From contig JAJEKV010000046.1 of assembly GCA_021234155.1 (NCBI GenBank), forward strand, positions 1,788,298-1,852,297: a DNA stretch of 64,000 nt, in the 5' to 3' direction. The translations under genes and the position numbers were made by a program. Positions within the stretch are counted from its first letter, which is position 1; every line of letters starts with the position of its first letter. The notes beneath the pieces are model-generated. The model was not told the DNA's origin and made no database searches. It saw only the letters and a program-made list of their open reading frames with translations. This document shows, one piece after another, positions 1 to 64,000 of the stretch. The DNA is from Isoetes taiwanensis (lineage: Eukaryota > Streptophyta > Lycopodiopsida > Isoetales > Isoetaceae).

Positions 1-930
1 CCCATCTACCGTTGCCGACCACTGCCGGCAAGCCACATGCAGCCTCCACCTCTACTACCAGCCCTTGTGCCGCCACCACTAGACCTACAGCTGCAGCTCT
101 TACCAGCAAATAGGGATTGTGCCTGCGCTTTGGTCTCTTGGAATTGGGGCTTCCCATATTAGAAGGGAGACAGTCTCAACTCAGTTGCTGCCGATATGGA
201 TCTCATCTTTCGCATGGAAACATGGAAGCATGCTGGAATGTCAGGATACTAGCGCTACTCCGTCTTTAATGAATGCACAGGAAAGAAGGGACACGAAGGG
301 GTCACCTGCTACTACTGGACAACCTTGACACAGTCAATATCCCTGTGCAAGACAGAAAAGCATAACAGGTACCTGTGGGTGCGCGTGCAGAACTGCAATG
401 GTAGCCCTCTCTTTGTGGCAGCCTGCTACTTCTCACATGCCGAGAGCAACTCCTACCACACCCACTCAGATGTGGATAAGTTGGAGCCCTATGTCGATCT
501 ATACGATGACATACAGCACAAGCAGTGAGGCAGTGTCATGCTTGTTGGAGACTTTGACGCAAAATAGCCCGTGAGATTTGACCCGTTGGCAAATGATGCA
601 TTGCAACTGAGCCCTTCAAAAGGAGCCTGGCCATAGGCATCAACTAACATTCAGGTCCGTTATGGGAGGCAGCTCTTATTGCTTTGCGGTATCTTTGACC
701 TAGTGATTTGAAATGGACTAGCATAGTGACCGTCCTCTCGCCAACACACTTGCAGGCAGGAAAACCAGGGAGGCGGGTCCAGCGTGGTGGACTATGTATT
801 GGTGGTTGAGCAAGAGATGCATGTCATCAAGAGCTTTTGAGTGGGAACGGATTGTAGGGATGAGGAGGTGGACTCAGACCATCTGCCACTCTACTTGCAG
901 CTAGCTTGGCAGGTTGCTCCAACCATCTAT
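1..930 (+). mobile_element. LINE endonuclease-domain fragment (decayed)
   Basis: Conceptual translation in shifting frames gives the apurinic-type endonuclease region of a non-LTR retrotransposon ORF2: MDLIF.METW near 196-230, YLWVRVQ near 372, YVDLYDDI near 490, then GDFDA (about 550), RYGRQLLLL (about 660), and a DEEVDSDH block near 860. The same blocks occur in the same order in the minus-strand LINE at 45.8-46.7 kb, so both belong to one family. Several stops and frame changes show it is dead. No reverse transcriptase follows; similarity ends near 930. The left end lies outside the window. Confidence 0.8.
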
Positions 931-1110
931 ACAATATGTAGCACAATAACAGGGGGTTACTTTTAGATTTTTATACGTTTTTTCACATGGTTTTTCTATG
1001 ATTTCGTTGTTGTATTCGTTGAGGTGTACTAAATAGTATTTCTAGAGTGCACCCTTTATGGGCCGCTGATTTTCGCTTGGTTGGAACAATCGGAGGGTTG
1101 TTGTCTTTTT

Positions 1111-1284
1111 CTGCATGTGTTTGTGCATGAACATCGGCATGTGTATGCATGTGCATGTGCACATGCATGTGCATGTGTGCATGTGCATGTTCATGTGCAT
1201 GTATATGCATGTGCATGTGTATTGTGCATGCGCAAAGTGCATGTGCATGTGTGCATGTGTGTGCATGTGTGCATGTGCATGTGT
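1111..1284. repeat. CATGTG-rich alternating purine-pyrimidine tract
   Basis: About 170 bp of irregular GTGCATGT/GCATGTGC units, partly self-complementary because TGCA and CATG are palindromes. The open frames that cross it on both strands (Cys-His-Met-Val rich peptides) come only from the repeat and are not genes. Confidence 0.9.
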
Positions 1285-2059
1285 ACTTGCCCTCTTGGAT
1301 TCTTATTGCCGGAGTGGATTTTACTACCACGATAGATGGATTTTTGCTCACACTTACAAAGGTATTTATTTTTAATGTTTCTTGAGTTAGCATAATGTTT
1401 TTTTACAAGGTATTGGTTTCTCGATTCTACAATGTAGTGTTGCAAAACCCCTTTTGTTTCCTTCCTAAGATTTGCTGTCAGATTCAAGTTTAGGCCCTCT
1501 GTTTGCTTCCAACTCTTGGATATTCCTACGTGCCAGATTGTTCATAGCAGACCCGACCTTTAGCTTCAATCAACAAACGGATTCTTATGCACACAACAAA
1601 GCGGATTATTCCCCTTTTCCATGTTAATCACCAAACAAAGGGCCACAAGAATGCATTTATATTGTAGGTTTGGAACTTTAATCGAACCATAAGGTGAATC
1701 ATGCATTACCTTTTAAGCTAGAGATGGAGCATCCAAAATCATATGGATTGATAAACAATGGTGTCCTTGTGAAAGAGAAATAGTTGTAGCGGAAGTAACA
1801 ATATGTAGCATAATAACATGGGGTTTTCTTTGTGTTGCAAACTTTATGACTTTCTTTAATAATGGGATCAATCCGCTTCTATCTTTATGGTAATTTTTAC
1901 TTATGTTCTATTTGTTTTATTGTGATCAAATTCAAAAAGCCACAGTGATGAAAGCCTCAAATAAATTCTAGTTTTTTGGGTTTGAATTCTAAAATTTTTT
2001 TGTCACGCCTTGGGAGGGGGTGGCGTCCTAAGGCCCAGAAGGGCAAAAAAAATTTTCAA
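1285..2059. other. Non-coding, no recognised feature
   Basis: AT-rich sequence without credible coding. A short motif (ATATGTAGCA.AATAACA.GGGG) seen at 935-957 recurs at 1799-1824, and a diverged form with its downstream flank recurs near 61235-61350, so part of this is dispersed repeat. Confidence 0.5.
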
Positions 2060-2667
2060 GCAACACAAACTATTAATATCCAACATTTAAAAATTAAATC
2101 CCCCAACACATAACAACCAACACATAACAACCGTTGACATTAACAACCAACACATACTACCATTGACATTAATTAACACAACCATTGGGTCTAATACATT
2201 TAAATTAAAATCCCCCTTAAACCCCCTTTGGTTTGGGTGCATATTCACACTGGGTGACGAGGGCAAAGGCGAGAGAGCCCTCATAATTGTATTTTGCACG
2301 CATCTTAAATCAACACCATATAGTATTCCGCTTGAAATCTTATAGTATTTTGCGAATCTTGTTATACGGTATAGCAAATTTTGTAATTGCATATCCCACA
2401 AACGAGGAACTTTACGTACGGTATAGATTAAGGAATAAGGGGTGAATATGCCTATCCAATGACTCAAGGTTCGGAGTCACCCCCGTGGGTGAATATGCAC
2501 CCAAACCAAAGGGGGTTTAAGGGGGATTTTAATTTAAATGTATTGGACCCAATGGTTGTGTTAATTAAGTTATGTGTTGGTTGTTAATGTCAATGGTTGT
2601 TATGTGTTGGTTGTTATGTGTTGGGGGATTTAATTTTTAAATGTTGGATATTAATAGTTTGTGTTGC
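2060..2667. mobile_element. Foldback/MITE-like element with ~180-bp inverted arms
   Basis: The left arm (about 2060-2248) and right arm (about 2490-2667) are near-perfect reverse complements: the left begins GCAACACAAACTATTAATAT and the right ends with its complement. The left arm has an extra copy of an AACAACCAACACAT unit. The 240-bp centre has no coding potential. No transposase and no clear target duplication are visible, so the superfamily is undetermined; a non-autonomous foldback element is the simplest reading. The arms could form a long hairpin transcript. Confidence 0.8.
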
Positions 2668-2689
2668 ACATATAGAGGTAATAGATTTG

Positions 2690-3133
2690 CGTTTTTTCAT
2701 TGGTAGACGAGTGCACAGGTAGCATTGCGGTGCATATTGCCTCTGAATTGAGACAGGCAGGTTCAGTGTTGCCGGCAAGGCGCCATAGAAGACAACTGCA
2801 GCAATCTCCAGCATTGGATCACATTCAAGCCCGCTATGCTGAGTTAATTATGCCGAACCAACCACTTCATGTGTTGCTAGACACAACTTCAGTGGGTTTG
2901 CTAGGAACTTTTCTTCAATACATTATGGATGCACGCATTCAGTCAAGCACAACATTGAAATTAAAATGTATCACATATCATTTTATAGTCTGCCAAGATT
3001 TTTCCTTCAAAAACCCTTCGAGGTGTGGGTTTTTTAATTCTACCAGTAATACGCTTGATGTATTATCGGTTTGGATCCCATAGGCCAATTGGTCTTCGTG
3101 GACAATAAAAAATCAATTTAATTCAATTCTAAG
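2690..3133 (+). mobile_element. LINE 3'-end fragment
   Basis: The frame containing PNQPLHVLL...SVGLLGTFLQ (about 2849-2920) matches the C-terminal region of the minus-strand LINE (QQPLHELL...SVGLLGSYLR, 43.57-43.64 kb). The following bases through GGTCTTCGTGGAC and an A/T-rich tail match its 3' end. It is a truncated member of the same LINE family as 1-930, separated from that piece by the foldback element and unrelated DNA. The frame opens without an ATG. Confidence 0.7.
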
Positions 3134-3531
3134 GCTGGTAAATTTATCATCTGTCTTGAGCAAGCTTGCCTTCTGACACCCATTTATATGAACAAGGACC
3201 TTAGTCTGCAAAACATCATGTTAGTAGAAAGAGAAATATCATCAGGTGCTCAAACTACCACCCAACTAGACCAACTAAAAAGACTATCACCAATTCTTGT
3301 TACCTATCTGCAAGTTTGGATAAGAACATGCTCTTTCTATCCACCAAATACTCTTAATGATATGATCAAGCAAGAAGCAGACTTTGATGACCATTATAAT
3401 GCGGAAATCCCCAAATGTGTACACTCCAGAATCCATTATCCTCAAAAATTCTTGTCTTTAATTAGATAATTGAATTTTGCAGTTTGGAACTTCCGAGAAT
3501 GATAGGCAATCGATGCAGTTCAAGATTCTCC
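3134..3531 (+). other. Unrecognised 93-codon ORF region at the retrotransposon target site
   Basis: An ATG-started frame at 3188-3469 encodes 93 residues without a recognisable domain. This DNA was contiguous with 16476 onward before the LTR element inserted. I cannot tell whether the ORF is a real exon. Confidence 0.25.
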
Positions 3532-3536
3532 CCTCT
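3532..3536. repeat. Target-site duplication, left copy (CCTCT)
   Basis: CCTCT directly precedes the TG start of the left LTR and is repeated at 16471-16475 directly after the CA end of the right LTR, as expected for a 5-bp gypsy target duplication. Confidence 0.85.
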
Positions 3537-5083
3537 TGTGACGTTCCATGTATTTATACAGTATATGTATAAATATACTGACACGTCACACAATAAGGAT
3601 ACGCCACCATGGGGTATTCTAACCTAGGGGGTTGACCTAAAAGGGATTAATTTAGCTATGCTAAATTAATTATTAAAGGTTATATTGTCAAATTAACTTG
3701 ATTAGGATAAATGATTAAGTAGGAAGGTGCCACTTGGTCAAACTCGATCGGCCAGCAGGGAAATGCTAACTTGGGGCATCAAATTGGGTCCCTATCCCAT
3801 TTGACCCCAAAATCGAGCCAGGAGGAGGAGTAACTGAGCGCCCAAGTTGCTGAAGTTGTTGCTGAACACCCAAGTTGCTGAAAGATGGAGGTGCCCCATG
3901 ATAACGGTTCTAACAGAAACTCGGGTTAGTGGGTAGTTTAGCTTGAGCTTCTAGGATAGTGCCTCAGTTAGTCTTCTCTGGTTATCTTTGTTAGGATTAA
4001 CCCTTCTTTGATATTTAGGATTATATTTCAATTATGGATTATGCTTTGTTAAGTAAGGATGGATGGAATCTATGAAAGTATCTCTCATGCCTTCCTTAAA
4101 GCAGTGGATAAAGGGGGGTAGAGACCTCGAGCCCATATATTGTAGTATGCTCCTAGATAGAGCCCCTATTATTCCCATTAGATGCCTCGCGGTGCACAAG
4201 AGCCACCGAAGTGGATGCTATGGAATTGCTTAGCACCGCAGAAGGGATGCGAGGAAGTGGGGTGGGGTCTTGCACGAACATAAAAGGCCCCCGAGACTCC
4301 TACAATGGGCTAGGCCCGAGAAGCTCGGGTCATGTAGAGGGTCGGTATGGGTCCGGACACTCCCCGGGTGCAGGAGGTGTGACCTTTATGGGGCATCCCG
4401 CACTTTGAAGATAAAGTTAGGGGAGTAGGTCCGCACGGATGCGGGGTCGCCGGGCGCGCACGTATTCTAGCTCACCCATGGAACCGCCGTGATCCCGAAG
4501 GGGGATCGCCCCCGACCTGCCCTCATCTGACATGTGTCTTCATGAAACCCAGAGTAGGCTCAAGGGTGGTACCTTGAGTCTGCCTCCTAAGGCTATAGTG
4601 ATCCCATAGCATGATTCGACTCATCCGCAAAGTGTGTACGTGGAGGGGCGGATGGAGTGGACAACCCTAGCCGATGTTCTATGCCGCCCAACGCCATGCC
4701 CGATTCGGCCTCGCTGATCTCTTGAGACCCAGCCACAACGATCCTCACCGGAGTCCGAGCAGGGGTAGAACCATGGGTTTGGGGTGCTTTCTAGTATTAA
4801 AATGCATCTCTTTGTTGTTACTAGTTGATGGATGTGCCACCCTTCGTGGTGGTTGTTGTTATATGATTATGATGTATGTTAACCTTTGTATGCACGCTTC
4901 AATGTAGGAGTCCCATCAAGGGCGTAATGAATGACCCCTTCACAGGTCCTTCACCCGGAGCATCTTTCCATAGATGGCCCGAAAGTTAGACGGAGGGCCC
5001 CGCCATGGCGAAGTTGGTTGCCATGGGAGGGGAAAGTCCTCGCATGTATACGACCGAGCTACCGATATGTTCGGGAGCCACGC
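3537..5083 (+). repeat. 5' LTR
   Basis: Begins TGTGACGTTCC and matches 14901-16470 along its length; the end is set by the primer-binding site at 5084. The AT-rich first ~570 bp are nearly identical between LTRs. The GC-rich remainder differs by many small indels around CG. It contains two AAGTTGCTGAA repeat units near 3845-3890 where the right LTR has three. Open frames inside it (for example 4211-4408) are not conserved in the other LTR and are not genes. Confidence 0.93.
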
Positions 5084-5100
5084 TGGTATCGTGAGCATGG
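5084..5100 (+). promoter_or_regulatory. Primer-binding site, tRNA-iMet type
   Basis: TGGTATCGTGAGCATGG starts directly after the 5' LTR. It matches the plant initiator-Met tRNA primer site (TGGTATCAGAGCC...) at its first seven bases, then degenerates. Confidence 0.75.
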
Positions 5101-5765
5101 TTTTGGTGGACCAAAATTGTTGCACTGGCCATAGTCTAACTCGTTAGATGACGGTACTTTTTCCTAGGTTAGAGCGTCCCAACTCTGCAATTGATGATCT
5201 AGTTAGCTTAGCTATGGGAGGAATGACCTAGTGGGGGTGAAAGGTTCTCTAGTGAAATGGCTAAGGTCAAAAAGTAGAGTTAGCAATTCGAGTTTTGTAG
5301 TCGCCGTAATTTTTTTGTCTACATAGCTCGGATCGACGAGAATTCCGCTCCAATGGATCGGGCGTACTCGACATACTCTAAAGGGGTTGTTAACTGGCAG
5401 CAGGGGGACGAGCAAGGGGGTCAAACCCAACGGCGGCGCTGATAGGGTTTGGACGCCCCGAGCCCGAGGAGATATAAGTGCGATAATCGGGTCGGTAACC
5501 CCCAGTATATTCGCGTGTACATTTACGCAGATAATAATTTTTCCGCAGATTAAAAAAAAAACTTTTAACAAGAAATTTTTTTTGAAATTTAAAAAGAGTT
5601 AAACGGTTTATTTTTCACTTGTTCTTTTCCGGCTTTGTTAAGCCGGTCCGCCATACCCCACGGACTTCGAGATCATCTTGCGCCTTTGGATTTGATTTTC
5701 GGGACCATCTATCCTTCCATCCTAGCGCCTACCCTACCGCCTTCCTAATCGCCAGCGCCACACCT
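5101..5765 (+). other. Untranslated leader of the retrotransposon
   Basis: Leader between primer site and the first ATG with good context (5766). It contains a GATATAAG box near 5469, a T/A-rich stretch at 5550-5600 and a CT-rich segment just before ORF-A. No conserved protein is visible. Confidence 0.4.
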
Positions 5766-6663
5766 ATGGCCAATACTAAGACCACCGTGGACCCTTCTAG
5801 CCTTACCATACCCGAGATTTACGCCTTAATCGCGCGGTACATGACCTCTGATAGTGACTGGATTGACATTCTCCTAAACGAGTTGGTGCAGCGGTTTGCT
5901 AGCGGCCTTCGAATTCCCTATCCCATATTTCACTATTCAAAACAATTTCTCATCAAGCTGAACCTCCAACAGTTGCCCTGCACCATGGTCGAGCAGCCTG
6001 ACCTGGTTATGGTGTTGATTAAGTTTTATCCCTCTGAATGTGAGGAGCACTCCGAGGAGGAAGCCATCCAGATAGAGTCCGCCCGTATTAGGACATCAAC
6101 GCCCGAGAGGATAGGGAAATCGAGAGGGGCGACGCCGAACCCTGCTCGAGTAATGATATTTGGGCCATGGGTGGGCCATTATCAATTGTCAAGCCTTTGA
6201 GGTTCCTCCTTATGTGTGGCATGAAGCATCACAAACCTTTACCTGGGGAGAAATCCCAGACATCAGCTTGGATTACCTGACGACAGTCCAGATCGACATG
6301 GCTCTGCGGCCCGATCACTATCATGCCGAGCTGATTAGGAGGGTTGCGAACCTAAGGTTTGCCCAGATGAATGCGGATATGGAACGAGCCCGTCAGTACC
6401 AGGAGGAACAGGACAGGGCTCAGGAGGAGCGCCAACAGAAAGAGCAGCAGGATAAAGGATCCCAAGATCAGCTGGCCAACAGGGAGCAGGAAGACCAGCG
6501 GGGGCCCAATCAGGCGGATAAGCCGCCCATCAAGAGGCTAAGAAAACTGTGGCCTATAAACCGCATTAGGGATAGGGATAAGTCAAGATCACGGCAAAGA
6601 TTGGCAAGCACAAGCTCTCTGGGAGGCAAGAGCGGGTGGATGCCTCATGGCCCCATCCCGTGA
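5766..6663 (+). pseudogene. ORF-A: accessory protein, N-terminal part of an H3-ending polyprotein
   Basis: The ATG at 5766 (ATGGCC) opens a frame that runs to a stop at 6198-6200. A second frame overlapping from 6160 continues to 6663, and the H3 frame overlaps that. The two switches cancel, so the parts probably belong to one ancestral reading frame of about 417 codons (5766-7016). Visible features: an N-terminal region of unknown fold; a VPPYVWHEASQTF segment at about 6204-6243 that resembles two segments of ORF-B; a Glu/Gln-rich stretch likely to form a coiled coil (about 6370-6510); and a basic Arg/Lys region (about 6530-6600) just before H3. It is not gag: gag lies 3 kb downstream. Function is unknown; by position it may be a nucleic-acid or chromatin-binding partner for the H3 module. 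Confidence 0.6.
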
Positions 6664-7016
6664 CTGGAGCTAAGACGGTTCCCCAGAAGAAGGGGCCGCC
6701 TCCAAAGCCTGCGAGGAAACCCCATCGTTTTCGACCTGGTACCGTAGCTTTACGGGAGATCCGGAAATATCAGAAGACCACGGAGCTCTTAATAAGGAAG
6801 CTGCCTTTCCAGCGGTTGGTTCGAGAAATCGCACAAGAATACAAGACCGACCTTCGCTTCCAGACTTTTGCGATTTTAGCACTGCAGGAGGCCGCCGAGG
6901 CCTACCTCATAGTCCTTTTTGGTGACGCCAACCTTTGCGCTATACACGCAAAGAGGGTCACCATAATGCCCAAGGATTTAGCCCTTGCTCGGAGGATCCG
7001 GGGAGAGCGTCCATAG
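6636..7016 (+). CDS. Histone H3 domain embedded in the LTR retrotransposon
   Basis: The frame encodes an H3 histone fold from [15 protein letters not shown] (6717) to RRIRGERP (stop 7014-7016) with no stop or gap. Over these 99 residues about 13 differ from a plant H3 recalled from general knowledge. Retained: the alpha-N helix, Lys56 (RKYQK), Lys79 (EYKTDLRF), the NLCAIHAKR segment, and His113 and Asp123 used for H3-H3 contact. Position 41 is Phe (H3.1-like in plants), 87 is Phe (neither variant) and 90 is Leu (H3.3-like). The canonical tail (ARTKQTARKS, and ARKS around Lys27) is missing; a Lys/Pro-rich linker ([16 protein letters not shown]) precedes the core. Loop 1 has normal length, so it is not CENH3-like. 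There is no ATG in this frame before the core, so translation must come from ORF-A. No introns, consistent with capture from mRNA. Confidence 0.93.
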
Positions 7017-7280
7017 CTGCCTAAGGGCATTTGCATTGTAATAGATTTTCTTTGGTATAATAATAGGAAATCCCGTTTTGTACTGTGCTTCTATTCTAGA
7101 TTAGTTGACTTCTTTTCGTTCATATTTTCTTTAAAAATAAAAATAAAATAAATAAAATAAATAAATAAACTAATAGCAATGCTGACGTCAGCATAACGGC
7201 TATAAGAAGACTTCATAAGTTAGGGTTTCATTTTTATTCTCCAGCTTTGTTACCCTCCTTCCTCTTTCCCTCCAGCGCAT
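7017..7280 (+). promoter_or_regulatory. Internal promoter-like spacer between the H3 ORF and ORF-B
   Basis: After the H3 stop comes AT-rich sequence, then the perfect 12-bp palindrome GCTGACGTCAGC (7181-7192), which holds an ACGTCA hexamer like those in plant histone promoters. A TATAAG box follows at 7201-7206, then TAGGGTTT (telo-box-like, about 7221-7228) and a pyrimidine-rich leader ending in ATGGCC at 7281. The spacing (TATA about 80 bp before the ATG) suits a promoter for ORF-B. Promoter activity is inference only. Confidence 0.5.
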
Positions 7281-8630
7281 ATGGCCGCCATTGACCTCCT
7301 TGCTTGGTACCAAGATGGGGAGCATTGGGACCCCCAAATACCCTTTGATCTCCTCAAACCTTTCCTACTCCAGCGTGTTGATCTTATCTCGAACATGCAG
7401 CAGCACCCTGATTACGCTGGATTTCTGCAGTTCTATACAGAGGAGATGCTCCCTCTTTGTATTCCTCTGGGGGAACCTCCTCGCCTGTACACTGAACGAG
7501 TCGTGGTAAAGGAAATGCTTGGTGGTGGTAAGAGGGAGTACGAGTTGCTGCGAGGCAAACTCCGATGGGCTCGACAGCCCCCGGTTTTCATCCACGAGGG
7601 ACAAGAGTTCCTCGAGGTATCCTTTGCTCTGTCCATCCTTATGGACCAGTATGTGGAGGATGAAGTTCTACCTGCAGAGAAGGGCAAGGCCCCAGAGTTG
7701 TCAGATGAGGAAGAGGACGAGCAGATTGACATGGATGATTTCGTCCGGTGGAAGCAGATCGCAGAGGAGATGCCGCCATGCCGCGAGCGAGGTGGGCGTT
7801 TAGCTGGATTGGACGTCGTTCCAGTTATATACCACGAGGGGCAGGAGTTCCTTCTTTTGGATGACATCATGTGGACATACCATGTAGTAGCCAGGGTCAA
7901 AGGAAAAGGAGAAAGCACAGGTTCTCTATGAACTGGCCGAATATTGCATGGATGACTTCATTGATTTTTCATCCGTGGACCTCCCTCCTGAGGTACAACA
8001 GGTACTCCAGTTCCACCAGCAGACTCTCCATACCAACCTCCACCAGAAGCCTTCACGGTTGTGGGACCCTCAGTCCCAAATATCCTCATGCTCGAGCTCC
8101 CCTCTTAGTTAGAGGAGGAAGGCGAGGACCTTTATGGTAATCCTGCCCACTATAGGGAAGAGAGAGAGGAACGCATGGAGGAAGAGGTCCCTAAGAACCT
8201 AGAGAAGGAGGTGGATACTTCAGTTACGACCCATGGAAAGGCATCTGGAAGCCCCCTCACCCGCTTCTTCCTATCTGCTTTTAGTCAGGGGCAAGTTTTC
8301 TTTGTGTCACGTGATTTAGCCCCAGAAGCAGAATCCTCATGGTGGAGTCTCCGTGCCCTGTCTACTCTTGCTGGGCACAAGAAGTTATCCTACCACACGC
8401 TTACTTACGTGTTGGTGCGGCGGGATCTCGACCTGGCAGCCTTAGGACAGGACATAGCACCCTGGATGGGTATGAAGCTCCTTGTGGCGGCCCCGTTAGC
8501 AGTCGCCTACCCTCCGGAAGTCGCTTCTCTCGCGGCCGTTACAGTTGATTCAGGTGTTGCTTTATTACGTCATCGGCCGCCACCACCACCTCCTCAGCCT
8601 ATGGAGGAAGATGAGGAACCCCGTTCTTAG
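7281..8630 (+). pseudogene. ORF-B: acidic accessory protein with repeated HEGQEF module
   Basis: The ATG at 7281 opens 216 codons. The frame shifts near 7905 and returns near 8105, so 7281-8630 spans 450 codons with two cancelling indels. Features: a predicted helical N-terminus; HEGQEF at 7593-7610 and again at 7833-7850, each after a PPVF/VPVI-type strand; an acidic stretch between them (ELSDEEEDEQIDMDD); a Glu-rich segment near 8140-8200; and a C-terminus rich in Pro (HRPPPPPPQP) and acidic residues. I recognise no family. The HEGQEF modules resemble one segment of ORF-A, suggesting that both frames arose by duplication. It lies between the H3 ORF and gag, in the same orientation, with its own promoter-like upstream sequence. 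Confidence 0.5.
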
Positions 8631-8851
8631 ATATCGTTTTACAACTATAACTTTGTGTATTGGGTATAGATGTAATTTTTGATTGGCAAATTTTTAAGCC
8701 ATCGTATAATATATGTGCTACCTTCTTATGTCTTATGATTATTGTAGCATTGAGTTCAATCACCTTGTTCCCTATGATACCTGGTTATCTCTTTTAGAGT
8801 TGTAGTATACAAAATCGTTCAATATGGTATATTCATTCTTGCCGTCTTACA
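8631..8851 (+). other. Non-coding spacer between ORF-B and ORF-C
   Basis: AT-rich, no coding. It ends in GCCGTCTTACAG before an open frame, which looks like a splice acceptor, so it could be an intron or an untranslated boundary. Confidence 0.3.
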
Positions 8852-9311
8852 GACGATGAGCTCGAAGAAATCGAGGACAGAATAACCAACGAATTACGAA
8901 GAGACGATCACGTACCTCCCGACCAAGACTACGGTCAACAGTATGGGGAGCATCAGGATCGGGATGATCACTACGAAACAGGGGAATCCCTGGAAGAAGG
9001 AGGCCCTATGATTCAACTAAAGGCTTGGAAATAGTCAATATTCTCCGTAGCGCGCCTTTGAGCATCTTCAACAAACTCTTCGTCGTACCTGGGATTACTG
9101 GGAAATGACGTTGCACGAGGCTTATGCTGACGCCAATGACCATTTATGGCAGCTCTTTTATGCGCTAAGAGACCTTTTTAATTTACTCACCGTTAGTCCT
9201 ACGTTAGACTACCAGTATGTTATCATCCAGGCATGGGCTCGCTATAAGGTAGTCAGGGCAGTACGGGAGAGTGTCCGTTACTCTATCCTGTACCCTTTTG
9301 CGCAGCCCTAG
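8852..9311 (+). pseudogene. ORF-C: acidic/helical accessory ORF fragment
   Basis: An open frame without ATG (8852-9034) encodes an acidic, Asp/Gln-rich segment beginning DDELEEIEDRITNELRR. A second frame (9051-9311, ATG at 9105) encodes a helical segment with LHEAYADANDHLWQLFYALR. A stop and a frame change separate them. No family recognised. It precedes gag and follows ORF-B in the same orientation, so it is the third extra unit of this element. Confidence 0.35.
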
Positions 9312-9519
9312 GCCTGATCTCTTCAGTTTTTTTTTTATGCCTACGTATGTGTTGATTAAAAAAATTACCCAATGCATAATCACTACTTTTGTATTGTGTA
9401 ACCTTAAGTTCTTGTTAAAACACATCTCCAATGTAAATTGCCACTTTGACTTATAAATAAAGTTCTTTTCCTTAATTTTCTTGTAATGTCTTTATTATTA
9501 TTTTCTAGTACTGTTCAAA
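9312..9519 (+). terminator. Possible 3'-end/leader region before gag
   Basis: AT-rich segment containing ATAAATAAAG near 9454-9463, a candidate polyadenylation signal, and TTTTCTAG near 9502-9509 that could act as a splice acceptor for the gag transcript. Both roles are inferred. Confidence 0.25.
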
Positions 9520-10440
9520 ATGATCTTCATTGTGACACTTGGTATCACAATAATTCCGCTTATACCTTCTTCTACTCAATATACCTCATGGCAGACACCT
9601 TCGAATGCTAGCAGATTAACACCAGAGCAGGAACTCATGTTGATGAAGCGGCAGTTAGTAGAGCTGCAAGCTTATGTGTTAAATGCCAATCCACCACAGC
9701 ATATGCAGGAGGATGGACCGGAGTTACCTCCGTTACACCAAGTCCACCACCACAGCTGACCCACTTGCGAAAAAGGCCTCAGACCAAGACAAAGGAGGCA
9801 ATCCGCCCAAACGCCGCCGAAGCTCGTTCTACGATAGCCACCTCCTCACAACCCCACTTCGGTCCTCGAGTCGCCTTATATCATCTCGTGACCATGCAAA
9901 GCGCCGACAAGGAGTAACCGTAAAGCGATTGATACGACCATTACCTGCGATAAGGAAAATAGGAAATTGGCTCAGCTTTGATGGGAAATCGAGAGGTGGC
10001 CCGAACGCAGAGTTTTTGGTTGGATGAAATGAAGGAGTTTAAATCCTATGGGATACCGGAGAAAGATACGGAAAAGTTGCCACTACAAACCTTACAGGGC
10101 CGCCAGACACGGTGGAAGGGCTATGCTAGAGCCAAGCATCTAGACAGAGAGGATGCAAGTTTAAAAAGTTTGCAAAAGCTTTTTAAGTCGCATTATGTGC
10201 CCGATAACAAATGCCAGAGATTCGACTTTTATAGGTTGGAGCAGAAGGAATGTCAGTTCAGGCCTATAGATGAATTCATGCTTTGAGGTCAGATGTCCCG
10301 TGTATGAATGAGAAGAGGGTGGTGGAGGGCTACATTGAAGGGTTAGCCCCCTTCCAATTAAACGAATGGTTAAGGCCATAGACCAAGTCGATTCTGTAGA
10401 GGTCGAGGCTAAGGCATTGAGCCTGAAGAGGACACGCCAT
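9520..10440 (+). pseudogene. gag of the chromovirus (broken)
   Basis: The ATG at 9520 opens 79 codons, then the frame breaks. From 9978 the typical retrotransposon Gag block appears: GRQTRWKGYARAKHL, then LQKLFKSHYVPDN, FDFYRLEQKECQFRPIDEF. A stop follows at 10284-10286 and a diverged continuation (VVEGYIEGLAPFQLNEWL) lies just downstream in another frame. A decayed nucleocapsid knuckle (CRRRALHANCP near 10658) follows, with its first cysteine missing. Gag would form the virus-like particle. Several breaks make this copy non-functional. Confidence 0.8.
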
Positions 10441-10799
10441 TTAAAACCGCACTAACGCCTTTCTTACTCCCCTACCAGACACCTTACAAGCCCCGGCCAC
10501 CAAGTCTCCGGGCCTTCGTGAACTCCTAACTGCCGCCAGAAAAGAAAAGTCACCAACATGGCACAAACCGAGCAATGTCCAGAACGCAGTTCGGAACCTC
10601 TTACAATCTATTCCCAAAGAGGCCCGAGCAGCTCCAAAGAGAAGGCATGTTCTGGTGTAGGCGGCGGGCACTTCATGCGAATTGCCCTTATGTCACCATG
10701 ACGCCCCGGGCGGCGCACCTTGATTGGGACGATCGAAGTCTATACCATTGCCGACGAGGAAGCTCCCGGAATATATTCACGCAAGGCCCCATATCCTTG

Positions 10800-11291
10800 T
10801 AACCATTGAAACCAAGAATCTTGAAAGTTAGCTTTGCCGTTATTTCCACTATAGGTCAAGTAGACAAGAAGCCCTTCATAATTTTTATGGATACGGGAAG
10901 TACACATAATTTTGCTTCTCCTAGAATGGCCCAAGTATTGCGCCTTTGAGACTTTGAGGTCCCGAATTTAACCTCGCGGACTTTAGCGCTGGTAAAATCG
11001 GACATACTCATGGGTCGCGATTAACCTTAAAATGCAGCTCCCAGGTGCAAAGGGCATTGGGTGCCGAGGTTAATGGATATTGGCAAATATGACCTGATTG
11101 TTGGTATGGAATTCTTGGCATCTGCAAAAGCCAATATAGACTGCGAAAAACGGGAGGTTACCTTCAACGCAGCTAATGGAGCCCGCGTAACTATTAAAGG
11201 TGATCCCTTAAACCCCATTATGCAGTCTATGTCCATCAGGCAGTTAAATAAGGCTATACGCAAGGATAAGCTACTTTGCGTTATCCATTGA
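10800..11291 (+). pseudogene. Retropepsin (protease) domain of pol
   Basis: The catalytic motif MDTGSTHNFAS lies at 10887-10919 (Asp codon at 10890), the standard DTG/S active site of gypsy aspartic proteases. The C-terminal half of the fold, YDLIVGMEFLASAKANIDC, is at 11088-11144. Both are in the same frame but stops near 10948 and 11024 lie between them, and a stop closes the frame at 11289. The enzyme would mature Gag and Pol. Confidence 0.85.
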
Positions 11292-11325
11292 GTCAGATGC
11301 TAAACAGAAGCAAATAGTTGATGCA

Positions 11326-12760
11326 TTGCCAGAGAGCATTGCTAATCTTCTCAGGGAATTTAGCGATCTCTTCCCAGACGAGATCCAGAAACTTCCTCCA
11401 TTTAGAGGGGTAGAATGTGAGATAGCTTTGGAACCCGGTACTAAGCCTACCAGTAAGGCCCCGTACCGTATGAGTCCCCCTGAATTGGCAGAGCTTAAGA
11501 AGCAACTTCAAGAGTTACTAAACTTAGGCTTCATTCGGTCTAGTGTTTCGCCTTTTGGCGCTCCTATCCTTTTTGTTAAGAAGAAGGATGGCTCCTTGAG
11601 GATGTGTATTGATTATCAGCAGCTCAACAAGCATACGATCAAGAATCGCTATGCTTTGCCTAGAGCAGACGATCTTATGGACCAGTTGCAAGGAGCCAAG
11701 TATTTTTCAAAGATTGACTTACGCTCCGGATATCACCAAATAAGAATTAAAGAGGAGGATATCCATAAGTCTGCTTTTCGCACTAGATATGGGCATTATG
11801 AGTTTACAGTTATGCCTTTTGGACTAACTAATGCCCCCGCAACTTTTATGCGGTTAATGAATGATGTCTTTCGACAATACTTGGATGATTTTGTTGTTAT
11901 TTTCCTTGACGACATTCTCATCTATAGTAAGACCCTGGAGGAGCATGAGAAACATCTTAGGCTGGCCCTGCAAAAGTTACGACGTCACCAACTGTTTGCC
12001 AAGTTCTCTTAAGTGCAAGTTTGCCACTCCAAAGGTGGACTATTTGGGTCATGTCATTTCAGCAGAGGGAATTGCTACAGATCCAGCGAAAATAGAGGCA
12101 GTGAAGGATTGGCCCATTCCAGGTAATGTTTCAGAGGTCCGAAGTTTCTTGGGATTGGCAGGATATTACCGGAAATTTATTAAGGATTTTGCAAAGATTG
12201 CAGCACCTCTTACTGATCTTACAAAGCATGAGAAAGTGAAGGATTGGATTGAACATTGGAAAGCAAAGGTCCAGGGAAGTTTTCAGAAGCTTAAGGATGC
12301 TTTAACGTCAGCACCAGTCCTCACATTGCCGGACCCCCAAAAGGATAAACTAGTAGCAACGGATGCCAGCAAGATTGCTACCGATGGAGTCCTAATGCAG
12401 GAGGAGGGGAGGGTTATTGCCTATGATTCAAAGAAAATGAATGAGATTGAACAGCGATACCCTACCCATGATCAGGAATTGTTGGCCGTTGTTCGCGCTC
12501 TGCGTATATGGAGACACTAACTTCTTGGTAGAAGATTCCAGCTTGATACGCATCATCAGAGTCTCCGTTATCTATCAACCCAGCCGAATCTCAATCTCCG
12601 TCAAAGGAGATGGATGGAATTTCTAGAGGAGTACGATTTTGAGATTATGTATAAGCCTGGGAAACACAATGTGGTTGCGGATGCGTTATCACGCCATCCC
12701 TTGGTAACCCGAACCCATTGTAACGCGATTTCCACACTCACCAGTGAGTTCGGAAAATAA
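11326..12760 (+). pseudogene. Reverse transcriptase and RNase H of pol
   Basis: RT spans about 11380-12250: [44 protein letters not shown] and the catalytic FLDD at 11902-11913 ([10 protein letters not shown]), then [10 protein letters not shown] and [11 protein letters not shown] after a one-base frame break near 12010. RNase H begins near 12350 (VATDAS...) and includes [13 protein letters not shown] stop at 12518-12520 interrupts it before THHQSLRYLS and DALSR. Order and motifs are those of Ty3/gypsy. Confidence 0.93.
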
Positions 12761-14277
12761 ATAGAGCAGACCTTGGCCACGGATCCAGAGTTCCGTGATG
12801 TGTGGGATAGTTTGGCTAAGGGGGCATGCACAGATAAAGAACGTGAAGCTTTCCGTTTGTATAAGAAAGAGGGCAATTTGTTATATCACAAAGATAAGTT
12901 GTGTGTACCTGAGACTTCAGGAGTGCGTAAGCTTATTCTCCATGATACACACAACAGCCCTATAGCTGGACATGCAGGTTTTATGAAGACCTACTTTAAG
13001 ATCCGCTCCAGTTATTTTTGGCCTTGCATGAAGAAGGACATTGCCAGGTATATTAAGCAGTGTCAGGTGTGTCAACAAACCAAGGCTGAGCAATTAAGGA
13101 TTCCAGGAGAGTTGCAACCTCTGGATGTGCCCAATGCCAAATGGGAAGTAATAACCATGGATTTCATTGTGGGCCTTCCACGTACTCTCCGTGGATATGA
13201 TGCATTGATGGTAGTGGTCGACAAATTGTCGAAAATGGCTCATTTCTTGCCATGTCGTACCACGGATACAGCCTTCGATACCGCTTTGCTGTTTACAAAG
13301 GAGATCTTCAGATTGCATGGAATGCCAAGGGTTATAGTATCCGACAGGGATCCCAAATTCGTAAGTGCATTCTGGAAAGATTTCTTTGCCACCATCCAAA
13401 CCAAACTTGCTATGAGTACGGCATATCATTCTCAGACGGATGGTCAGACAGAGCGTACCAATCGCATTATAGAGGACATGCTGCGGAGTTATGTGTGGAG
13501 TAAGCAGTCACAATGGGCCGACTATATTTATTTGGTCGAGTTTGCTATAATAGCATGAAACAGGAGTCTTCTAGAATGTCTCCCTTCATGATAAATTATG
13601 GTTATCAATGCCTTACTCCCGACACATGGCATAATTCCGTTTCGAAGGTGGAGGTTTCTCAACAACTCCTTTTGGAAATGCAAGCTTTAGTTGAGGAAGT
13701 TCGTGGATACTTATTGGATGCACGCAGTCGTCAGAAGAGTGTCGCGGATAAGCACAGAACCCCACGAGTCTTCCAGGTGGGTGAATCAGTTTGGCTCAAG
13801 ATTAAGGTAAAACAAGCCAAGCTTAAGATTGGTAATTGCAAAAAGCTCGCACCCAGATGGGCTGGGCCGTTCAAGATCCTTGAACGTGTTGGAGAACAAG
13901 CATATCGTTTGGATTTGCCACCCCGCTTGAAGATCCACAAGGTTTTTCACGTGAGTCTTCTGAAACAACATACCCCAGATCCAGAGGAGATCTTGGATAC
14001 ACCCACCCTCCTTGAAATGACAGAAGAGCATCTAGATATAGTGCCTGAAGCTCTTTTGGATCGAGCCTATAAGCAGACCAGGAGGACTCAAATGTTGCAA
14101 TACTTGGTTAAGTGGAAACACTTGCCAGTTGAGGATGCTACGTGGGTGATGAAGATAGACCTTGAGAAGCATTATCCGGACTTCATGCGGGAATCTCAGG
14201 GCCGCACCATCAACGATGCTATCAACCCCGCACCCGGCGGTAAGCTTGAAGGCTTGATTCGTGCAGTAGAGGGGTAA
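12761..14277 (+). pseudogene. Integrase with GPY/F module and C-terminal chromodomain
   Basis: The HHCC zinc domain is at about 12940-13085 (HDTHNSPIAGHAG ... CQVCQQTKAE). The DDE core has Asp in ITMDFIVGLP (about 13160), Asp in VSDRDPKF (about 13340) and Glu in QTDGQTERTNRIIEDML. A frame break lies near 13550. The GPF module (WAGPFKILERVGEQAYRL) is near 13860. The C-terminus has a chromodomain-like segment, LLDRAYKQTRR...YLVKWKHLPVEDATWV (about 14050-14150). In chromoviruses this module binds histone marks and steers integration to heterochromatin; here it coexists with an H3 module in the same element. Confidence 0.93.
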
Positions 14278-14887
14278 ATGCATCGTGGTTGACAATAGTT
14301 ACCGATGATGAGATCACCTTCATGTTCTCTAGGACGTGGTGTATTGTCGATGTTGGCATGACCGCGAATTGCTTGGAAAGCATGTAGTTCATAGGCCGCG
14401 TTCGTCTCGGCTATAATGGGAACGTGGCCATTCCTTACGCCGCAATGAATTGCGAACCATAGGCATGATAGGTTCCCTTATAGATAGATTTTCCTTTTAT
14501 TTCTTATAGGGCCCTTCAACCACAACCTACTTATACTATCTATATATACTGATCTATTGATATATGCAGGCCAGTGAGCAGTACGTGACATGCCCATGTA
14601 TAGAGGGTTGCTGATGGCCCGACTTCTCCAGTTTTATTTTGTCTACATGTGTTACCTTTTTGTCACTGTGATGGTTGATATCGGACTTCGGACCTTAAAC
14701 CTTTTTCCGATAAGTATCTGAAATGCACCTTGGTGCTTAAACTCTTATATATTTTAAACTTTAATGTTGTTGCCTTCGGAAATAAGGAATTACCTTCCCT
14801 TCTTATGTATACTTTCTTCTATTTCAGTTTCTTCGATTAACCGTCACTTGTTTAACTAACCCCAATGCTGAGGACAGCATTATTTCT
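14278..14887 (+). other. 3' untranslated part of the retrotransposon
   Basis: Non-coding stretch between the pol stop and the polypurine tract; I see no conserved protein in it. Confidence 0.6.
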
Positions 14888-14900
14888 AAGCGGGGGAGAA
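14888..14900 (+). promoter_or_regulatory. Polypurine tract
   Basis: AAGCGGGGGAGAA directly abuts the TG start of the 3' LTR and would prime plus-strand DNA synthesis. Confidence 0.8.
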
Positions 14901-16470
14901 TGTGACGTTCCACGTATTTATACGGTATATGTATAAATATACTGACACGTCACACAATAAGGATACGCCACCATGGGGTATTCTAACCTAGGGGGTTGAC
15001 CTAAAAGGATTAATTTAGTTATTAAAGGTTATATTGTCCAATTAACTTGATTAGGATAAATGATTAAGTAGGAAGGTGCCACTTGGCCAAACTCGATTGG
15101 CCAGCAGGGAAATGCTAACTTGGGGCATCAAATTGGGTCCCTATCCCATTTGACCCCAAAATCGAGCCAGGAGGAGGAGTAGCTGAGCGCCCAAGTTGCT
15201 GAAGCTGTTGCTGAAAACCCAAGTTGCTGAAGTTGTTGCTGAACACCCAAGTTGCTGAAAGATGGAGGTGCTCCATGATAACGGTTCTAGCAGAAACTCG
15301 GGTTAGTGGGTAGTTTAGCTTGAGCTTCTAGGATAGTGCCTCAGTTAGTCTTCTCTGGTTATCTTTGTTAGGATTAACCCTTCTTTGATATTTAGGATTA
15401 TATTTCAATTATGGATTATGCTTTGTTAAGTAAGGATGGATGGAATCTATGAAAGTATCTCTGTCAGCTTCCTTAAAGCAGGGATTAAGGGGGTAGAGAC
15501 CTATGAGCCCATATATTGTAGTATGCTCCTAGATAGAGCCCTGTATTATTCCCATTAGATGCGGCCTGTGCACAAGAGCCCACCGAGTCGTGGATGCTAT
15601 GGAATTGCTTAGCACCAGAGAAGGGATGCAGTGGTGAAGTGGTGGTGGGGTCTTGCACGAACATAAAAGGCTCCCCGAGACTCCTACATTGGGCTAGGCC
15701 CGATAGCCGGGTCACGTGAGGGGCGGGTATGGGTCCGACACTCCACGGGTGCGAGAGGTGTGTCCCCGTATGGGGCATCCCGCACTTTGAAGATAAAGTT
15801 AGGGGAGTAGGTCGCACGGATCGCGAGGGTCGCCGATGCGCACGCATTCTCTAGCTCACCCATGGAACATTTGCCGGATCCCGGAAGGGGACGCTTCCCG
15901 AGGCTTGCCTCATGGGAGGTCTTCATGAAACACAGAGTAGGCTCGAAGGGTGGTACCTTGAGTCTGCGTCTCCGGAAGGCTATAGTGATCCCATAGCATG
16001 ATTCGACTCATCTGCAAAGTGTGTAATGTGAGGGGCGGATGGAGTGGACAACCCTAGCCGATGTTCTATGCCGCCTAACGCCATGCCCGGTCGATTCTGG
16101 CCGATCTCTTGAGACCTATAGTCGGTCGATCCTCACCGAGTCCGAGGGGTAGAACCATGGGTTTGGGGTGCTTTCTCTAGTATTAAATGCATCTCTTTGT
16201 TGTTACTAGTTGGATGGATGTGCCACCCTTCGTGGTGGTTGTTGTTATATGATTATGCTGTATGCTAACCTTGTATGCACGCTTCCGCAACGTAGGAGTC
16301 CCATCGAAGGCGTGGGCCGAATGACCCCTCTGTGTCCTTCACCCGAGCATCTTTCCATAGATGGCCCGAGTTAGACGGAGGGCCCTGCTCATGGCGAGTT
16401 GGTTGCCATGGGAGGGGAAAGTCCCCGTATGTATACGACTGAGCGCCGTATATGTTCTGGGAGCGTCACA
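14901..16470 (+). repeat. 3' LTR
   Basis: Matches 3537-5083 and ends GAGCGTCACA before the CCTCT target duplication. Compared with the 5' LTR it has an additional AAGTTGCTGAA-type unit (about 15190-15262). Its GC-rich half shows many small indels at CG dinucleotides, while the first ~570 bp differ little. Confidence 0.93.
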
Positions 16471-16475
16471 CCTCT
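16471..16475. repeat. Target-site duplication, right copy (CCTCT)
   Basis: Directly follows the CA end of the 3' LTR and equals 3532-3536. Confidence 0.85.
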
Positions 16476-17999
16476 TGTGATATAAACTGCTAAGAACAAA
16501 GTCAGAAACGTCACAAATAGGTCAAAATATTCTTAAAAGCATCGTTTGCCATATGTTAAAAGACTATCAGAGCATTGGTAAGCTCAAAATGCATGACAAT
16601 ATACTCGAAATGACCATATTGAATACAAAAAGTTGTCTTATATTCATCACTTTCACGAACCCGGGTAGGATTATAGACAGACGAATATCAATCTTGGTAA
16701 AATAACGTGCATCTTGCAGGCGTTTGAGCAGTGTCGACTAGCGCACGAAACCCAAGCCAACAACAAAAGTCTAATGGGCAATGTTGAAGGTAGAAGATAG
16801 TGATCAGATACTTTGCAAGTACACAACTAAAAATATCTCTCTTTATTCAAGATACAATCACAGAAAATGGGTCTAGTAAATTATGTATATTGGAGTACTT
16901 TACAAACTCAAGCCCAGAATTTTTCAAGCACAAATCAGCAACGTACATATATATTTTTGCCACGACATTTTCAATACGTTGCCTATAGATATCAGATTTT
17001 TAATTCTCATGACAATTTATCACTTAATGCATATAATGGGAAAGAAGAACACTATTTTTTCTATAGATTAAATTCTGTCTTTAGCAGCCTATCAATATTG
17101 CACTCATTTGAATCCAATTACATCATTACATCCACATTGAATCTCCTACAGATCAACAATGTCATCAAATCTACAGACATAATCTAACAATGTAATTCTA
17201 CTTGTGTTTTTACACAATTATTCATCTATGCCGTTATCAAAATAGAATCAAACTTCCTTTGCAAACTGTGAAAAGTTACAGACCTATTTCTTCTTCTTCA
17301 TTCTTCTAATTCTGATCCATTCTGATCTCTCAGATGGGCAGCTCTATGCTTCTTCAAAACGTCCTGGTTATCCCTTTTCCTCGCAAAAATGACTTTTAAA
17401 AGACCCGCCATCACTTCCCCTTCTCACTTTTGTATCAAATCAGCCCTTTATCTTCCCATTTCAGCTCCTCCTTTTGTTTCGCTTCATCTCCAAAACGTGG
17501 GAGATGCCCTAATCCAAACCCTTGACTTCAAAAACAAGGCCCTTTGGTTCAAACCCTAAAATATTCTATACTCGACTTCTGCAATTATAACATTGCATGC
17601 AATCGTCCTATGGTCTCCTATGGTCTCCCATGGCATACACTAGCATTTGAAATTGTGATGTCGCAATCAAGATAGCATCATGATCAAAATATAAAGACTT
17701 GCCATATAATAAAATTTTGCACAGTTTAACAATGAAACAACTACCTCTTTATACGCTTTCAATCAAAGAAACAACTACCTCTTTGGCCTGTTTTGGTTGA
17801 AATATGATTTTTACTATGCTTTGACTGCACAACATTACCCCACACACAAATGGTTCCTTGTCCCAAGGGACTTCTTCAAATGTCTTTATCATGGTGTGAT
17901 CCCCAAGTAAATCTCTAATATGCTGCAACAACATAACTCAATTTTAGTCTCTGTATACATGCATGAACCTTAGATGATGATTAATATGCAATTAGAAAA
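16476..17999. other. AT-rich, no recognised gene
   Basis: Continuation of the pre-insertion locus. Short AT-driven frames at 16800-17190 and a 61-codon minus frame at 17749-17934 lack recognisable domains. Confidence 0.5.
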
Positions 18000-19235
18000 C
18001 ACATCTACAATGAGATGGGATGCAATTATTCTTCCAAATCCTCCTCATTCTCAAACAATATTTGAGTCTCTAGATCCTCTTCTTGATCTTCCACTGCATG
18101 ATTCGAATTTCCTCCAGTAGCTTGAATACCAGATGCGCATGCTGCTTTTGAGACAACTCTATTAGAATCCTCCATTTTACTTCTTCGTGTCCAAGCCTGT
18201 CTTCTAGTCTCCACTTCATACACTGATGTTTCTGGGTTTCATACAAAGATTGCCTCTGTATCTATTGTTGGCTCCTTTCCTTTATATTCTACATTTTGCT
18301 TTAGTGGTGGTAGTCTATAAAGACAATTATCTTGTGTATGTAGACCTTGGGTTTGGCAGATACCACATATAGCTGATAGCCCACCGGTTTTACAGGGTTT
18401 TGACAATGAGTTGTAATATGTCCCAGTCCTCCACAACTATAGCATTAAAGAGAACCTCTTCTAGGTACTTAGGGCCTAGGATCTCTACTAACAGGTTGTG
18501 GTATTGCAGTATAGACAGTAGCAGCATCAGCATCATACATAGGTTGCGCTTGATACCCTGAATATTGAGAAGGGGAGCTACTTGAGTTTGGTGTCTTGTC
18601 AACCCAATACCCATTCGTAGGCATAAATGAAAACAATCCTTTGTTCTATGGTTGGTTTTCCCACAATTTTGACACAAAGGTCTGAACCAGCAAGTTTAAA
18701 ATCAGCAGGCGTTGGGCATTCGTTTGGAAGGTGGCCATAGACTTTGCATTTAACAACACATATTTCACCTTTCCTTAGAAATTTGAGGCTTAGATTCTAG
18801 TCTCTTTACCCAAATTGCAATTCCGTCATTTGCTTAGTCAAGGTTTCAACCAAATCCTCCTTGACTTTAGCAATTTTTGCATCCACTGATAATTCAATCT
18901 TGTCATTGGCATAGTTGGCTGAGGCATAATAGAGGCTCCTACTTGTGTTTTGCTATAGTTCAAGGTACCCATAACAGAAGGAATAATATTAAAAGGTATA
19001 TTGACAAGTGGATTTACCTATGTTATAGATGGAAACATTGGTGTACCTGAAGCAATGACTGGTGCCACTCCTCCCACCATGGATGGTAAAGCCATTCTTG
19101 GATGATAATAGGGTGTCATTCCAATTTTCGCTTGCTCCCAACTTGATGCTATCATAATGGCTGCTTCCAAAGTACGTGGAGTCTGGCCCTTTGTAAAGAA
19201 CCCAATGTCAGGAGGTAGCCTCGTAAATCTTTACA
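18000..19235 (-). pseudogene. gag remnant with three CCHC-like zinc knuckles (retrotransposon)
   Basis: Reading on the minus strand: a gag segment near 19200-19080 (RFTRLPPDIGFFTKG, then EAAIMIASSWEQAK), then three knuckles in different frames. These are CVVKCKVYGHLPNEC (18716-18760, one residue too long between the first cysteines), CQNCGKTNHRTKDC (18633-18674, perfect C-x2-C-x4-H-x4-C) and CGICQTQGLHTQDNC (18323-18367, one extra residue before His). An acidic tail ends near 18026. Stops and shifts throughout show decay. The nucleocapsid knuckles would bind RNA. It abuts a different gag/protease remnant at 19236. Confidence 0.65.
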
Positions 19236-21897
19236 ACTCTACGCAAAGATGTGCTTGAATTTTTTAAAGAGACTGAGTGCGCGAGCTTTATATGGTTTGG
19301 GAAGATTGGCAGCAAACCGGATTGGTTGATTGTCCCCTAAATCAATGACTTCAACTTCTAGAGTTTGAATGTGCAAAATAACATCGGTATCTGTGATAAT
19401 GAGAGGAGGGGGTTGTAACAGAACCAATGGGTCAGCACTCTGAGTGGAAAAAAATAAGGGTTGTTGAGTGGGTTCCAGTAAAGGTTGCTTCATGACAGCA
19501 GCGACGTCAACAGTGTCGTGTGGGGCTAAATCATCCTAAAGGATGTCAACACACTGAATCCTATTACAAGGCGCAAGATAAGGATCAAGCAAAACAACAA
19601 CGGCGTGGTCTTGATCGAAATTCATATCTCCCTAAGGATCCATATTCAGGATAGGCAGATAAAGGCAAACTAGATTCCGGAGCTTGGACTTGATAAGTGT
19701 TTTGAAGATCATCAGAGTCACCATCAGAGAGCGATGGTTCAACATGTTCAACAGTTTCAAGATCCATAGTGGCATTCAATTGTCCATCAGTGATGACAAG
19801 TTGATCCATGGCCCAATAATGAATGCTTTTAGCTTGGTGGAGAAAAGGTCGACCAACCAGCATTTCATAATCATCAGGATCTTCTCCAATTTTCCAAACA
19901 CCAAATTCCAACGGGAATTTGAGATCACCAATGCTGATTGAAGAATAAGGGTGACGCCTTGAGGGGCGTGATGTGACCATTGGCTAACTTGATGTCATAA
20001 GGAGCCCGATATAGTTGAGTGATGCCAAGTTGTTTTCTGAGTTTGTCCATGATGAGGTTGACATCATTGCCCCCGTCAATCTGTACATGATTAATTTGCT
20101 GATTCCCAATAGTTTCGTGAACCGTGGGTGCGGAGGTGGCTGTTGCGCCAACAAGGACAGTAGATAGCGGCAATTGTTCCCGGAGGGCAGGACATAAGTT
20201 CAAGATGGTGGAGAGACTAAGAGGAATTTTGATCTTAGTGAGCTCTTCTTGTAGCTCCAAGGAAACATGGGCTAAAGGATCTGCAGGGTCCAACAGGGCT
20301 GGTTCCTTGGGCATGAATGCCAAAACTTCCTTGAGGAGCTATACTTCAGCAGCAATGTTGGGATATGACTGAGCGCTTGAAGTACGTGTAGACGTGGAGG
20401 GCACCTCCTTACATTGTTGAGCATGAGTAGCATGAACATTTGCCAGCGTGCGTCCTTCAACAGCTTGCATGAGTTTTAGAATACTTTGATGTGCCTTAGG
20501 CATAACAAGAGGCATGAGTTTTTCAAGACCAGGGGCGAAATGCACCGTCTTGAGTTGCTCAAGAGGAACAATGTTCACTGCAAAAGCAGGTTGTATGTCT
20601 TGTGGCATGAGCATCAAAGGGTGGGTGCCGAGGTGCTGGGGTGTGACCCAGACCAACCTAGTTGGATTGTTGCATAGGAGGGTTCAGAGCTTGATAGATC
20701 TCTTCTTGGGCTTGTTGGTCCAACACAGCAAGTGGAGGAGCCTGTTGGATCCGCTGTTATTGAGGCGCACGAGGTGGGTTTTTTAAGGTGGGGGGTGGGC
20801 CTTGTTTCCCATTAGCTACCCAGAGTTGATAGGTTGTGAGGCGCATGAGGTGGTTTTTTTTAAGGTGGGGGGTGGGCCTTGTTTCCCATTAGCTACCCAG
20901 AGTTGATAGACTATGGGGCACACTGAGGCAGTTTGGTTAGTGCTTGAAAGTTGGACTTGAACTTGGGGGAGTTGTGGGATGCCATGGTGATATGGCCCCA
21001 TTCCTGACGGTGATAACATTGAGTTTTCATGGGATTGAAAAGAGTGTGAGAGTTTTGTCCTCGTGAGTGCTGAGATTCTTGAGTTGGTAGATATTGCTGC
21101 GGTTGTGGATATGGCTGAGATGGTTGATATTGCTGAGACGTCGTTTGGACTTGAAAGACCATTTTCTGTCGAAAAGACGTAGGATGTGAGTGTGTGCATT
21201 CTTCAGCAGCGTGGTTGCACATATTGCAATGCTTGCAGTGAGGAGGACTATTCATGGAATTGCATTCATTGACCAGATGGCCTTGATACTTACAAATGTG
21301 GCACCAGATTTGACTTCGTTGTTATGAAGCAGATTGATGAGGTCGAACCGTGTTTTATGGAACCATGACAAGAGGAATGAAAGGGAGATCTATGAGGGGA
21401 ACACCACGAGAGGACATATTGACGGAGTGATTGACCAGTTCAATAGCGTGGTCCAGTGTCTTGGGTCGCAAGTATTCAGTCATAAAACGAATAGCAGGAG
21501 GTAGTCCTTGCAGAAACAAGACCAGGATCTGACTCTGCATGGGATATTCTTTGAGCTTGCTAACCAAGATATGCAGACGATCAGCAAAATCCTGGACAAA
21601 TTCCGTGGGTTGTTACTGAAGATCATTGAGTTGCTTGAGAAGTTGTTCATCATCATCTGTGGTACCATAATAGGACAAAAAGGCCGTCTTCATTTCTGCC
21701 CAGTTTTGTTTTTAATGACTTTTATTGGCCATGAGCCACTAATGTGTGCTCCTTGTAATGTGGTAGAGAAAATATGAAACTTGATCTGGGGCTGAGAGTG
21801 TCCACATAAAATAGTAAGAGCTTCAAATTCTTCCATGTGCACCTGAACATCTGATCTCGGATAGGGTTCTCTTTCACATTCCAAAAAACTGGATATG
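19236..21897 (-). pseudogene. Gypsy-type gag-protease remnant
   Basis: Minus-strand order: gag (MEEFEALTILCGHSQPQIKF about 21840; LQGLPPAIRFMTEYLRP about 21500), two C-x2-C-x4-H-x4-C knuckles (21262-21303 and 21196-21237), a long linker, a protease with QIDGGNDVNLI (Asp-Gly-Gly codons at 20069-20077) and the MLVGRPFLHQAK segment near 19855, then a pre-RT region ending FKKFKHIFA at 19239. No reverse transcriptase follows. Frame changes are numerous. The gag N-terminus appears displaced to 28150-28770 by the insertion at 21898-28150. Confidence 0.75.
20760..20910. repeat. ~72-bp tandem duplication inside the gag linker
   Basis: The segment GAGGCGCA(C/T)GAGGTGG ... CCCAGAGTTGATAG occurs at about 20760-20831 and again at about 20840-20910, differing at a few bases including a T-run length change. 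Confidence 0.85.
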
Positions 21898-22045
21898 TGC
21901 GATTTATCTGCGTTTTGAGATTAGCAGATAAATCCGCTTCTTGAGGCTAGTTGAGAGGGTCCCCCTTAGAGTATTTATAGCCTTGTTGCATTCCTCTCAT
22001 CTTCATCAGTCGTCTTTGAGCCTCCCCCTTTGTGGTCGCATGCCC

Positions 22046-25000
22046 CAATTACCCATTTCATTTTGCCTTTCAAGATTTAGGTTTAGGTCGTGCTCCATGT
22101 CGATTGTGAGCCTTTGGAATAGTTAGATCGGGCTCGAAGCTTTGACAACCTAGATAGGATTGTCTCTGATAGGATTGCCTCTGAGATTTCGGTGCCGAGC
22201 TGTGGGAGTAGGATCAAAATGATTAATGCGAGCTCAACTTTGCGATTGGGCGGCAGGATTGTTTGGGATTGTTTTGCCAAGTTACTAGTCTGGTCGGTGC
22301 CGCTCAAAGGCTGCGTCTCGGGAGTGCCGTCCTTTCGTGTTCTTGCCATGGCCATCTTGTTCGTGGTTTGCAGTGCTAAGTTCATGGTTTGCATGGATAT
22401 ATCTGAGGAAGCATTCGAGTTACTGTAAGCGAACCTAGACTTCTGTCTTTATTTTGATTGGTGGTTTTTCTTGATTGTGCCCGTTTAGATATCAGTTCCG
22501 TAGCTCCATATTTTTGCTTACATGGCGAGATTGTATTATTATGAGGCTTGTGGATTTCAACGTTAGCTTCCGGCTTATGCAGTATCACAGTTCGATCTAA
22601 TTTGTTTTGCTATTATCAAATTTTGAGTTTTCATATTGGCATTCAGTATTTGCCAGGCTTGGATTTTAAGAGAATGCCTCTGGTGGAGCTTAGCCTTTTG
22701 TTAACTTAGCAATTTGTTTAATTTATAGAGAGCTTGTAGATTATGAGAACTAAAAAAGGGGCAGTATCCAGAGTTTCTTGTATTAGCAGCATCACATTTA
22801 GAGCTCGCAATTACCACGAGACAACAGCGTAGAAGCTAGATTGATGGGCCATGCATGGATGGTGCTTCGAATTTGTCTGCTTGCTTTAATATCCATAAAT
22901 GTGTTGCCTTTCATGTACAGAAATCTAGCTGCTCCTACATTAATTGACAGGTAGAATACAACCATAGGAAGTCATAGAGATCATTCCCTGTATTTGCTTC
23001 TATTTTGCAGTCTATTCATGGCTATTCACATTCCCTTGTTATTTGAACGTTTTTCTAGTTGGTCTTTGTTTCTTAATTTTAAACCCTTCGGTACTTCTCA
23101 TCCTTACCCAAGCTTTTTGAAGTGAGTTCGCTCGGGATTCCTTGTTCGTAGTTGTAACCATTGTTTTTAGTCAAAACAAAGTTGTTATATGCATTATCAT
23201 TCTTAAGTTTATGACGTCTATGGCAGTTCCAGCTTTTGTCTCCTTAGTCTCTTGACATATTTTTGCCAGCTTTTGCCTCCTTAGTCTCTTGACTTATTTT
23301 TGCTTCCTACGGCTAGTCCAGGTAAGTATGGTCTTGTTAAATATGTGCTCGGAAATGTTGTCATATGCCTTGCTCAATGAGTTATATAGTCCATTCGAGT
23401 GTAGTGTATTGCAGATGGCTGCCGGTATCACAACAAGTGGTTTAGAGGACTGGTACATGGTCCACAAGGAGAGAGCCAATGTTTATGTTCCTGGATCGTA
23501 GTATGTGCTCAACGTTTACTAATTTTCACTTAGACCATGCTTTTTGTCTTTCTTTCTTCAATTTTGAGTATTACTTTACAAGGTTGCTTTGATAGGAAGT
23601 TGTAGGAGGTTTCTCTGTTTGGTGTCTTATCTTAGTTCTAGTTTTTTGAGGAGGAAGAGCCTTAAGTTTTTACGTTGCCGGAGCATAGGTTGGGCATTAT
23701 TGCTGCTACCACAGTTGAACGATTGTTGCTGATTGTATGGTGCAAGTAGGGTGCAATGGCCATTGCTTTGCCATGTGGGCAGAAGATGCAACGTGCCTTG
23801 ATTTAGTTTACTTTTGGTAAATTTGTAGAGATTGCAAGGACACGGTGCATGGACCTGTTTAGAGTCTGCTAATGTGGTTGGCTAACGTGCATCAGTTCTA
23901 TTAGACTGTTTTGGCTGATTCTTCTCAGGGCTACTGGTTTTGGAGTTGACTAGCATTTGTGTTTTTTGTCAAATTGATAGTCTGAGGCATTCGAGTTCGC
24001 ATGGAGCTTGCAGGCCGTTGTAGCTGACAGTTTTTTAGTTCAGTTCAGGTTGCTACAACTGCGCAACGAGCATTGCCACCAAGATAGCACGGCTGAAGTT
24101 CTTACTCTGATACGCGTTGGGAGATTATTTGCCACCCCAAGGGAATGGGTCTATTCTAGAGATTGCAATACAAGCTTGTCCACGAGTTTATGGTTTGCTT
24201 TATATATGGTTTGATGGATCAATGCCTATAGATTTCTACGAACGGAGTTTGTGTTTTTTGTTATTGCGTGTTTGCAGAAGTAGTTTACAATGTGCTGCAG
24301 CTCGTGTCAAACTCATTATTTTCGACTTGTTCTTGTTGTCTAATTTTCATTTTCCAATTGTTAGATCTCATGTTCTCACGGGTTTTTACTACTTAGGCAA
24401 GTAGAATGATAGCTCGCGAATTATGTCTCATCTTGGAGTTGGCAAAGTTCCTTGTCTTTTGTTGCCTTCGTTGAACCCTATCACAAATATGGTTCTTTCT
24501 TGCATTAGGTTCCAGGTATTATATAAATCCATTCTAAATTCTCTCCTTTGGTTACTTGGTGCATAAATTTTGTCTAGATCACAAGGACGTTCTATCATGA
24601 ATGTCCTACATTTATGTAAGGGGTTTTGTCTCATTTATAAGATTGCAAAGCGTCATTTTGTCCAAAGCAAGAGCAGAAGTGTGGCCCAAGCTATGTTGCA
24701 GATATATTTATAGATCTATCGTGTCGTCATGGACTCCATGACATCGTCGTGCTTGCATGTCATTTGGATTTCTTTGTTTTCTTGGCAATAGTGGACGTAG
24801 GTTGGTAAGTAGAGGTGGTGACACAAAGGAGGTTGTATGGGTTTTATGTAACCTAGATTGTTGCTTAAATATAGGTTTGTGTTGCTCATCTAGGTTGTTG
24901 CTTTAAGCATGAGGTAAAGCTTTTGCTATGTGGTTGGGGGCAGGGCCCCACCAAGCAATGTAGTGTGGTGTGTGGTCACATATCCAGTTGGATGCTGCCT

Positions 25001-27016
25001 AGTGGCGTGACGTTAAAACTACTATCTATCTATCTATCTATCTTTTATTTCTATGGCATTGATTTAATGGGCTCCAGGTATTTTATTTCTAGTTCTGGTT
25101 TTGACTTTAAGATCGGTAGAGTTAAATGCCGTTTTCTCCTGTTAAGATGATGGTTGGTCCCTTTATATATCCTTGAGATGCTTTTCCAAGTTTCTTGTCC
25201 TCTATGACGTTGAATGCCTGGACTTGCATTTTCAAATTCAACACTTTTGTTGATGATTTAGAGTACTGCTTTCGATAAACTTTTTACAAGTTGGTCCTTC
25301 AAAGATATTTGAATTTGATGAGTTGACATGTTTGTGGACGTGTAGTCACTCCTTTCCCTTTTCTAGTCTACTCTTAGTGTAGGGATCTATAGGTCCTAGT
25401 AGTCACTCCTTTCCCTTTTCTAGTCTACTCTCATTGTAGGGATCTATAGGTCCTAGTAGTCACTCCTTTCCCCCCTAGTTGTCCTTCCCTAGTTTGGGTT
25501 CTCTCAATTTTGCATTCAGTTGAAGTGTTATCCTAGTTTTAAACTTTCTATCCATCTTACATTGAGTTGAAGTGTTTGAAGTTGTATATGTCTTGCGTTG
25601 GGTTGAAGTGCTTCTCATGGCATTTTTAGCTAGTGCGCTCATGTACCTCTCGATAGATCGCGTTCCTTGGGTCTCCAATGTTAAGCCACTTCCCTTTATG
25701 CATGTCGTGAGATCCTTTGTGCTTTTTAAGTCGTCTTGTCCTATTTGCCTTATGTTTCTATTAGAGTACATATATGTGCTACTTTGTTAGTGTTCGCTCT
25801 TTTCTTTCTCAAGTCTTACTTCGTCAAGTTCGCGGTTTTATTCTCACCCTTTGTGGTTTTCAGCGAGCCCCTAGTCATTGTATTGCCAAATATTGAGTAT
25901 TTTTTGCACGGTTTCCAACTTACATTCAATTTCTCATTCCTTAGGTTTAGGTCTTGTATGTGCGTCATATTTTAATTTCCCTGGTTTGATCTTTCGTTAG
26001 AGTTAGAGTTTACTTTTCTCCATGTTATTTTGTCAAAGAGGCGGAGAGGACCCTTGGATTAGGTGAGAATGGCCCTTACTTATTGCATACTTGGTTTAGG
26101 GTAGGAGTACAACTGAGAGACTCTTTCGATCTCTAATCCCCTTAGTTGCTCTTAGAAATTTGGGCTTGAAATTTTTGCAATGGCACTTCACTTTGAAGTT
26201 CTTTGGCTACCTATAGTTCTTGGCCGTGACGTAATAATCCGATCTATCTATTTATCTCTTGGAGATTTAGGAGTTTAGTTTCCTTTCTCGTGCTCGTGTA
26301 GACTCGTTTTGGTTGCAGAGTTCTTGATTTTTAGTCCACTTCTTATTAGACCTTTCAAATCACTTTTTCTAGTTTTCTCTAGAGTTGATTGTTATATGCT
26401 TGATGCGAAAGGCATCTTCGGTTGGTGTTACTTTGTCGGGCTTGTTGCATGAATTGCTTGGTGTTTTCATCCTTTGCATTTTGAGGTTTTGTGGTTTTGG
26501 ACACTTATTTGTACTCCCTGTATGTTTTGTTTTGATGGAGACTTTTGTTTGGGTCCACTAGTTTTTCTTAGGGAGTGAACATGTTGTATTATTGTTTCTT
26601 AGTGAGCGGGTATGTTGTGGTTGAGCCCTCACAATTGTGATGGAGGTTTGGTGGTTTGGACATGTGTAGTTCCTACCCCTTGTTGATGGAGCTGTAGTTT
26701 TGAGTTTTCGACGTCCGTTGATGTTCTTGTTAGTGAGTCAAGTCCCTGCATCATGATCTTTTCTAGTTTGATGTTCTTCCCCTTGCACTTTTATTTCATT
26801 TCCAGCAATGTTTTGAGTTGTTAAGCTTCGGATAGTTCATGTTAGCAGCTTAACAGGGTATCGTAGTATTCTTTTTAGTACTCTTGGTTGTTAGCATGTG
26901 CCCTGGTTTGCTCCCCATCCCCTGCTCATTTTCTTTGCCTTTGTGGCTCTTGAATGGCAACATTGTACCCTTAATTCTCTTAGACATGTAGTTTCCTATT
27001 TTTCTGCCTCTATTTT
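22046..27016. other. T/G-rich, A-poor non-coding middle of unit 1
   Basis: About 5 kb with marked strand asymmetry (T-rich, A-poor on the plus strand) and no convincing domain. Short ATG frames with some coding look (23418-23501, MAAGITTSGLEDWYMVHKE; 24008-24214) are unassigned. Local tandem duplications: ~41 bp at 23227-23305 and ~58 bp at 25346-25470. Confidence 0.5.
24931..25043 (+). repeat. Short interspersed repeat with (ATCT)n tail, copy 1
   Basis: TGGTTGGGGGCAGGGCC... through GGCGTGACGTTAAAACT followed by ATCT repeats; almost identical to 33571-33685. The shared body and the simple-repeat tail in unrelated surroundings indicate a retroposed SINE or LINE 3' end. Confidence 0.75.
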
Positions 27017-27329
27017 CAGCATGTTGTTTCGTTGTGTTGGTTGTGTGCAACTAGGCTCTAGAAGTGCGATTTATCTGCATTTTGAGATTAGCAGATAAAT
27101 CCGCTTCTTGAGGCTAGTTGAGAGGGTCCCCCTTAGAGTATTTATAGCCTTGTTGCGTTCCTCTCATCTTCATCAGCCGTCTTTGAGCCTCCCCCTTTGT
27201 GGTCGCATGCCCACCCTCCCCCCCGCCCTTTTAAGTTGTAGCCCTGCGTCGTAGCCCTACGTTATTGAAGTTTTCTTGTAGTCTATGTGTTAATTTTTTC
27301 ATGTTGAGTGGTTCTTTGTTCGAATTCTT

Positions 27330-27870
27330 GATGTTGCGATGGTGTTTTTTACGATGGGCTGGGGGGCTCTCATGCCAAGCATTATTGTTGGGGCAGCTCT
27401 TATGTTTTGAATGTTGGGATTTAAGTGGGCGACGATGTTGCAGGCCCTTGCACCATGGTGGTGGGCCCTCGTGTGCCAAAGTTGTGGCGGCCTTTGTGCC
27501 AAGATTGGGGCCCCCGTACCAGAGGTTTCTTTGTTCCTTTTGCAGATTTACTCAAAGATGGATGTGAAAACATCAATGTCTTAGTTTTTCATCTTGATTA
27601 GCTCGTTGTTGACTTCCTGATCTTGTGAGGGTATCTTTACAATGGGCTGGAGGCTCTCACGCCAAGCATTGTTGTTGGGGTAAGTCTTATGTCTTGAATA
27701 TTGGGATTTAAGTAGGGACTGTGTTGAGGGCCTTTGTGCCATGGTGGTGGGCCCTCGTATACCAAGATGTGGCAGCCTTTGTGCCAAGATTGGGGTCCTC
27801 GTACCAGGGGTTTCTCTGTTCCTTTTGCAGGGGTTTCTTTGTTCCTTTTGCAGATTTGCTCAAAGATGGA
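27330..27870. repeat. ~290-bp imperfect tandem duplication in unit 2
   Basis: 27335-27570 is repeated at about 27610-27870 (GATGGGCTGG.GGCTCTCA, GCCAAGCATT, CCATGGTGGTGGGCCCTCGT, GTTCCTTTTGCAGATTT). The second copy has a further 28-bp internal duplication of TTTCT.TGTTCCTTTTGCAGG. Confidence 0.85.
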
Positions 27871-28150
27871 TGTGGAAACATCCTTTGCGTGTTTTGCGAG
27901 AATCTTGGCATGTTGGGGTCGTGGCGGACGTTAGCAACGAAGGCCTTTCGATCTTTATGCACTTATTTTGAGTTTTGGATCCTTTGTGTACTTTGATGTC
28001 TTTTGTATGCCCAAAAAGGCCGGTGTGCATGAGGGATTATTAGTAGTAGCAAATTATTGTACTGCAATTTTGGAAATAAAGGGGAGGGCCGCATGGCTCA
28101 TAGAGCATGTTGTTTCGTTGTGCTGGTTGTGTGCAACTAGGCTCTAGAAG

Positions 28151-28800
28151 TAAGTTTGAGATTGGGAGTAGTGGACGGAATCACAAGAACCTGGGTAGAA
28201 AGCGGTGGGGCATAAGAATAAGCAGGTCCTTGGGGCATAGCTGAGGGCTGTGAGCAAGTCATGTGCATGGAAACAGTAAACCCAGGAGGTCCATAAAGTT
28301 AGGGACCATTGAGCACGATCCTTTGTGTGTTATCCTCGTTCAATTTGAGATCACCAATATTGTAGACATTGATAGGAGGTTGAAAAGATGGTGAAGACTG
28401 AAATTCTTGGACATGGTTGGGACCAAAAGAAACCTGAGTGTAGTCCACACCATGCTATGGTGGATGAAGGCAATAGTATCTGCCCAGAGGAAATATGAAT
28501 ATAAGTACTCTCTGGCATTTGGAAGTAATGAGAAGTCTGATGTACAAGAGTGTGATGCGGTGACTGGGGTTGATGACAGTGTTTGGAATTAGGAGGTGAA
28601 CCCGGCCTGGAAAAGACGTGAGGGGTGGGAGGCACAAAATGAGCACGCGAGCGTAAACGACCTCCTTCAATGTCGGCATCATGCATATCTCGAGCAGCTT
28701 TTTGCATTGATGGCGATCCAATCTAGTCGCAGTTTGGCTGAGAAGCTCTTCTTGAGTGAAAGTACGAACAGACATGTTAAAGTCTGGAAAAAGGAACTAA
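28151..28800 (-). pseudogene. gag N-terminal remnant (gypsy-type), displaced
   Basis: Minus frames give MSVRTFTQEELLSQTATR (start at 28775), DADIEGGRLRSRAHFVPP and a Pro/His-rich region. It has the position and orientation expected for the upstream part of the gag ending at 21897, from which it is separated by the compound insertion. One frame break lies near 28670. Confidence 0.5.
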
Positions 28801-29385
28801 GACCCGACAGCGGCGATAGTGTTTAGGATCTGGGTTCGGGACTGTCTGCAAGACAGCCCTCTGTGAAGACCCTTGGATCAAACAGACAAATCCTTATAGA
28901 GTGTCACTGGGGATTTTGCAAAAGATAAGAACGGAAAGAGGAAAACACAAAGGCCAAGGAAGTTGTATGCCAAGACAAGAATCCTTTGAATATCAGAAAG
29001 AGTACACAAGGTCTCGCAAGAAGCTGAGACACAAAATTGAAACAAAACGATACTAAGTCTCATCTAAAAACTTGAGATCTGACTCTACAGACATATATAG
29101 CACAATGACCTTGGGCCCAAAATAGATATATGACAGAGCCTTGGTAATCTTGGTTACCAACTCCTGTATCATATGCTTGATTTGAGGGAATCTTCGCAGT
29201 GCCATCATTAGTGTCTGGAATCCTGCTAAGTTAAGGCCATACTCCCCGGAGGTGGTTATTTGTCCTGCCTGGTCCTCTTCTTTGACGGGAGCATGGGTTT
29301 CTGCGTGGGTTTCAATGGGGGTGTCGGTCTGCTTCTTGACGCTTGATCTTGACCCTTGCCTTTAGTCTGTCTTGTGCTCAGAAAT

Positions 29386-29388
<3 letters not shown>
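28801..29388. other. Non-coding, possibly leader/LTR remnant of the minus-strand gypsy element
   Basis: No coding and no clear LTR partner in the window. Position upstream of the minus-strand gag suggests leader or LTR, but no primer site or second copy is visible. Confidence 0.25.
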
Positions 29389-29444
<56 letters not shown>

Positions 29445-29482
29445 GAGGGAGGGAGGGAGGGAGGGAGGGAGGGAGAGAGAGA
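29389..29482. repeat. Compound microsatellite (AC)n(AG)n(GGGA)n
   Basis: Consecutive AC, AG and GGGA runs, then GA, directly abutting the 3' tail of a minus-strand LINE. Confidence 0.95.
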
Positions 29483-30171
29483 TGAAATGAAATGAAATGT
29501 TGTATTAATACGTCCGTGAGACCATCAGGTCTAGAAGACGTTCAAAAGATACATTCAAAATCATATGCCATAATATCTAATGCGTTCTCAGATAGAACAT
29601 CATTAGAGCCATCTCTCTCATTCTCATCCAAGCTTATTAATAGTGAGTCAAGATTTTTAGCAGCACTTTCTCTTAATTGCAAGGCTTCAACCAAGTAGTT
29701 CCCAATCCTCTTACCTGGCAAAGCAAAAAATTGCACTAACGATGCTACGTTGATCTCAAATCTAATCCTCAAATAGTGGTATGCTGGGCATTCCAGAATA
29801 ACATGTTTCTCGTCCTCCACCTCACCTGATCCACATAACTTACATGTCCTAAGCTCATGAGGTATATTATGCCAACGACCCATCTCTACTCCCAAGTGAT
29901 GTGAACTGAGCCTTATCCTACAGATAGTGTGTCGCATCTTGGTGGAGACTCCCTCATATAAGTAAGACATCTCCTTCAATGTTGGGTTCATAAACTCCAG
30001 GTAGTACATCTTTTTCGTGCCTGGCCTACTCCAAGATTTCCGTACCACTGCTTCTCTTACCCATTCCCTTATCCTGTCTTTGTTATCGTTTAGCTCATTC
30101 ATATCCATATCCCATTTCCTGAGCCATTCTTTTATGTATGCATACCATCCACTACTAGAGCTTTCCTCCAA
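29483..30171 (-). mobile_element. LINE 3' end with zf-RVT zinc-binding domain
   Basis: A 209-codon minus frame without ATG. It has RRIRLSSHHLGVEMGRW-like LINE C-terminal sequence and the zinc motif CKLCGSGEVEDEKHVILEC (29788-29844), the zf-RVT module found at the C-terminus of plant LINE ORF2. The 3' end carries CATTT repeats (plus-strand ATGAAATGAAATG at 29482-29498), a typical target-primed tail. It is 5'-truncated at a (GA)n tract. The family differs from the LINE at 43-48 kb. Confidence 0.8.
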
Positions 30172-30198
30172 TGCTAAACGTGGTAGGAGCTATCATCC

Positions 30199-30922
<724 letters not shown>

Positions 30923-31521
30923 ATGACTGGACAAGTTTTCGCCCATGTTCAACCTCAAGATGCAAAAGATTGCAATCCAAGGAAGAAGAGAAAGGAGTTG
31001 TCCATAAATCCTGGTGAGTCGACGCCCCCCAAGATTCTTTGGCATTGATTGTTCATGATAATCAGACTGATGCAATCCAAAACAAGAAAAGAAAATGACC
31101 AGTTGATTGGCCTGATAATGCAATTGGGACAATGCTTTCTTTAATGAAAGAGTACAAAGTTCATAACAATGGGAACATCAATCTTTCTGCTGATCAATGG
31201 AGAGAAATCATGATCAAACTGCAACTCTCAGTAGAGGGATTGGAAGACTTGAGGCAATTGAGTAATAAATGGGACAAATTGCAGATAAAGTTCCAGGATG
31301 AAAAAGAGGCTTCTGAAAAAACTGATGCAGAGCCTTCAAATTGGCCATGGTTTGAATTCATGGAAGACTTGAAACATGGACAGACTAATGAAAGAGACAT
31401 ACCTGGTGGAGGTGATGATGGTGATTTTGGCCCTGAAGCATTTGAGGAAGCTCAAATGTACACAAATGAGTTCATGTCATCTGCATTCTTTGAAACAATA
31501 GGTACTGATGCATCTTTTTGA
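30923..31521 (+). pseudogene. Myb/SANT-like (trihelix-like) DNA-binding protein, broken
   Basis: The ATG at 30923 starts a basic N-terminus (RKKRKELSINPG). The frame shifts near 31040 and an in-frame TGA sits at about 31096 just before VDWPDNAIGTMLSLM. The domain continues as ADQWREIMIKLQLS, then LRQLSNKWDKLQIKFQDEKEA and SNWPWFEFMEDL, the three-helix Trp pattern of plant Myb/SANT-like DNA-binding domains. An acidic C-terminal segment ends at 31519. Such domains occur in trihelix factors and in transposon-derived proteins; the long, simple intergenic context favours a transposon-related or recently dead copy. The only usable downstream ATG (31132) would cut off the first helix. Confidence 0.65.
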
Positions 31522-31539
31522 GAAGGAGATTTTATAGAT

Positions 31540-31984
31540 GTGAGAACTCAGGAACAATTCCTCATAACCCTATTGATACCGAAAAGAATAGCAGCAAGCA
31601 TAATTCAAGTGGGCAAAAGGAAAACAATAACACCAAGTGGTTGTAATGTGTCTGAAGCTAGCCCAAGATCAGCTGCTTGTAATCAACCAGGAGTGTCTGG
31701 AAAGCCTACAACAAAGAGGAGATCAAGAGTGCTATGAAGACATTGCAAGTGGTATTACAAAAATGGCAAACAGTTTTGTTGAAAATGAGGCAAGGAAATT
31801 GGAATTCTTGAAAGAGGATTCTCAGAGGAAACATAAATTGATCAGAGAATTAGAGACAATGAGATCAGCAAACAGCTTGAAAATAGCAGAATCCATGGCC
31901 AGCATGACACAAAGTATATGTCAGATGACCAAGGATACCTTACTCGAGATAGCCAAGTTAGCTTCTGCCAAACAGAATTCCTAA
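31540..31984 (+). pseudogene. C-terminal helical part of the same Myb/SANT-like gene
   Basis: Frames at 31540-31737 and 31637-31984 carry GKPTTKRRSRV and then a helical tail (DIASGITKMANSFVENEARK ... KDTLLEIAKLASAKQNS). Basic linker plus long helix is the usual C-terminal layout of Myb/SANT-like proteins. One frame switch joins the two, and another separates them from the DNA-binding part. Confidence 0.5.
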
Positions 31985-32278
31985 ATAGCAAGGTAAGTCT
32001 CCTGTCTTTTTCTTGCATATTTCATTCTGTTATTATATGCAATTCACTAGATTCAGTTATGAATTGTGATTTGAGGAGAAGAGTTCGAAGTTCTGGCAGG
32101 AAATGTCTTGTCATTTCTCTGTCTCAAACTGTTACTATTTCATCCAAATCTAGAAAAAGGAGTTGTCCCAATCATGACTTTATGCAGTAGTTAATCTGGT
32201 ACGAAAAAAGTAATTTATTGTCTTTATTAGAACTTGGGATGGCTGACAATTGCTTTGTCCTTTCATCTTCTTTCCTGC

Positions 32279-32674
32279 ATGGCGCGTCGAAAGGCTTTAG
32301 TTCAGTGCCCTTCCCCTAAGTTTAGTTCAAGCTCTTCAAGCTCCTCAAATTCGAGACTTCCTTCAAGCTCTTCTTCGAGTTCTTCCAGTGCAAGCTCTTG
32401 TTCAGGAATGGGAAGTCAAGGATCTTCCTCAACAACCATTGAATCCGAGGCAGTTGAGATACTGCAGACTAGGAGCTTCCATCAGACCATTTCACTAAGG
32501 ATTGTGATGGGGTACTTCGCTATGGGGGTTTTAATAGAACCCCAGATCATGGAATGGGCCGAGGGTGTTGAGCTTCGCCAAAGGGTGCATGCCGAGGTTG
32601 TTTTTGTTAAGCAAGAAGATTTCTGGGGCATGCTGCAACTGAGGATTCCAACCAATGCGTGCGAGTTCTGCTGA
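32279..32674 (+). CDS. Hypothetical Ser-rich ORF
   Basis: The ATG at 32279 (MARRKALVQCPSP) opens 131 codons. A Ser-rich low-complexity stretch (about residues 16-60) is followed by an unassigned segment (FHQTISLRIVMGYFAMGVLI...). It lies downstream of the Myb/SANT-like pseudogene in the same orientation and may be a downstream exon or unrelated. No family recognised. Confidence 0.3.
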   Translation: MARRKALVQCPSPKFSSSSSSSSNSRLPSSSSSSSSSASSCSGMGSQGSSSTTIESEAVEILQTRSFHQTISLRIVMGYFAMGVLIEPQIMEWAEGVELRQRVHAEVVFVKQEDFWGMLQLRIPTNACEFC

Positions 32675-33476
32675 AGATTTTAACTCTGACAACCCTTTTT
32701 CTTTTTTTTTTTTTTTTTTTTTTGTGTATGTTTTGGCTTGTAAGAACTTCCCCTCCCATTTTGATGTAAATGTTCATATTTTTTGTTGAAAGATCTAAAA
32801 CAGAGCCATCTTGGGCTCAAGTTTTGTAACTACTTAACTTTATGAATGGAAAATGATCCTTTTTTCACACAGACCTGTCTTTTTGTCTGTTCTAACAGTT
32901 CTTAGTTAACTAACATTTCTTGTTTGTATCTGCGTTTATGAACAGGCTATTTGCTCAGACTTGAAGAATCCTGGGCTATTTGTGAAGGGTTGAAGATTCC
33001 TACTCTATTTATTAAGATTTGGAAGATTCCTGAGTTTTATTTATATTCTTACTTCAGTTGAATTGTATTGACATTCTTTTAAAACTGTTCAATGCAAATC
33101 CTTTCTTGAATCCAATTACAAATGTTAATTTCATTGTTTCTTATTCAATGCAAAGTATACAGTGCATATTTTCATTTACTTTTTCAATGGAATTTCATTT
33201 GTTAATGCAAGTATTATAATAACAAAAAAATACCAGGATTCGGGACACATTGTGCTACAGTGTTTTGGTCAATGCCAGATGAACAATGCATTGACCAAAA
33301 TTGCTACAGTTGTATGGGAACTGGAAATATCTTGCAAATGCATGTATCTTGCAAATTAGGCACTGTCCTGTGCACTTAGAAATCTGTTTAAAGTGCGGTG
33401 CAGTGATTTGATCAATACCAAATGAATAGTGCATTGACCAAAAAATGCAGCAATGCCATTCTAGAATACAACCTAA
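32675..33476. other. Non-coding, AT-rich
   Basis: Contains a 20-plus T run near 32701-32723 and a short inverted pair GGTCAATGC...GCATTGACC (33268-33297). No gene seen. Confidence 0.5.
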
Positions 33477-33530
33477 CATATATGTTGATATATGTTGATA
33501 TTTGCACATATATGTTGATATTTGCACTCG
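33477..33530. repeat. Short tandem repeat of ATATGTTGAT units
   Basis: Several tandem copies of (CAT)ATATGTTGATATTTGCA-type units. Confidence 0.8.
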
Positions 33531-33534
33531 GTAC

Positions 33535-33685
33535 TGTTGGGGGTCAAATCCCAACAGACGCAATGTAAGGTGGTTGGGGGCAGGGCCCAACCAAGCAATG
33601 TAGTGTGGTGTGTGGTCACATGTCCAGTTGGATGCTGCCTAGTGGCGTGACGTTAAAACTAATATCTATCTATCTATCTATCTAT
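33535..33685 (+). repeat. Short interspersed repeat with (ATCT)n tail, copy 2
   Basis: Shares the body TGGTTGGGGGCAGGGCC ... TGACGTTAAAACT and ATCT tail with 24931-25043. Upstream, GGGTCAAATCCC (about 33541-33552) resembles a tRNA-type pol III B box, absent from copy 1, so this copy may be longer and SINE-like. No A box was found. Confidence 0.6.
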
Positions 33686-33830
33686 GCATTCCTGTTGATA
33701 CCATTGTATGAAGCATTAAAAAATCAAATGAATAAGATATACCAAACAATTAGAACTACACATTGCAGTCTTGAATGACACTCAAAACAATTTTTATTGA
33801 TGTCTAGTCCACATCGTTTTTTTTTTTTTT

Positions 33831-36800
33831 TTTTTTTATTATGAATAATAATGTGGAATGCATGAAACAAAGACATGAATTATGACTTTGCATGAATTAT
33901 GACTTCGCATGAATTGTTAAACATGAATTATGACTTCGCAGCTAGCACACAGCGGGAATAAATTTCATACAGGAATATTATAAGGATCACTTGGCATCTT
34001 TCATCTTCATGAATACATGGGCATCTTTCGTCTTCTGTTTTATGGTTATTAATGGTAAAGTTAAAGGTTATACAGATTATGAAGGGCATGTCACTTTATA
34101 TTTATACAGGAATGCCATTTGGCTAATGTTTGATGGTTATTAATGGTCTCGTGCCTTTATTTGTCAACATGTTGTGATGCATAGATGCATCTACGATTAA
34201 TGGGTCATTGATTTGGAGGAATAACCCTTGGTTCTACTAACCTTTGCATACGTGCATTAAGCGTGGTCAAGATATGCAAGGCTTTATCTCTATTCAGTAT
34301 TTACGGCGCCGTTAAGTTTAGGTCGGTTAGCCAATATGTTAAGTATATTGGAGCTGTAATATATGAATGTCATGACATAGGCTTATGACCTTGGTGACAT
34401 ATGGATGAAAATAAAAGAGGATACTATGACAATATTACTGGGCTCTGGGCACCTTTGGATTTTCTGCATACGTGTGTATTATCTTGGATGGAAAATTTTA
34501 ACTATTGCAAATACGAAATACCATGGATGAGCATATTTGGTAACCCTAAACCTTTTACGACTCCTTGAAATACTTCTACATGAACAGATTTAATCGAGAC
34601 GATTTACATCTGGCACACTGCGGATTCGTGAGCGGATTCGTGACCGGATTCGTGACCACGGAGGAAAGGTATTGTTGTGATTCCATAAGGGATTTGGTTT
34701 CCAGATATTTAGCTGTGTTTATATCCTATATTCCAAGAAGATCAAAGGCTGTCAATTCCGCAAAGCAGTGATGGCCTTGAAGCAAGTGCGGATCCACTCT
34801 TGCTGATCCACTCTGACGGATCTAACTCTAGCATTGGAAGAAGCCGATTCAGTGGGCATGCATGCATTTATTAGAAAAGAAGCCGAGGTTTGCATGCATT
34901 TATTAGAAAAGAACCATCTGGTCAAAACAGGGGAAAGCGCCATGCAATCTTCAAATCAGGCCAGCAATGCAGAAGATGTAGCACAAAACTCAAAGATTTG
35001 TGGAAGACCATATGGATGAGCAAACGTTCCATAGAAACTTCTGCACACAGGACACTGGTCTGAAAATTCAAGCTTATCAGGTTTGAAATATATTTGTAAT
35101 ATTATGTATCGTAATTTTATGGTCTGATTCCTTGTGTAGAAACTGAAATAAGTGTATAAACAAAAGAATTATGCGCTCATTGGGATTAAATTATAATTTG
35201 GAGAACTTGACACATTATTCTTAGATCTGGCTAGCGTGCTAAGTCATATTACAGATCTAGAGGAATTTTTTAGCTTTCACATTTGCTTTTGCATGCTGAT
35301 TATATTTCTTACATGAGATCTAGCTAGAGGTTACAATGTTTATGAATGAATAGCCTTGATATTAGAATCTATGGGTTTCAAGAATTGTGGCCTAAATATA
35401 GCGATAGGGAAGAGAATCAAGGAAGAAAAACACAGATCTACAAAGAAGAACAAGGTTTTATAATTTCTGGTTGCCCCTGGATTGAATGTGATTCTGGAAA
35501 TGCAAAGATTCTGGCAGTGCTGAGAATTTGTGGCAAATTCAGTGGTTAATGCATTGTAAGGTTTAAGCTATGTTAATAATTTTGTGACGAATTCTGTGGC
35601 AAATTCAGATAATGGATTGCAAGCAATTGATCCAATTTCTATTTCTCAATGCGAAGCAGAAGATGAAATGCAGAAAAGCTGATGCATATGTGAACAAACA
35701 AGACATTGGTGGAGCTACTAGTAATTTACATATCAACAAAATTGAAGACAATATTGTGGCACAAAGGCTCCTCTCAGGTCTGACTAGTTTCATTTAAGTG
35801 GCTGCAACTGCCTATAAGGAAGAGCCTAATATGTTTGAATAGGATGCTGTATGAACTCAAGCCTATGGTGAACTTAAGCAAAGGGAGTAATAAGAAAGCC
35901 AAGCCTTAATAGCATTTGTTATGGATATTATGCATGCATCCGTGGTGGCTTATGCTATTAGATTATAAACAATGTGGACTGATTGCATATTGTTGTGAAC
36001 TTGAAATATTAACTGAGGGTTGAGATGTGGCATAGAAATGATTAACCCCTGACATAAGAATTATGTAGCAACGAAAATACAAATGAGGTATGATGGGCAT
36101 TGAGCTTAGCTGCAGTGAAATGTCCAAGTAGTTATGCTGATCCTTTCTGCTAGAGGGCTAGTTTTCTTGCTGCTGATATAAGGATATATGCATAAGAAGA
36201 TAGGGCAACAGGTCATTAATGTTAAGCTAAAGTAACCAGGGCCTTGAGTATAGTAATACTATGCCATGGACCAGTGTCTTTTGTTTAAGTTCAGGGCATG
36301 CTTTAGAACATGTGAAATGCAAGATTTAAAGGCTTATTGCTGATTTCTAATAGGGTAACAATGCTGATTCTGGGGATACAAATAATTAAGTGGGTTTTGA
36401 ATTATCAGATTAAGTTGAACAGATAAATAGATGCCATGTTTGCATCACTCTTATGTTCTAATGCCTTAATGGTAAAAAGGGCATTAGGTAGGTCTGCACT
36501 TGTTGATGCTAAAATGGTACAGGGCTGAATCTGCTTCTATTTTGATTATTTAAACATGCAAGGTGAAGGGCGAAGAGCCCAAGAGATCTGTAGCTTACCT
36601 GTGATGGCTTATGTGGTTACCCTTTCCAAGGCTAACATGCATTTGGTTTCATTGCAGGTAACGGGATTTCTTGCTCCTATGTGTGTTTTCCCATTATTTC
36701 AAATTGGAAAAGCTTACAAGACAAGATGACAATGGAAGATTGAGCTGAAAAAATAAAACAATCTATTACGTCGTTGATTCGGCAACATGGTAGTGACCTC

Positions 36801-37235
36801 TAGGACTTGAAAATTATTTTGTACGTAATATGTTGGCTAAGGTCAGTGCTTTCATATCAACTGATTCAGTGCTTTCATATCAACTGATTCAGGTTTAAGA
36901 ATTTGTATGATCTAAGTGTGCTGGATATTTTAATTCTAGTCTAGAAAAGCAGTCTTTTAGACTTCAAAAAGTATTTTAACATTGGTAATACAAAGATTTA
37001 TGGAGAACTTTTTGGATTCTGAATGAAATTATGTTTATAAGCTCTAGAGAATGGGGAACTTCTTGTAGATTGTAGAATATCGTAATTGCTTTTGCCTTGA
37101 TAAATGCTAACCATTTTAAGGCTTAAGTCAAATGTACACCTGTTTTGGCTTAAGGCTGCATATTGACCGGAAGTGGTCTTTGCAAAAGTTCATGAAAGGT
37201 AAAAGTCTGTTTGAACAGGTTTAAAAGGTTTTTTT
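33831..37235 (+). repeat. 3.4-kb direct repeat, copy 1
   Basis: Matches 37708-41115 almost base for base. It starts in a T run (T run 33817-33837, then ATTATGAATAATAATG) and ends in a T run (TTTAAAAGG then T's). The small frames inside (for example 34565-34771, 34834-35019, 35346-35549) are repeated in copy 2 but lack domains. It contains a local 12-bp duplication (GGATTCGTGA.C) and a 34-bp tandem (GCATGCATTTATTAGAAAAG) near 34860. Confidence 0.9.
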
Positions 37236-37707
37236 CATTAACTCAGTTCTCTAGTTATACTAGGGACCTTAAAATGGTTAGAATACAGGTGTATATAATT
37301 TCTTATTGATACTTATTGGATATTTATAGGGATTGGCATAAGCTGGAAATGGGAATTATAATTCTTTCTAAGCTGATTTTCGCTCTTGGACTGCAGCAGA
37401 CATAAGGGAATCCATTCAAAAATAAAGGTAACATGACATTTGTGTTTGAAATTATGCCGATTGAATTTTTACACAAAATTGGATTATAGAATGAGTTCTA
37501 GCTCTTTTAAACTAGTCATTTGGCATTGGCCCAGACTAGGGTCAATCTGTTAGCCATTTGGCTCTCTTAAAAGAGAAATAAATACTTGCAATAAGAGTTA
37601 ATTAGGCAATATAGGTAGGGTAGGGCTTTGGCAACAAGGTCCTACTCACCTTGTTGCTAATTCTATGTATGACTTTCGCCCACCCCGACCTACGGTAGGA
37701 GGCAGGC
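37236..37707. other. Spacer between the two 3.4-kb copies
   Basis: About 470 bp of unique sequence, no coding. It ends with purine-rich GGTAGGAGGCAGG next to copy 2. Confidence 0.6.
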
Positions 37708-40700
37708 TTTTTTTATTATGAATAATAATGTGGAATGCATGAAACAAAGGCATGAATTATGACTTTGCATGAATTATGACTTCGCATGAATTGTTAAGCA
37801 TGAATTATGACTTCGCAGCTAGCACACAACGGGAATAAATTTCATACAGGAATATTATAAGGATCACTTGGCATCTTTCATCTTCATGAATACATGGGCA
37901 TCTTTCGTCTTCCGTTTTATGGTTATTAATGGTAAAGTTAAAGATTATACAGATTATGAAGGGCATGTCACTTGCCATTTGGCTAATGTTTGATGGTTAT
38001 TAATGGTCTCGTGCCATTATTTGTCAACATGTTGTGATGCATAGATGCATCTACGATTAATGGGTCATTGATTTGGAGGAATAACCCTTGGTTCTACTAA
38101 CCTTTGCATATGTGCATTAAGCGTGGTCAAGATATGCAAGGCTTTATCTCTATTCAAGATTTACGGGCCGTTAAGTTTAGGGTCGGTTAGCCAATATGTT
38201 AAGTATATTGGAGCTGTAATATATGAATGTCATGACATAGGATTATGACCTTGGTGACATATGGATGAAAATAAAAGAGGATACTATGACAATATTACTG
38301 GGCTCTGGGAACCTTTGCATTTTCTGCATACGTGTGTATTATCTTGGATGGAAAATTCTAACTATTGCAAATACGAAATACCATGGATGAGCATATTTGG
38401 TAACCCTAAACCTTTTACGACTCCTTGAAATACTTCTACATGAACAGATTTAATCGAGACGATTTACATCTGGCACACTGCGGATTCGTGACCGGATTCG
38501 TGACCACAGAGGAAAGGTATTGTTGTGATTACATAAGGGATTTGGTTTCCAGATATTTATCTGTGTTTATATCCTATATTCCTAGAAGATCAAAGGCTGT
38601 CAATTCCGCAAAGCAGTGATGGCCTTGAAGCAAGTGCGGATCCACTCTTGCTGATCCACTCTGACGGATCTAACTCTAGCATTGGAAGAAGCCGATTTAG
38701 TGGGCATGCATGCATTTATTAGAAAAGAAGCTGAGGTTTGCATGCATTTATTAGAAAAGAACCATCTGGTCAAAACAGGGGAAAGCACCATGCAATCTTC
38801 AAATCAGGCCAGCAATGCAGAAGATGTAGCACAAAACTCAAAGATTTGTGGAAGACCATATGGATGAGCAAACGTTCCATAGAAACTTCTGCACACAGGA
38901 CACTGGTCTGAAAATTCAAGCTTATCAGGTTTGAAATATATTTGTAATATTATGTATCGTAATTTTATGGTCTGATTCCTTGTGTAGAAACTGAAATAAG
39001 TGTATAAACAAAAGAATTATGCGCTCATTGGGATTAAATTATAATTTGGAGAACTTGACACATTATTCTTAGATCTGGCTAGCGTGCTAAGTCATATTAC
39101 AGATCTAGAGGAATTTTTTAGCTTTCACATTTGCTTTTGCATGCTGATTATATTTCTTACATGAGGTCTAGCTAGAGGTTACAATGTTTATGAATGAATA
39201 GCCTTGATATTAGAATCTATGGGTTTCAAGAATTGTGGCCTAAATATAGCGATAGGGAAGAGAATCAAGGAAGAAAAATACAGATCTACAAAGAAGAACA
39301 AGGTTTTATAATTTCTGGTTGCCCCTGGATTGAATGTGATTCTGGAAATGCAAAGATTCTGGCAGTGCTGAGAATTTGTGGCAAATTCAGTGGTTAATGC
39401 ATTGTAAGGTTTAAGCTATGTTAATAATTTTGTGATGAATTCTGTGGCAAATTCAGATAATGGATTGCAAGCAATTGATCCAATTTCTATTTCTCAATGC
39501 GAAGCAGAAGATGAAATGCAGAAAAGCTGATGCATATGTGAACAAACAAGACATTGGTGGAGCTACTAGTAATTTACATATCAACAAAATTGAAGACAAT
39601 ATTGTGGCACAAAGGCTCCTCTCAGGTCTGACTAGTTTCATTTATTGAATGCTTCTAAGAAGTATGTGTTTTAAATATGACAAAGCTTGAAATTCAGAAC
39701 TGTTTTGACGCATTTTTGTGCATAAGTGGTTGCAACTGCCTATAAGGAAGAGCCTAATATGTTTGAATAGGATGCTGTATGAACTCAAGCATATGGTGAA
39801 CTTAAGCAAAGGGAGTAATAAGAAAGCCAAGCCTTAATAGCATTTGTTATGGATATTATGCATTCATCCGTGGTGGCTTATGCTATTAGATTATAAACAA
39901 TGTGGACTGATTGCATATTGTTGTGAACTTGAAATATTAACTGAGGGTTGAGATGTGGCATAGAAATGATTAACCCTGACATAAGAATTATGTAGCAACG
40001 AAAATACAAATGATGTATGATGGGCATTGAGCTTAGCGGGCGTGAAATGTCCAAGTAGTTATGCTGATCCTTTCTGCTAGAGGGCTAGTTTTCTTGCTGC
40101 TGATATAAGGATATATGCAGAAGAAGATAGGGCAACAGGTCATTAATGTTAAGCTAAAGTAACCAGGGCCTTGAGTATAGTAATACTATGCCATGGACCA
40201 GTGTCTTTTGTTTAAGTTCAGGGCATGCTTTAGAACATGTGAAATGCAAGATTTAAAGGCTTATTGCTGGTTTCTAATAGGGTAACAATGCTGATTCTGG
40301 GGATACAAATAATTAAGTGGGTTTTGAATTATCAGATTAAGTTGAACAGATAAATAGATGCTATGTTTGCATCACTCTTATGTTCTAATGCCTTAATGGT
40401 AAAAAGGGCATTAGGGTGAAGGGATGCTAAAGAGTCCAAGAGATTTCCAAGGTGAAAGCTAAGAGTCCAAGAGATGTAGTGATGGCTTATGTGGTTACCC
40501 TTTCCAAGGCTAACATGCATTTGGTTTCATTGCAGGTAACGTGATTTCTTGCTCCTCTGTGTGTTTTCCCATTATTTCAAATTGGAAAAGCTTACAAGAC
40601 AAGATGACAAAGGATGGAAGATTGAGCTGAAAAAATAAAACAATCTATTACGTCGTTGATTCGGCAACATGGTAGTGACCTCTAGGACTTGAAAATTATT

Positions 40701-41115
40701 TTGTACGTAATATGTTGGCTAAGGTCAGTGCTTTCATATCAACTGATTCAGTGCTTTCATATCAACTCAGGTTTAAGAATTTGTATGATCTAAGTGTGCT
40801 GGATATTTTAATTCTAGTCTAGAAAAGCAGTCTTTTAGACTTCAAAAAGTATTTTAACATTGGTAATACAAAGATTTATGGAGAACTTTTTGGATTCTGA
40901 ATGAAATTATGTTTATAAGCTCTAGAGAATGGGGAACTTCTTGTAGATTGTAGAATATGGTAATTGCTTTTGCCTTGATAAATGCTAACCATTTTAAGGC
41001 TTAAGTCAAATGTACACCTGTTTTGGCTTAAGGCTGCATATTGACCGGAAGTGGTCTTTGCAAAAGTCTATGAAAGGTAAAAGTCTGTTTGAACAGGTTT
41101 AAAAGGGTTTTTTTT
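37708..41115 (+). repeat. 3.4-kb direct repeat, copy 2
   Basis: Counterpart of 33831-37235. Differences: about 80 bp present here at about 39645-39725 but missing from copy 1, absence of the 12-bp duplication, a changed segment near 40410-40470, and scattered small substitutions or indels. It ends in a longer T run (41108-41124). Confidence 0.9.
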
Positions 41116-41574
41116 TTTTTTTTTGATATATATAATATCTTGTGTAATGCTCACTAGCAAAGGGGCATTGGAAGTACAAGGTCATATAATTCAATTAAAC
41201 TTCCTACTCTTAATGAGTATAATGTTAAAGTGTGCATTGCTACATGAGGAGATGGGTATATCATGCACAATTAACTTATTTTGTGCGATATCACATTGAT
41301 GGCCCTAGTATACAGTGCCCAGCACATAACCATATCTAAGTGTAGTAATACCCTTATGAAAAGAATGGGAAAATAACGCTCCTTTTAAAATATTTAATGG
41401 GTTATTATATAGTTGGGATAAAAATCCATAAGCAGCAGCCAAAATTGAATGCCTTTGGGGGAGAGAACCTAAATTGCATGGGAGCAGATCAGACAGTTCT
41501 GGCAGTGGCGGATATGCAAAGGGATTCGGCTGGACCAAATATCAAGTCTTGATCTCGGAGACCACACCCACATA

Positions 41575-41878
41575 ATGGGGTTCGATTCTGATGGTTGTGA
41601 GACCTCGAGGTCTGAAGAAGAGTGGCTGAACAAGGAATCACTTAGGCAGGAGTTTGAAGGCTGCGCCTTACATACTCGGAGCAAAAATCCGGCTATGGAT
41701 GGAAGAGGGTATAGGGGCGGCTATGGCCAGAAGAGAAGCTTCAACCACAGGGATGACAAAACTAGTTATAATAAGGGCAACAGAGCATATGGCGGGAAAC
41801 GCCAAGAGGACTTCCAATCTGCTCAAAATGTCAGAGATACACAAGAGTACTTTGAAGAACCAGACGAATCTCAGGTTC
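41575..41878 (+). CDS. Possible exon, Arg/Gly/Tyr-rich protein
   Basis: The ATG at 41575 opens a frame with an acidic start (SDGCETSRSEEEWLNKESL) and a Gly/Arg/Tyr-rich segment (GRGYRGGYGQKRSFNHRDDK). At 41878 GAATCTCAG is followed by GTTCCT, a weak donor. The RGG-like composition suggests nucleic-acid binding. Upstream frames (SDSSGSGGYAKGFGWTKY, about 41490) could belong to it. No family assigned. Confidence 0.3.
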
Positions 41879-43335
41879 CTTGTAGTCAGAGTGTTCTTAA
41901 ATCTATATGTTTGATTTACAGTAGACTTATCTTAGACTGCCATTAATGATAATATAGAATATGAAAAAAGCATAAGGCTGTTCTAATGCATAGATTGTCA
42001 TAAGAAATAGGATGGAAATATAACCATTAAGTTATGTTTCCTCCTAAAAAGACTGATATGAAGTGACAGGAGGCTAAATCCTAGTTATAGGACTTATATT
42101 TCTGCTGAAAAATGTTAACTAGCATGGACTAGACTTCAGGATGATGTAGCCCATGTAATAATGCATGATAATAGTAACAAATCCGGATATTACTGATCCA
42201 TGCTCTTAAATAATATAGAATGATGTGGCTAAATAATACTCCGCTTTTCTTTATATGCTTTGTAATACTAACGGGCAAATGGCACAATGGGTAATCAGTT
42301 ATAAACTGAAAACCCCATAGTACCTTTTGGCCCTTGCATTTTTACCGGGTTTACCGCTAATGTTTGCATGATTGGCTACAGGTACGGGGCTTTCTTCCCA
42401 TTGTGTCTTTTGCTTAAGTAGCTTTACATTGCATATATGGATGATGGAGTAATCGGATGAGGAAGTTGCAAGGACGACTCAGAAATGAAGCTTATGATAG
42501 CATGGAACCAATACATGATGTTTTTCTTTTCTAAAACCTCTTTTGTACATTGTAATCGTATGCTTAGAGCTTTTCCAGTTGGTCTATAAGCATAGCTAAA
42601 TGAATATGCGGCTGCATGGATGTCTATTTTGATACAGCTGTAGACTTGACAAAAAACATATGCGGCCAAATATGTCTATGTTACAGATTTGCCTTATGTT
42701 TCTGATCATTGGAGCATAAAAGTAGCAATATAACAGAGTAATATATGATACTTTGTTGGATATATATGGTTATAATCCTTCTTGAGCATTGATTTGCATA
42801 AATAAGCATGTTATGGTGGAATAACTAAGCCTGCAGTTACATATGTGTGGACTGATAATTAAATTCAATTGGTCTGTTAAAATGCACAGGTTAATAGAGC
42901 TGTTATAGTCAATAAGATAAGAGAAGGCAGACTTCTAAAAATGATGGTTTTCCTTAAATACATGATGGTAACATCTTCAAATGGTTAAAACCATTGGATA
43001 GGTAAATGATTTAAAACAAGGTCACACCTAGACTCAGTTAGTCTAAGGCCCAGGATGGTAATGGTACCTAATGGTCTTCAAAATAATATCAATGGCTATA
43101 AGGCAGGTCGGATTAAATCTTTTGAACTAAATGCCATAAGGATGACATATTACTTATACATATGTAGGCATAGCAGGCTGGTATCTTATGATAAGAAGCT
43201 GCCTTATGATAATATGATCAAGTATAAATGGCATTTGACCTGTGATAAAAGATGAATTGTCTCTATGGTTTAATGTTTATTTGGTAGTGGGGGTTTTTTT
43301 TTTAAAAAAAGGGAAAATAAAGTAAAAGGCAAGGG
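41879..43335. other. AT-rich non-coding
   Basis: No domain or gene recognised. A segment near 42340-42420 loosely resembles the acceptor-like TTGCAGGTAACGGGATTTC area of the 3.4-kb repeat. Confidence 0.4.
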
Positions 43336-43379
43336 TAATAGAATAGAATAGAATAGAATAGATTTTTTAGCGTCCACGA

Positions 43380-44515
43380 AGACCGATTGGCCTATGGGAC
43401 CCAAAAAAAGAGAGAGCAGCAAGCGTATTACTGACAGGATTAAAAAACCCCCACCCCGAAGGGTTTTCGAGGGAAAAACTTTAGCAAGAATAAGTATCCG
43501 CACGCCAGATAATTGTATAGGACAGGTTCAATACCGCCCGGACAATAACCGAAGTCCGCGGCATCCATAACCTCCCCGGAGGTATGACCCCAACAAACCC
43601 ACCGACGCCAGATTCAATAACTCATGCAACGGTTGTTGGTGCACTAGTAATCGAACATACCGCTTCGGACATGGGCAAACGCCGGGCAGATCCGAGGGCA
43701 TGACATTCATCCTCAATGGCGCCCGGTGGCAACACCGGCAAAGCCTTTGCCTCGCGGCTTCCCGAGCCCAACGCCCCGCTCCCCAACGCGAGGCGATGTG
43801 CACCCGCGAATGGAAGCTATAAGTCCGCGCTTCTTCATGGGCACCGGGTGTACAAGTATCGGGTGTGGGCCTCTAATGAGCCTAGGATTGACTTGTCCGA
43901 TAGTGTGCCGCCTTAACGCAAGGCCGAGCATCCTCAGATCCCGTGAGCTTGGCGAAGGAAAGTAGCATCTAGGTACGCTTTAAGTGCCTTGTGATCTCTC
44001 TTTGTCCTTACATGTACGACTGCTTGCCTATACACCCTAGCGTGAGAACCACCGAAGCTTGCTTGTCCTTCCAAAGAGACTTTCAGCGTTGGGGACCCAT
44101 CGCCGCGGGCTAAAGCAAGGTTGGGCAAACGTATCACCCATAGCAACCACCTTCCGGAAGTAAATGATATGTATGCTCCAATGCAGCCCGTTGAAGGGGT
44201 AGAAAACCCCGCCTCCGGATCCTGGTATGGAACCGTGGACTTTACCCCAAGGCTCGCGGCTAAGAAGGCTTTTCGCGACCGCCGAGGTCATTTCAGTGTT
44301 GAGGGATATCACCGGACCCCACACTTCTGCCCCATACAAAAGGACCGCCTCGACCAAGACCAAACAAGTGTGGATCGGTAGCCCTGTGCATACAACTCGC
44401 CTTTGTGGTCGTTGTTCTCGCGCATGGCATATAGTGCTTTCCACACCGCGACTCGCGAACCCGATGGTAAAGATCCCAAATGGGTGGTAGTAGAGAACTC
44501 GATCCCCAAGTACTT
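43380..44515 (-). pseudogene. LINE ORF2 C-terminal region
   Basis: Frames on the minus strand include QQPLHELLNLASVGLLGSYL (43.57-43.64 kb), shared with the fragment at 2849-2920, and FPRKTLRGGGFLI-like sequence just before the tail. No zinc knuckle was seen. Many frame breaks. Confidence 0.6.
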
Positions 44516-45800
44516 TTAGGTCGGAGCCACCTCTACATCTTCTCCTTGATAAGTGAATGAGGGAAGCCTTGGCTGACGGGATGATGAAACTAGCAGCACC
44601 CTAGTTTTGGCCAAGTTAACTCGCATGCCAGTGAATCGGCAAAATGTATCAAGAGTATCCAGGTGACGTTGCATGTCCTCTGGAGTATAGGCCAAGAGGT
44701 TGACATCATCAGCATATATGAGTTGCCGGATTGTGTGATGCATGAGATACCGCACCTCCATGCTCGTGAGAGCCAATCTTCCGGTGGTCAATGTATAGGC
44801 CAAAGAGTGTGGGGAGAGGGGCAACCCCCGACGCACTCCAATACCATCGACACGGGGTTGTCCCGACGATGTGATACGGCCCGAGCATGCCTCTCATATA
44901 GCCTATATACTGCATTACGCAAGTCAAGAGGGTCCCCTACCGCCGCGGTCATCCCCATAACCCGGCGAGGGCATCGTGGTTAATAGCTTTTATGTAAATC
45001 CACCAAAACAACAAAGCAGATTTTTGCCGACGCGATTCCCGCTATCCTCAATCAATGTGCAATGAGTGAAGATATGATCAATGGTGTAATGCATGGGCCA
45101 AAAGCCTGCCTGTGAGAGCTTCGCACATCCGCCTCCTCTGCCCATATTGTCACCGGCCTCCAAGGATGCCGACCAACAGTTTTGGAAAGAGAGAGTCGAC
45201 CATAATAGTACGATAGTTGGCGGGCATTGAGGGTCCCCGCCTTGTATATGGGCACAACTCTATTAGTGGTCCATCATGGGAGGGAAGCTTCTTGCAATGC
45301 TTTATTGAATAATGCCGAGGAGGGCGGCACGGAGGAGGCCCCATTTCGTGGTTCCACTGCGATGCCATCTAAATCTGCTTTGCCTTTCCATTAGCTAGAC
45401 GTTGTAGGCCCATGATGACATCCCCCTCTGCGGATGACTAGAGCCATGCCTATCTATGGAGGGACCGGTGTCCCGCCCCGAAAGTGGGTCGTAAAAGTCG
45501 CTGCAAGTATTGTACCCATTGTTCCAGGTGATGTTCCCCGTGGGTTGTGCAGCCTTGCTCAAGACCCTTCTCCCACCAAACATTTGTTGCCGATGCGTTC
45601 TGCAGGTATCCTTTCTTTGTTCTTGAGGAAAGAGCGGTATTGACCGATGGCCTGTGGGCGTGAAGTGGGATCGCTGACTTGCCCTCGAGTGTGCGTTTGA
45701 GCTCTCGACACTCATCATCGAACCATCCGTTGGGGAGAAGGTGGTAGCACTTTCGAGGTTCGCCGCGGAGCTGCCTCTCTCAAAGCATCTCTCGTTTGTC
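44516..45800 (-). pseudogene. LINE reverse transcriptase (ORF2)
   Basis: The clearest part is the frame at 44836-44516 with RRGLPLSPHSLAYTL, the catalytic YADD at 44705-44716 (LIYADDVNLLAYTPEDMQRH), and VNLAKTRVLLVSS, all standard LINE RT blocks. FGLYIDH occurs near 44785 in another frame. The upstream RT region to 45.8 kb is frame-scrambled. Confidence 0.88.
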
Positions 45801-47060
45801 AAAAGCGTGTGAGTCACCCGGAAAGTGCATTGTTGTTGAAGTGTGGGAGTTGCAGCAGCCCCGCCGTGTCATGCTCAAGCGGTACCGGGCATAGGTCCTG
45901 CCGACGGTGCGTAGTCCAGCGCAAATGGGCACCCAGGGTGTTGAGGCGATAGATGCAACGTGGAGCTTGCCAATGGAGATGCACGCGGGGGCTGGTGGTC
46001 CGAGTCCACTTCCTCGTCCGAGTGTCCGTTCCAATGGAAAAATGGGTAAACTGTGCAGATCATGTTCCTCAACCGGCCAGATAATCCACCACACTGGAGC
46101 CGCCCCCTTGGTTCTCCTATCTACAAGTGCAGCGACTGGAAGATGGCCATTGTGCCAGCCCATTACAAATAACCAGGTCAAAGATACTACCCAGCAACAA
46201 CAACTGCCTGCCATAGCGCGAAATATGGTTGTCGTCGATATCCTTGACCAAGGCCACCTGGGCGGGTTCAACCGCGAAGACGCCCTTCCGCCGGGGCTCA
46301 AATTTTGGGACCCGATCGCTCCCTCGTATGCGTTTATTAAAGTCGCCAAGCAACATAACCTTGCCCAACTGCTTGTGCTGCTGTATGTCATCATATAGAT
46401 CGACATAGGGCATGTGGAAAGTCGCATGCTAAAGAATGTTGCCACTGTCATGCTGCACGCGCACCCACAAGTAGCGATTGTACCTGTCTGTTTTATGCAG
46501 CGAGACTGAGTGCCCCAAGGTTGCACGATAGTAGCAAGCAACCCCGCCATGCCCTTGCTTGCCTGTGCACTCATTGAACATCGAGAAATGGAGATAGCCT
46601 GAGAGATTTGGCGGTCAGGTGCCTCGTGATGTTCCCATGTTTCCATGAGGAAAATGAGATCCATATCCGTGCAATAGAGTTGAGACTCTCCTTTTTCGCC
46701 AAGGAAGCCCCGGACAGCCCAAGATACCATCCCGAGGCACAATTCTATTTGTTGGCATTTGATGTGTACTGCATGATCCGCTGGGTTTCCGCTTGTGGGG
46801 AGCAGCAGCGGCACCCGAGGAGCAGCTGCGGAGCGAAGTTGGAGCAGCGGGGAGCAGGAGGTGCGAGGGGTAATTGTGGCGAGGAGTGGCAAAGAAATTT
46901 TGACGATTGCATCGGCGGACCCCGCCAGCGCCGCCTAAACGCGAAGCTTGCCTCGCACTGTGCCCGGCAAAGACCCCTCGAGGACGGATGTCCCCGACTT
47001 GAGCTACCGGCTGCCGGTGGGACTCCTGCTGCATCCGAAAAGATCCGGGCCAACATAGCA
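45800..47060 (-). pseudogene. LINE endonuclease domain (ORF2 N-terminus)
   Basis: SWAVRGFLGEKGE, MDLIFLMETW (about 46660), YNRYLWVRVQ (46.47 kb), YVDLYDDIQQHKQ (about 46.4 kb), VMLLGDFNKRI, RYGRQLLLLGSIFDLVICNG and a DEEVDSDHQPPRA block near 46.0 kb follow the order of an apurinic-type endonuclease. One 370-codon frame spans the region, but the conserved blocks hop among frames, so most of that frame is a shadow. Confidence 0.8.
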
Positions 47061-48357
47061 TAGTAGTCCCTTCAACCGCCTATTCCGACGCTAATTGGCT
47101 CACGACTGCATGTCTCCGGGCCAATGCGGAAGAAGGTGATAACGCGACGGGCGATTCACAGGCATTGAGCCCTGGGGCTTTTGCTCGAACAATGCGCATC
47201 AGAAGTCCACGAAATGCCATGCGAGATAGGATTTGATCTGGATGCTTTTGGTAAGATCCTCTCTGCCTCCTCCGAGTCCACGTACCACCACATTATGACG
47301 CCGGGACGCCCCGCCCCGCCGCCACCGAAGGCGGGCAACATTAGCCGTCCCAATCGGCCGGTGATGCCTCGTTACCCGGTGTGGGTTGTTCACCGCAAGG
47401 GCGGTGTGGTGTCGCGAGATGGAGCAAGTGGTGTCATGGCTTTGTTTGGCGATTAGTGGGCTGTGGGGCATGTGTGCTTGTCTGGCCCCGGGTTACGACC
47501 CGCCGCGGAGTCCGGAGCCTAGCTCTGTTGAAATCTCCGATGCTTGGCCAACTCATTCGCACCGCCGTAATTGTTCATGGACCCCGGCATGATTGCCTTG
47601 TTGGGTAATGGTTGCTGCTCGAGCTCTTGTATCTCCTGATCTTGTGTCTCAGCCCTACTCTGTAGGGTTCTTAGCTATGCCTGGCTGGCTTTGAAGGCGA
47701 CTCGGGACAAGCCAGTATTATGGTGGCGAGACCCTTCGGGGACTTGAGGCGGGGGAGATAGTTGCCACTTGATCCCTGCTCAACACCCTCGCTGTCCCGC
47801 CATAGTCTCTATGGTGATGAGGAGGGAATCCACAGCGAGCTTCAGCAGTCAGCAAGCGGCCACATCTTTATCCTCGCATTGCCTCTCAAAGTGTGCTGCC
47901 GGCCCGGTCTTCTAAGCTGGCGCATCGCGGGTCCCCATCTCACGCAATCCATTGCCTTTTCACGCCAATCGTCTTTTGAGCACGCGTGGGGACGCCGAAG
48001 ATTGTATCTCTAGCTACCCGGTCCCCGCAATTCGGGTTCTGTTGCTCTCAATCTATTCCTCCATTGTTTCATGGCCCTCGTCTGCGCCTGTGTCAGGCTT
48101 GAGCATCCTTCATCCGTCTCACAGGTCAATCTCATAGATTGGGCCTTCGCCCGGGCCTCCCTCCTCATGGAAGAGGTTTCTCCGTTGTCCTTGTTATCCG
48201 ACCGGGGCCGTTTTCGCGGCGGTCCCTCCCCCTGGTTCTCCCAGGTGGGCTGGGGCTGGGGAATGTCTCCCTCCACCTGGTTCTCCCAGGTGGGCTGGGG
48301 CTGGGGAATGTCTCCCTCCAAATGGGGGTTTGGGCAAGGGGCTACAGAAGTGGCCAT
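47060..48357 (-). pseudogene. LINE ORF1 (broken)
   Basis: The ATG at 48357 (MATSVAPCPNPHLEG) opens 115 codons containing a perfect 14-residue tandem duplication (EGDIPQPQPTWENQ twice; 42-bp units at about 48233-48320), a basic patch (PPRKRPRSDNKD) and an Arg-rich helical region. Downstream, RRHNVVVRGLGGGREDL (about 47.3 kb) resembles the RNA-binding part of plant LINE ORF1 proteins. Frame breaks between them. Confidence 0.55.
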
Positions 48358-48610
48358 GAGGTTGTATGGTATGGAAGGGGATTAGAGAGCTAAAGGGCTA
48401 TTGAGAATTGAGAAATATTTAAAAAATATAAACGATGCCTGCCCTCAGTGGTTGGCACGGGGGGTTTGAGGGTGTTCAACCCTGGGGGAGGGAAGTTCGA
48501 TTTCGGCTACTGTCGAAATTCTTTTGGGATGGGCTTGGTTCGAAGAAGCTTTTTGGAATAGGTTGGAATGGGATTGGACACAAGAAAGAAGCAGAAGGCG
48601 ACTCACCCAG

Positions 48611-49105
48611 CGAATTTTGAGTGTGTTAGAACCTGGCACACTCTACTCACCTAGCGAATTTTGAGTGTGCTAGAACATGGCACACTCTATTGGCGTGCCG
48701 TGAATTTTGAGTGTGCTAGAACCTGGCACACTCTATTGGCGCGCCGTGAATTTTGAGTGTGCTAGAACCTGGCACACTCTACTCACCCAACGAATTTTGA
48801 GTGTGCTAGAACATGGCACACTCTATTGGCGCGCCGTGAGTCGTCTCACTTTGAGTGATGCTACAACCTGGCACACTCTATTGGCGCGCCGTGAGTTGTC
48901 TCAACAGCAAATTTTGAGTGTGCACACTCTAGTCACCCAGCGAATTTTGAGTGTGCTAGAATCTGGCACACTCTATTGGCGCGCCGTGAGTCATCTCACG
49001 CAGCGAATTTTGAGTGTGCTAGAACCTGGCACACTCTACTCACCCAACGAATTTTGAGTGTGCTAGAACCTGGCACACTCTATTGGGGCGCCGTGAGTCG
49101 TCTTG
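48611..49105. repeat. Minisatellite with palindromic unit, ~10 copies
   Basis: Units begin AATTTTGAGTGTGCTAGAAC and continue CTGGCACACTCT, then one of two endings: ATTGGCGCGCCGTG(AGTCGTCTC) or ACTCACCCAACG. Each unit contains AGTGTGC...GCACACT, a 7-bp inverted repeat. Copies begin near 48613, 48657, 48706, 48748, 48792, 48850, 48909, 48942, 49006 and 49050. The repeat-peptide frame across it (LEPGTLYWRAV) is not taken as a gene. Confidence 0.92.
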
Positions 49106-49340
49106 GTGAGAGATGGAGGGCTAGAGAGAGAAGGTGGGCCAAGGGGCTAGAGAGAGAAGGTGGAAATGGTGGCAAGAGAGAGAAGGTGGGCCAAGGGGCG
49201 AGAGAGAGAAGGTGGGCCAAGGAAGGCTAGAGAGAGGAAGTGGAGCAAGGTGCTAGAGAGAGGATGTGGAGCAAGGCGCTAGAGAGAGGAAGTGGAGCAA
49301 GGCGCTAGAGAGAGCTAGAGAGAGAAGGTGGAAATGGTAA
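49106..49340. repeat. GA-rich minisatellite (~29-bp units)
   Basis: Tandem GCTAGAGAGAGAAGGTGG(GCC/AAA)AAGG-type units, with variants GGAAGTGGAGCAAGG; about eight copies. Confidence 0.88.
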
Positions 49341-49651
49341 TGCTCTGTCTAGTTACGGGATGATACTGCTAAGGGATTGACCAAGGCAGATGTCCGGTCT
49401 AGTGATGCTAGTTCAGGCCGGGTTTTTTTTTAGGAACTTCATCTCACTTGGTACATCTAGTGACACTTCCTACCCTTCTGCCTTGTGGCCAGAGTTGTAA
49501 AGATTATCCTATAGTAGCATCTAGGATGGGAAAAAAAATATATCTGAAAAGTTCCTTTGTAATAATATACTATGAGTAATATCTTACTGACTCTAAATTG
49601 TTTGCATCTGGCTGATCTACATTATTTGCATCTGGCTGAAAAAAATTGCAG
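49341..49651 (+). other. Non-coding, ends in intron-like acceptor
   Basis: No coding. Contains a short duplication of ATT.TTTGCATCTGGCTGA at 49600-49640 and ends AAAAAATTGCAG before an open frame, which fits a 3' splice site. Confidence 0.4.
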
Positions 49652-50241
49652 GAAGCATTTGATGAGGAGGAGTATCAAATTATTCTGCCTATTTGGAACA
49701 ACGAGCTAAAGACCATTGGGTATGACAAAAATAGGATTGAATGTCCAAACAGTGCTGTACAAACCATTATATGCTGCATCAAGAATATGAAAGTACATGA
49801 AATAATGCTGGAAAGGGAAGCCATGAGGAGTCCAGATCAGTTCTCAGCTGTGTCTCACCTTGGTTTTAGTGAATGGATACTCTTATTACCCCTTATCAAC
49901 AGGCTTTCAGATAAAGAGGAGGAGGTCGCCCCCTTCATCTACGGGCTGTATGACAGTTTGGCTCAAAAAATATACAATTGGACTAAAACAGAAGATGAAC
50001 TTGTTAAGAATTTCATCATTGGAGTCACTGCACTAGAAGATGTTAATGAAATTATTAAAAAATATGATAATGGTGGAGAATTTACTAGTCATGCATTCAA
50101 TCAGTTTTGTGCTGATCATGGCATTGAGCACCAAACTACCGAGCCTCATAATCCACAACGTAATGGCATTGTTGAGCGGAAGAATCGCAGCATTGTTGAT
50201 ATGGCACGTTACTTGCTCGCTCAATCCTCAGCATCCATTTA
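49652..50241 (+). pseudogene. Chimeric frame: unknown exon fused to copia integrase
   Basis: An open frame without ATG runs uninterrupted from a TTGCAG acceptor. The first ~138 codons (EAFDEEEYQIILPIWNNEL ... YDSLAQKIYNWTKTEDEL) match no retrotransposon block I know. From 50066 it continues in frame as copia integrase: DNGGEFTSHAFNQF (second catalytic Asp), then EPHNPQRNGIVERKNRS (catalytic Glu). The integrase lacks its zinc finger and first Asp. The junction lies at IIKKY|DNGGEF, where copia normally has RSDNGGEF. Either a host exon joined a copia remnant, or decayed copia sequence is unrecognisable upstream. Confidence 0.6.
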
Positions 50242-52470
50242 ATTTTGGGCTGAAGAAGTAAGGTACTCAGTTTACCTTCTTAATTTATTGCCCACTGTTG
50301 CTGTGAAAAATCAGACCCCTGAACAAGCTTTCACTGGCATTAAGCCAAAATTCCCTCAATCGCATGTCTTTGGATGTGCTGCTTTTATGTTTATCCCCAA
50401 AGTTAATTGCAAGAAGCTTGAGCATACCAGCAAGAATATTATCTTTGTGGGTTCCTCTAACCAGTGCAAGCAAGGTTATAGGCTGATTGATTCGGACACT
50501 AAGAAGCTTTGTGTTAGTCGAGATGTTATTTTTCATGAAGCTGTCTCGGCATTTCAGCAAGGTTCAGAAACTCCTAATGTGGAATTTATTGATATCTCTG
50601 CATGGATAACATATGTCTTCACATCTTCTAATCCATCGGGCTCACTTTCTGATATTCTAGCACCTGCAGCAGTTCTACCGCCTGCATTACTTAACAACAC
50701 CTCTGCTTCCTGATGACAGAGCAGGTCTTGATCCATCTAATCAAGGAGGAGATCTTGACCTATCTCATCAAGGAGGAGATCCTGGTCATCCTGATCAAGG
50801 AGGAGTTGAAGAAGAACTTGGTCGAGGAAAAAGGAAGCATTTTCCTCCTCGAAGGTTTGTCTTTTATCCTGAAATTATGCCCATCATTATGGAGTTTGTG
50901 GTGTTTCTTTTATCAGTGAACCCACCAGCTATCGTGAAGTTATTTTATGTGCTGCTACACTTCATTGGCAACAGGCAATGGACCTCGAAATGGATTCTAT
51001 TGCTCAAAATGGCACTTGGGAATTGGTTCCTCTTCCTCATAATTGAAAGGTCATAATTAGTAAATGGGTCCACAAATATAAGCTCCATCCCGATGGCACC
51101 ATCAGTAGTTACAAAGCACCCTTGGTTGCACAGGGTTTCAGCCAGCAATATGGCATTGATACTTGGAAATAATTTCTCCACTAGTCAAGATGATGAGCAT
51201 TTGCATTCTTCTTGCAGTTGCTGCTCATTATAATCTTGGGGTTCATCAAATAGATGTCAAAATAACATTTCTTAATGGGAAACTTAATGAAGTAACCTCA
51301 GGGCTATATCAAAGATGGTGCTGAGCATTTAGTATATAAATTGACGAAAGCACTTTATGGGTTAAAGCAAGCATCACGTGCTTGGTATAAGACCATAGAT
51401 TCCTTCTTCAAAGACCAAGGATTTTAGCCAATTGAGGCTGATTCTAATGTTTACATCCGTCATCAAGGCAAGTTCTTACTCATCATTGCTTTGTATGTGG
51501 ATAATTCCTTGCTCATAGGCAACAATAATGAACACATTGTTGAATTTAAGACAAGGCTTGCTGCTAAGTTTCCAATGGTAGACTTGGTGAAGCTCGCTAT
51601 TGTTTGGGTTTATAAATTGTAAGAGACCAACAAAGGGATTCTTCATATCTCCTAAAAGAAGTATATTGAAAAAATGCTTGAGCGTTTTGGCAATGATTGC
51701 AATCCATCTAAAGTTCCTATGAATCCAGATTCTCTTCTCGCCAAGAAAGATTGCCCGCAATCTGATGCTGAGCGTTTTTCTATGGATAAAGCTCTATCTT
51801 GGCAATTGATTGGCTGTCTCATGTATTGCATGGTTTGAAACTGACCTGATATTGCTTTTGTGTTATAACTCTCAGCCAATTTTCAGCAGATTTAGGTCAT
51901 AAGCATTGGGAAATGGCCAAGCACAATACTTAAAGGGTACTGTTGATTATGGCCTTGTATATTGTAGCAGTAGCGATGCTTTTTCATTACTGACACGCAG
52001 TGATTCATCACTTAGCGATGTGATCGACAATTCTAGGTCCACATCTGGCATTTGTTTTTTGCTCGCCCATGCTGCCATTGCTTGGATCAGCAAGAAACAG
52101 GGCCATATATCTCTTTCTTCCACTGGAGCGGAGTATGTTGCAGCATATACAACAGCCCATGAGATATGAAGGACTTTCTTGTAGGAATTGGACAATGCAC
52201 TCGTGGACCAACAAGGATGCTTATGGATAACAAAGATGGCATTGTTTGGTGCTCCGCCGAAGTTCCGCATCCAAAGTCTAAGCATGTTCCCAAGCATTAC
52301 CATTTTGTGAGGATCTTATGGCTGATAAACAGGTTCAGATTGAGCATGTTTCTACACGAGACAATACTGCAGATCTCTTGACCAAGTCTTTGGCTTGCGA
52401 GCTCTTTGAGCAACATCGGCTTCGTATTGGTCTTGATAGATTCCAGATCTCATCTCCAGGAGGAGGAGGT
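50066..52470 (+). pseudogene. Ty1/copia pol remnant: integrase, RT, RNase H
   Basis: Integrase core continues to about 50.7 kb (FWAEEVRYSVYLLN, VFGCAAFMFIPK, FVGSSNQCKQGYRL). RT follows with AMDLEMDSIAQNGTWELVPL, KWVHKYKLHPDGTISSYKA, LYGLKQASRAWYK and YVDN at 51494-51505 in place of the catalytic YVDD. RNase H has ISKKQGHISLSSTGAEYVAA near 52.1 kb and VQIEHVSTRDNTADLLTKSL near 52.35 kb. Numerous stops and frameshifts; the mutated Asp alone would inactivate RT. Confidence 0.92.
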
Positions 52471-52839
52471 TGAACATGGAGATCGTGACCTCTCGTCAAG
52501 GAAGAATGTCGAGATACATGATATCGAGATCGCCATCTTGCTAGATATGCTGAAGCAGTCACTCATCGCTCAGCACAGTGGTGTTGAGAAAGTGCTGAAT
52601 TGAACTGTATCAACATCTTATCAGCAGCGATCACTGACCTAACTAAGTAACGTCTATCAATAGTGGGTTGTGGTTGAATGACTAATAATATTCTTAGTAT
52701 CACCATTTATTTATATAATTGTATTTCATGTATTGATACAACACTGAATACACTTCCATTTTGCCGTTGTTTTGAGATCTTGGGCTCTCGGATGTCGATG
52801 TGCATCCCCTTCCCTCCCTTTCTTGGTGCAATCTTGACA
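52452..52839 (+). repeat. Copia polypurine tract and 3' LTR
   Basis: CCAGGAGGAGGAGGT (polypurine tract, 52456-52470) precedes TGAACATGG; the LTR runs to ATCTTGACA at 52839, about 369 bp. It matches the reverse complement of 55489-55863 over most of its length. Confidence 0.85.
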
Positions 52840-52869
52840 GGTTAACGCTTAAATAACTGAATAGTATTC

Positions 52870-53900
52870 ATAGAGATATCATTCAAATGGATCCAGATGA
52901 TCCATCAAATTTTGGCCTCTTGCCTTTATCTTTCCTCCCAGTGCCATGGCTTGAAATAATGAAACAATAGTAAGAACAACCACGTGCTTGGCATTTATCC
53001 AGATTGATCAATAGCTTCACAAATCAGCATATGCCGGGTATCATAGCTTTGAGTACATAAACAATTTGCAATAATTGCCATATACACATAAGGAATTGCA
53101 CCAAACTGAACCAGCCACATGGCATTTATGAGAAGATTGATCCTCTCCCATTTTAGTAACTTCATCCCAATGAGGATGTTTCCGGCAAGGAGAGCATAAG
53201 TAAAATAATTATTGAATTGAGAATACCTTTTGAACCAAAGTAATGTCAAATTTGGTTTGCTGAATAACAATATGGTCAATTAGTCTCTTGCTCGAAGATA
53301 GTTGTGCTGCAAGCTTTCCACATTCTCTACAGAAGGAGATAGATTCTCCAATCATTAGGAGTGGGGGTGGGGGAGGGTTGGGATTGGGGGAGGGGAGGAT
53401 ATCCAAGAATGGAGTCGAAAGATTAGGAATTTAGAAGTTCTCAGCTGCTAGTTCCAAAACCTACTGTGCCTAAAGGCAGTTTTGAATAAATGGACTTCAT
53501 CTTCTGTATCCTATAAACATTTATCACACTTATTAGAAACTGCCATACCAAGCCTATATCTTTGGCATTTGTAGCTAGGGCTTTGTGCCAAAGCTGCCAA
53601 ATAAAAGATTTGACCTTATGGATTAATGGGTGAATTCCACATGAACTCTAGATTGATAATGTGTCTGCCCTCAGTAATGTCCCATTTAGAATAAAGAGAC
53701 AAGGTAATAAAGCTGGTGTTGATCCTACAGTCTGTGTTTCTAAACAATATAAACTCATTGCAAACATTAGCGATAGAAGGGCCAGTAGTATCCCAAGTTT
53801 TCTTAAGCAATTCAACAGGTAGACCATCTAGACCATTATCCATATCTTTGATGTTCGACCAGAGCTCTTCTTTGTAAATGGGACCCTCATAATATCATTG
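52870..53900 (-). mobile_element. LINE fragment (RT start and zf-RVT C-terminus)
   Basis: Minus strand: NGLDGLPVELLKKTWDTTGP and NVCNEFILF (53.84-53.75 kb) are the opening of a plant LINE RT. Directly downstream, SFIWQLWHKAL-like and KCDKCL...DTEDEVHLF (about 53.58-53.48 kb) are the zf-RVT module, so the RT core is deleted. A helical C-terminal stretch (AGNILIGMKLLKWERINLL) extends to about 52995. It is wedged between two copia halves. Confidence 0.7.
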
Positions 53901-53959
53901 TGTTGGTTCTCAACTTGAAGCTTGCTGATGTCATGTATCTCAGTTTCTGCTGCATTTGA

Positions 53960-55488
53960 AGAAGTCCCCATGATACGAGTGAAGTGATTTATAACTTACA
54001 AGAGTAGGGTGCTGATGAAAATCAAAACCTTCTACAGGCTGGGGCAGCTGATTGAGTGCTTTAAGATTGATGTGCCCAAGCCTCTTATACCATAAATCAC
54101 AAGTACCAATATTAGAAGCTACAAAAACAACTTGGTCAGCATATTCTTAGCACAAATGATAGAGATTACCTGTACGAATAGCATGAGCAAGGCTCTTTCC
54201 TGTAATTTTGTTGTGAGAACAATGCAGTCTTCACTAGCAAAGGAAACTATAGTGCCCATACAGTAAGGCGTGTAATAGATTTCAGATCTTTGCACAAAGT
54301 AGGAGCATACATTACCCCTTTAGGACTGAAAATACCAAGGCTAATGGGTAGTTGAATGTTACTCATTCCCGAGATTTTATGCTCACTATTGTCGTCAATT
54401 TGAACAATGTGATTGGAAAAGGTAAGTCTAAAAATTTCAAACCAATCTTTGTGCCAACTAATATGAGTTGAGCAAGGGGCTGCCACTTGTTTACAGAGAT
54501 ACACATAATCCGGGTGCAAGGAGCCACATTGGCTATGCTTATTTCTTTAACAATTTGGGTCACATTGGCTGAAGCTTTGTTTGTCTCCAAAGCTTTCAAT
54601 TTGTGCTCAAAATCTTTCATCTTCTTCCTACATTCTGCTATGGTATGATTACCTTTCTTGCAATAGGCACAGGTTTGTTGCTTGTGTGTTGTGCCTATGT
54701 TGTCAGCAGCCTTAAAGCCGTTGCTGCTACTGTTATTCTTCTTTTTCTTAGCTTTCTCATTCCCTTTTGCATAGGATCTAGGCTCAAAATGACCTGCAAA
54801 GAAAGCATTGTGCTTGTTTTTGATAATCCCAGCATTCTTCCTCATTATAATCTCCTCCTTGACGGAGTTGGTTGCACGATTGAGGTGGTCGACAATTTGC
54901 ATGAGATTGCTGCGCAAAGCATGGAAAGAATTGGGTAAGGACCTAAGAAAGAGAAATAATTGTAATGAAGCAGAGATCTTATTTTTCTCCCGAGGCTTCA
55001 ATATGCCAAAAAGTGTTCTTCATGTAATCTGCAAATTTATCAAGACTTTCAGTCTCTTCCTAGAGCATATTCACTACTTCATATAAATGCCCAATTTATG
55101 TATTGGTCTTCTTTTCATGCTATTGGACGAGAACCTCCCATAAATCATGGTTGTTCTCCTTTTGAACCTCATCAAGAAGAGATTCAGCAATAGAAAGCCC
55201 AATCGTAGCCATAGCCTTGTCATCCCAGCGCTGTCAAGCATTAAGAACAGATTTGTTCTTGCTATCTGATGCAAGCTCAGGTGCTGGTTCTTGGCCACTA
55301 ACAATTCCTCAAACTTTTTCAGCCTTAATAATGAGAGTCATTCTTCGTTTCCATCGTTGGAAACCTGTGCCATTGAAGATTGAATCCCATGACTGCCAGG
55401 GAAGGTAATTTGGTTGTAACTTGCATCTTTCTCTGTTGTTGTGTTGATCTGGAATCAATCTCAGCACACCTAGTGCTCTGATGCCATA
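53960..55488 (-). pseudogene. Ty1/copia gag-protease-pre-integrase remnant
   Basis: Minus strand, from the primer site at 55488 downward: gag start (NGTGFQRWKRRMTLII, about 55.37 kb), LFLRSLPNSFHALRSNL (about 54.96 kb), nucleocapsid knuckle CAYCKKGNHTIAEC (54630-54671), protease-end blocks (PISLGIFSPKGVMYAPTLCK, about 54.3 kb) and a GAG-pre-integrase motif (LWYKRLGHINLKALNQL, about 54.08 kb). Integrase, RT and RNase H are absent here but occur inverted at 50.07-52.47 kb. Several frame breaks. Confidence 0.85.
55470..55488 (-). promoter_or_regulatory. Copia primer-binding site (tRNA-iMet)
   Basis: The minus strand reads TATGGCATCAGAGCACTA next to the LTR, matching the copia TGGTATCAGAGC primer site with one change. 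Confidence 0.8.
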
Positions 55489-55863
55489 TCAAGATTTCAC
55501 CAAGAAAGCGAGAGAAGGAGATGCACACTAATATCCGAGAACCCAAGCTCCCAAAATAAAGGCAAAATGGAATTGTATTCAGTGTTGTATCAATACATGA
55601 AGTACAAAGATATAAATAAATGGTGATACTAAGAATAGTATTAGTCCTCCAATCGCAGCCCACTAATAACACCCGTTACTTAGTTACGTCGATGATTGGT
55701 GCTGATAAGGTGTTGATACTGTTCAATTCATCACTTTCTTAGCACCATTGTACTGAGTTCTCAGTCACGCTTCAGCATGTCTAGCATGGCGATCTCGACA
55801 TCATATATCTCGGCAGCTTTGACCTTCGATTATATCCTACTTTTTATTTCAAGGATCTGCCCA
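55489..55863 (-). repeat. Copia 5' LTR
   Basis: The reverse complement matches the LTR at 52471-52839 (shared GATCGCCAT, GAATTGAAC.GTATCAACA.CTTATCAGCA, CTTAGTATCACCATTTATTTATAT). The outer end is set tentatively at TGGGCAGATCC (minus strand), giving about 375 bp. Confidence 0.75.
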
Positions 55864-58513
55864 CATTCTTTGTAGCGCCAGGGGACACTCTCTCTCTAGG
55901 GTTAGGGTTTCGCCCATATTCTCTCACTAAAGCTCTGATCCCAGGCCCCAAAATGTTTACGTCGTCTTTTAGTCCTCTTTTTGGATTCTGAGCGTCCAAA
56001 ATGTCCTACGGGCAACACTTCTTCCCTATCTATTCTCTCACTAGGATTTTGCTCCCAGATCCCTCAAAATCTTGTGTGTTATAGCCACTTTTTTCATTGT
56101 TGCAACATAGCTTGTATCAAACTTCTTGCTCCTAGTTCTTGCCTATGGAGCGCTTTGTTTTCTAGGTTTCATTGCCCACAAAGGCATGTTGGTCCCTATT
56201 AACACATTTTGCGTCTCTTCCATAATGACACAAGGACTTTGTTCTGCTCCACTAGGATCTTCTTGTGGCAAAGCTTGGCACTATGAAATCACTACCTTAT
56301 CATTCACTTCCACGTTCTCTTCCGCAAATAGCCACATGAAAATTGCCTGCAACAACAAATTTAGGCCAGTCAAAAAACATCCAAGTATATACCAGCATAT
56401 ACCTGAAATATGCTATTTACCCACATAAGCGAGCAAGGGTTTGCTCGTTTGGGTTGCTTGCCAAGGGCAAATTACCTACTGTTCGGCCAATCACAAAAAA
56501 TATCTAGCTATATACTAGCATATAACTAGAATATACCCGTTATCCACATAAGCAAGGGTTTACACTTTAGAGCCAACCCAAAAATAAAAAAATAACAACA
56601 TTGGCATTTAACAACGAAAGTTGGAAGAACTTGAGGGAAAGAATTTTTTTCCAATTCAAAAATTAAAATTACGGGTTGAGTTAAAATTTCGGGTTGAGTT
56701 AGTGCATGGCATACAATTTCTCCAAGACATTCATGTATGTTTCTATAAAGAAGTTGCAAATTTCCAGTAGTAGACTTGAAATATCTGACTATACATTAAA
56801 AGATTTTCAGGTAGGCTCTAAAATGTTAAAAACACGTGGGAGGAATATTCTACAGTTCTTGTTGATGACTCGTTCCATTTCCCAATTCATTTTCTAGTCG
56901 TTTTTATGGTATCTTTTATTATAATACCTGATTTGACTAGCATAATTGTATGATGCTTTAGCGAGATTAATGGAAGCTTGATGCTACTTCATTTTCAAAG
57001 CTCCTCGTTACGACGTCTTCGGTCAACATAAAATAAATCATAAATATTGGTAATTATATCATGTTGAACATGAAAACACTATAGTTGTCAGACTTCTCCC
57101 TCAATAGGATGAGAGGATGAGCGCTCCAAAATCCCAGATCTAAATAGGAGGTCAAACACATTCTTAATAGTGACATTAAGAATTTTACCACTTCCTGGAA
57201 GCAGGTATTGAAAATAGTTTTGGGAGTTATAGCAATTTTCCCTTCTCAAAGAATGTCATACCAGATTTCTCTAAGAATGACCCAATTTAAAAAAAGAAAT
57301 CCCTATTTTCCATAACCATTTTTCGTATATGACCAAATTTTCACCTCCTTAATTTTTTGAGAAATGTCTGGATTTTCAGGGGGGGAACCCTCCCTAATTT
57401 CGAACCATGTCTGTAAGTTGTTCCGAATATCTATAATGAACAAGATGACAGGAATAATGTCAATTCCTCATGAGTACTTCAAAATTTACTCCATTAGAGA
57501 AAAGATTGTCAAACCACTTCGAAGAGCTAACTGCACCAAGGTTTAAAAAGATGCACGTAGTGGAACCTATATTAAAAACTGTCAACTGACTCCATAATTT
57601 ATAATAAACGTGAGAACATGCAGGCAGATGACCGAACAAAGAAGCTCACAATCTCAGGATACAAATTATACCAAATCATCACAATACATACCGACTGGCA
57701 TCACCAATGTTTCTTGGTACATTATCTGTTATACAGCTCCTTCCTTCTCCACCTATATACCATCATTAAATGTAAGCATTTCATACAAAGAGAAATCTCA
57801 AACAAACGTAGCATTAATGCTTACCCTGACAACAAAGTGCAAACAGCAGTAAAGCAACAACATGCATGCATGGCTCTTAAAATTGTTACTGCCATTTAAA
57901 CATGGGAAGAATATCCTAGAGAAAGCTTAGCATATGCATAATATGCCACTGGTCCCACAGAAAATTTCCAAAGGCCAACAGTCTTTTGGATTTTCTACCA
58001 GAATCTAAAATATGGTTGGCCTTAGTTCATTTGAACTCCAAGGATAGGGTCATGGAATAGCAGCGGTCCCTAGTTTGTACACACAGAATGAAACCAAAAA
58101 CAAAGCATCCAGATCGTGGGACCAATTGAAACAATCTCAATGCAGGTTGCTCTAACACTTGATAATTGTATCAGCAAGTTGGGCCACTTGTACATCAAAA
58201 ACTGTGCCTTCCTGCAATGATTCAACTCCAATAATAAACTAAATATTTTCCTTCAGCTTAAATCTGCAAGAAAAGAAGATGCACACAGAATAATTGACTG
58301 GTTAGAACTTTTTCAGAAATCAAGCTGGAAATATGCTCAGTAAAATAACAAAGGAACTCAAATAACTAATAGGCTAGAATTTTTTTTCCATTGAAGAGGA
58401 TATTGAACTATAAAGCTTCAATCATGAAGCCAAAATCCCTTTCCAATTTCCAAAGATATGACAAAAATATGATGGTACAGTCATTGCATAGGATGACTAT
58501 TTGAATAAAAGAA
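55864..58513. other. Intergenic, 3' side of the GTP cyclohydrolase gene
   Basis: No protein recognised. An imperfect ~75-bp duplication lies at 56369-56440 and 56480-56555 (CAAAAAA.ATC.A..TATATAC.AGCATATA, AAGCAAGGGTTT). The open frames here are short and unconserved. Confidence 0.5.
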
Positions 58514-60202
58514 TCAGGAACCAGTGAACCTATTTCTCTTCATGATCTTCTGCAGAAACAAGGCCCTGGCTTTTGAATCAGTAGCAAAGCTTCCTAGTGC
58601 GGCAATTGTAGCTGTACTACTACCTACCTTCTTGATACCTCTGGACATCATGCAAACATGGGTTGCTTCTATCACTACCATTACCCCTTGCATACCACAA
58701 AAAGACATAACTGCTTCCGCAATTTGCCTTGTAAGACGTTCTTGAACCTGAAGCCTATAACTGTAGAAGGAAACAAGTTTCAATAACAATGACCACTCAA
58801 TATGTTGACCACCTTGCGCAATGGAGTAACCCACATGAGCAACCCCAGAAAACGGCAACAGATGATGTTCACACTGAGAACAAAAGGGAACACTAAGTTC
58901 TGCAGTTTCAGCATTCATTCTGTCCACTATTGAATTAGATATACCACAATGGCGCATAAAATCAGATGCCCTGCTACCTTGTGTTGAGGCTAACAGCCAA
59001 AGAACAAACCGCAATGGTGTGAGCTTCAGTTCATCTCTATTGGGATCTTCACCAAAAGACCGGATCAATGATTCCACAGCTGCCACCATGCCTGGAAGTA
59101 CATGTTTGTCTGCCCCAAATGCAGCTTTAGGAGAGAGTTCTAGCAGCTTTTCCAGAAAACAACCAAGCTGTCCCTTCAGTCCAGCAAGACCAGCGCAAGC
59201 GAGCACCGAGTTGAATCCATTAAAAGGAGACACTGGTTTGCCATCAAGTAAAGAGAAGGGACAAAAACTATTATCAATGGGGCTATTCATGCAAGGTAAC
59301 TGCAGTTCAATGCCTGCTAATTGCAAGATGGCCATGAACTCACTCCATAATTCAGAGCCCGTGCTCCCAAATTTACCCTTCCCTGCAAATATTGAGCTTG
59401 AACTCCAGGCTAGCCAAGACTTTTTGGAGTATAACTTTGGCATGTCGCAACTTTCAGCTATTCCAGACAATTGAAAATGACTGCATTGAGCAGCAACTGC
59501 CACTCCTAATGGCTTAAAAGTTTCAAACAGAGCATCAGCAACTTCATTTGCAAACCTCTCTGGAGACTGCAATCTATTTGCAAACAACTCTGCAACCCTA
59601 GGTAGTTTTCTCAAACCTACAACCCGTTGGCTGCAAGGAATATAAGCAATATGGCAACATACTTTGAATGGCAAGAGGCAAGCTTCACAAATCGCATAAC
59701 AATCAATATTCTGCACCACTACCATTCCTCCTGAACCTCCACCAAATCCAGTTACATTATTATCTGGTCCAGATTCTGGAAAAAGAGCCCCGCCAATAAT
59801 ATCTTGAGCAGACAGTTGATAACCTGAATCCAGTCTATTTTCAATCAGATCTTATAAAAGGATATAACAATATGTATAAAATGAGATGAATAGAATGCCA
59901 TATCATTCATGAAATAACTTGATCCAGTTGGAAAGGCGGGCAAGTTAAATACCTTTGGTTGCACTTCTGAGAGCTCGAGCTACTCGTAGAGGAGTCTTGA
60001 GAAGTCCTTCCCGCATCAAGTCTTCACCGAGCCCTTCCAACAGAACCCTTACTGCGTCCATCATATTTTGTAAACCAACATCATCATCCGGATCAGAAGA
60101 AGTATTGCCATCTTCGCATTCGGAACTTAACCAACCCATCTGATTTTTCTCTTGCCTCGTAACCAACTCCTCACATAAATCTTCCTCGCCAAGAGAACCC
60201 AT
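58514..60202 (-). CDS. GCH1: GTP cyclohydrolase I, plant tandem-domain form
   Basis: Converts GTP to dihydroneopterin triphosphate plus formate, the first committed step of folate (pteridine) synthesis; the plant enzyme is cytosolic. Two exons on the minus strand: 60202-59953 and 59823-58514, with donor AAAG|GTATTT, acceptor TTCAG|GTTATC and a phase-1 intron of 129 bp; 519 residues. The start is the ATG at 60202 (MGSLGEEDL), like the MGALxEG start of angiosperm enzymes; no upstream in-frame ATG precedes it. Domain 1 (about residues 25-200) has TPLRVARALR, GGALFPE and CEACLLPF (129-136), which lacks the His pair. Domain 2 (about 250-519) has CEHHLLPFSGVAHVGY with Cys401 and His404, and EATHVCMMSRG with Cys474, the zinc ligands. 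Plant enzymes need both domains because neither holds a full active site. The frame is intact; the linker looks somewhat long. Confidence 0.96.
59824..59952 (-). other. GCH1: Intron of the GTP cyclohydrolase gene
   Basis: 129 bp, GT..AG on the minus strand, AT-rich. It joins the exons at Lys-Gly in a TKGYQ context, matching the conserved RGY region of the protein. Confidence 0.9.
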
Positions 60203-60750
60203 CAAAGCTCTCCAGAAAATAGATCCAACGGCGACGAATGGAATCAAACGCCGGATCGAAAAAACAGGCGAAGAAGATCAGGAAAACATGATCCGCGAGC
60301 AGATGCTATGCGAAGAATGTGTCGAGGAGGAGGAGTTAAATCCATGATTTCGAGCGGGTTTCTGAAGCCACATATGTAGCAGGTGGACACAAGAATTCGA
60401 AAAAAAATAAAACAGAAAACACACGCTATCTGTGGGACCGAGTTGCTTGATTGCTGCTACGAAGAATGCTACGGCAGATTGTAGCTCCAAAGGCCCCATC
60501 ACAGTGTCGTAATCCCTAATACGGAGAATTCTGGCGGCGCCGCCCTGACGAACCCGCCGTAGTATTGTGCGCCTTGGCGGCACCGCTAGACTTGGTGGCG
60601 CCTCCACGGCCTTAGAATTTTGCACTCGCGAAGTCTCGAATATGCTCTTAGAATAGGGAACCGCGATCTTGTAAGGGTCCTATGACCGGCGGCAGCCAGT
60701 AGTGGGTCTTCTGAAATTGCGGAATGCTGCGATCAATCTCAATTCCCCTA
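60203..60750 (-). promoter_or_regulatory. 5' flank of GCH1
   Basis: Presumed leader and promoter. It holds a 115-codon minus frame (60278-60625, starting RRTILRRVR-type basic sequence) with no recognised domain, probably chance. No clear TATA box assigned. Confidence 0.35.
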
Positions 60751-60815
60751 CAACATGGAAACCGAAAGCCGACTTCCATTCTAGGGTCAGAATGAACTAC
60801 TCGGTTTCCATGTTG
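60750..60815. repeat. 16-bp inverted repeat
   Basis: ACAACATGGAAACCGA and its exact complement TCGGTTTCCATGTTGT lie about 33 bases apart, able to form a hairpin. No mobile-element ends identified. Confidence 0.8.
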
Positions 60816-62294
60816 TTCATATTGCAAATATAGAAGTTGGGTTGGTTTTTTTTTCCCTCATTGGTTGCCCCACATGCCTATCCCCCTACCTTGCAGAATG
60901 GAAGTTGGGACAAGTGCCGCAAATATCGGACGCCATCATTTTTTGTTTATCCGAGTCTTTCACATGTTATAGCCACGTCTTGACATGTTTTAACGACACC
61001 ATGGGCTTAACGAATTTTTTGCGATTTTAATTTTGTTCAACAAGAGGCTGATAAATGTTAGGGTTAGGTTAAATTTTATTAAGGGACTAGTTGAACAAGC
61101 ATCAAGATTTCGTTACCTAAGGGCGCTCTCCCATGGGCCCAAAACCTTGAGATTTTTCTTGGCCAGGCATATAGATGCCATGTTCCCATGAAGATCTGAC
61201 CTTGAATTTTTTTCTGGCCAGGCATCCAGACGCCAATATCTAGCATTATAACAGGGGGTTTTTTTTTGTCTTGTTTTGACAAAAGGTTTTCGTATGATTT
61301 GGTGGGCGTATTCATCCAGGGGTGTACTTAAATAGTATTTCTAGCACCTTTTTTTGTTAGTAGTTGATTTTTTAGAAAGGGGCAAATCTGTGGTGGTGGT
61401 GGGTGTGAATATCCTCCCATTATTTTTAGAGTTTTTTAAGGTTGTGTGGATTAGGGTTTGAAAAGTTTTGAACAATGACATGCATATGAACTTCTGCCCT
61501 CTAGACTCCTGTCCTCTAGATTCTTGTGTTAATGGCGGGCTGGGTTCTTGATGACAAGATAATATTGGTATGATATCATAGCTTCTATTATGCGAGATAA
61601 TAGTTTTTTATTCTTGTTTTAATTAACATAATGGTTTCTTATTGTTCCTTTGGTTTTGTAAGCAAGCTCATCAATCTGTCCGAAAAGCAAAAGGCTTGAG
61701 CTTCAATCTGTGGGATGCTAGACCATGGTTTTTTCTTCTTGCTTTGATTTTTGGTATGTATTGTAGCAGAAAGTCTGAGCATCCCGGTAACAAGCAAATT
61801 CTGTCGCTTCCCTAATATCTATCTATCTTCTTGTGCTTCTGCCATTAGAGCAAAAATGAGCATTTTGATCTTAAAACAACAAACACAGCCGTCTTACCTA
61901 GCCGTATTACTCATGAAAACCCTATTTTTACCCTGTTCTAACCCTATTTTTATCCTGTTTTCTAGCAGCGGATGAAATCGGCAAGAGGGCTTCTTCTACA
62001 AGAAAGCAATATGCAGGAATTCGAGATTTTTAACCTAATCGATCTATGCATGTTCCGGAATCAAATAGGAGTAGTTTTCCACATTTGTAAAGACGAGATT
62101 CTTCGGCAGAAAGAAGGCAATCAGCTTCTGGCATCTTAAACACGACTCCAAAATGATCATCTGAAAACCTCGATATGCTCTGGATCTGTTGTGCTTGCCA
62201 GGATCGTGTACCCAAAAACCCATCCATTCTGTATCTTCATGTGTTATTGCGGCCTCCATAGCTTAAAACCCTGTTCATACCGTCTGGTCTGGGC
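60816..62294. other. Intergenic, no gene recognised
   Basis: Contains a duplicated CTTGGCCAGGCAT/CTGGCCAGGCATC segment (61159-61226) and a stretch (61235-61350) resembling 935-1055. No coding seen. Confidence 0.45.
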
Positions 62295-62569
62295 ATGGAG
62301 GTGATAAGACAGCAAAGAAAAATGGTGGGTATTGAGAAGCCGGCTTTGGTGTTTGTACACGGCAGTTATCATGCTGCTTGGTGTTGGGCAGTTCATTGGC
62401 TGCCTTTCTTCTCGATGCAGGGGCACGATTCCTTTGCTATAAGCCTTGTGGGCCAGGTCAGTTTTTCTTTCAAAAATCTTATGCCTTCTGCTGGCATTAC
62501 TATCTACTGATCTATACAATGCAGGGGGAGAGTGGTGTGCCAAAGGACCGAAAACCCAATACTCTTGAG
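62295..62569 (+). CDS. Alpha/beta hydrolase, first two exons (partial gene)
   Basis: Exon 1, 62295-62456, has KPALVFVHGSYHAAWCWAVH: the HG oxyanion turn and the Trp-rich block of a plant alpha/beta hydrolase group with a VFVHGSYHAAWCWAEHWLPFF signature, then DSFAISLVGQ. Donor CAG|GTCAGT. Exon 2, 62525-62569, after ATGCAG, continues in phase as GESGVPKDRKPNTLE, completing GQGES, the usual strand-turn motif, and ending at GAG|GTAATG. The expected next blocks (HASD..DFI, then the GHSFGG nucleophile elbow) are not found in the remaining 1.4 kb. So either a long intron carries the gene outside the window, or this is a truncated copy. Substrate unknown. Confidence 0.75.
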
Positions 62570-62663
62570 GTAATGTAGTTGTTTTAACTTCTTTCGTGTA
62601 TTCCTAGCTTTGTGTTTAGAAATGCTTTTAAAGCTCTTATGCTGCTACAAATTCTCTTAAACG

Positions 62664-62816
62664 CAGCCTCAGCCTCGGAAATCCGGAGATGTTGGGGCTT
62701 TGTTTCTTATCAGAGGGCCTTATGCTATGCTACTGCAACTTGCAAATGACGATGCAGGAGTTGGAGCTGAAGCTATGTTTGCAAATCTTGGGTACTTTTC
62801 TATAGGATCAATCCAG
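62664..62816 (+). other. Doubtful third exon
   Basis: After TTAAACGCAG an open frame (PQPRKSGDVGALFLIRGPYA ... YFSIGSIQ) runs to CAG|GTAGTA at 62817. It stays in phase with exon 2 but does not resemble the hydrolase family at this position. It could be a diverged exon or chance. Confidence 0.25.
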
Positions 62817-64000
62817 GTAGTAAAGTTTGAAACCTAATGGCTTGGAAATAAGAATGGGTTTATTGATAGTCCATGCTTTGCTTCTATTTCTTGAATGTGC
62901 ATATCTACAGTCATTCTTCAGCATTTCAATTTACTAGAGATAGTGCACTAAACTTTTATTTTTGGCTTTCCCACATGCTGCCAACATGAGTAGAGTCTCT
63001 TCAGGACAAATTTTACGCCTGCAGATACGCCAAATTTTGGATCAAAATTGCGGTGCAAACGACGTTGTATGTGCACACCAGCTTGTATGTTTGACATTGT
63101 GTACAGGCTGGCTTGTTAATCTATCTAACCATATTTGTGAGTATATCCCTTCCATCAACTAAATTGCATATAAATGGGCATCCAAGGCTACATTTGTTGC
63201 TGAATTTTGCCACCAATATAACTCCATGAATGTAATTTATCCAATTAGTCCGTTGTATGCATTTGAAGTTTTAAATTCTTATTATCTGCATCTATTTTTC
63301 ATATTCCTTGCTAGAAGGACTTGGAATGGCTTTGAAGTTCTTGCTACATATAGAGATTGGCTGCCCTCTATTGTGGATTATGCAGAACGTAGTGGTTGTT
63401 CATGAACACCTCAACCATGAAGGGCTTGGATGTCAAAGTGTGTTGTCTGCAAAAGTCTTGTGTGTTGTCTGGAAACAGAATGTAATGAATGCTGCCTTAA
63501 GATTACTGCAAAATGCTATGTGTTTTATAAGGCAGAAAATCTTTTGGATTTTTCGTAGCGGCGCCGCTAAATTTCCCGCCAGACAATTTTCCCCTGGTCT
63601 TATAGAAACGTCGGAACTCCGCCAAGTGAGAAATCCTTGAGAAATAAACTATGCTTGCCAAGAGACAACTTCATTGGCTTGAAAAAGGACTTTCCTTTTC
63701 AGGTGCCATATGCTTATGAATGCTTGCCATGGCAAAACAGGCTTGCATTGACACCAGCACATGTTACCATATGCACTAGCATATGCATGACAATGTGCAG
63801 TTTACAATAGTTTACATGATTCTTGTATTGCAATATTCAGATTACAGATAATGAATATAATGATTACATAAAATGTACTCATAGTTGTTTGCAATGGAAA
63901 TAATTTGTTTGTCTTGATGTTATTGTGTTTTTTAGTAATTAATATTTAGGCCCATAAACTTTACCTATGTTTGCTTTGGTTAGGGCCCGAAGGGCCCAAA
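62817..64000. other. Non-coding or unrecognised
   Basis: AT-rich. A 110-codon frame at 63308-63640 has no recognisable domain. No nucleophile elbow of the hydrolase was found. Confidence 0.4.

Follow-up and report, generated by a model that had tools for sequence, protein, structure and literature searches.

A histone H3 core inside a Ty3/gypsy chromovirus of Isoetes taiwanensis

Structure of the element

The window (the whole stretch of Isoetes taiwanensis DNA that we analyzed, 64 kb in length) contains an LTR retrotransposon that carries the coding sequence of a histone H3 core (Table 1). The LTRs have TG..CA ends and the 5-bp sequence CCTCT on both sides, a PBS-like site (its TGGTATC motif is presumably of the initiator tRNA-Met type) and a purine tract lie between them, and the final bases of the 5' LTR are unlike the 3' LTR copy. 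The element is one finished insertion with H3 inside; host coding sequence lies within its ends, as in host-gene transduplication. The pol region has the Ty3/gypsy order of RT, RNase H, and integrase, with the chromodomain of a chromovirus at the integrase C-terminus, in agreement with an earlier note on this DNA that described a gypsy element whose integrase ends in a chromodomain. The same note placed H3 in sense orientation between the PBS and gag, which is where we find it, with gag placed by position; the sole gag piece tested (9963-10283) had no Pfam match.

The interval from the PBS to gag measures approximately 4.4 kb and holds three extra coding regions separated by spacers. The first of them, ORF-A, includes H3 and spans 5766-7016. 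Its last part is open across the junction between linker and H3, with no stop in 6582-7016; two frame changes separate the ORF-A ATG (5766) from H3, so a plain reading of the present copy cannot yield an ORF-A-H3 protein. The earlier proposal that H3 is the C-terminus of something larger is supported at the level of the reading frame, which H3 shares with the ORF-A start and which stops at H3's own end. No Pfam family matched ORF-A or ORF-B. A protein search with ORF-A returned 79 candidates, none at an E value of 0.01, the 7995 candidates scored for ORF-B included no relative, and none was found in viral contigs scanned with ORF-B, the linker plus H3, and the ORF-A start. Homology between ORF-A and ORF-B had looked plausible by eye but was unsupported, with no pair of pieces exceeding shuffles. 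A structure model of an ORF-B piece, made without an alignment, had a pLDDT of 36 and is uninformative.

Table 1. Coordinates within the window of the element and of the features it carries
Feature	Position	Strand	Basis
Target-site duplication, left copy (CCTCT)	3532..3536	.	Flanks 5' LTR
5' LTR	3537..5083	+	Right end inferred from PBS
PBS-like sequence, begins TGGTATC	5084..5101	+	Adjoins 5' LTR
Acceptor-like AG, 10 nt ahead of ORF-A ATG	5754..5755	+	Prediction only
ORF-A first part, from ATG 5766, same frame as H3	5766..6200	+	ORF list
ORF-A middle part, different frame, Q/E-rich then basic	6157..6663	+	ORF list
ORF-A last part: Lys/Pro-rich linker, H3 core, natural H3 end and stop	6582..7016	+	ORF, Pfam, PDB
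Histone H3 core (H3 residues 37-135)	6717..7013	+	Translation, Pfam, PDB match, alignment
A-rich tract (31/40 A), possible poly(A)-tail relic	7134..7173	+	Base count
Acceptor-like AG, 5 nt ahead of ORF-B ATG	7274..7275	+	Prediction only
ORF-B, broken; pieces 7281-7931 and 8109-8630 share one frame	7281..8630	+	ORF list
ORF-C region; 8798-9034 and 9051-9311 differ in frame	8798..9311	+	ORF list
gag to protease region, heavily broken	9487..11247	+	By position
pol: RT, RNase H, integrase, chromodomain; broken	11248..14277	+	Pfam-type domain matches
Chromo match	about 14041-14187	+	Chromo 2.6e-08, past curated cut-off, after SH3_Tf2-1
Polypurine-tract-like sequence	14890..14900	+	Adjoins 3' LTR
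3' LTR	14901..16470	+	Ends TGTGAC..GTCACA
Target-site duplication, right copy (CCTCT)	16471..16475	.	Flanks 3' LTR

Elsewhere, the window contains a large direct duplication (33831-37235 and 37708-41113, 94-97% identical), a Myb/SANT-like DNA-binding domain match at 31099-31518 (1.3e-08), and the integrase core and retroviral polymerase SH3-like domain of another element in neighboring frames (49640-50710). An open frame on the minus strand (58517-59851) has two GTP cyclohydrolase I stretches; two such domains in one frame are a trait of the plant enzyme, in keeping with a plant host.

Identity and sequence of the H3 core

The core translates to 99 amino acids with zero stops, the frame 6582-7013 matches the Pfam Histone family at 1.7e-41, and the top PDB match of the H3 frame is a histone H3.3 chain (1.2e-53), which bears out the stop-free, 99-residue H3 core described earlier. 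In ungapped comparison with plant-type H3.1 or H3.3, 85 of the 99 residues are identical and 14 differ from each; 13 are unlike both, F41 matches H3.1, and L90 matches H3.3. Judged by its sequence, the element's H3 has the conserved core of the canonical H3 fold and terminates at the same position as H3, with RGERP-stop in place of RGERA-stop, and it lacks the canonical tail (ARTKQTARKS..., with its modifiable lysines). A Lys/Pro-rich sequence precedes KPHR. When aligned to the H3 tail, the upstream stretch in the H3 frame did no better than shuffles (P = 0.13 to 0.89) and is not recognizable as such, consistent with the claimed replacement of the tail by a Lys/Pro-rich linker; the absence of a private ATG for H3 was likewise confirmed, with zero in-frame ATGs in 6582-6716.

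Centromeric CENH3 proteins are marked by a longer loop 1 and a strongly divergent core, and a CENH3 identity was rejected because the alignment to H3.3 and H3.1 is gapless through loop 1. A tblastn search of the 64-kb window for a second H3 found none, its single 17-residue match at an E value of 8.5 being noise. Among the best 120 of 7991 scored protein candidates, there was no clear sister of the element H3; many of the top ones are annotated with H3-related domains twice the length of H3, and none matches the element H3 at over 4 of its 13 residues unlike both references. An AlphaFold model of the H3 frame had a pLDDT of 52 (21 sequences), and Foldseek returned 11 matches for it, none with an E value below 0.001 and none a histone; the model is of poor quality and uninformative.

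The replacements in the core are mild, with a mean BLOSUM62 score of 0.71 versus -0.37 to -0.45 in neutral simulation. They are milder than neutral at P = 0.004 to 0.007 for 14 changes and at P = 0.02 to 0.04 for a stricter set, a value that is approximate because the 13 sites of this set were compared with 12-change simulations. They also coincide with sites that are variable among other H3s (P = 0.015, for 109 of the best 120 hits, which were selected by likeness to the element H3; the 11 hits with alignments shorter than 95 residues were left out). In 20 other H3s, 64 core columns are invariant, and the element departs from them at a single one (E105G), a count biased by the drawing of those H3s from query-like hits. 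All 24 positions that we take to be fold, H4-pairing, tetramer, and DNA-contact sites retain the usual residue type, so the H3 core could be capable of forming a histone dimer. The mild replacements hint at constraint, whether this acted within the element or, before capture, on a divergent source gene of the host. CpG observed/expected is 0.99 in H3 and 0.40-0.74 elsewhere, and we rejected a young capture as the reading of this undepleted CpG because a codon control that kept the protein and used the element's codons gave a mean of 0.98 (P = 0.47); TpG alone was low in H3 in this control (P = 0.019).

Breakage of the element and LTR divergence

The earlier note contrasted a broken gag and pol with an unbroken H3, and both were observed, but ORF-A is also broken and the contrast is statistically weak. 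With indel rates taken from the LTR pair, the chance of zero indels in 297 bp is 0.07 at the rate of the whole LTR or 0.57 at that of the first 577 columns, and with 14 replacements placed randomly the core stayed stop-free in 44-51% of simulations, compared with 52-56% for 12 replacements. With a chance of 0.07-0.57 of escaping indels and of 0.44-0.56 of escaping stops, the unbroken H3 is weak evidence.

The K2P distance across the full LTR pair is 0.119. The first part of the pair has eight single-base differences and two indels, and 47 of the 57 difference clusters lie beyond column 577, mostly GC-rich and with substitutions and indels mixed. The differences past this column are bunched, with near-identical stretches interspersed. 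Local consensus error is a possible source of the bunching, and if such error is present, some of the gag and pol breaks may be artefacts too.

Predicted splice acceptors

Directly ahead of the ORF-A and ORF-B ATGs are strong pyrimidine tracts that finish in CAG or TAG (5724-5766 and 7243-7281) and resemble splice acceptors. By a home-made acceptor score, devised after the sites were seen, an acceptor-like AG scoring at least 9.5 lies within 15 nt upstream of 3 of the 208 internal ATGs (5766, 7281, and 8856); among control ATGs at 17000-63900, the count of strong acceptor-like AGs upstream was 12 of 1149. The ATG at 8856, in the ORF-C region, opens just nine codons in the present copy, and the one at 9520, before the gag region, has an acceptor score of 8.2 that is equalled or exceeded by 14 of the 208. 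Donor-like sites in the leader are weak, with the best at 5168. We predict expression of the extra ORFs from spliced mRNAs.

Origin of the captured H3

We favor the reading, at a probability of roughly 0.6 and drawn from one element copy, that H3 was captured as a fusion in the element lineage. A Ty3/gypsy chromovirus lineage with extra ORFs between its 5' LTR and gag would have acquired a piece of host histone H3 coding sequence, 5'-truncated near H3 residue 37, and this piece would have come to form the C-terminus of ORF-A, the first of these ORFs, with its own stop retained. The capture would predate the present insertion. ORF-A and ORF-B might then be made from spliced mRNAs via the acceptors right before their ATGs, and the histone fold could bind H4 and tether ORF-A to nucleosomes, either at integration or while the RNA/cDNA is nuclear. 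The two breaks in ORF-A between its ATG and H3 speak against the fusion, and the mild replacements, instead of reflecting constraint in the element, may already have been present in a divergent H3 gene of the host. Many host fragments are carried in plant retrotransposons without function, and the H3 piece may likewise have been caught in the lineage by chance and carried as a passenger, a reading that competes on function rather than on capture. We consider this a serious contender at somewhat below even odds: a stop-free H3 is unremarkable (P = 0.44 to 0.56), an indel would be lacking by chance in 7 to 57% of cases, and ORF-A is broken in the present copy, but the conservative replacements at naturally variable positions do not suit a piece without function.

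Capture in the lineage also has to be weighed against events confined to the present copy. LINE-type machinery could have copied a polyadenylated H3 mRNA of the host and inserted the retrocopy, truncated at its 5' end, into this copy alone, with the ORF-A frame joined accidentally. The cut at residue 37 together with a complete 3' end would fit such an origin, as would the A-rich tract that begins 118 nt past the H3 stop, the only 40-nt window on the plus strand with at least 29 A in the 64 kb. However, the tract sits in an AT-rich spacer like the one after ORF-B, there is no target duplication (the flanks share just two overlapping 6-mers, as chance gives), and H3 lies in the ORF-A frame; the same route could equally explain the first capture of H3 by the lineage. 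We therefore regard a retrocopy private to this copy as unlikely. Far less probable still is an assembly chimera or consensus error that joined an H3 gene to the element. The accumulation of LTR difference clusters past column 577 would suit a poor consensus there, but H3 lies mid-element between LTRs with a matching 5-bp target duplication, and its position inside one finished insertion speaks against an assembly join, as do the missing canonical tail and the 13 residues unlike both reference H3 types.

Possible role in chromatin

The earlier note took the combination of an H3 and a putative histone reader to suggest a chromatin-directed strategy, such as decoy nucleosomes, self-marking of its DNA, or packaging; such a strategy would be a hypothesis, and our analysis disfavors a pairing of H3 with a reader. 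The captured H3 is without the N-terminal tail that bears the K4, K9, and K27 marks. With cage residues mapped by eye against HP1, the chromodomain of the element resembles the group II type of plants, in which the first cage aromatic is absent and the third usually so (PMC3350952). With the tail missing and a chromodomain resembling group II without cage residues, a pair of marked histone and reader is unlikely. Because these marks are impossible, and given the group II-like chromodomain, we prefer a tether through the histone fold over self-marking and reading. A role of the fold as a tether of ORF-A to nucleosomes is itself less likely than not. The fuller scenario is less probable again: an ORF-A made from alternatively spliced mRNA of a multi-ORF plant chromovirus would enter nucleosomes or H3-H4 dimers through its tail-less H3, and so anchor to chromatin either the nucleic acid of the element or its integration complex.

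Comparison with known systems

Should a conserved H3 core be present in many copies, the element would be, as far as our searches of open-access papers reached, an LTR retrotransposon with its own histone, and entry of a retroelement into chromatin via a histone fold rather than a reader domain would become testable. If H3 is confined to the present copy, it would add to the host-gene fragments known from plant retrotransposons. Our searches of open-access papers listed, by title or abstract, no LTR retrotransposon that carries a histone.

The extra coding regions have parallels among the additional ORFs of plant LTR retrotransposons, which are likewise extra sense ORFs in the internal region, but according to a review these mostly lie between pol and the 3' LTR, and the word "histone" occurs zero times in its text (PMC7264820). 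Retrosat2, RIRE3, and RIRE8 of grasses are plant gypsy-type elements with an orphan sense ORF ahead of gag-pol; they have a single ORF0 and no histone, with "histone" and "chromodomain" each appearing zero times in the text (PMC3485330). In Phalaenopsis, Ty3/Gypsy elements captured a host 2-ODD (m6A demethylase) domain, which they carry as an additional ORF and retained through rounds of replication (PMC9289625). The domain is a different one, and for those elements many copies and biochemical activity were demonstrated, whereas ours is known from the sequence of one copy (PMC9289625). A parallel for the histone itself is the transduplication of H3 by hAT transposons in Dothideomycete fungi, where host H3 coding sequence from a transcript or retrocopy is also carried aboard a transposable element (PMC6710886). 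Those are fungal DNA transposons, whose copies number in the hundreds when RIP-damaged or in the tens when likely active, and their H3 is not described there as a fusion to an element ORF, whereas here H3 shares the ORF-A frame (PMC6710886).
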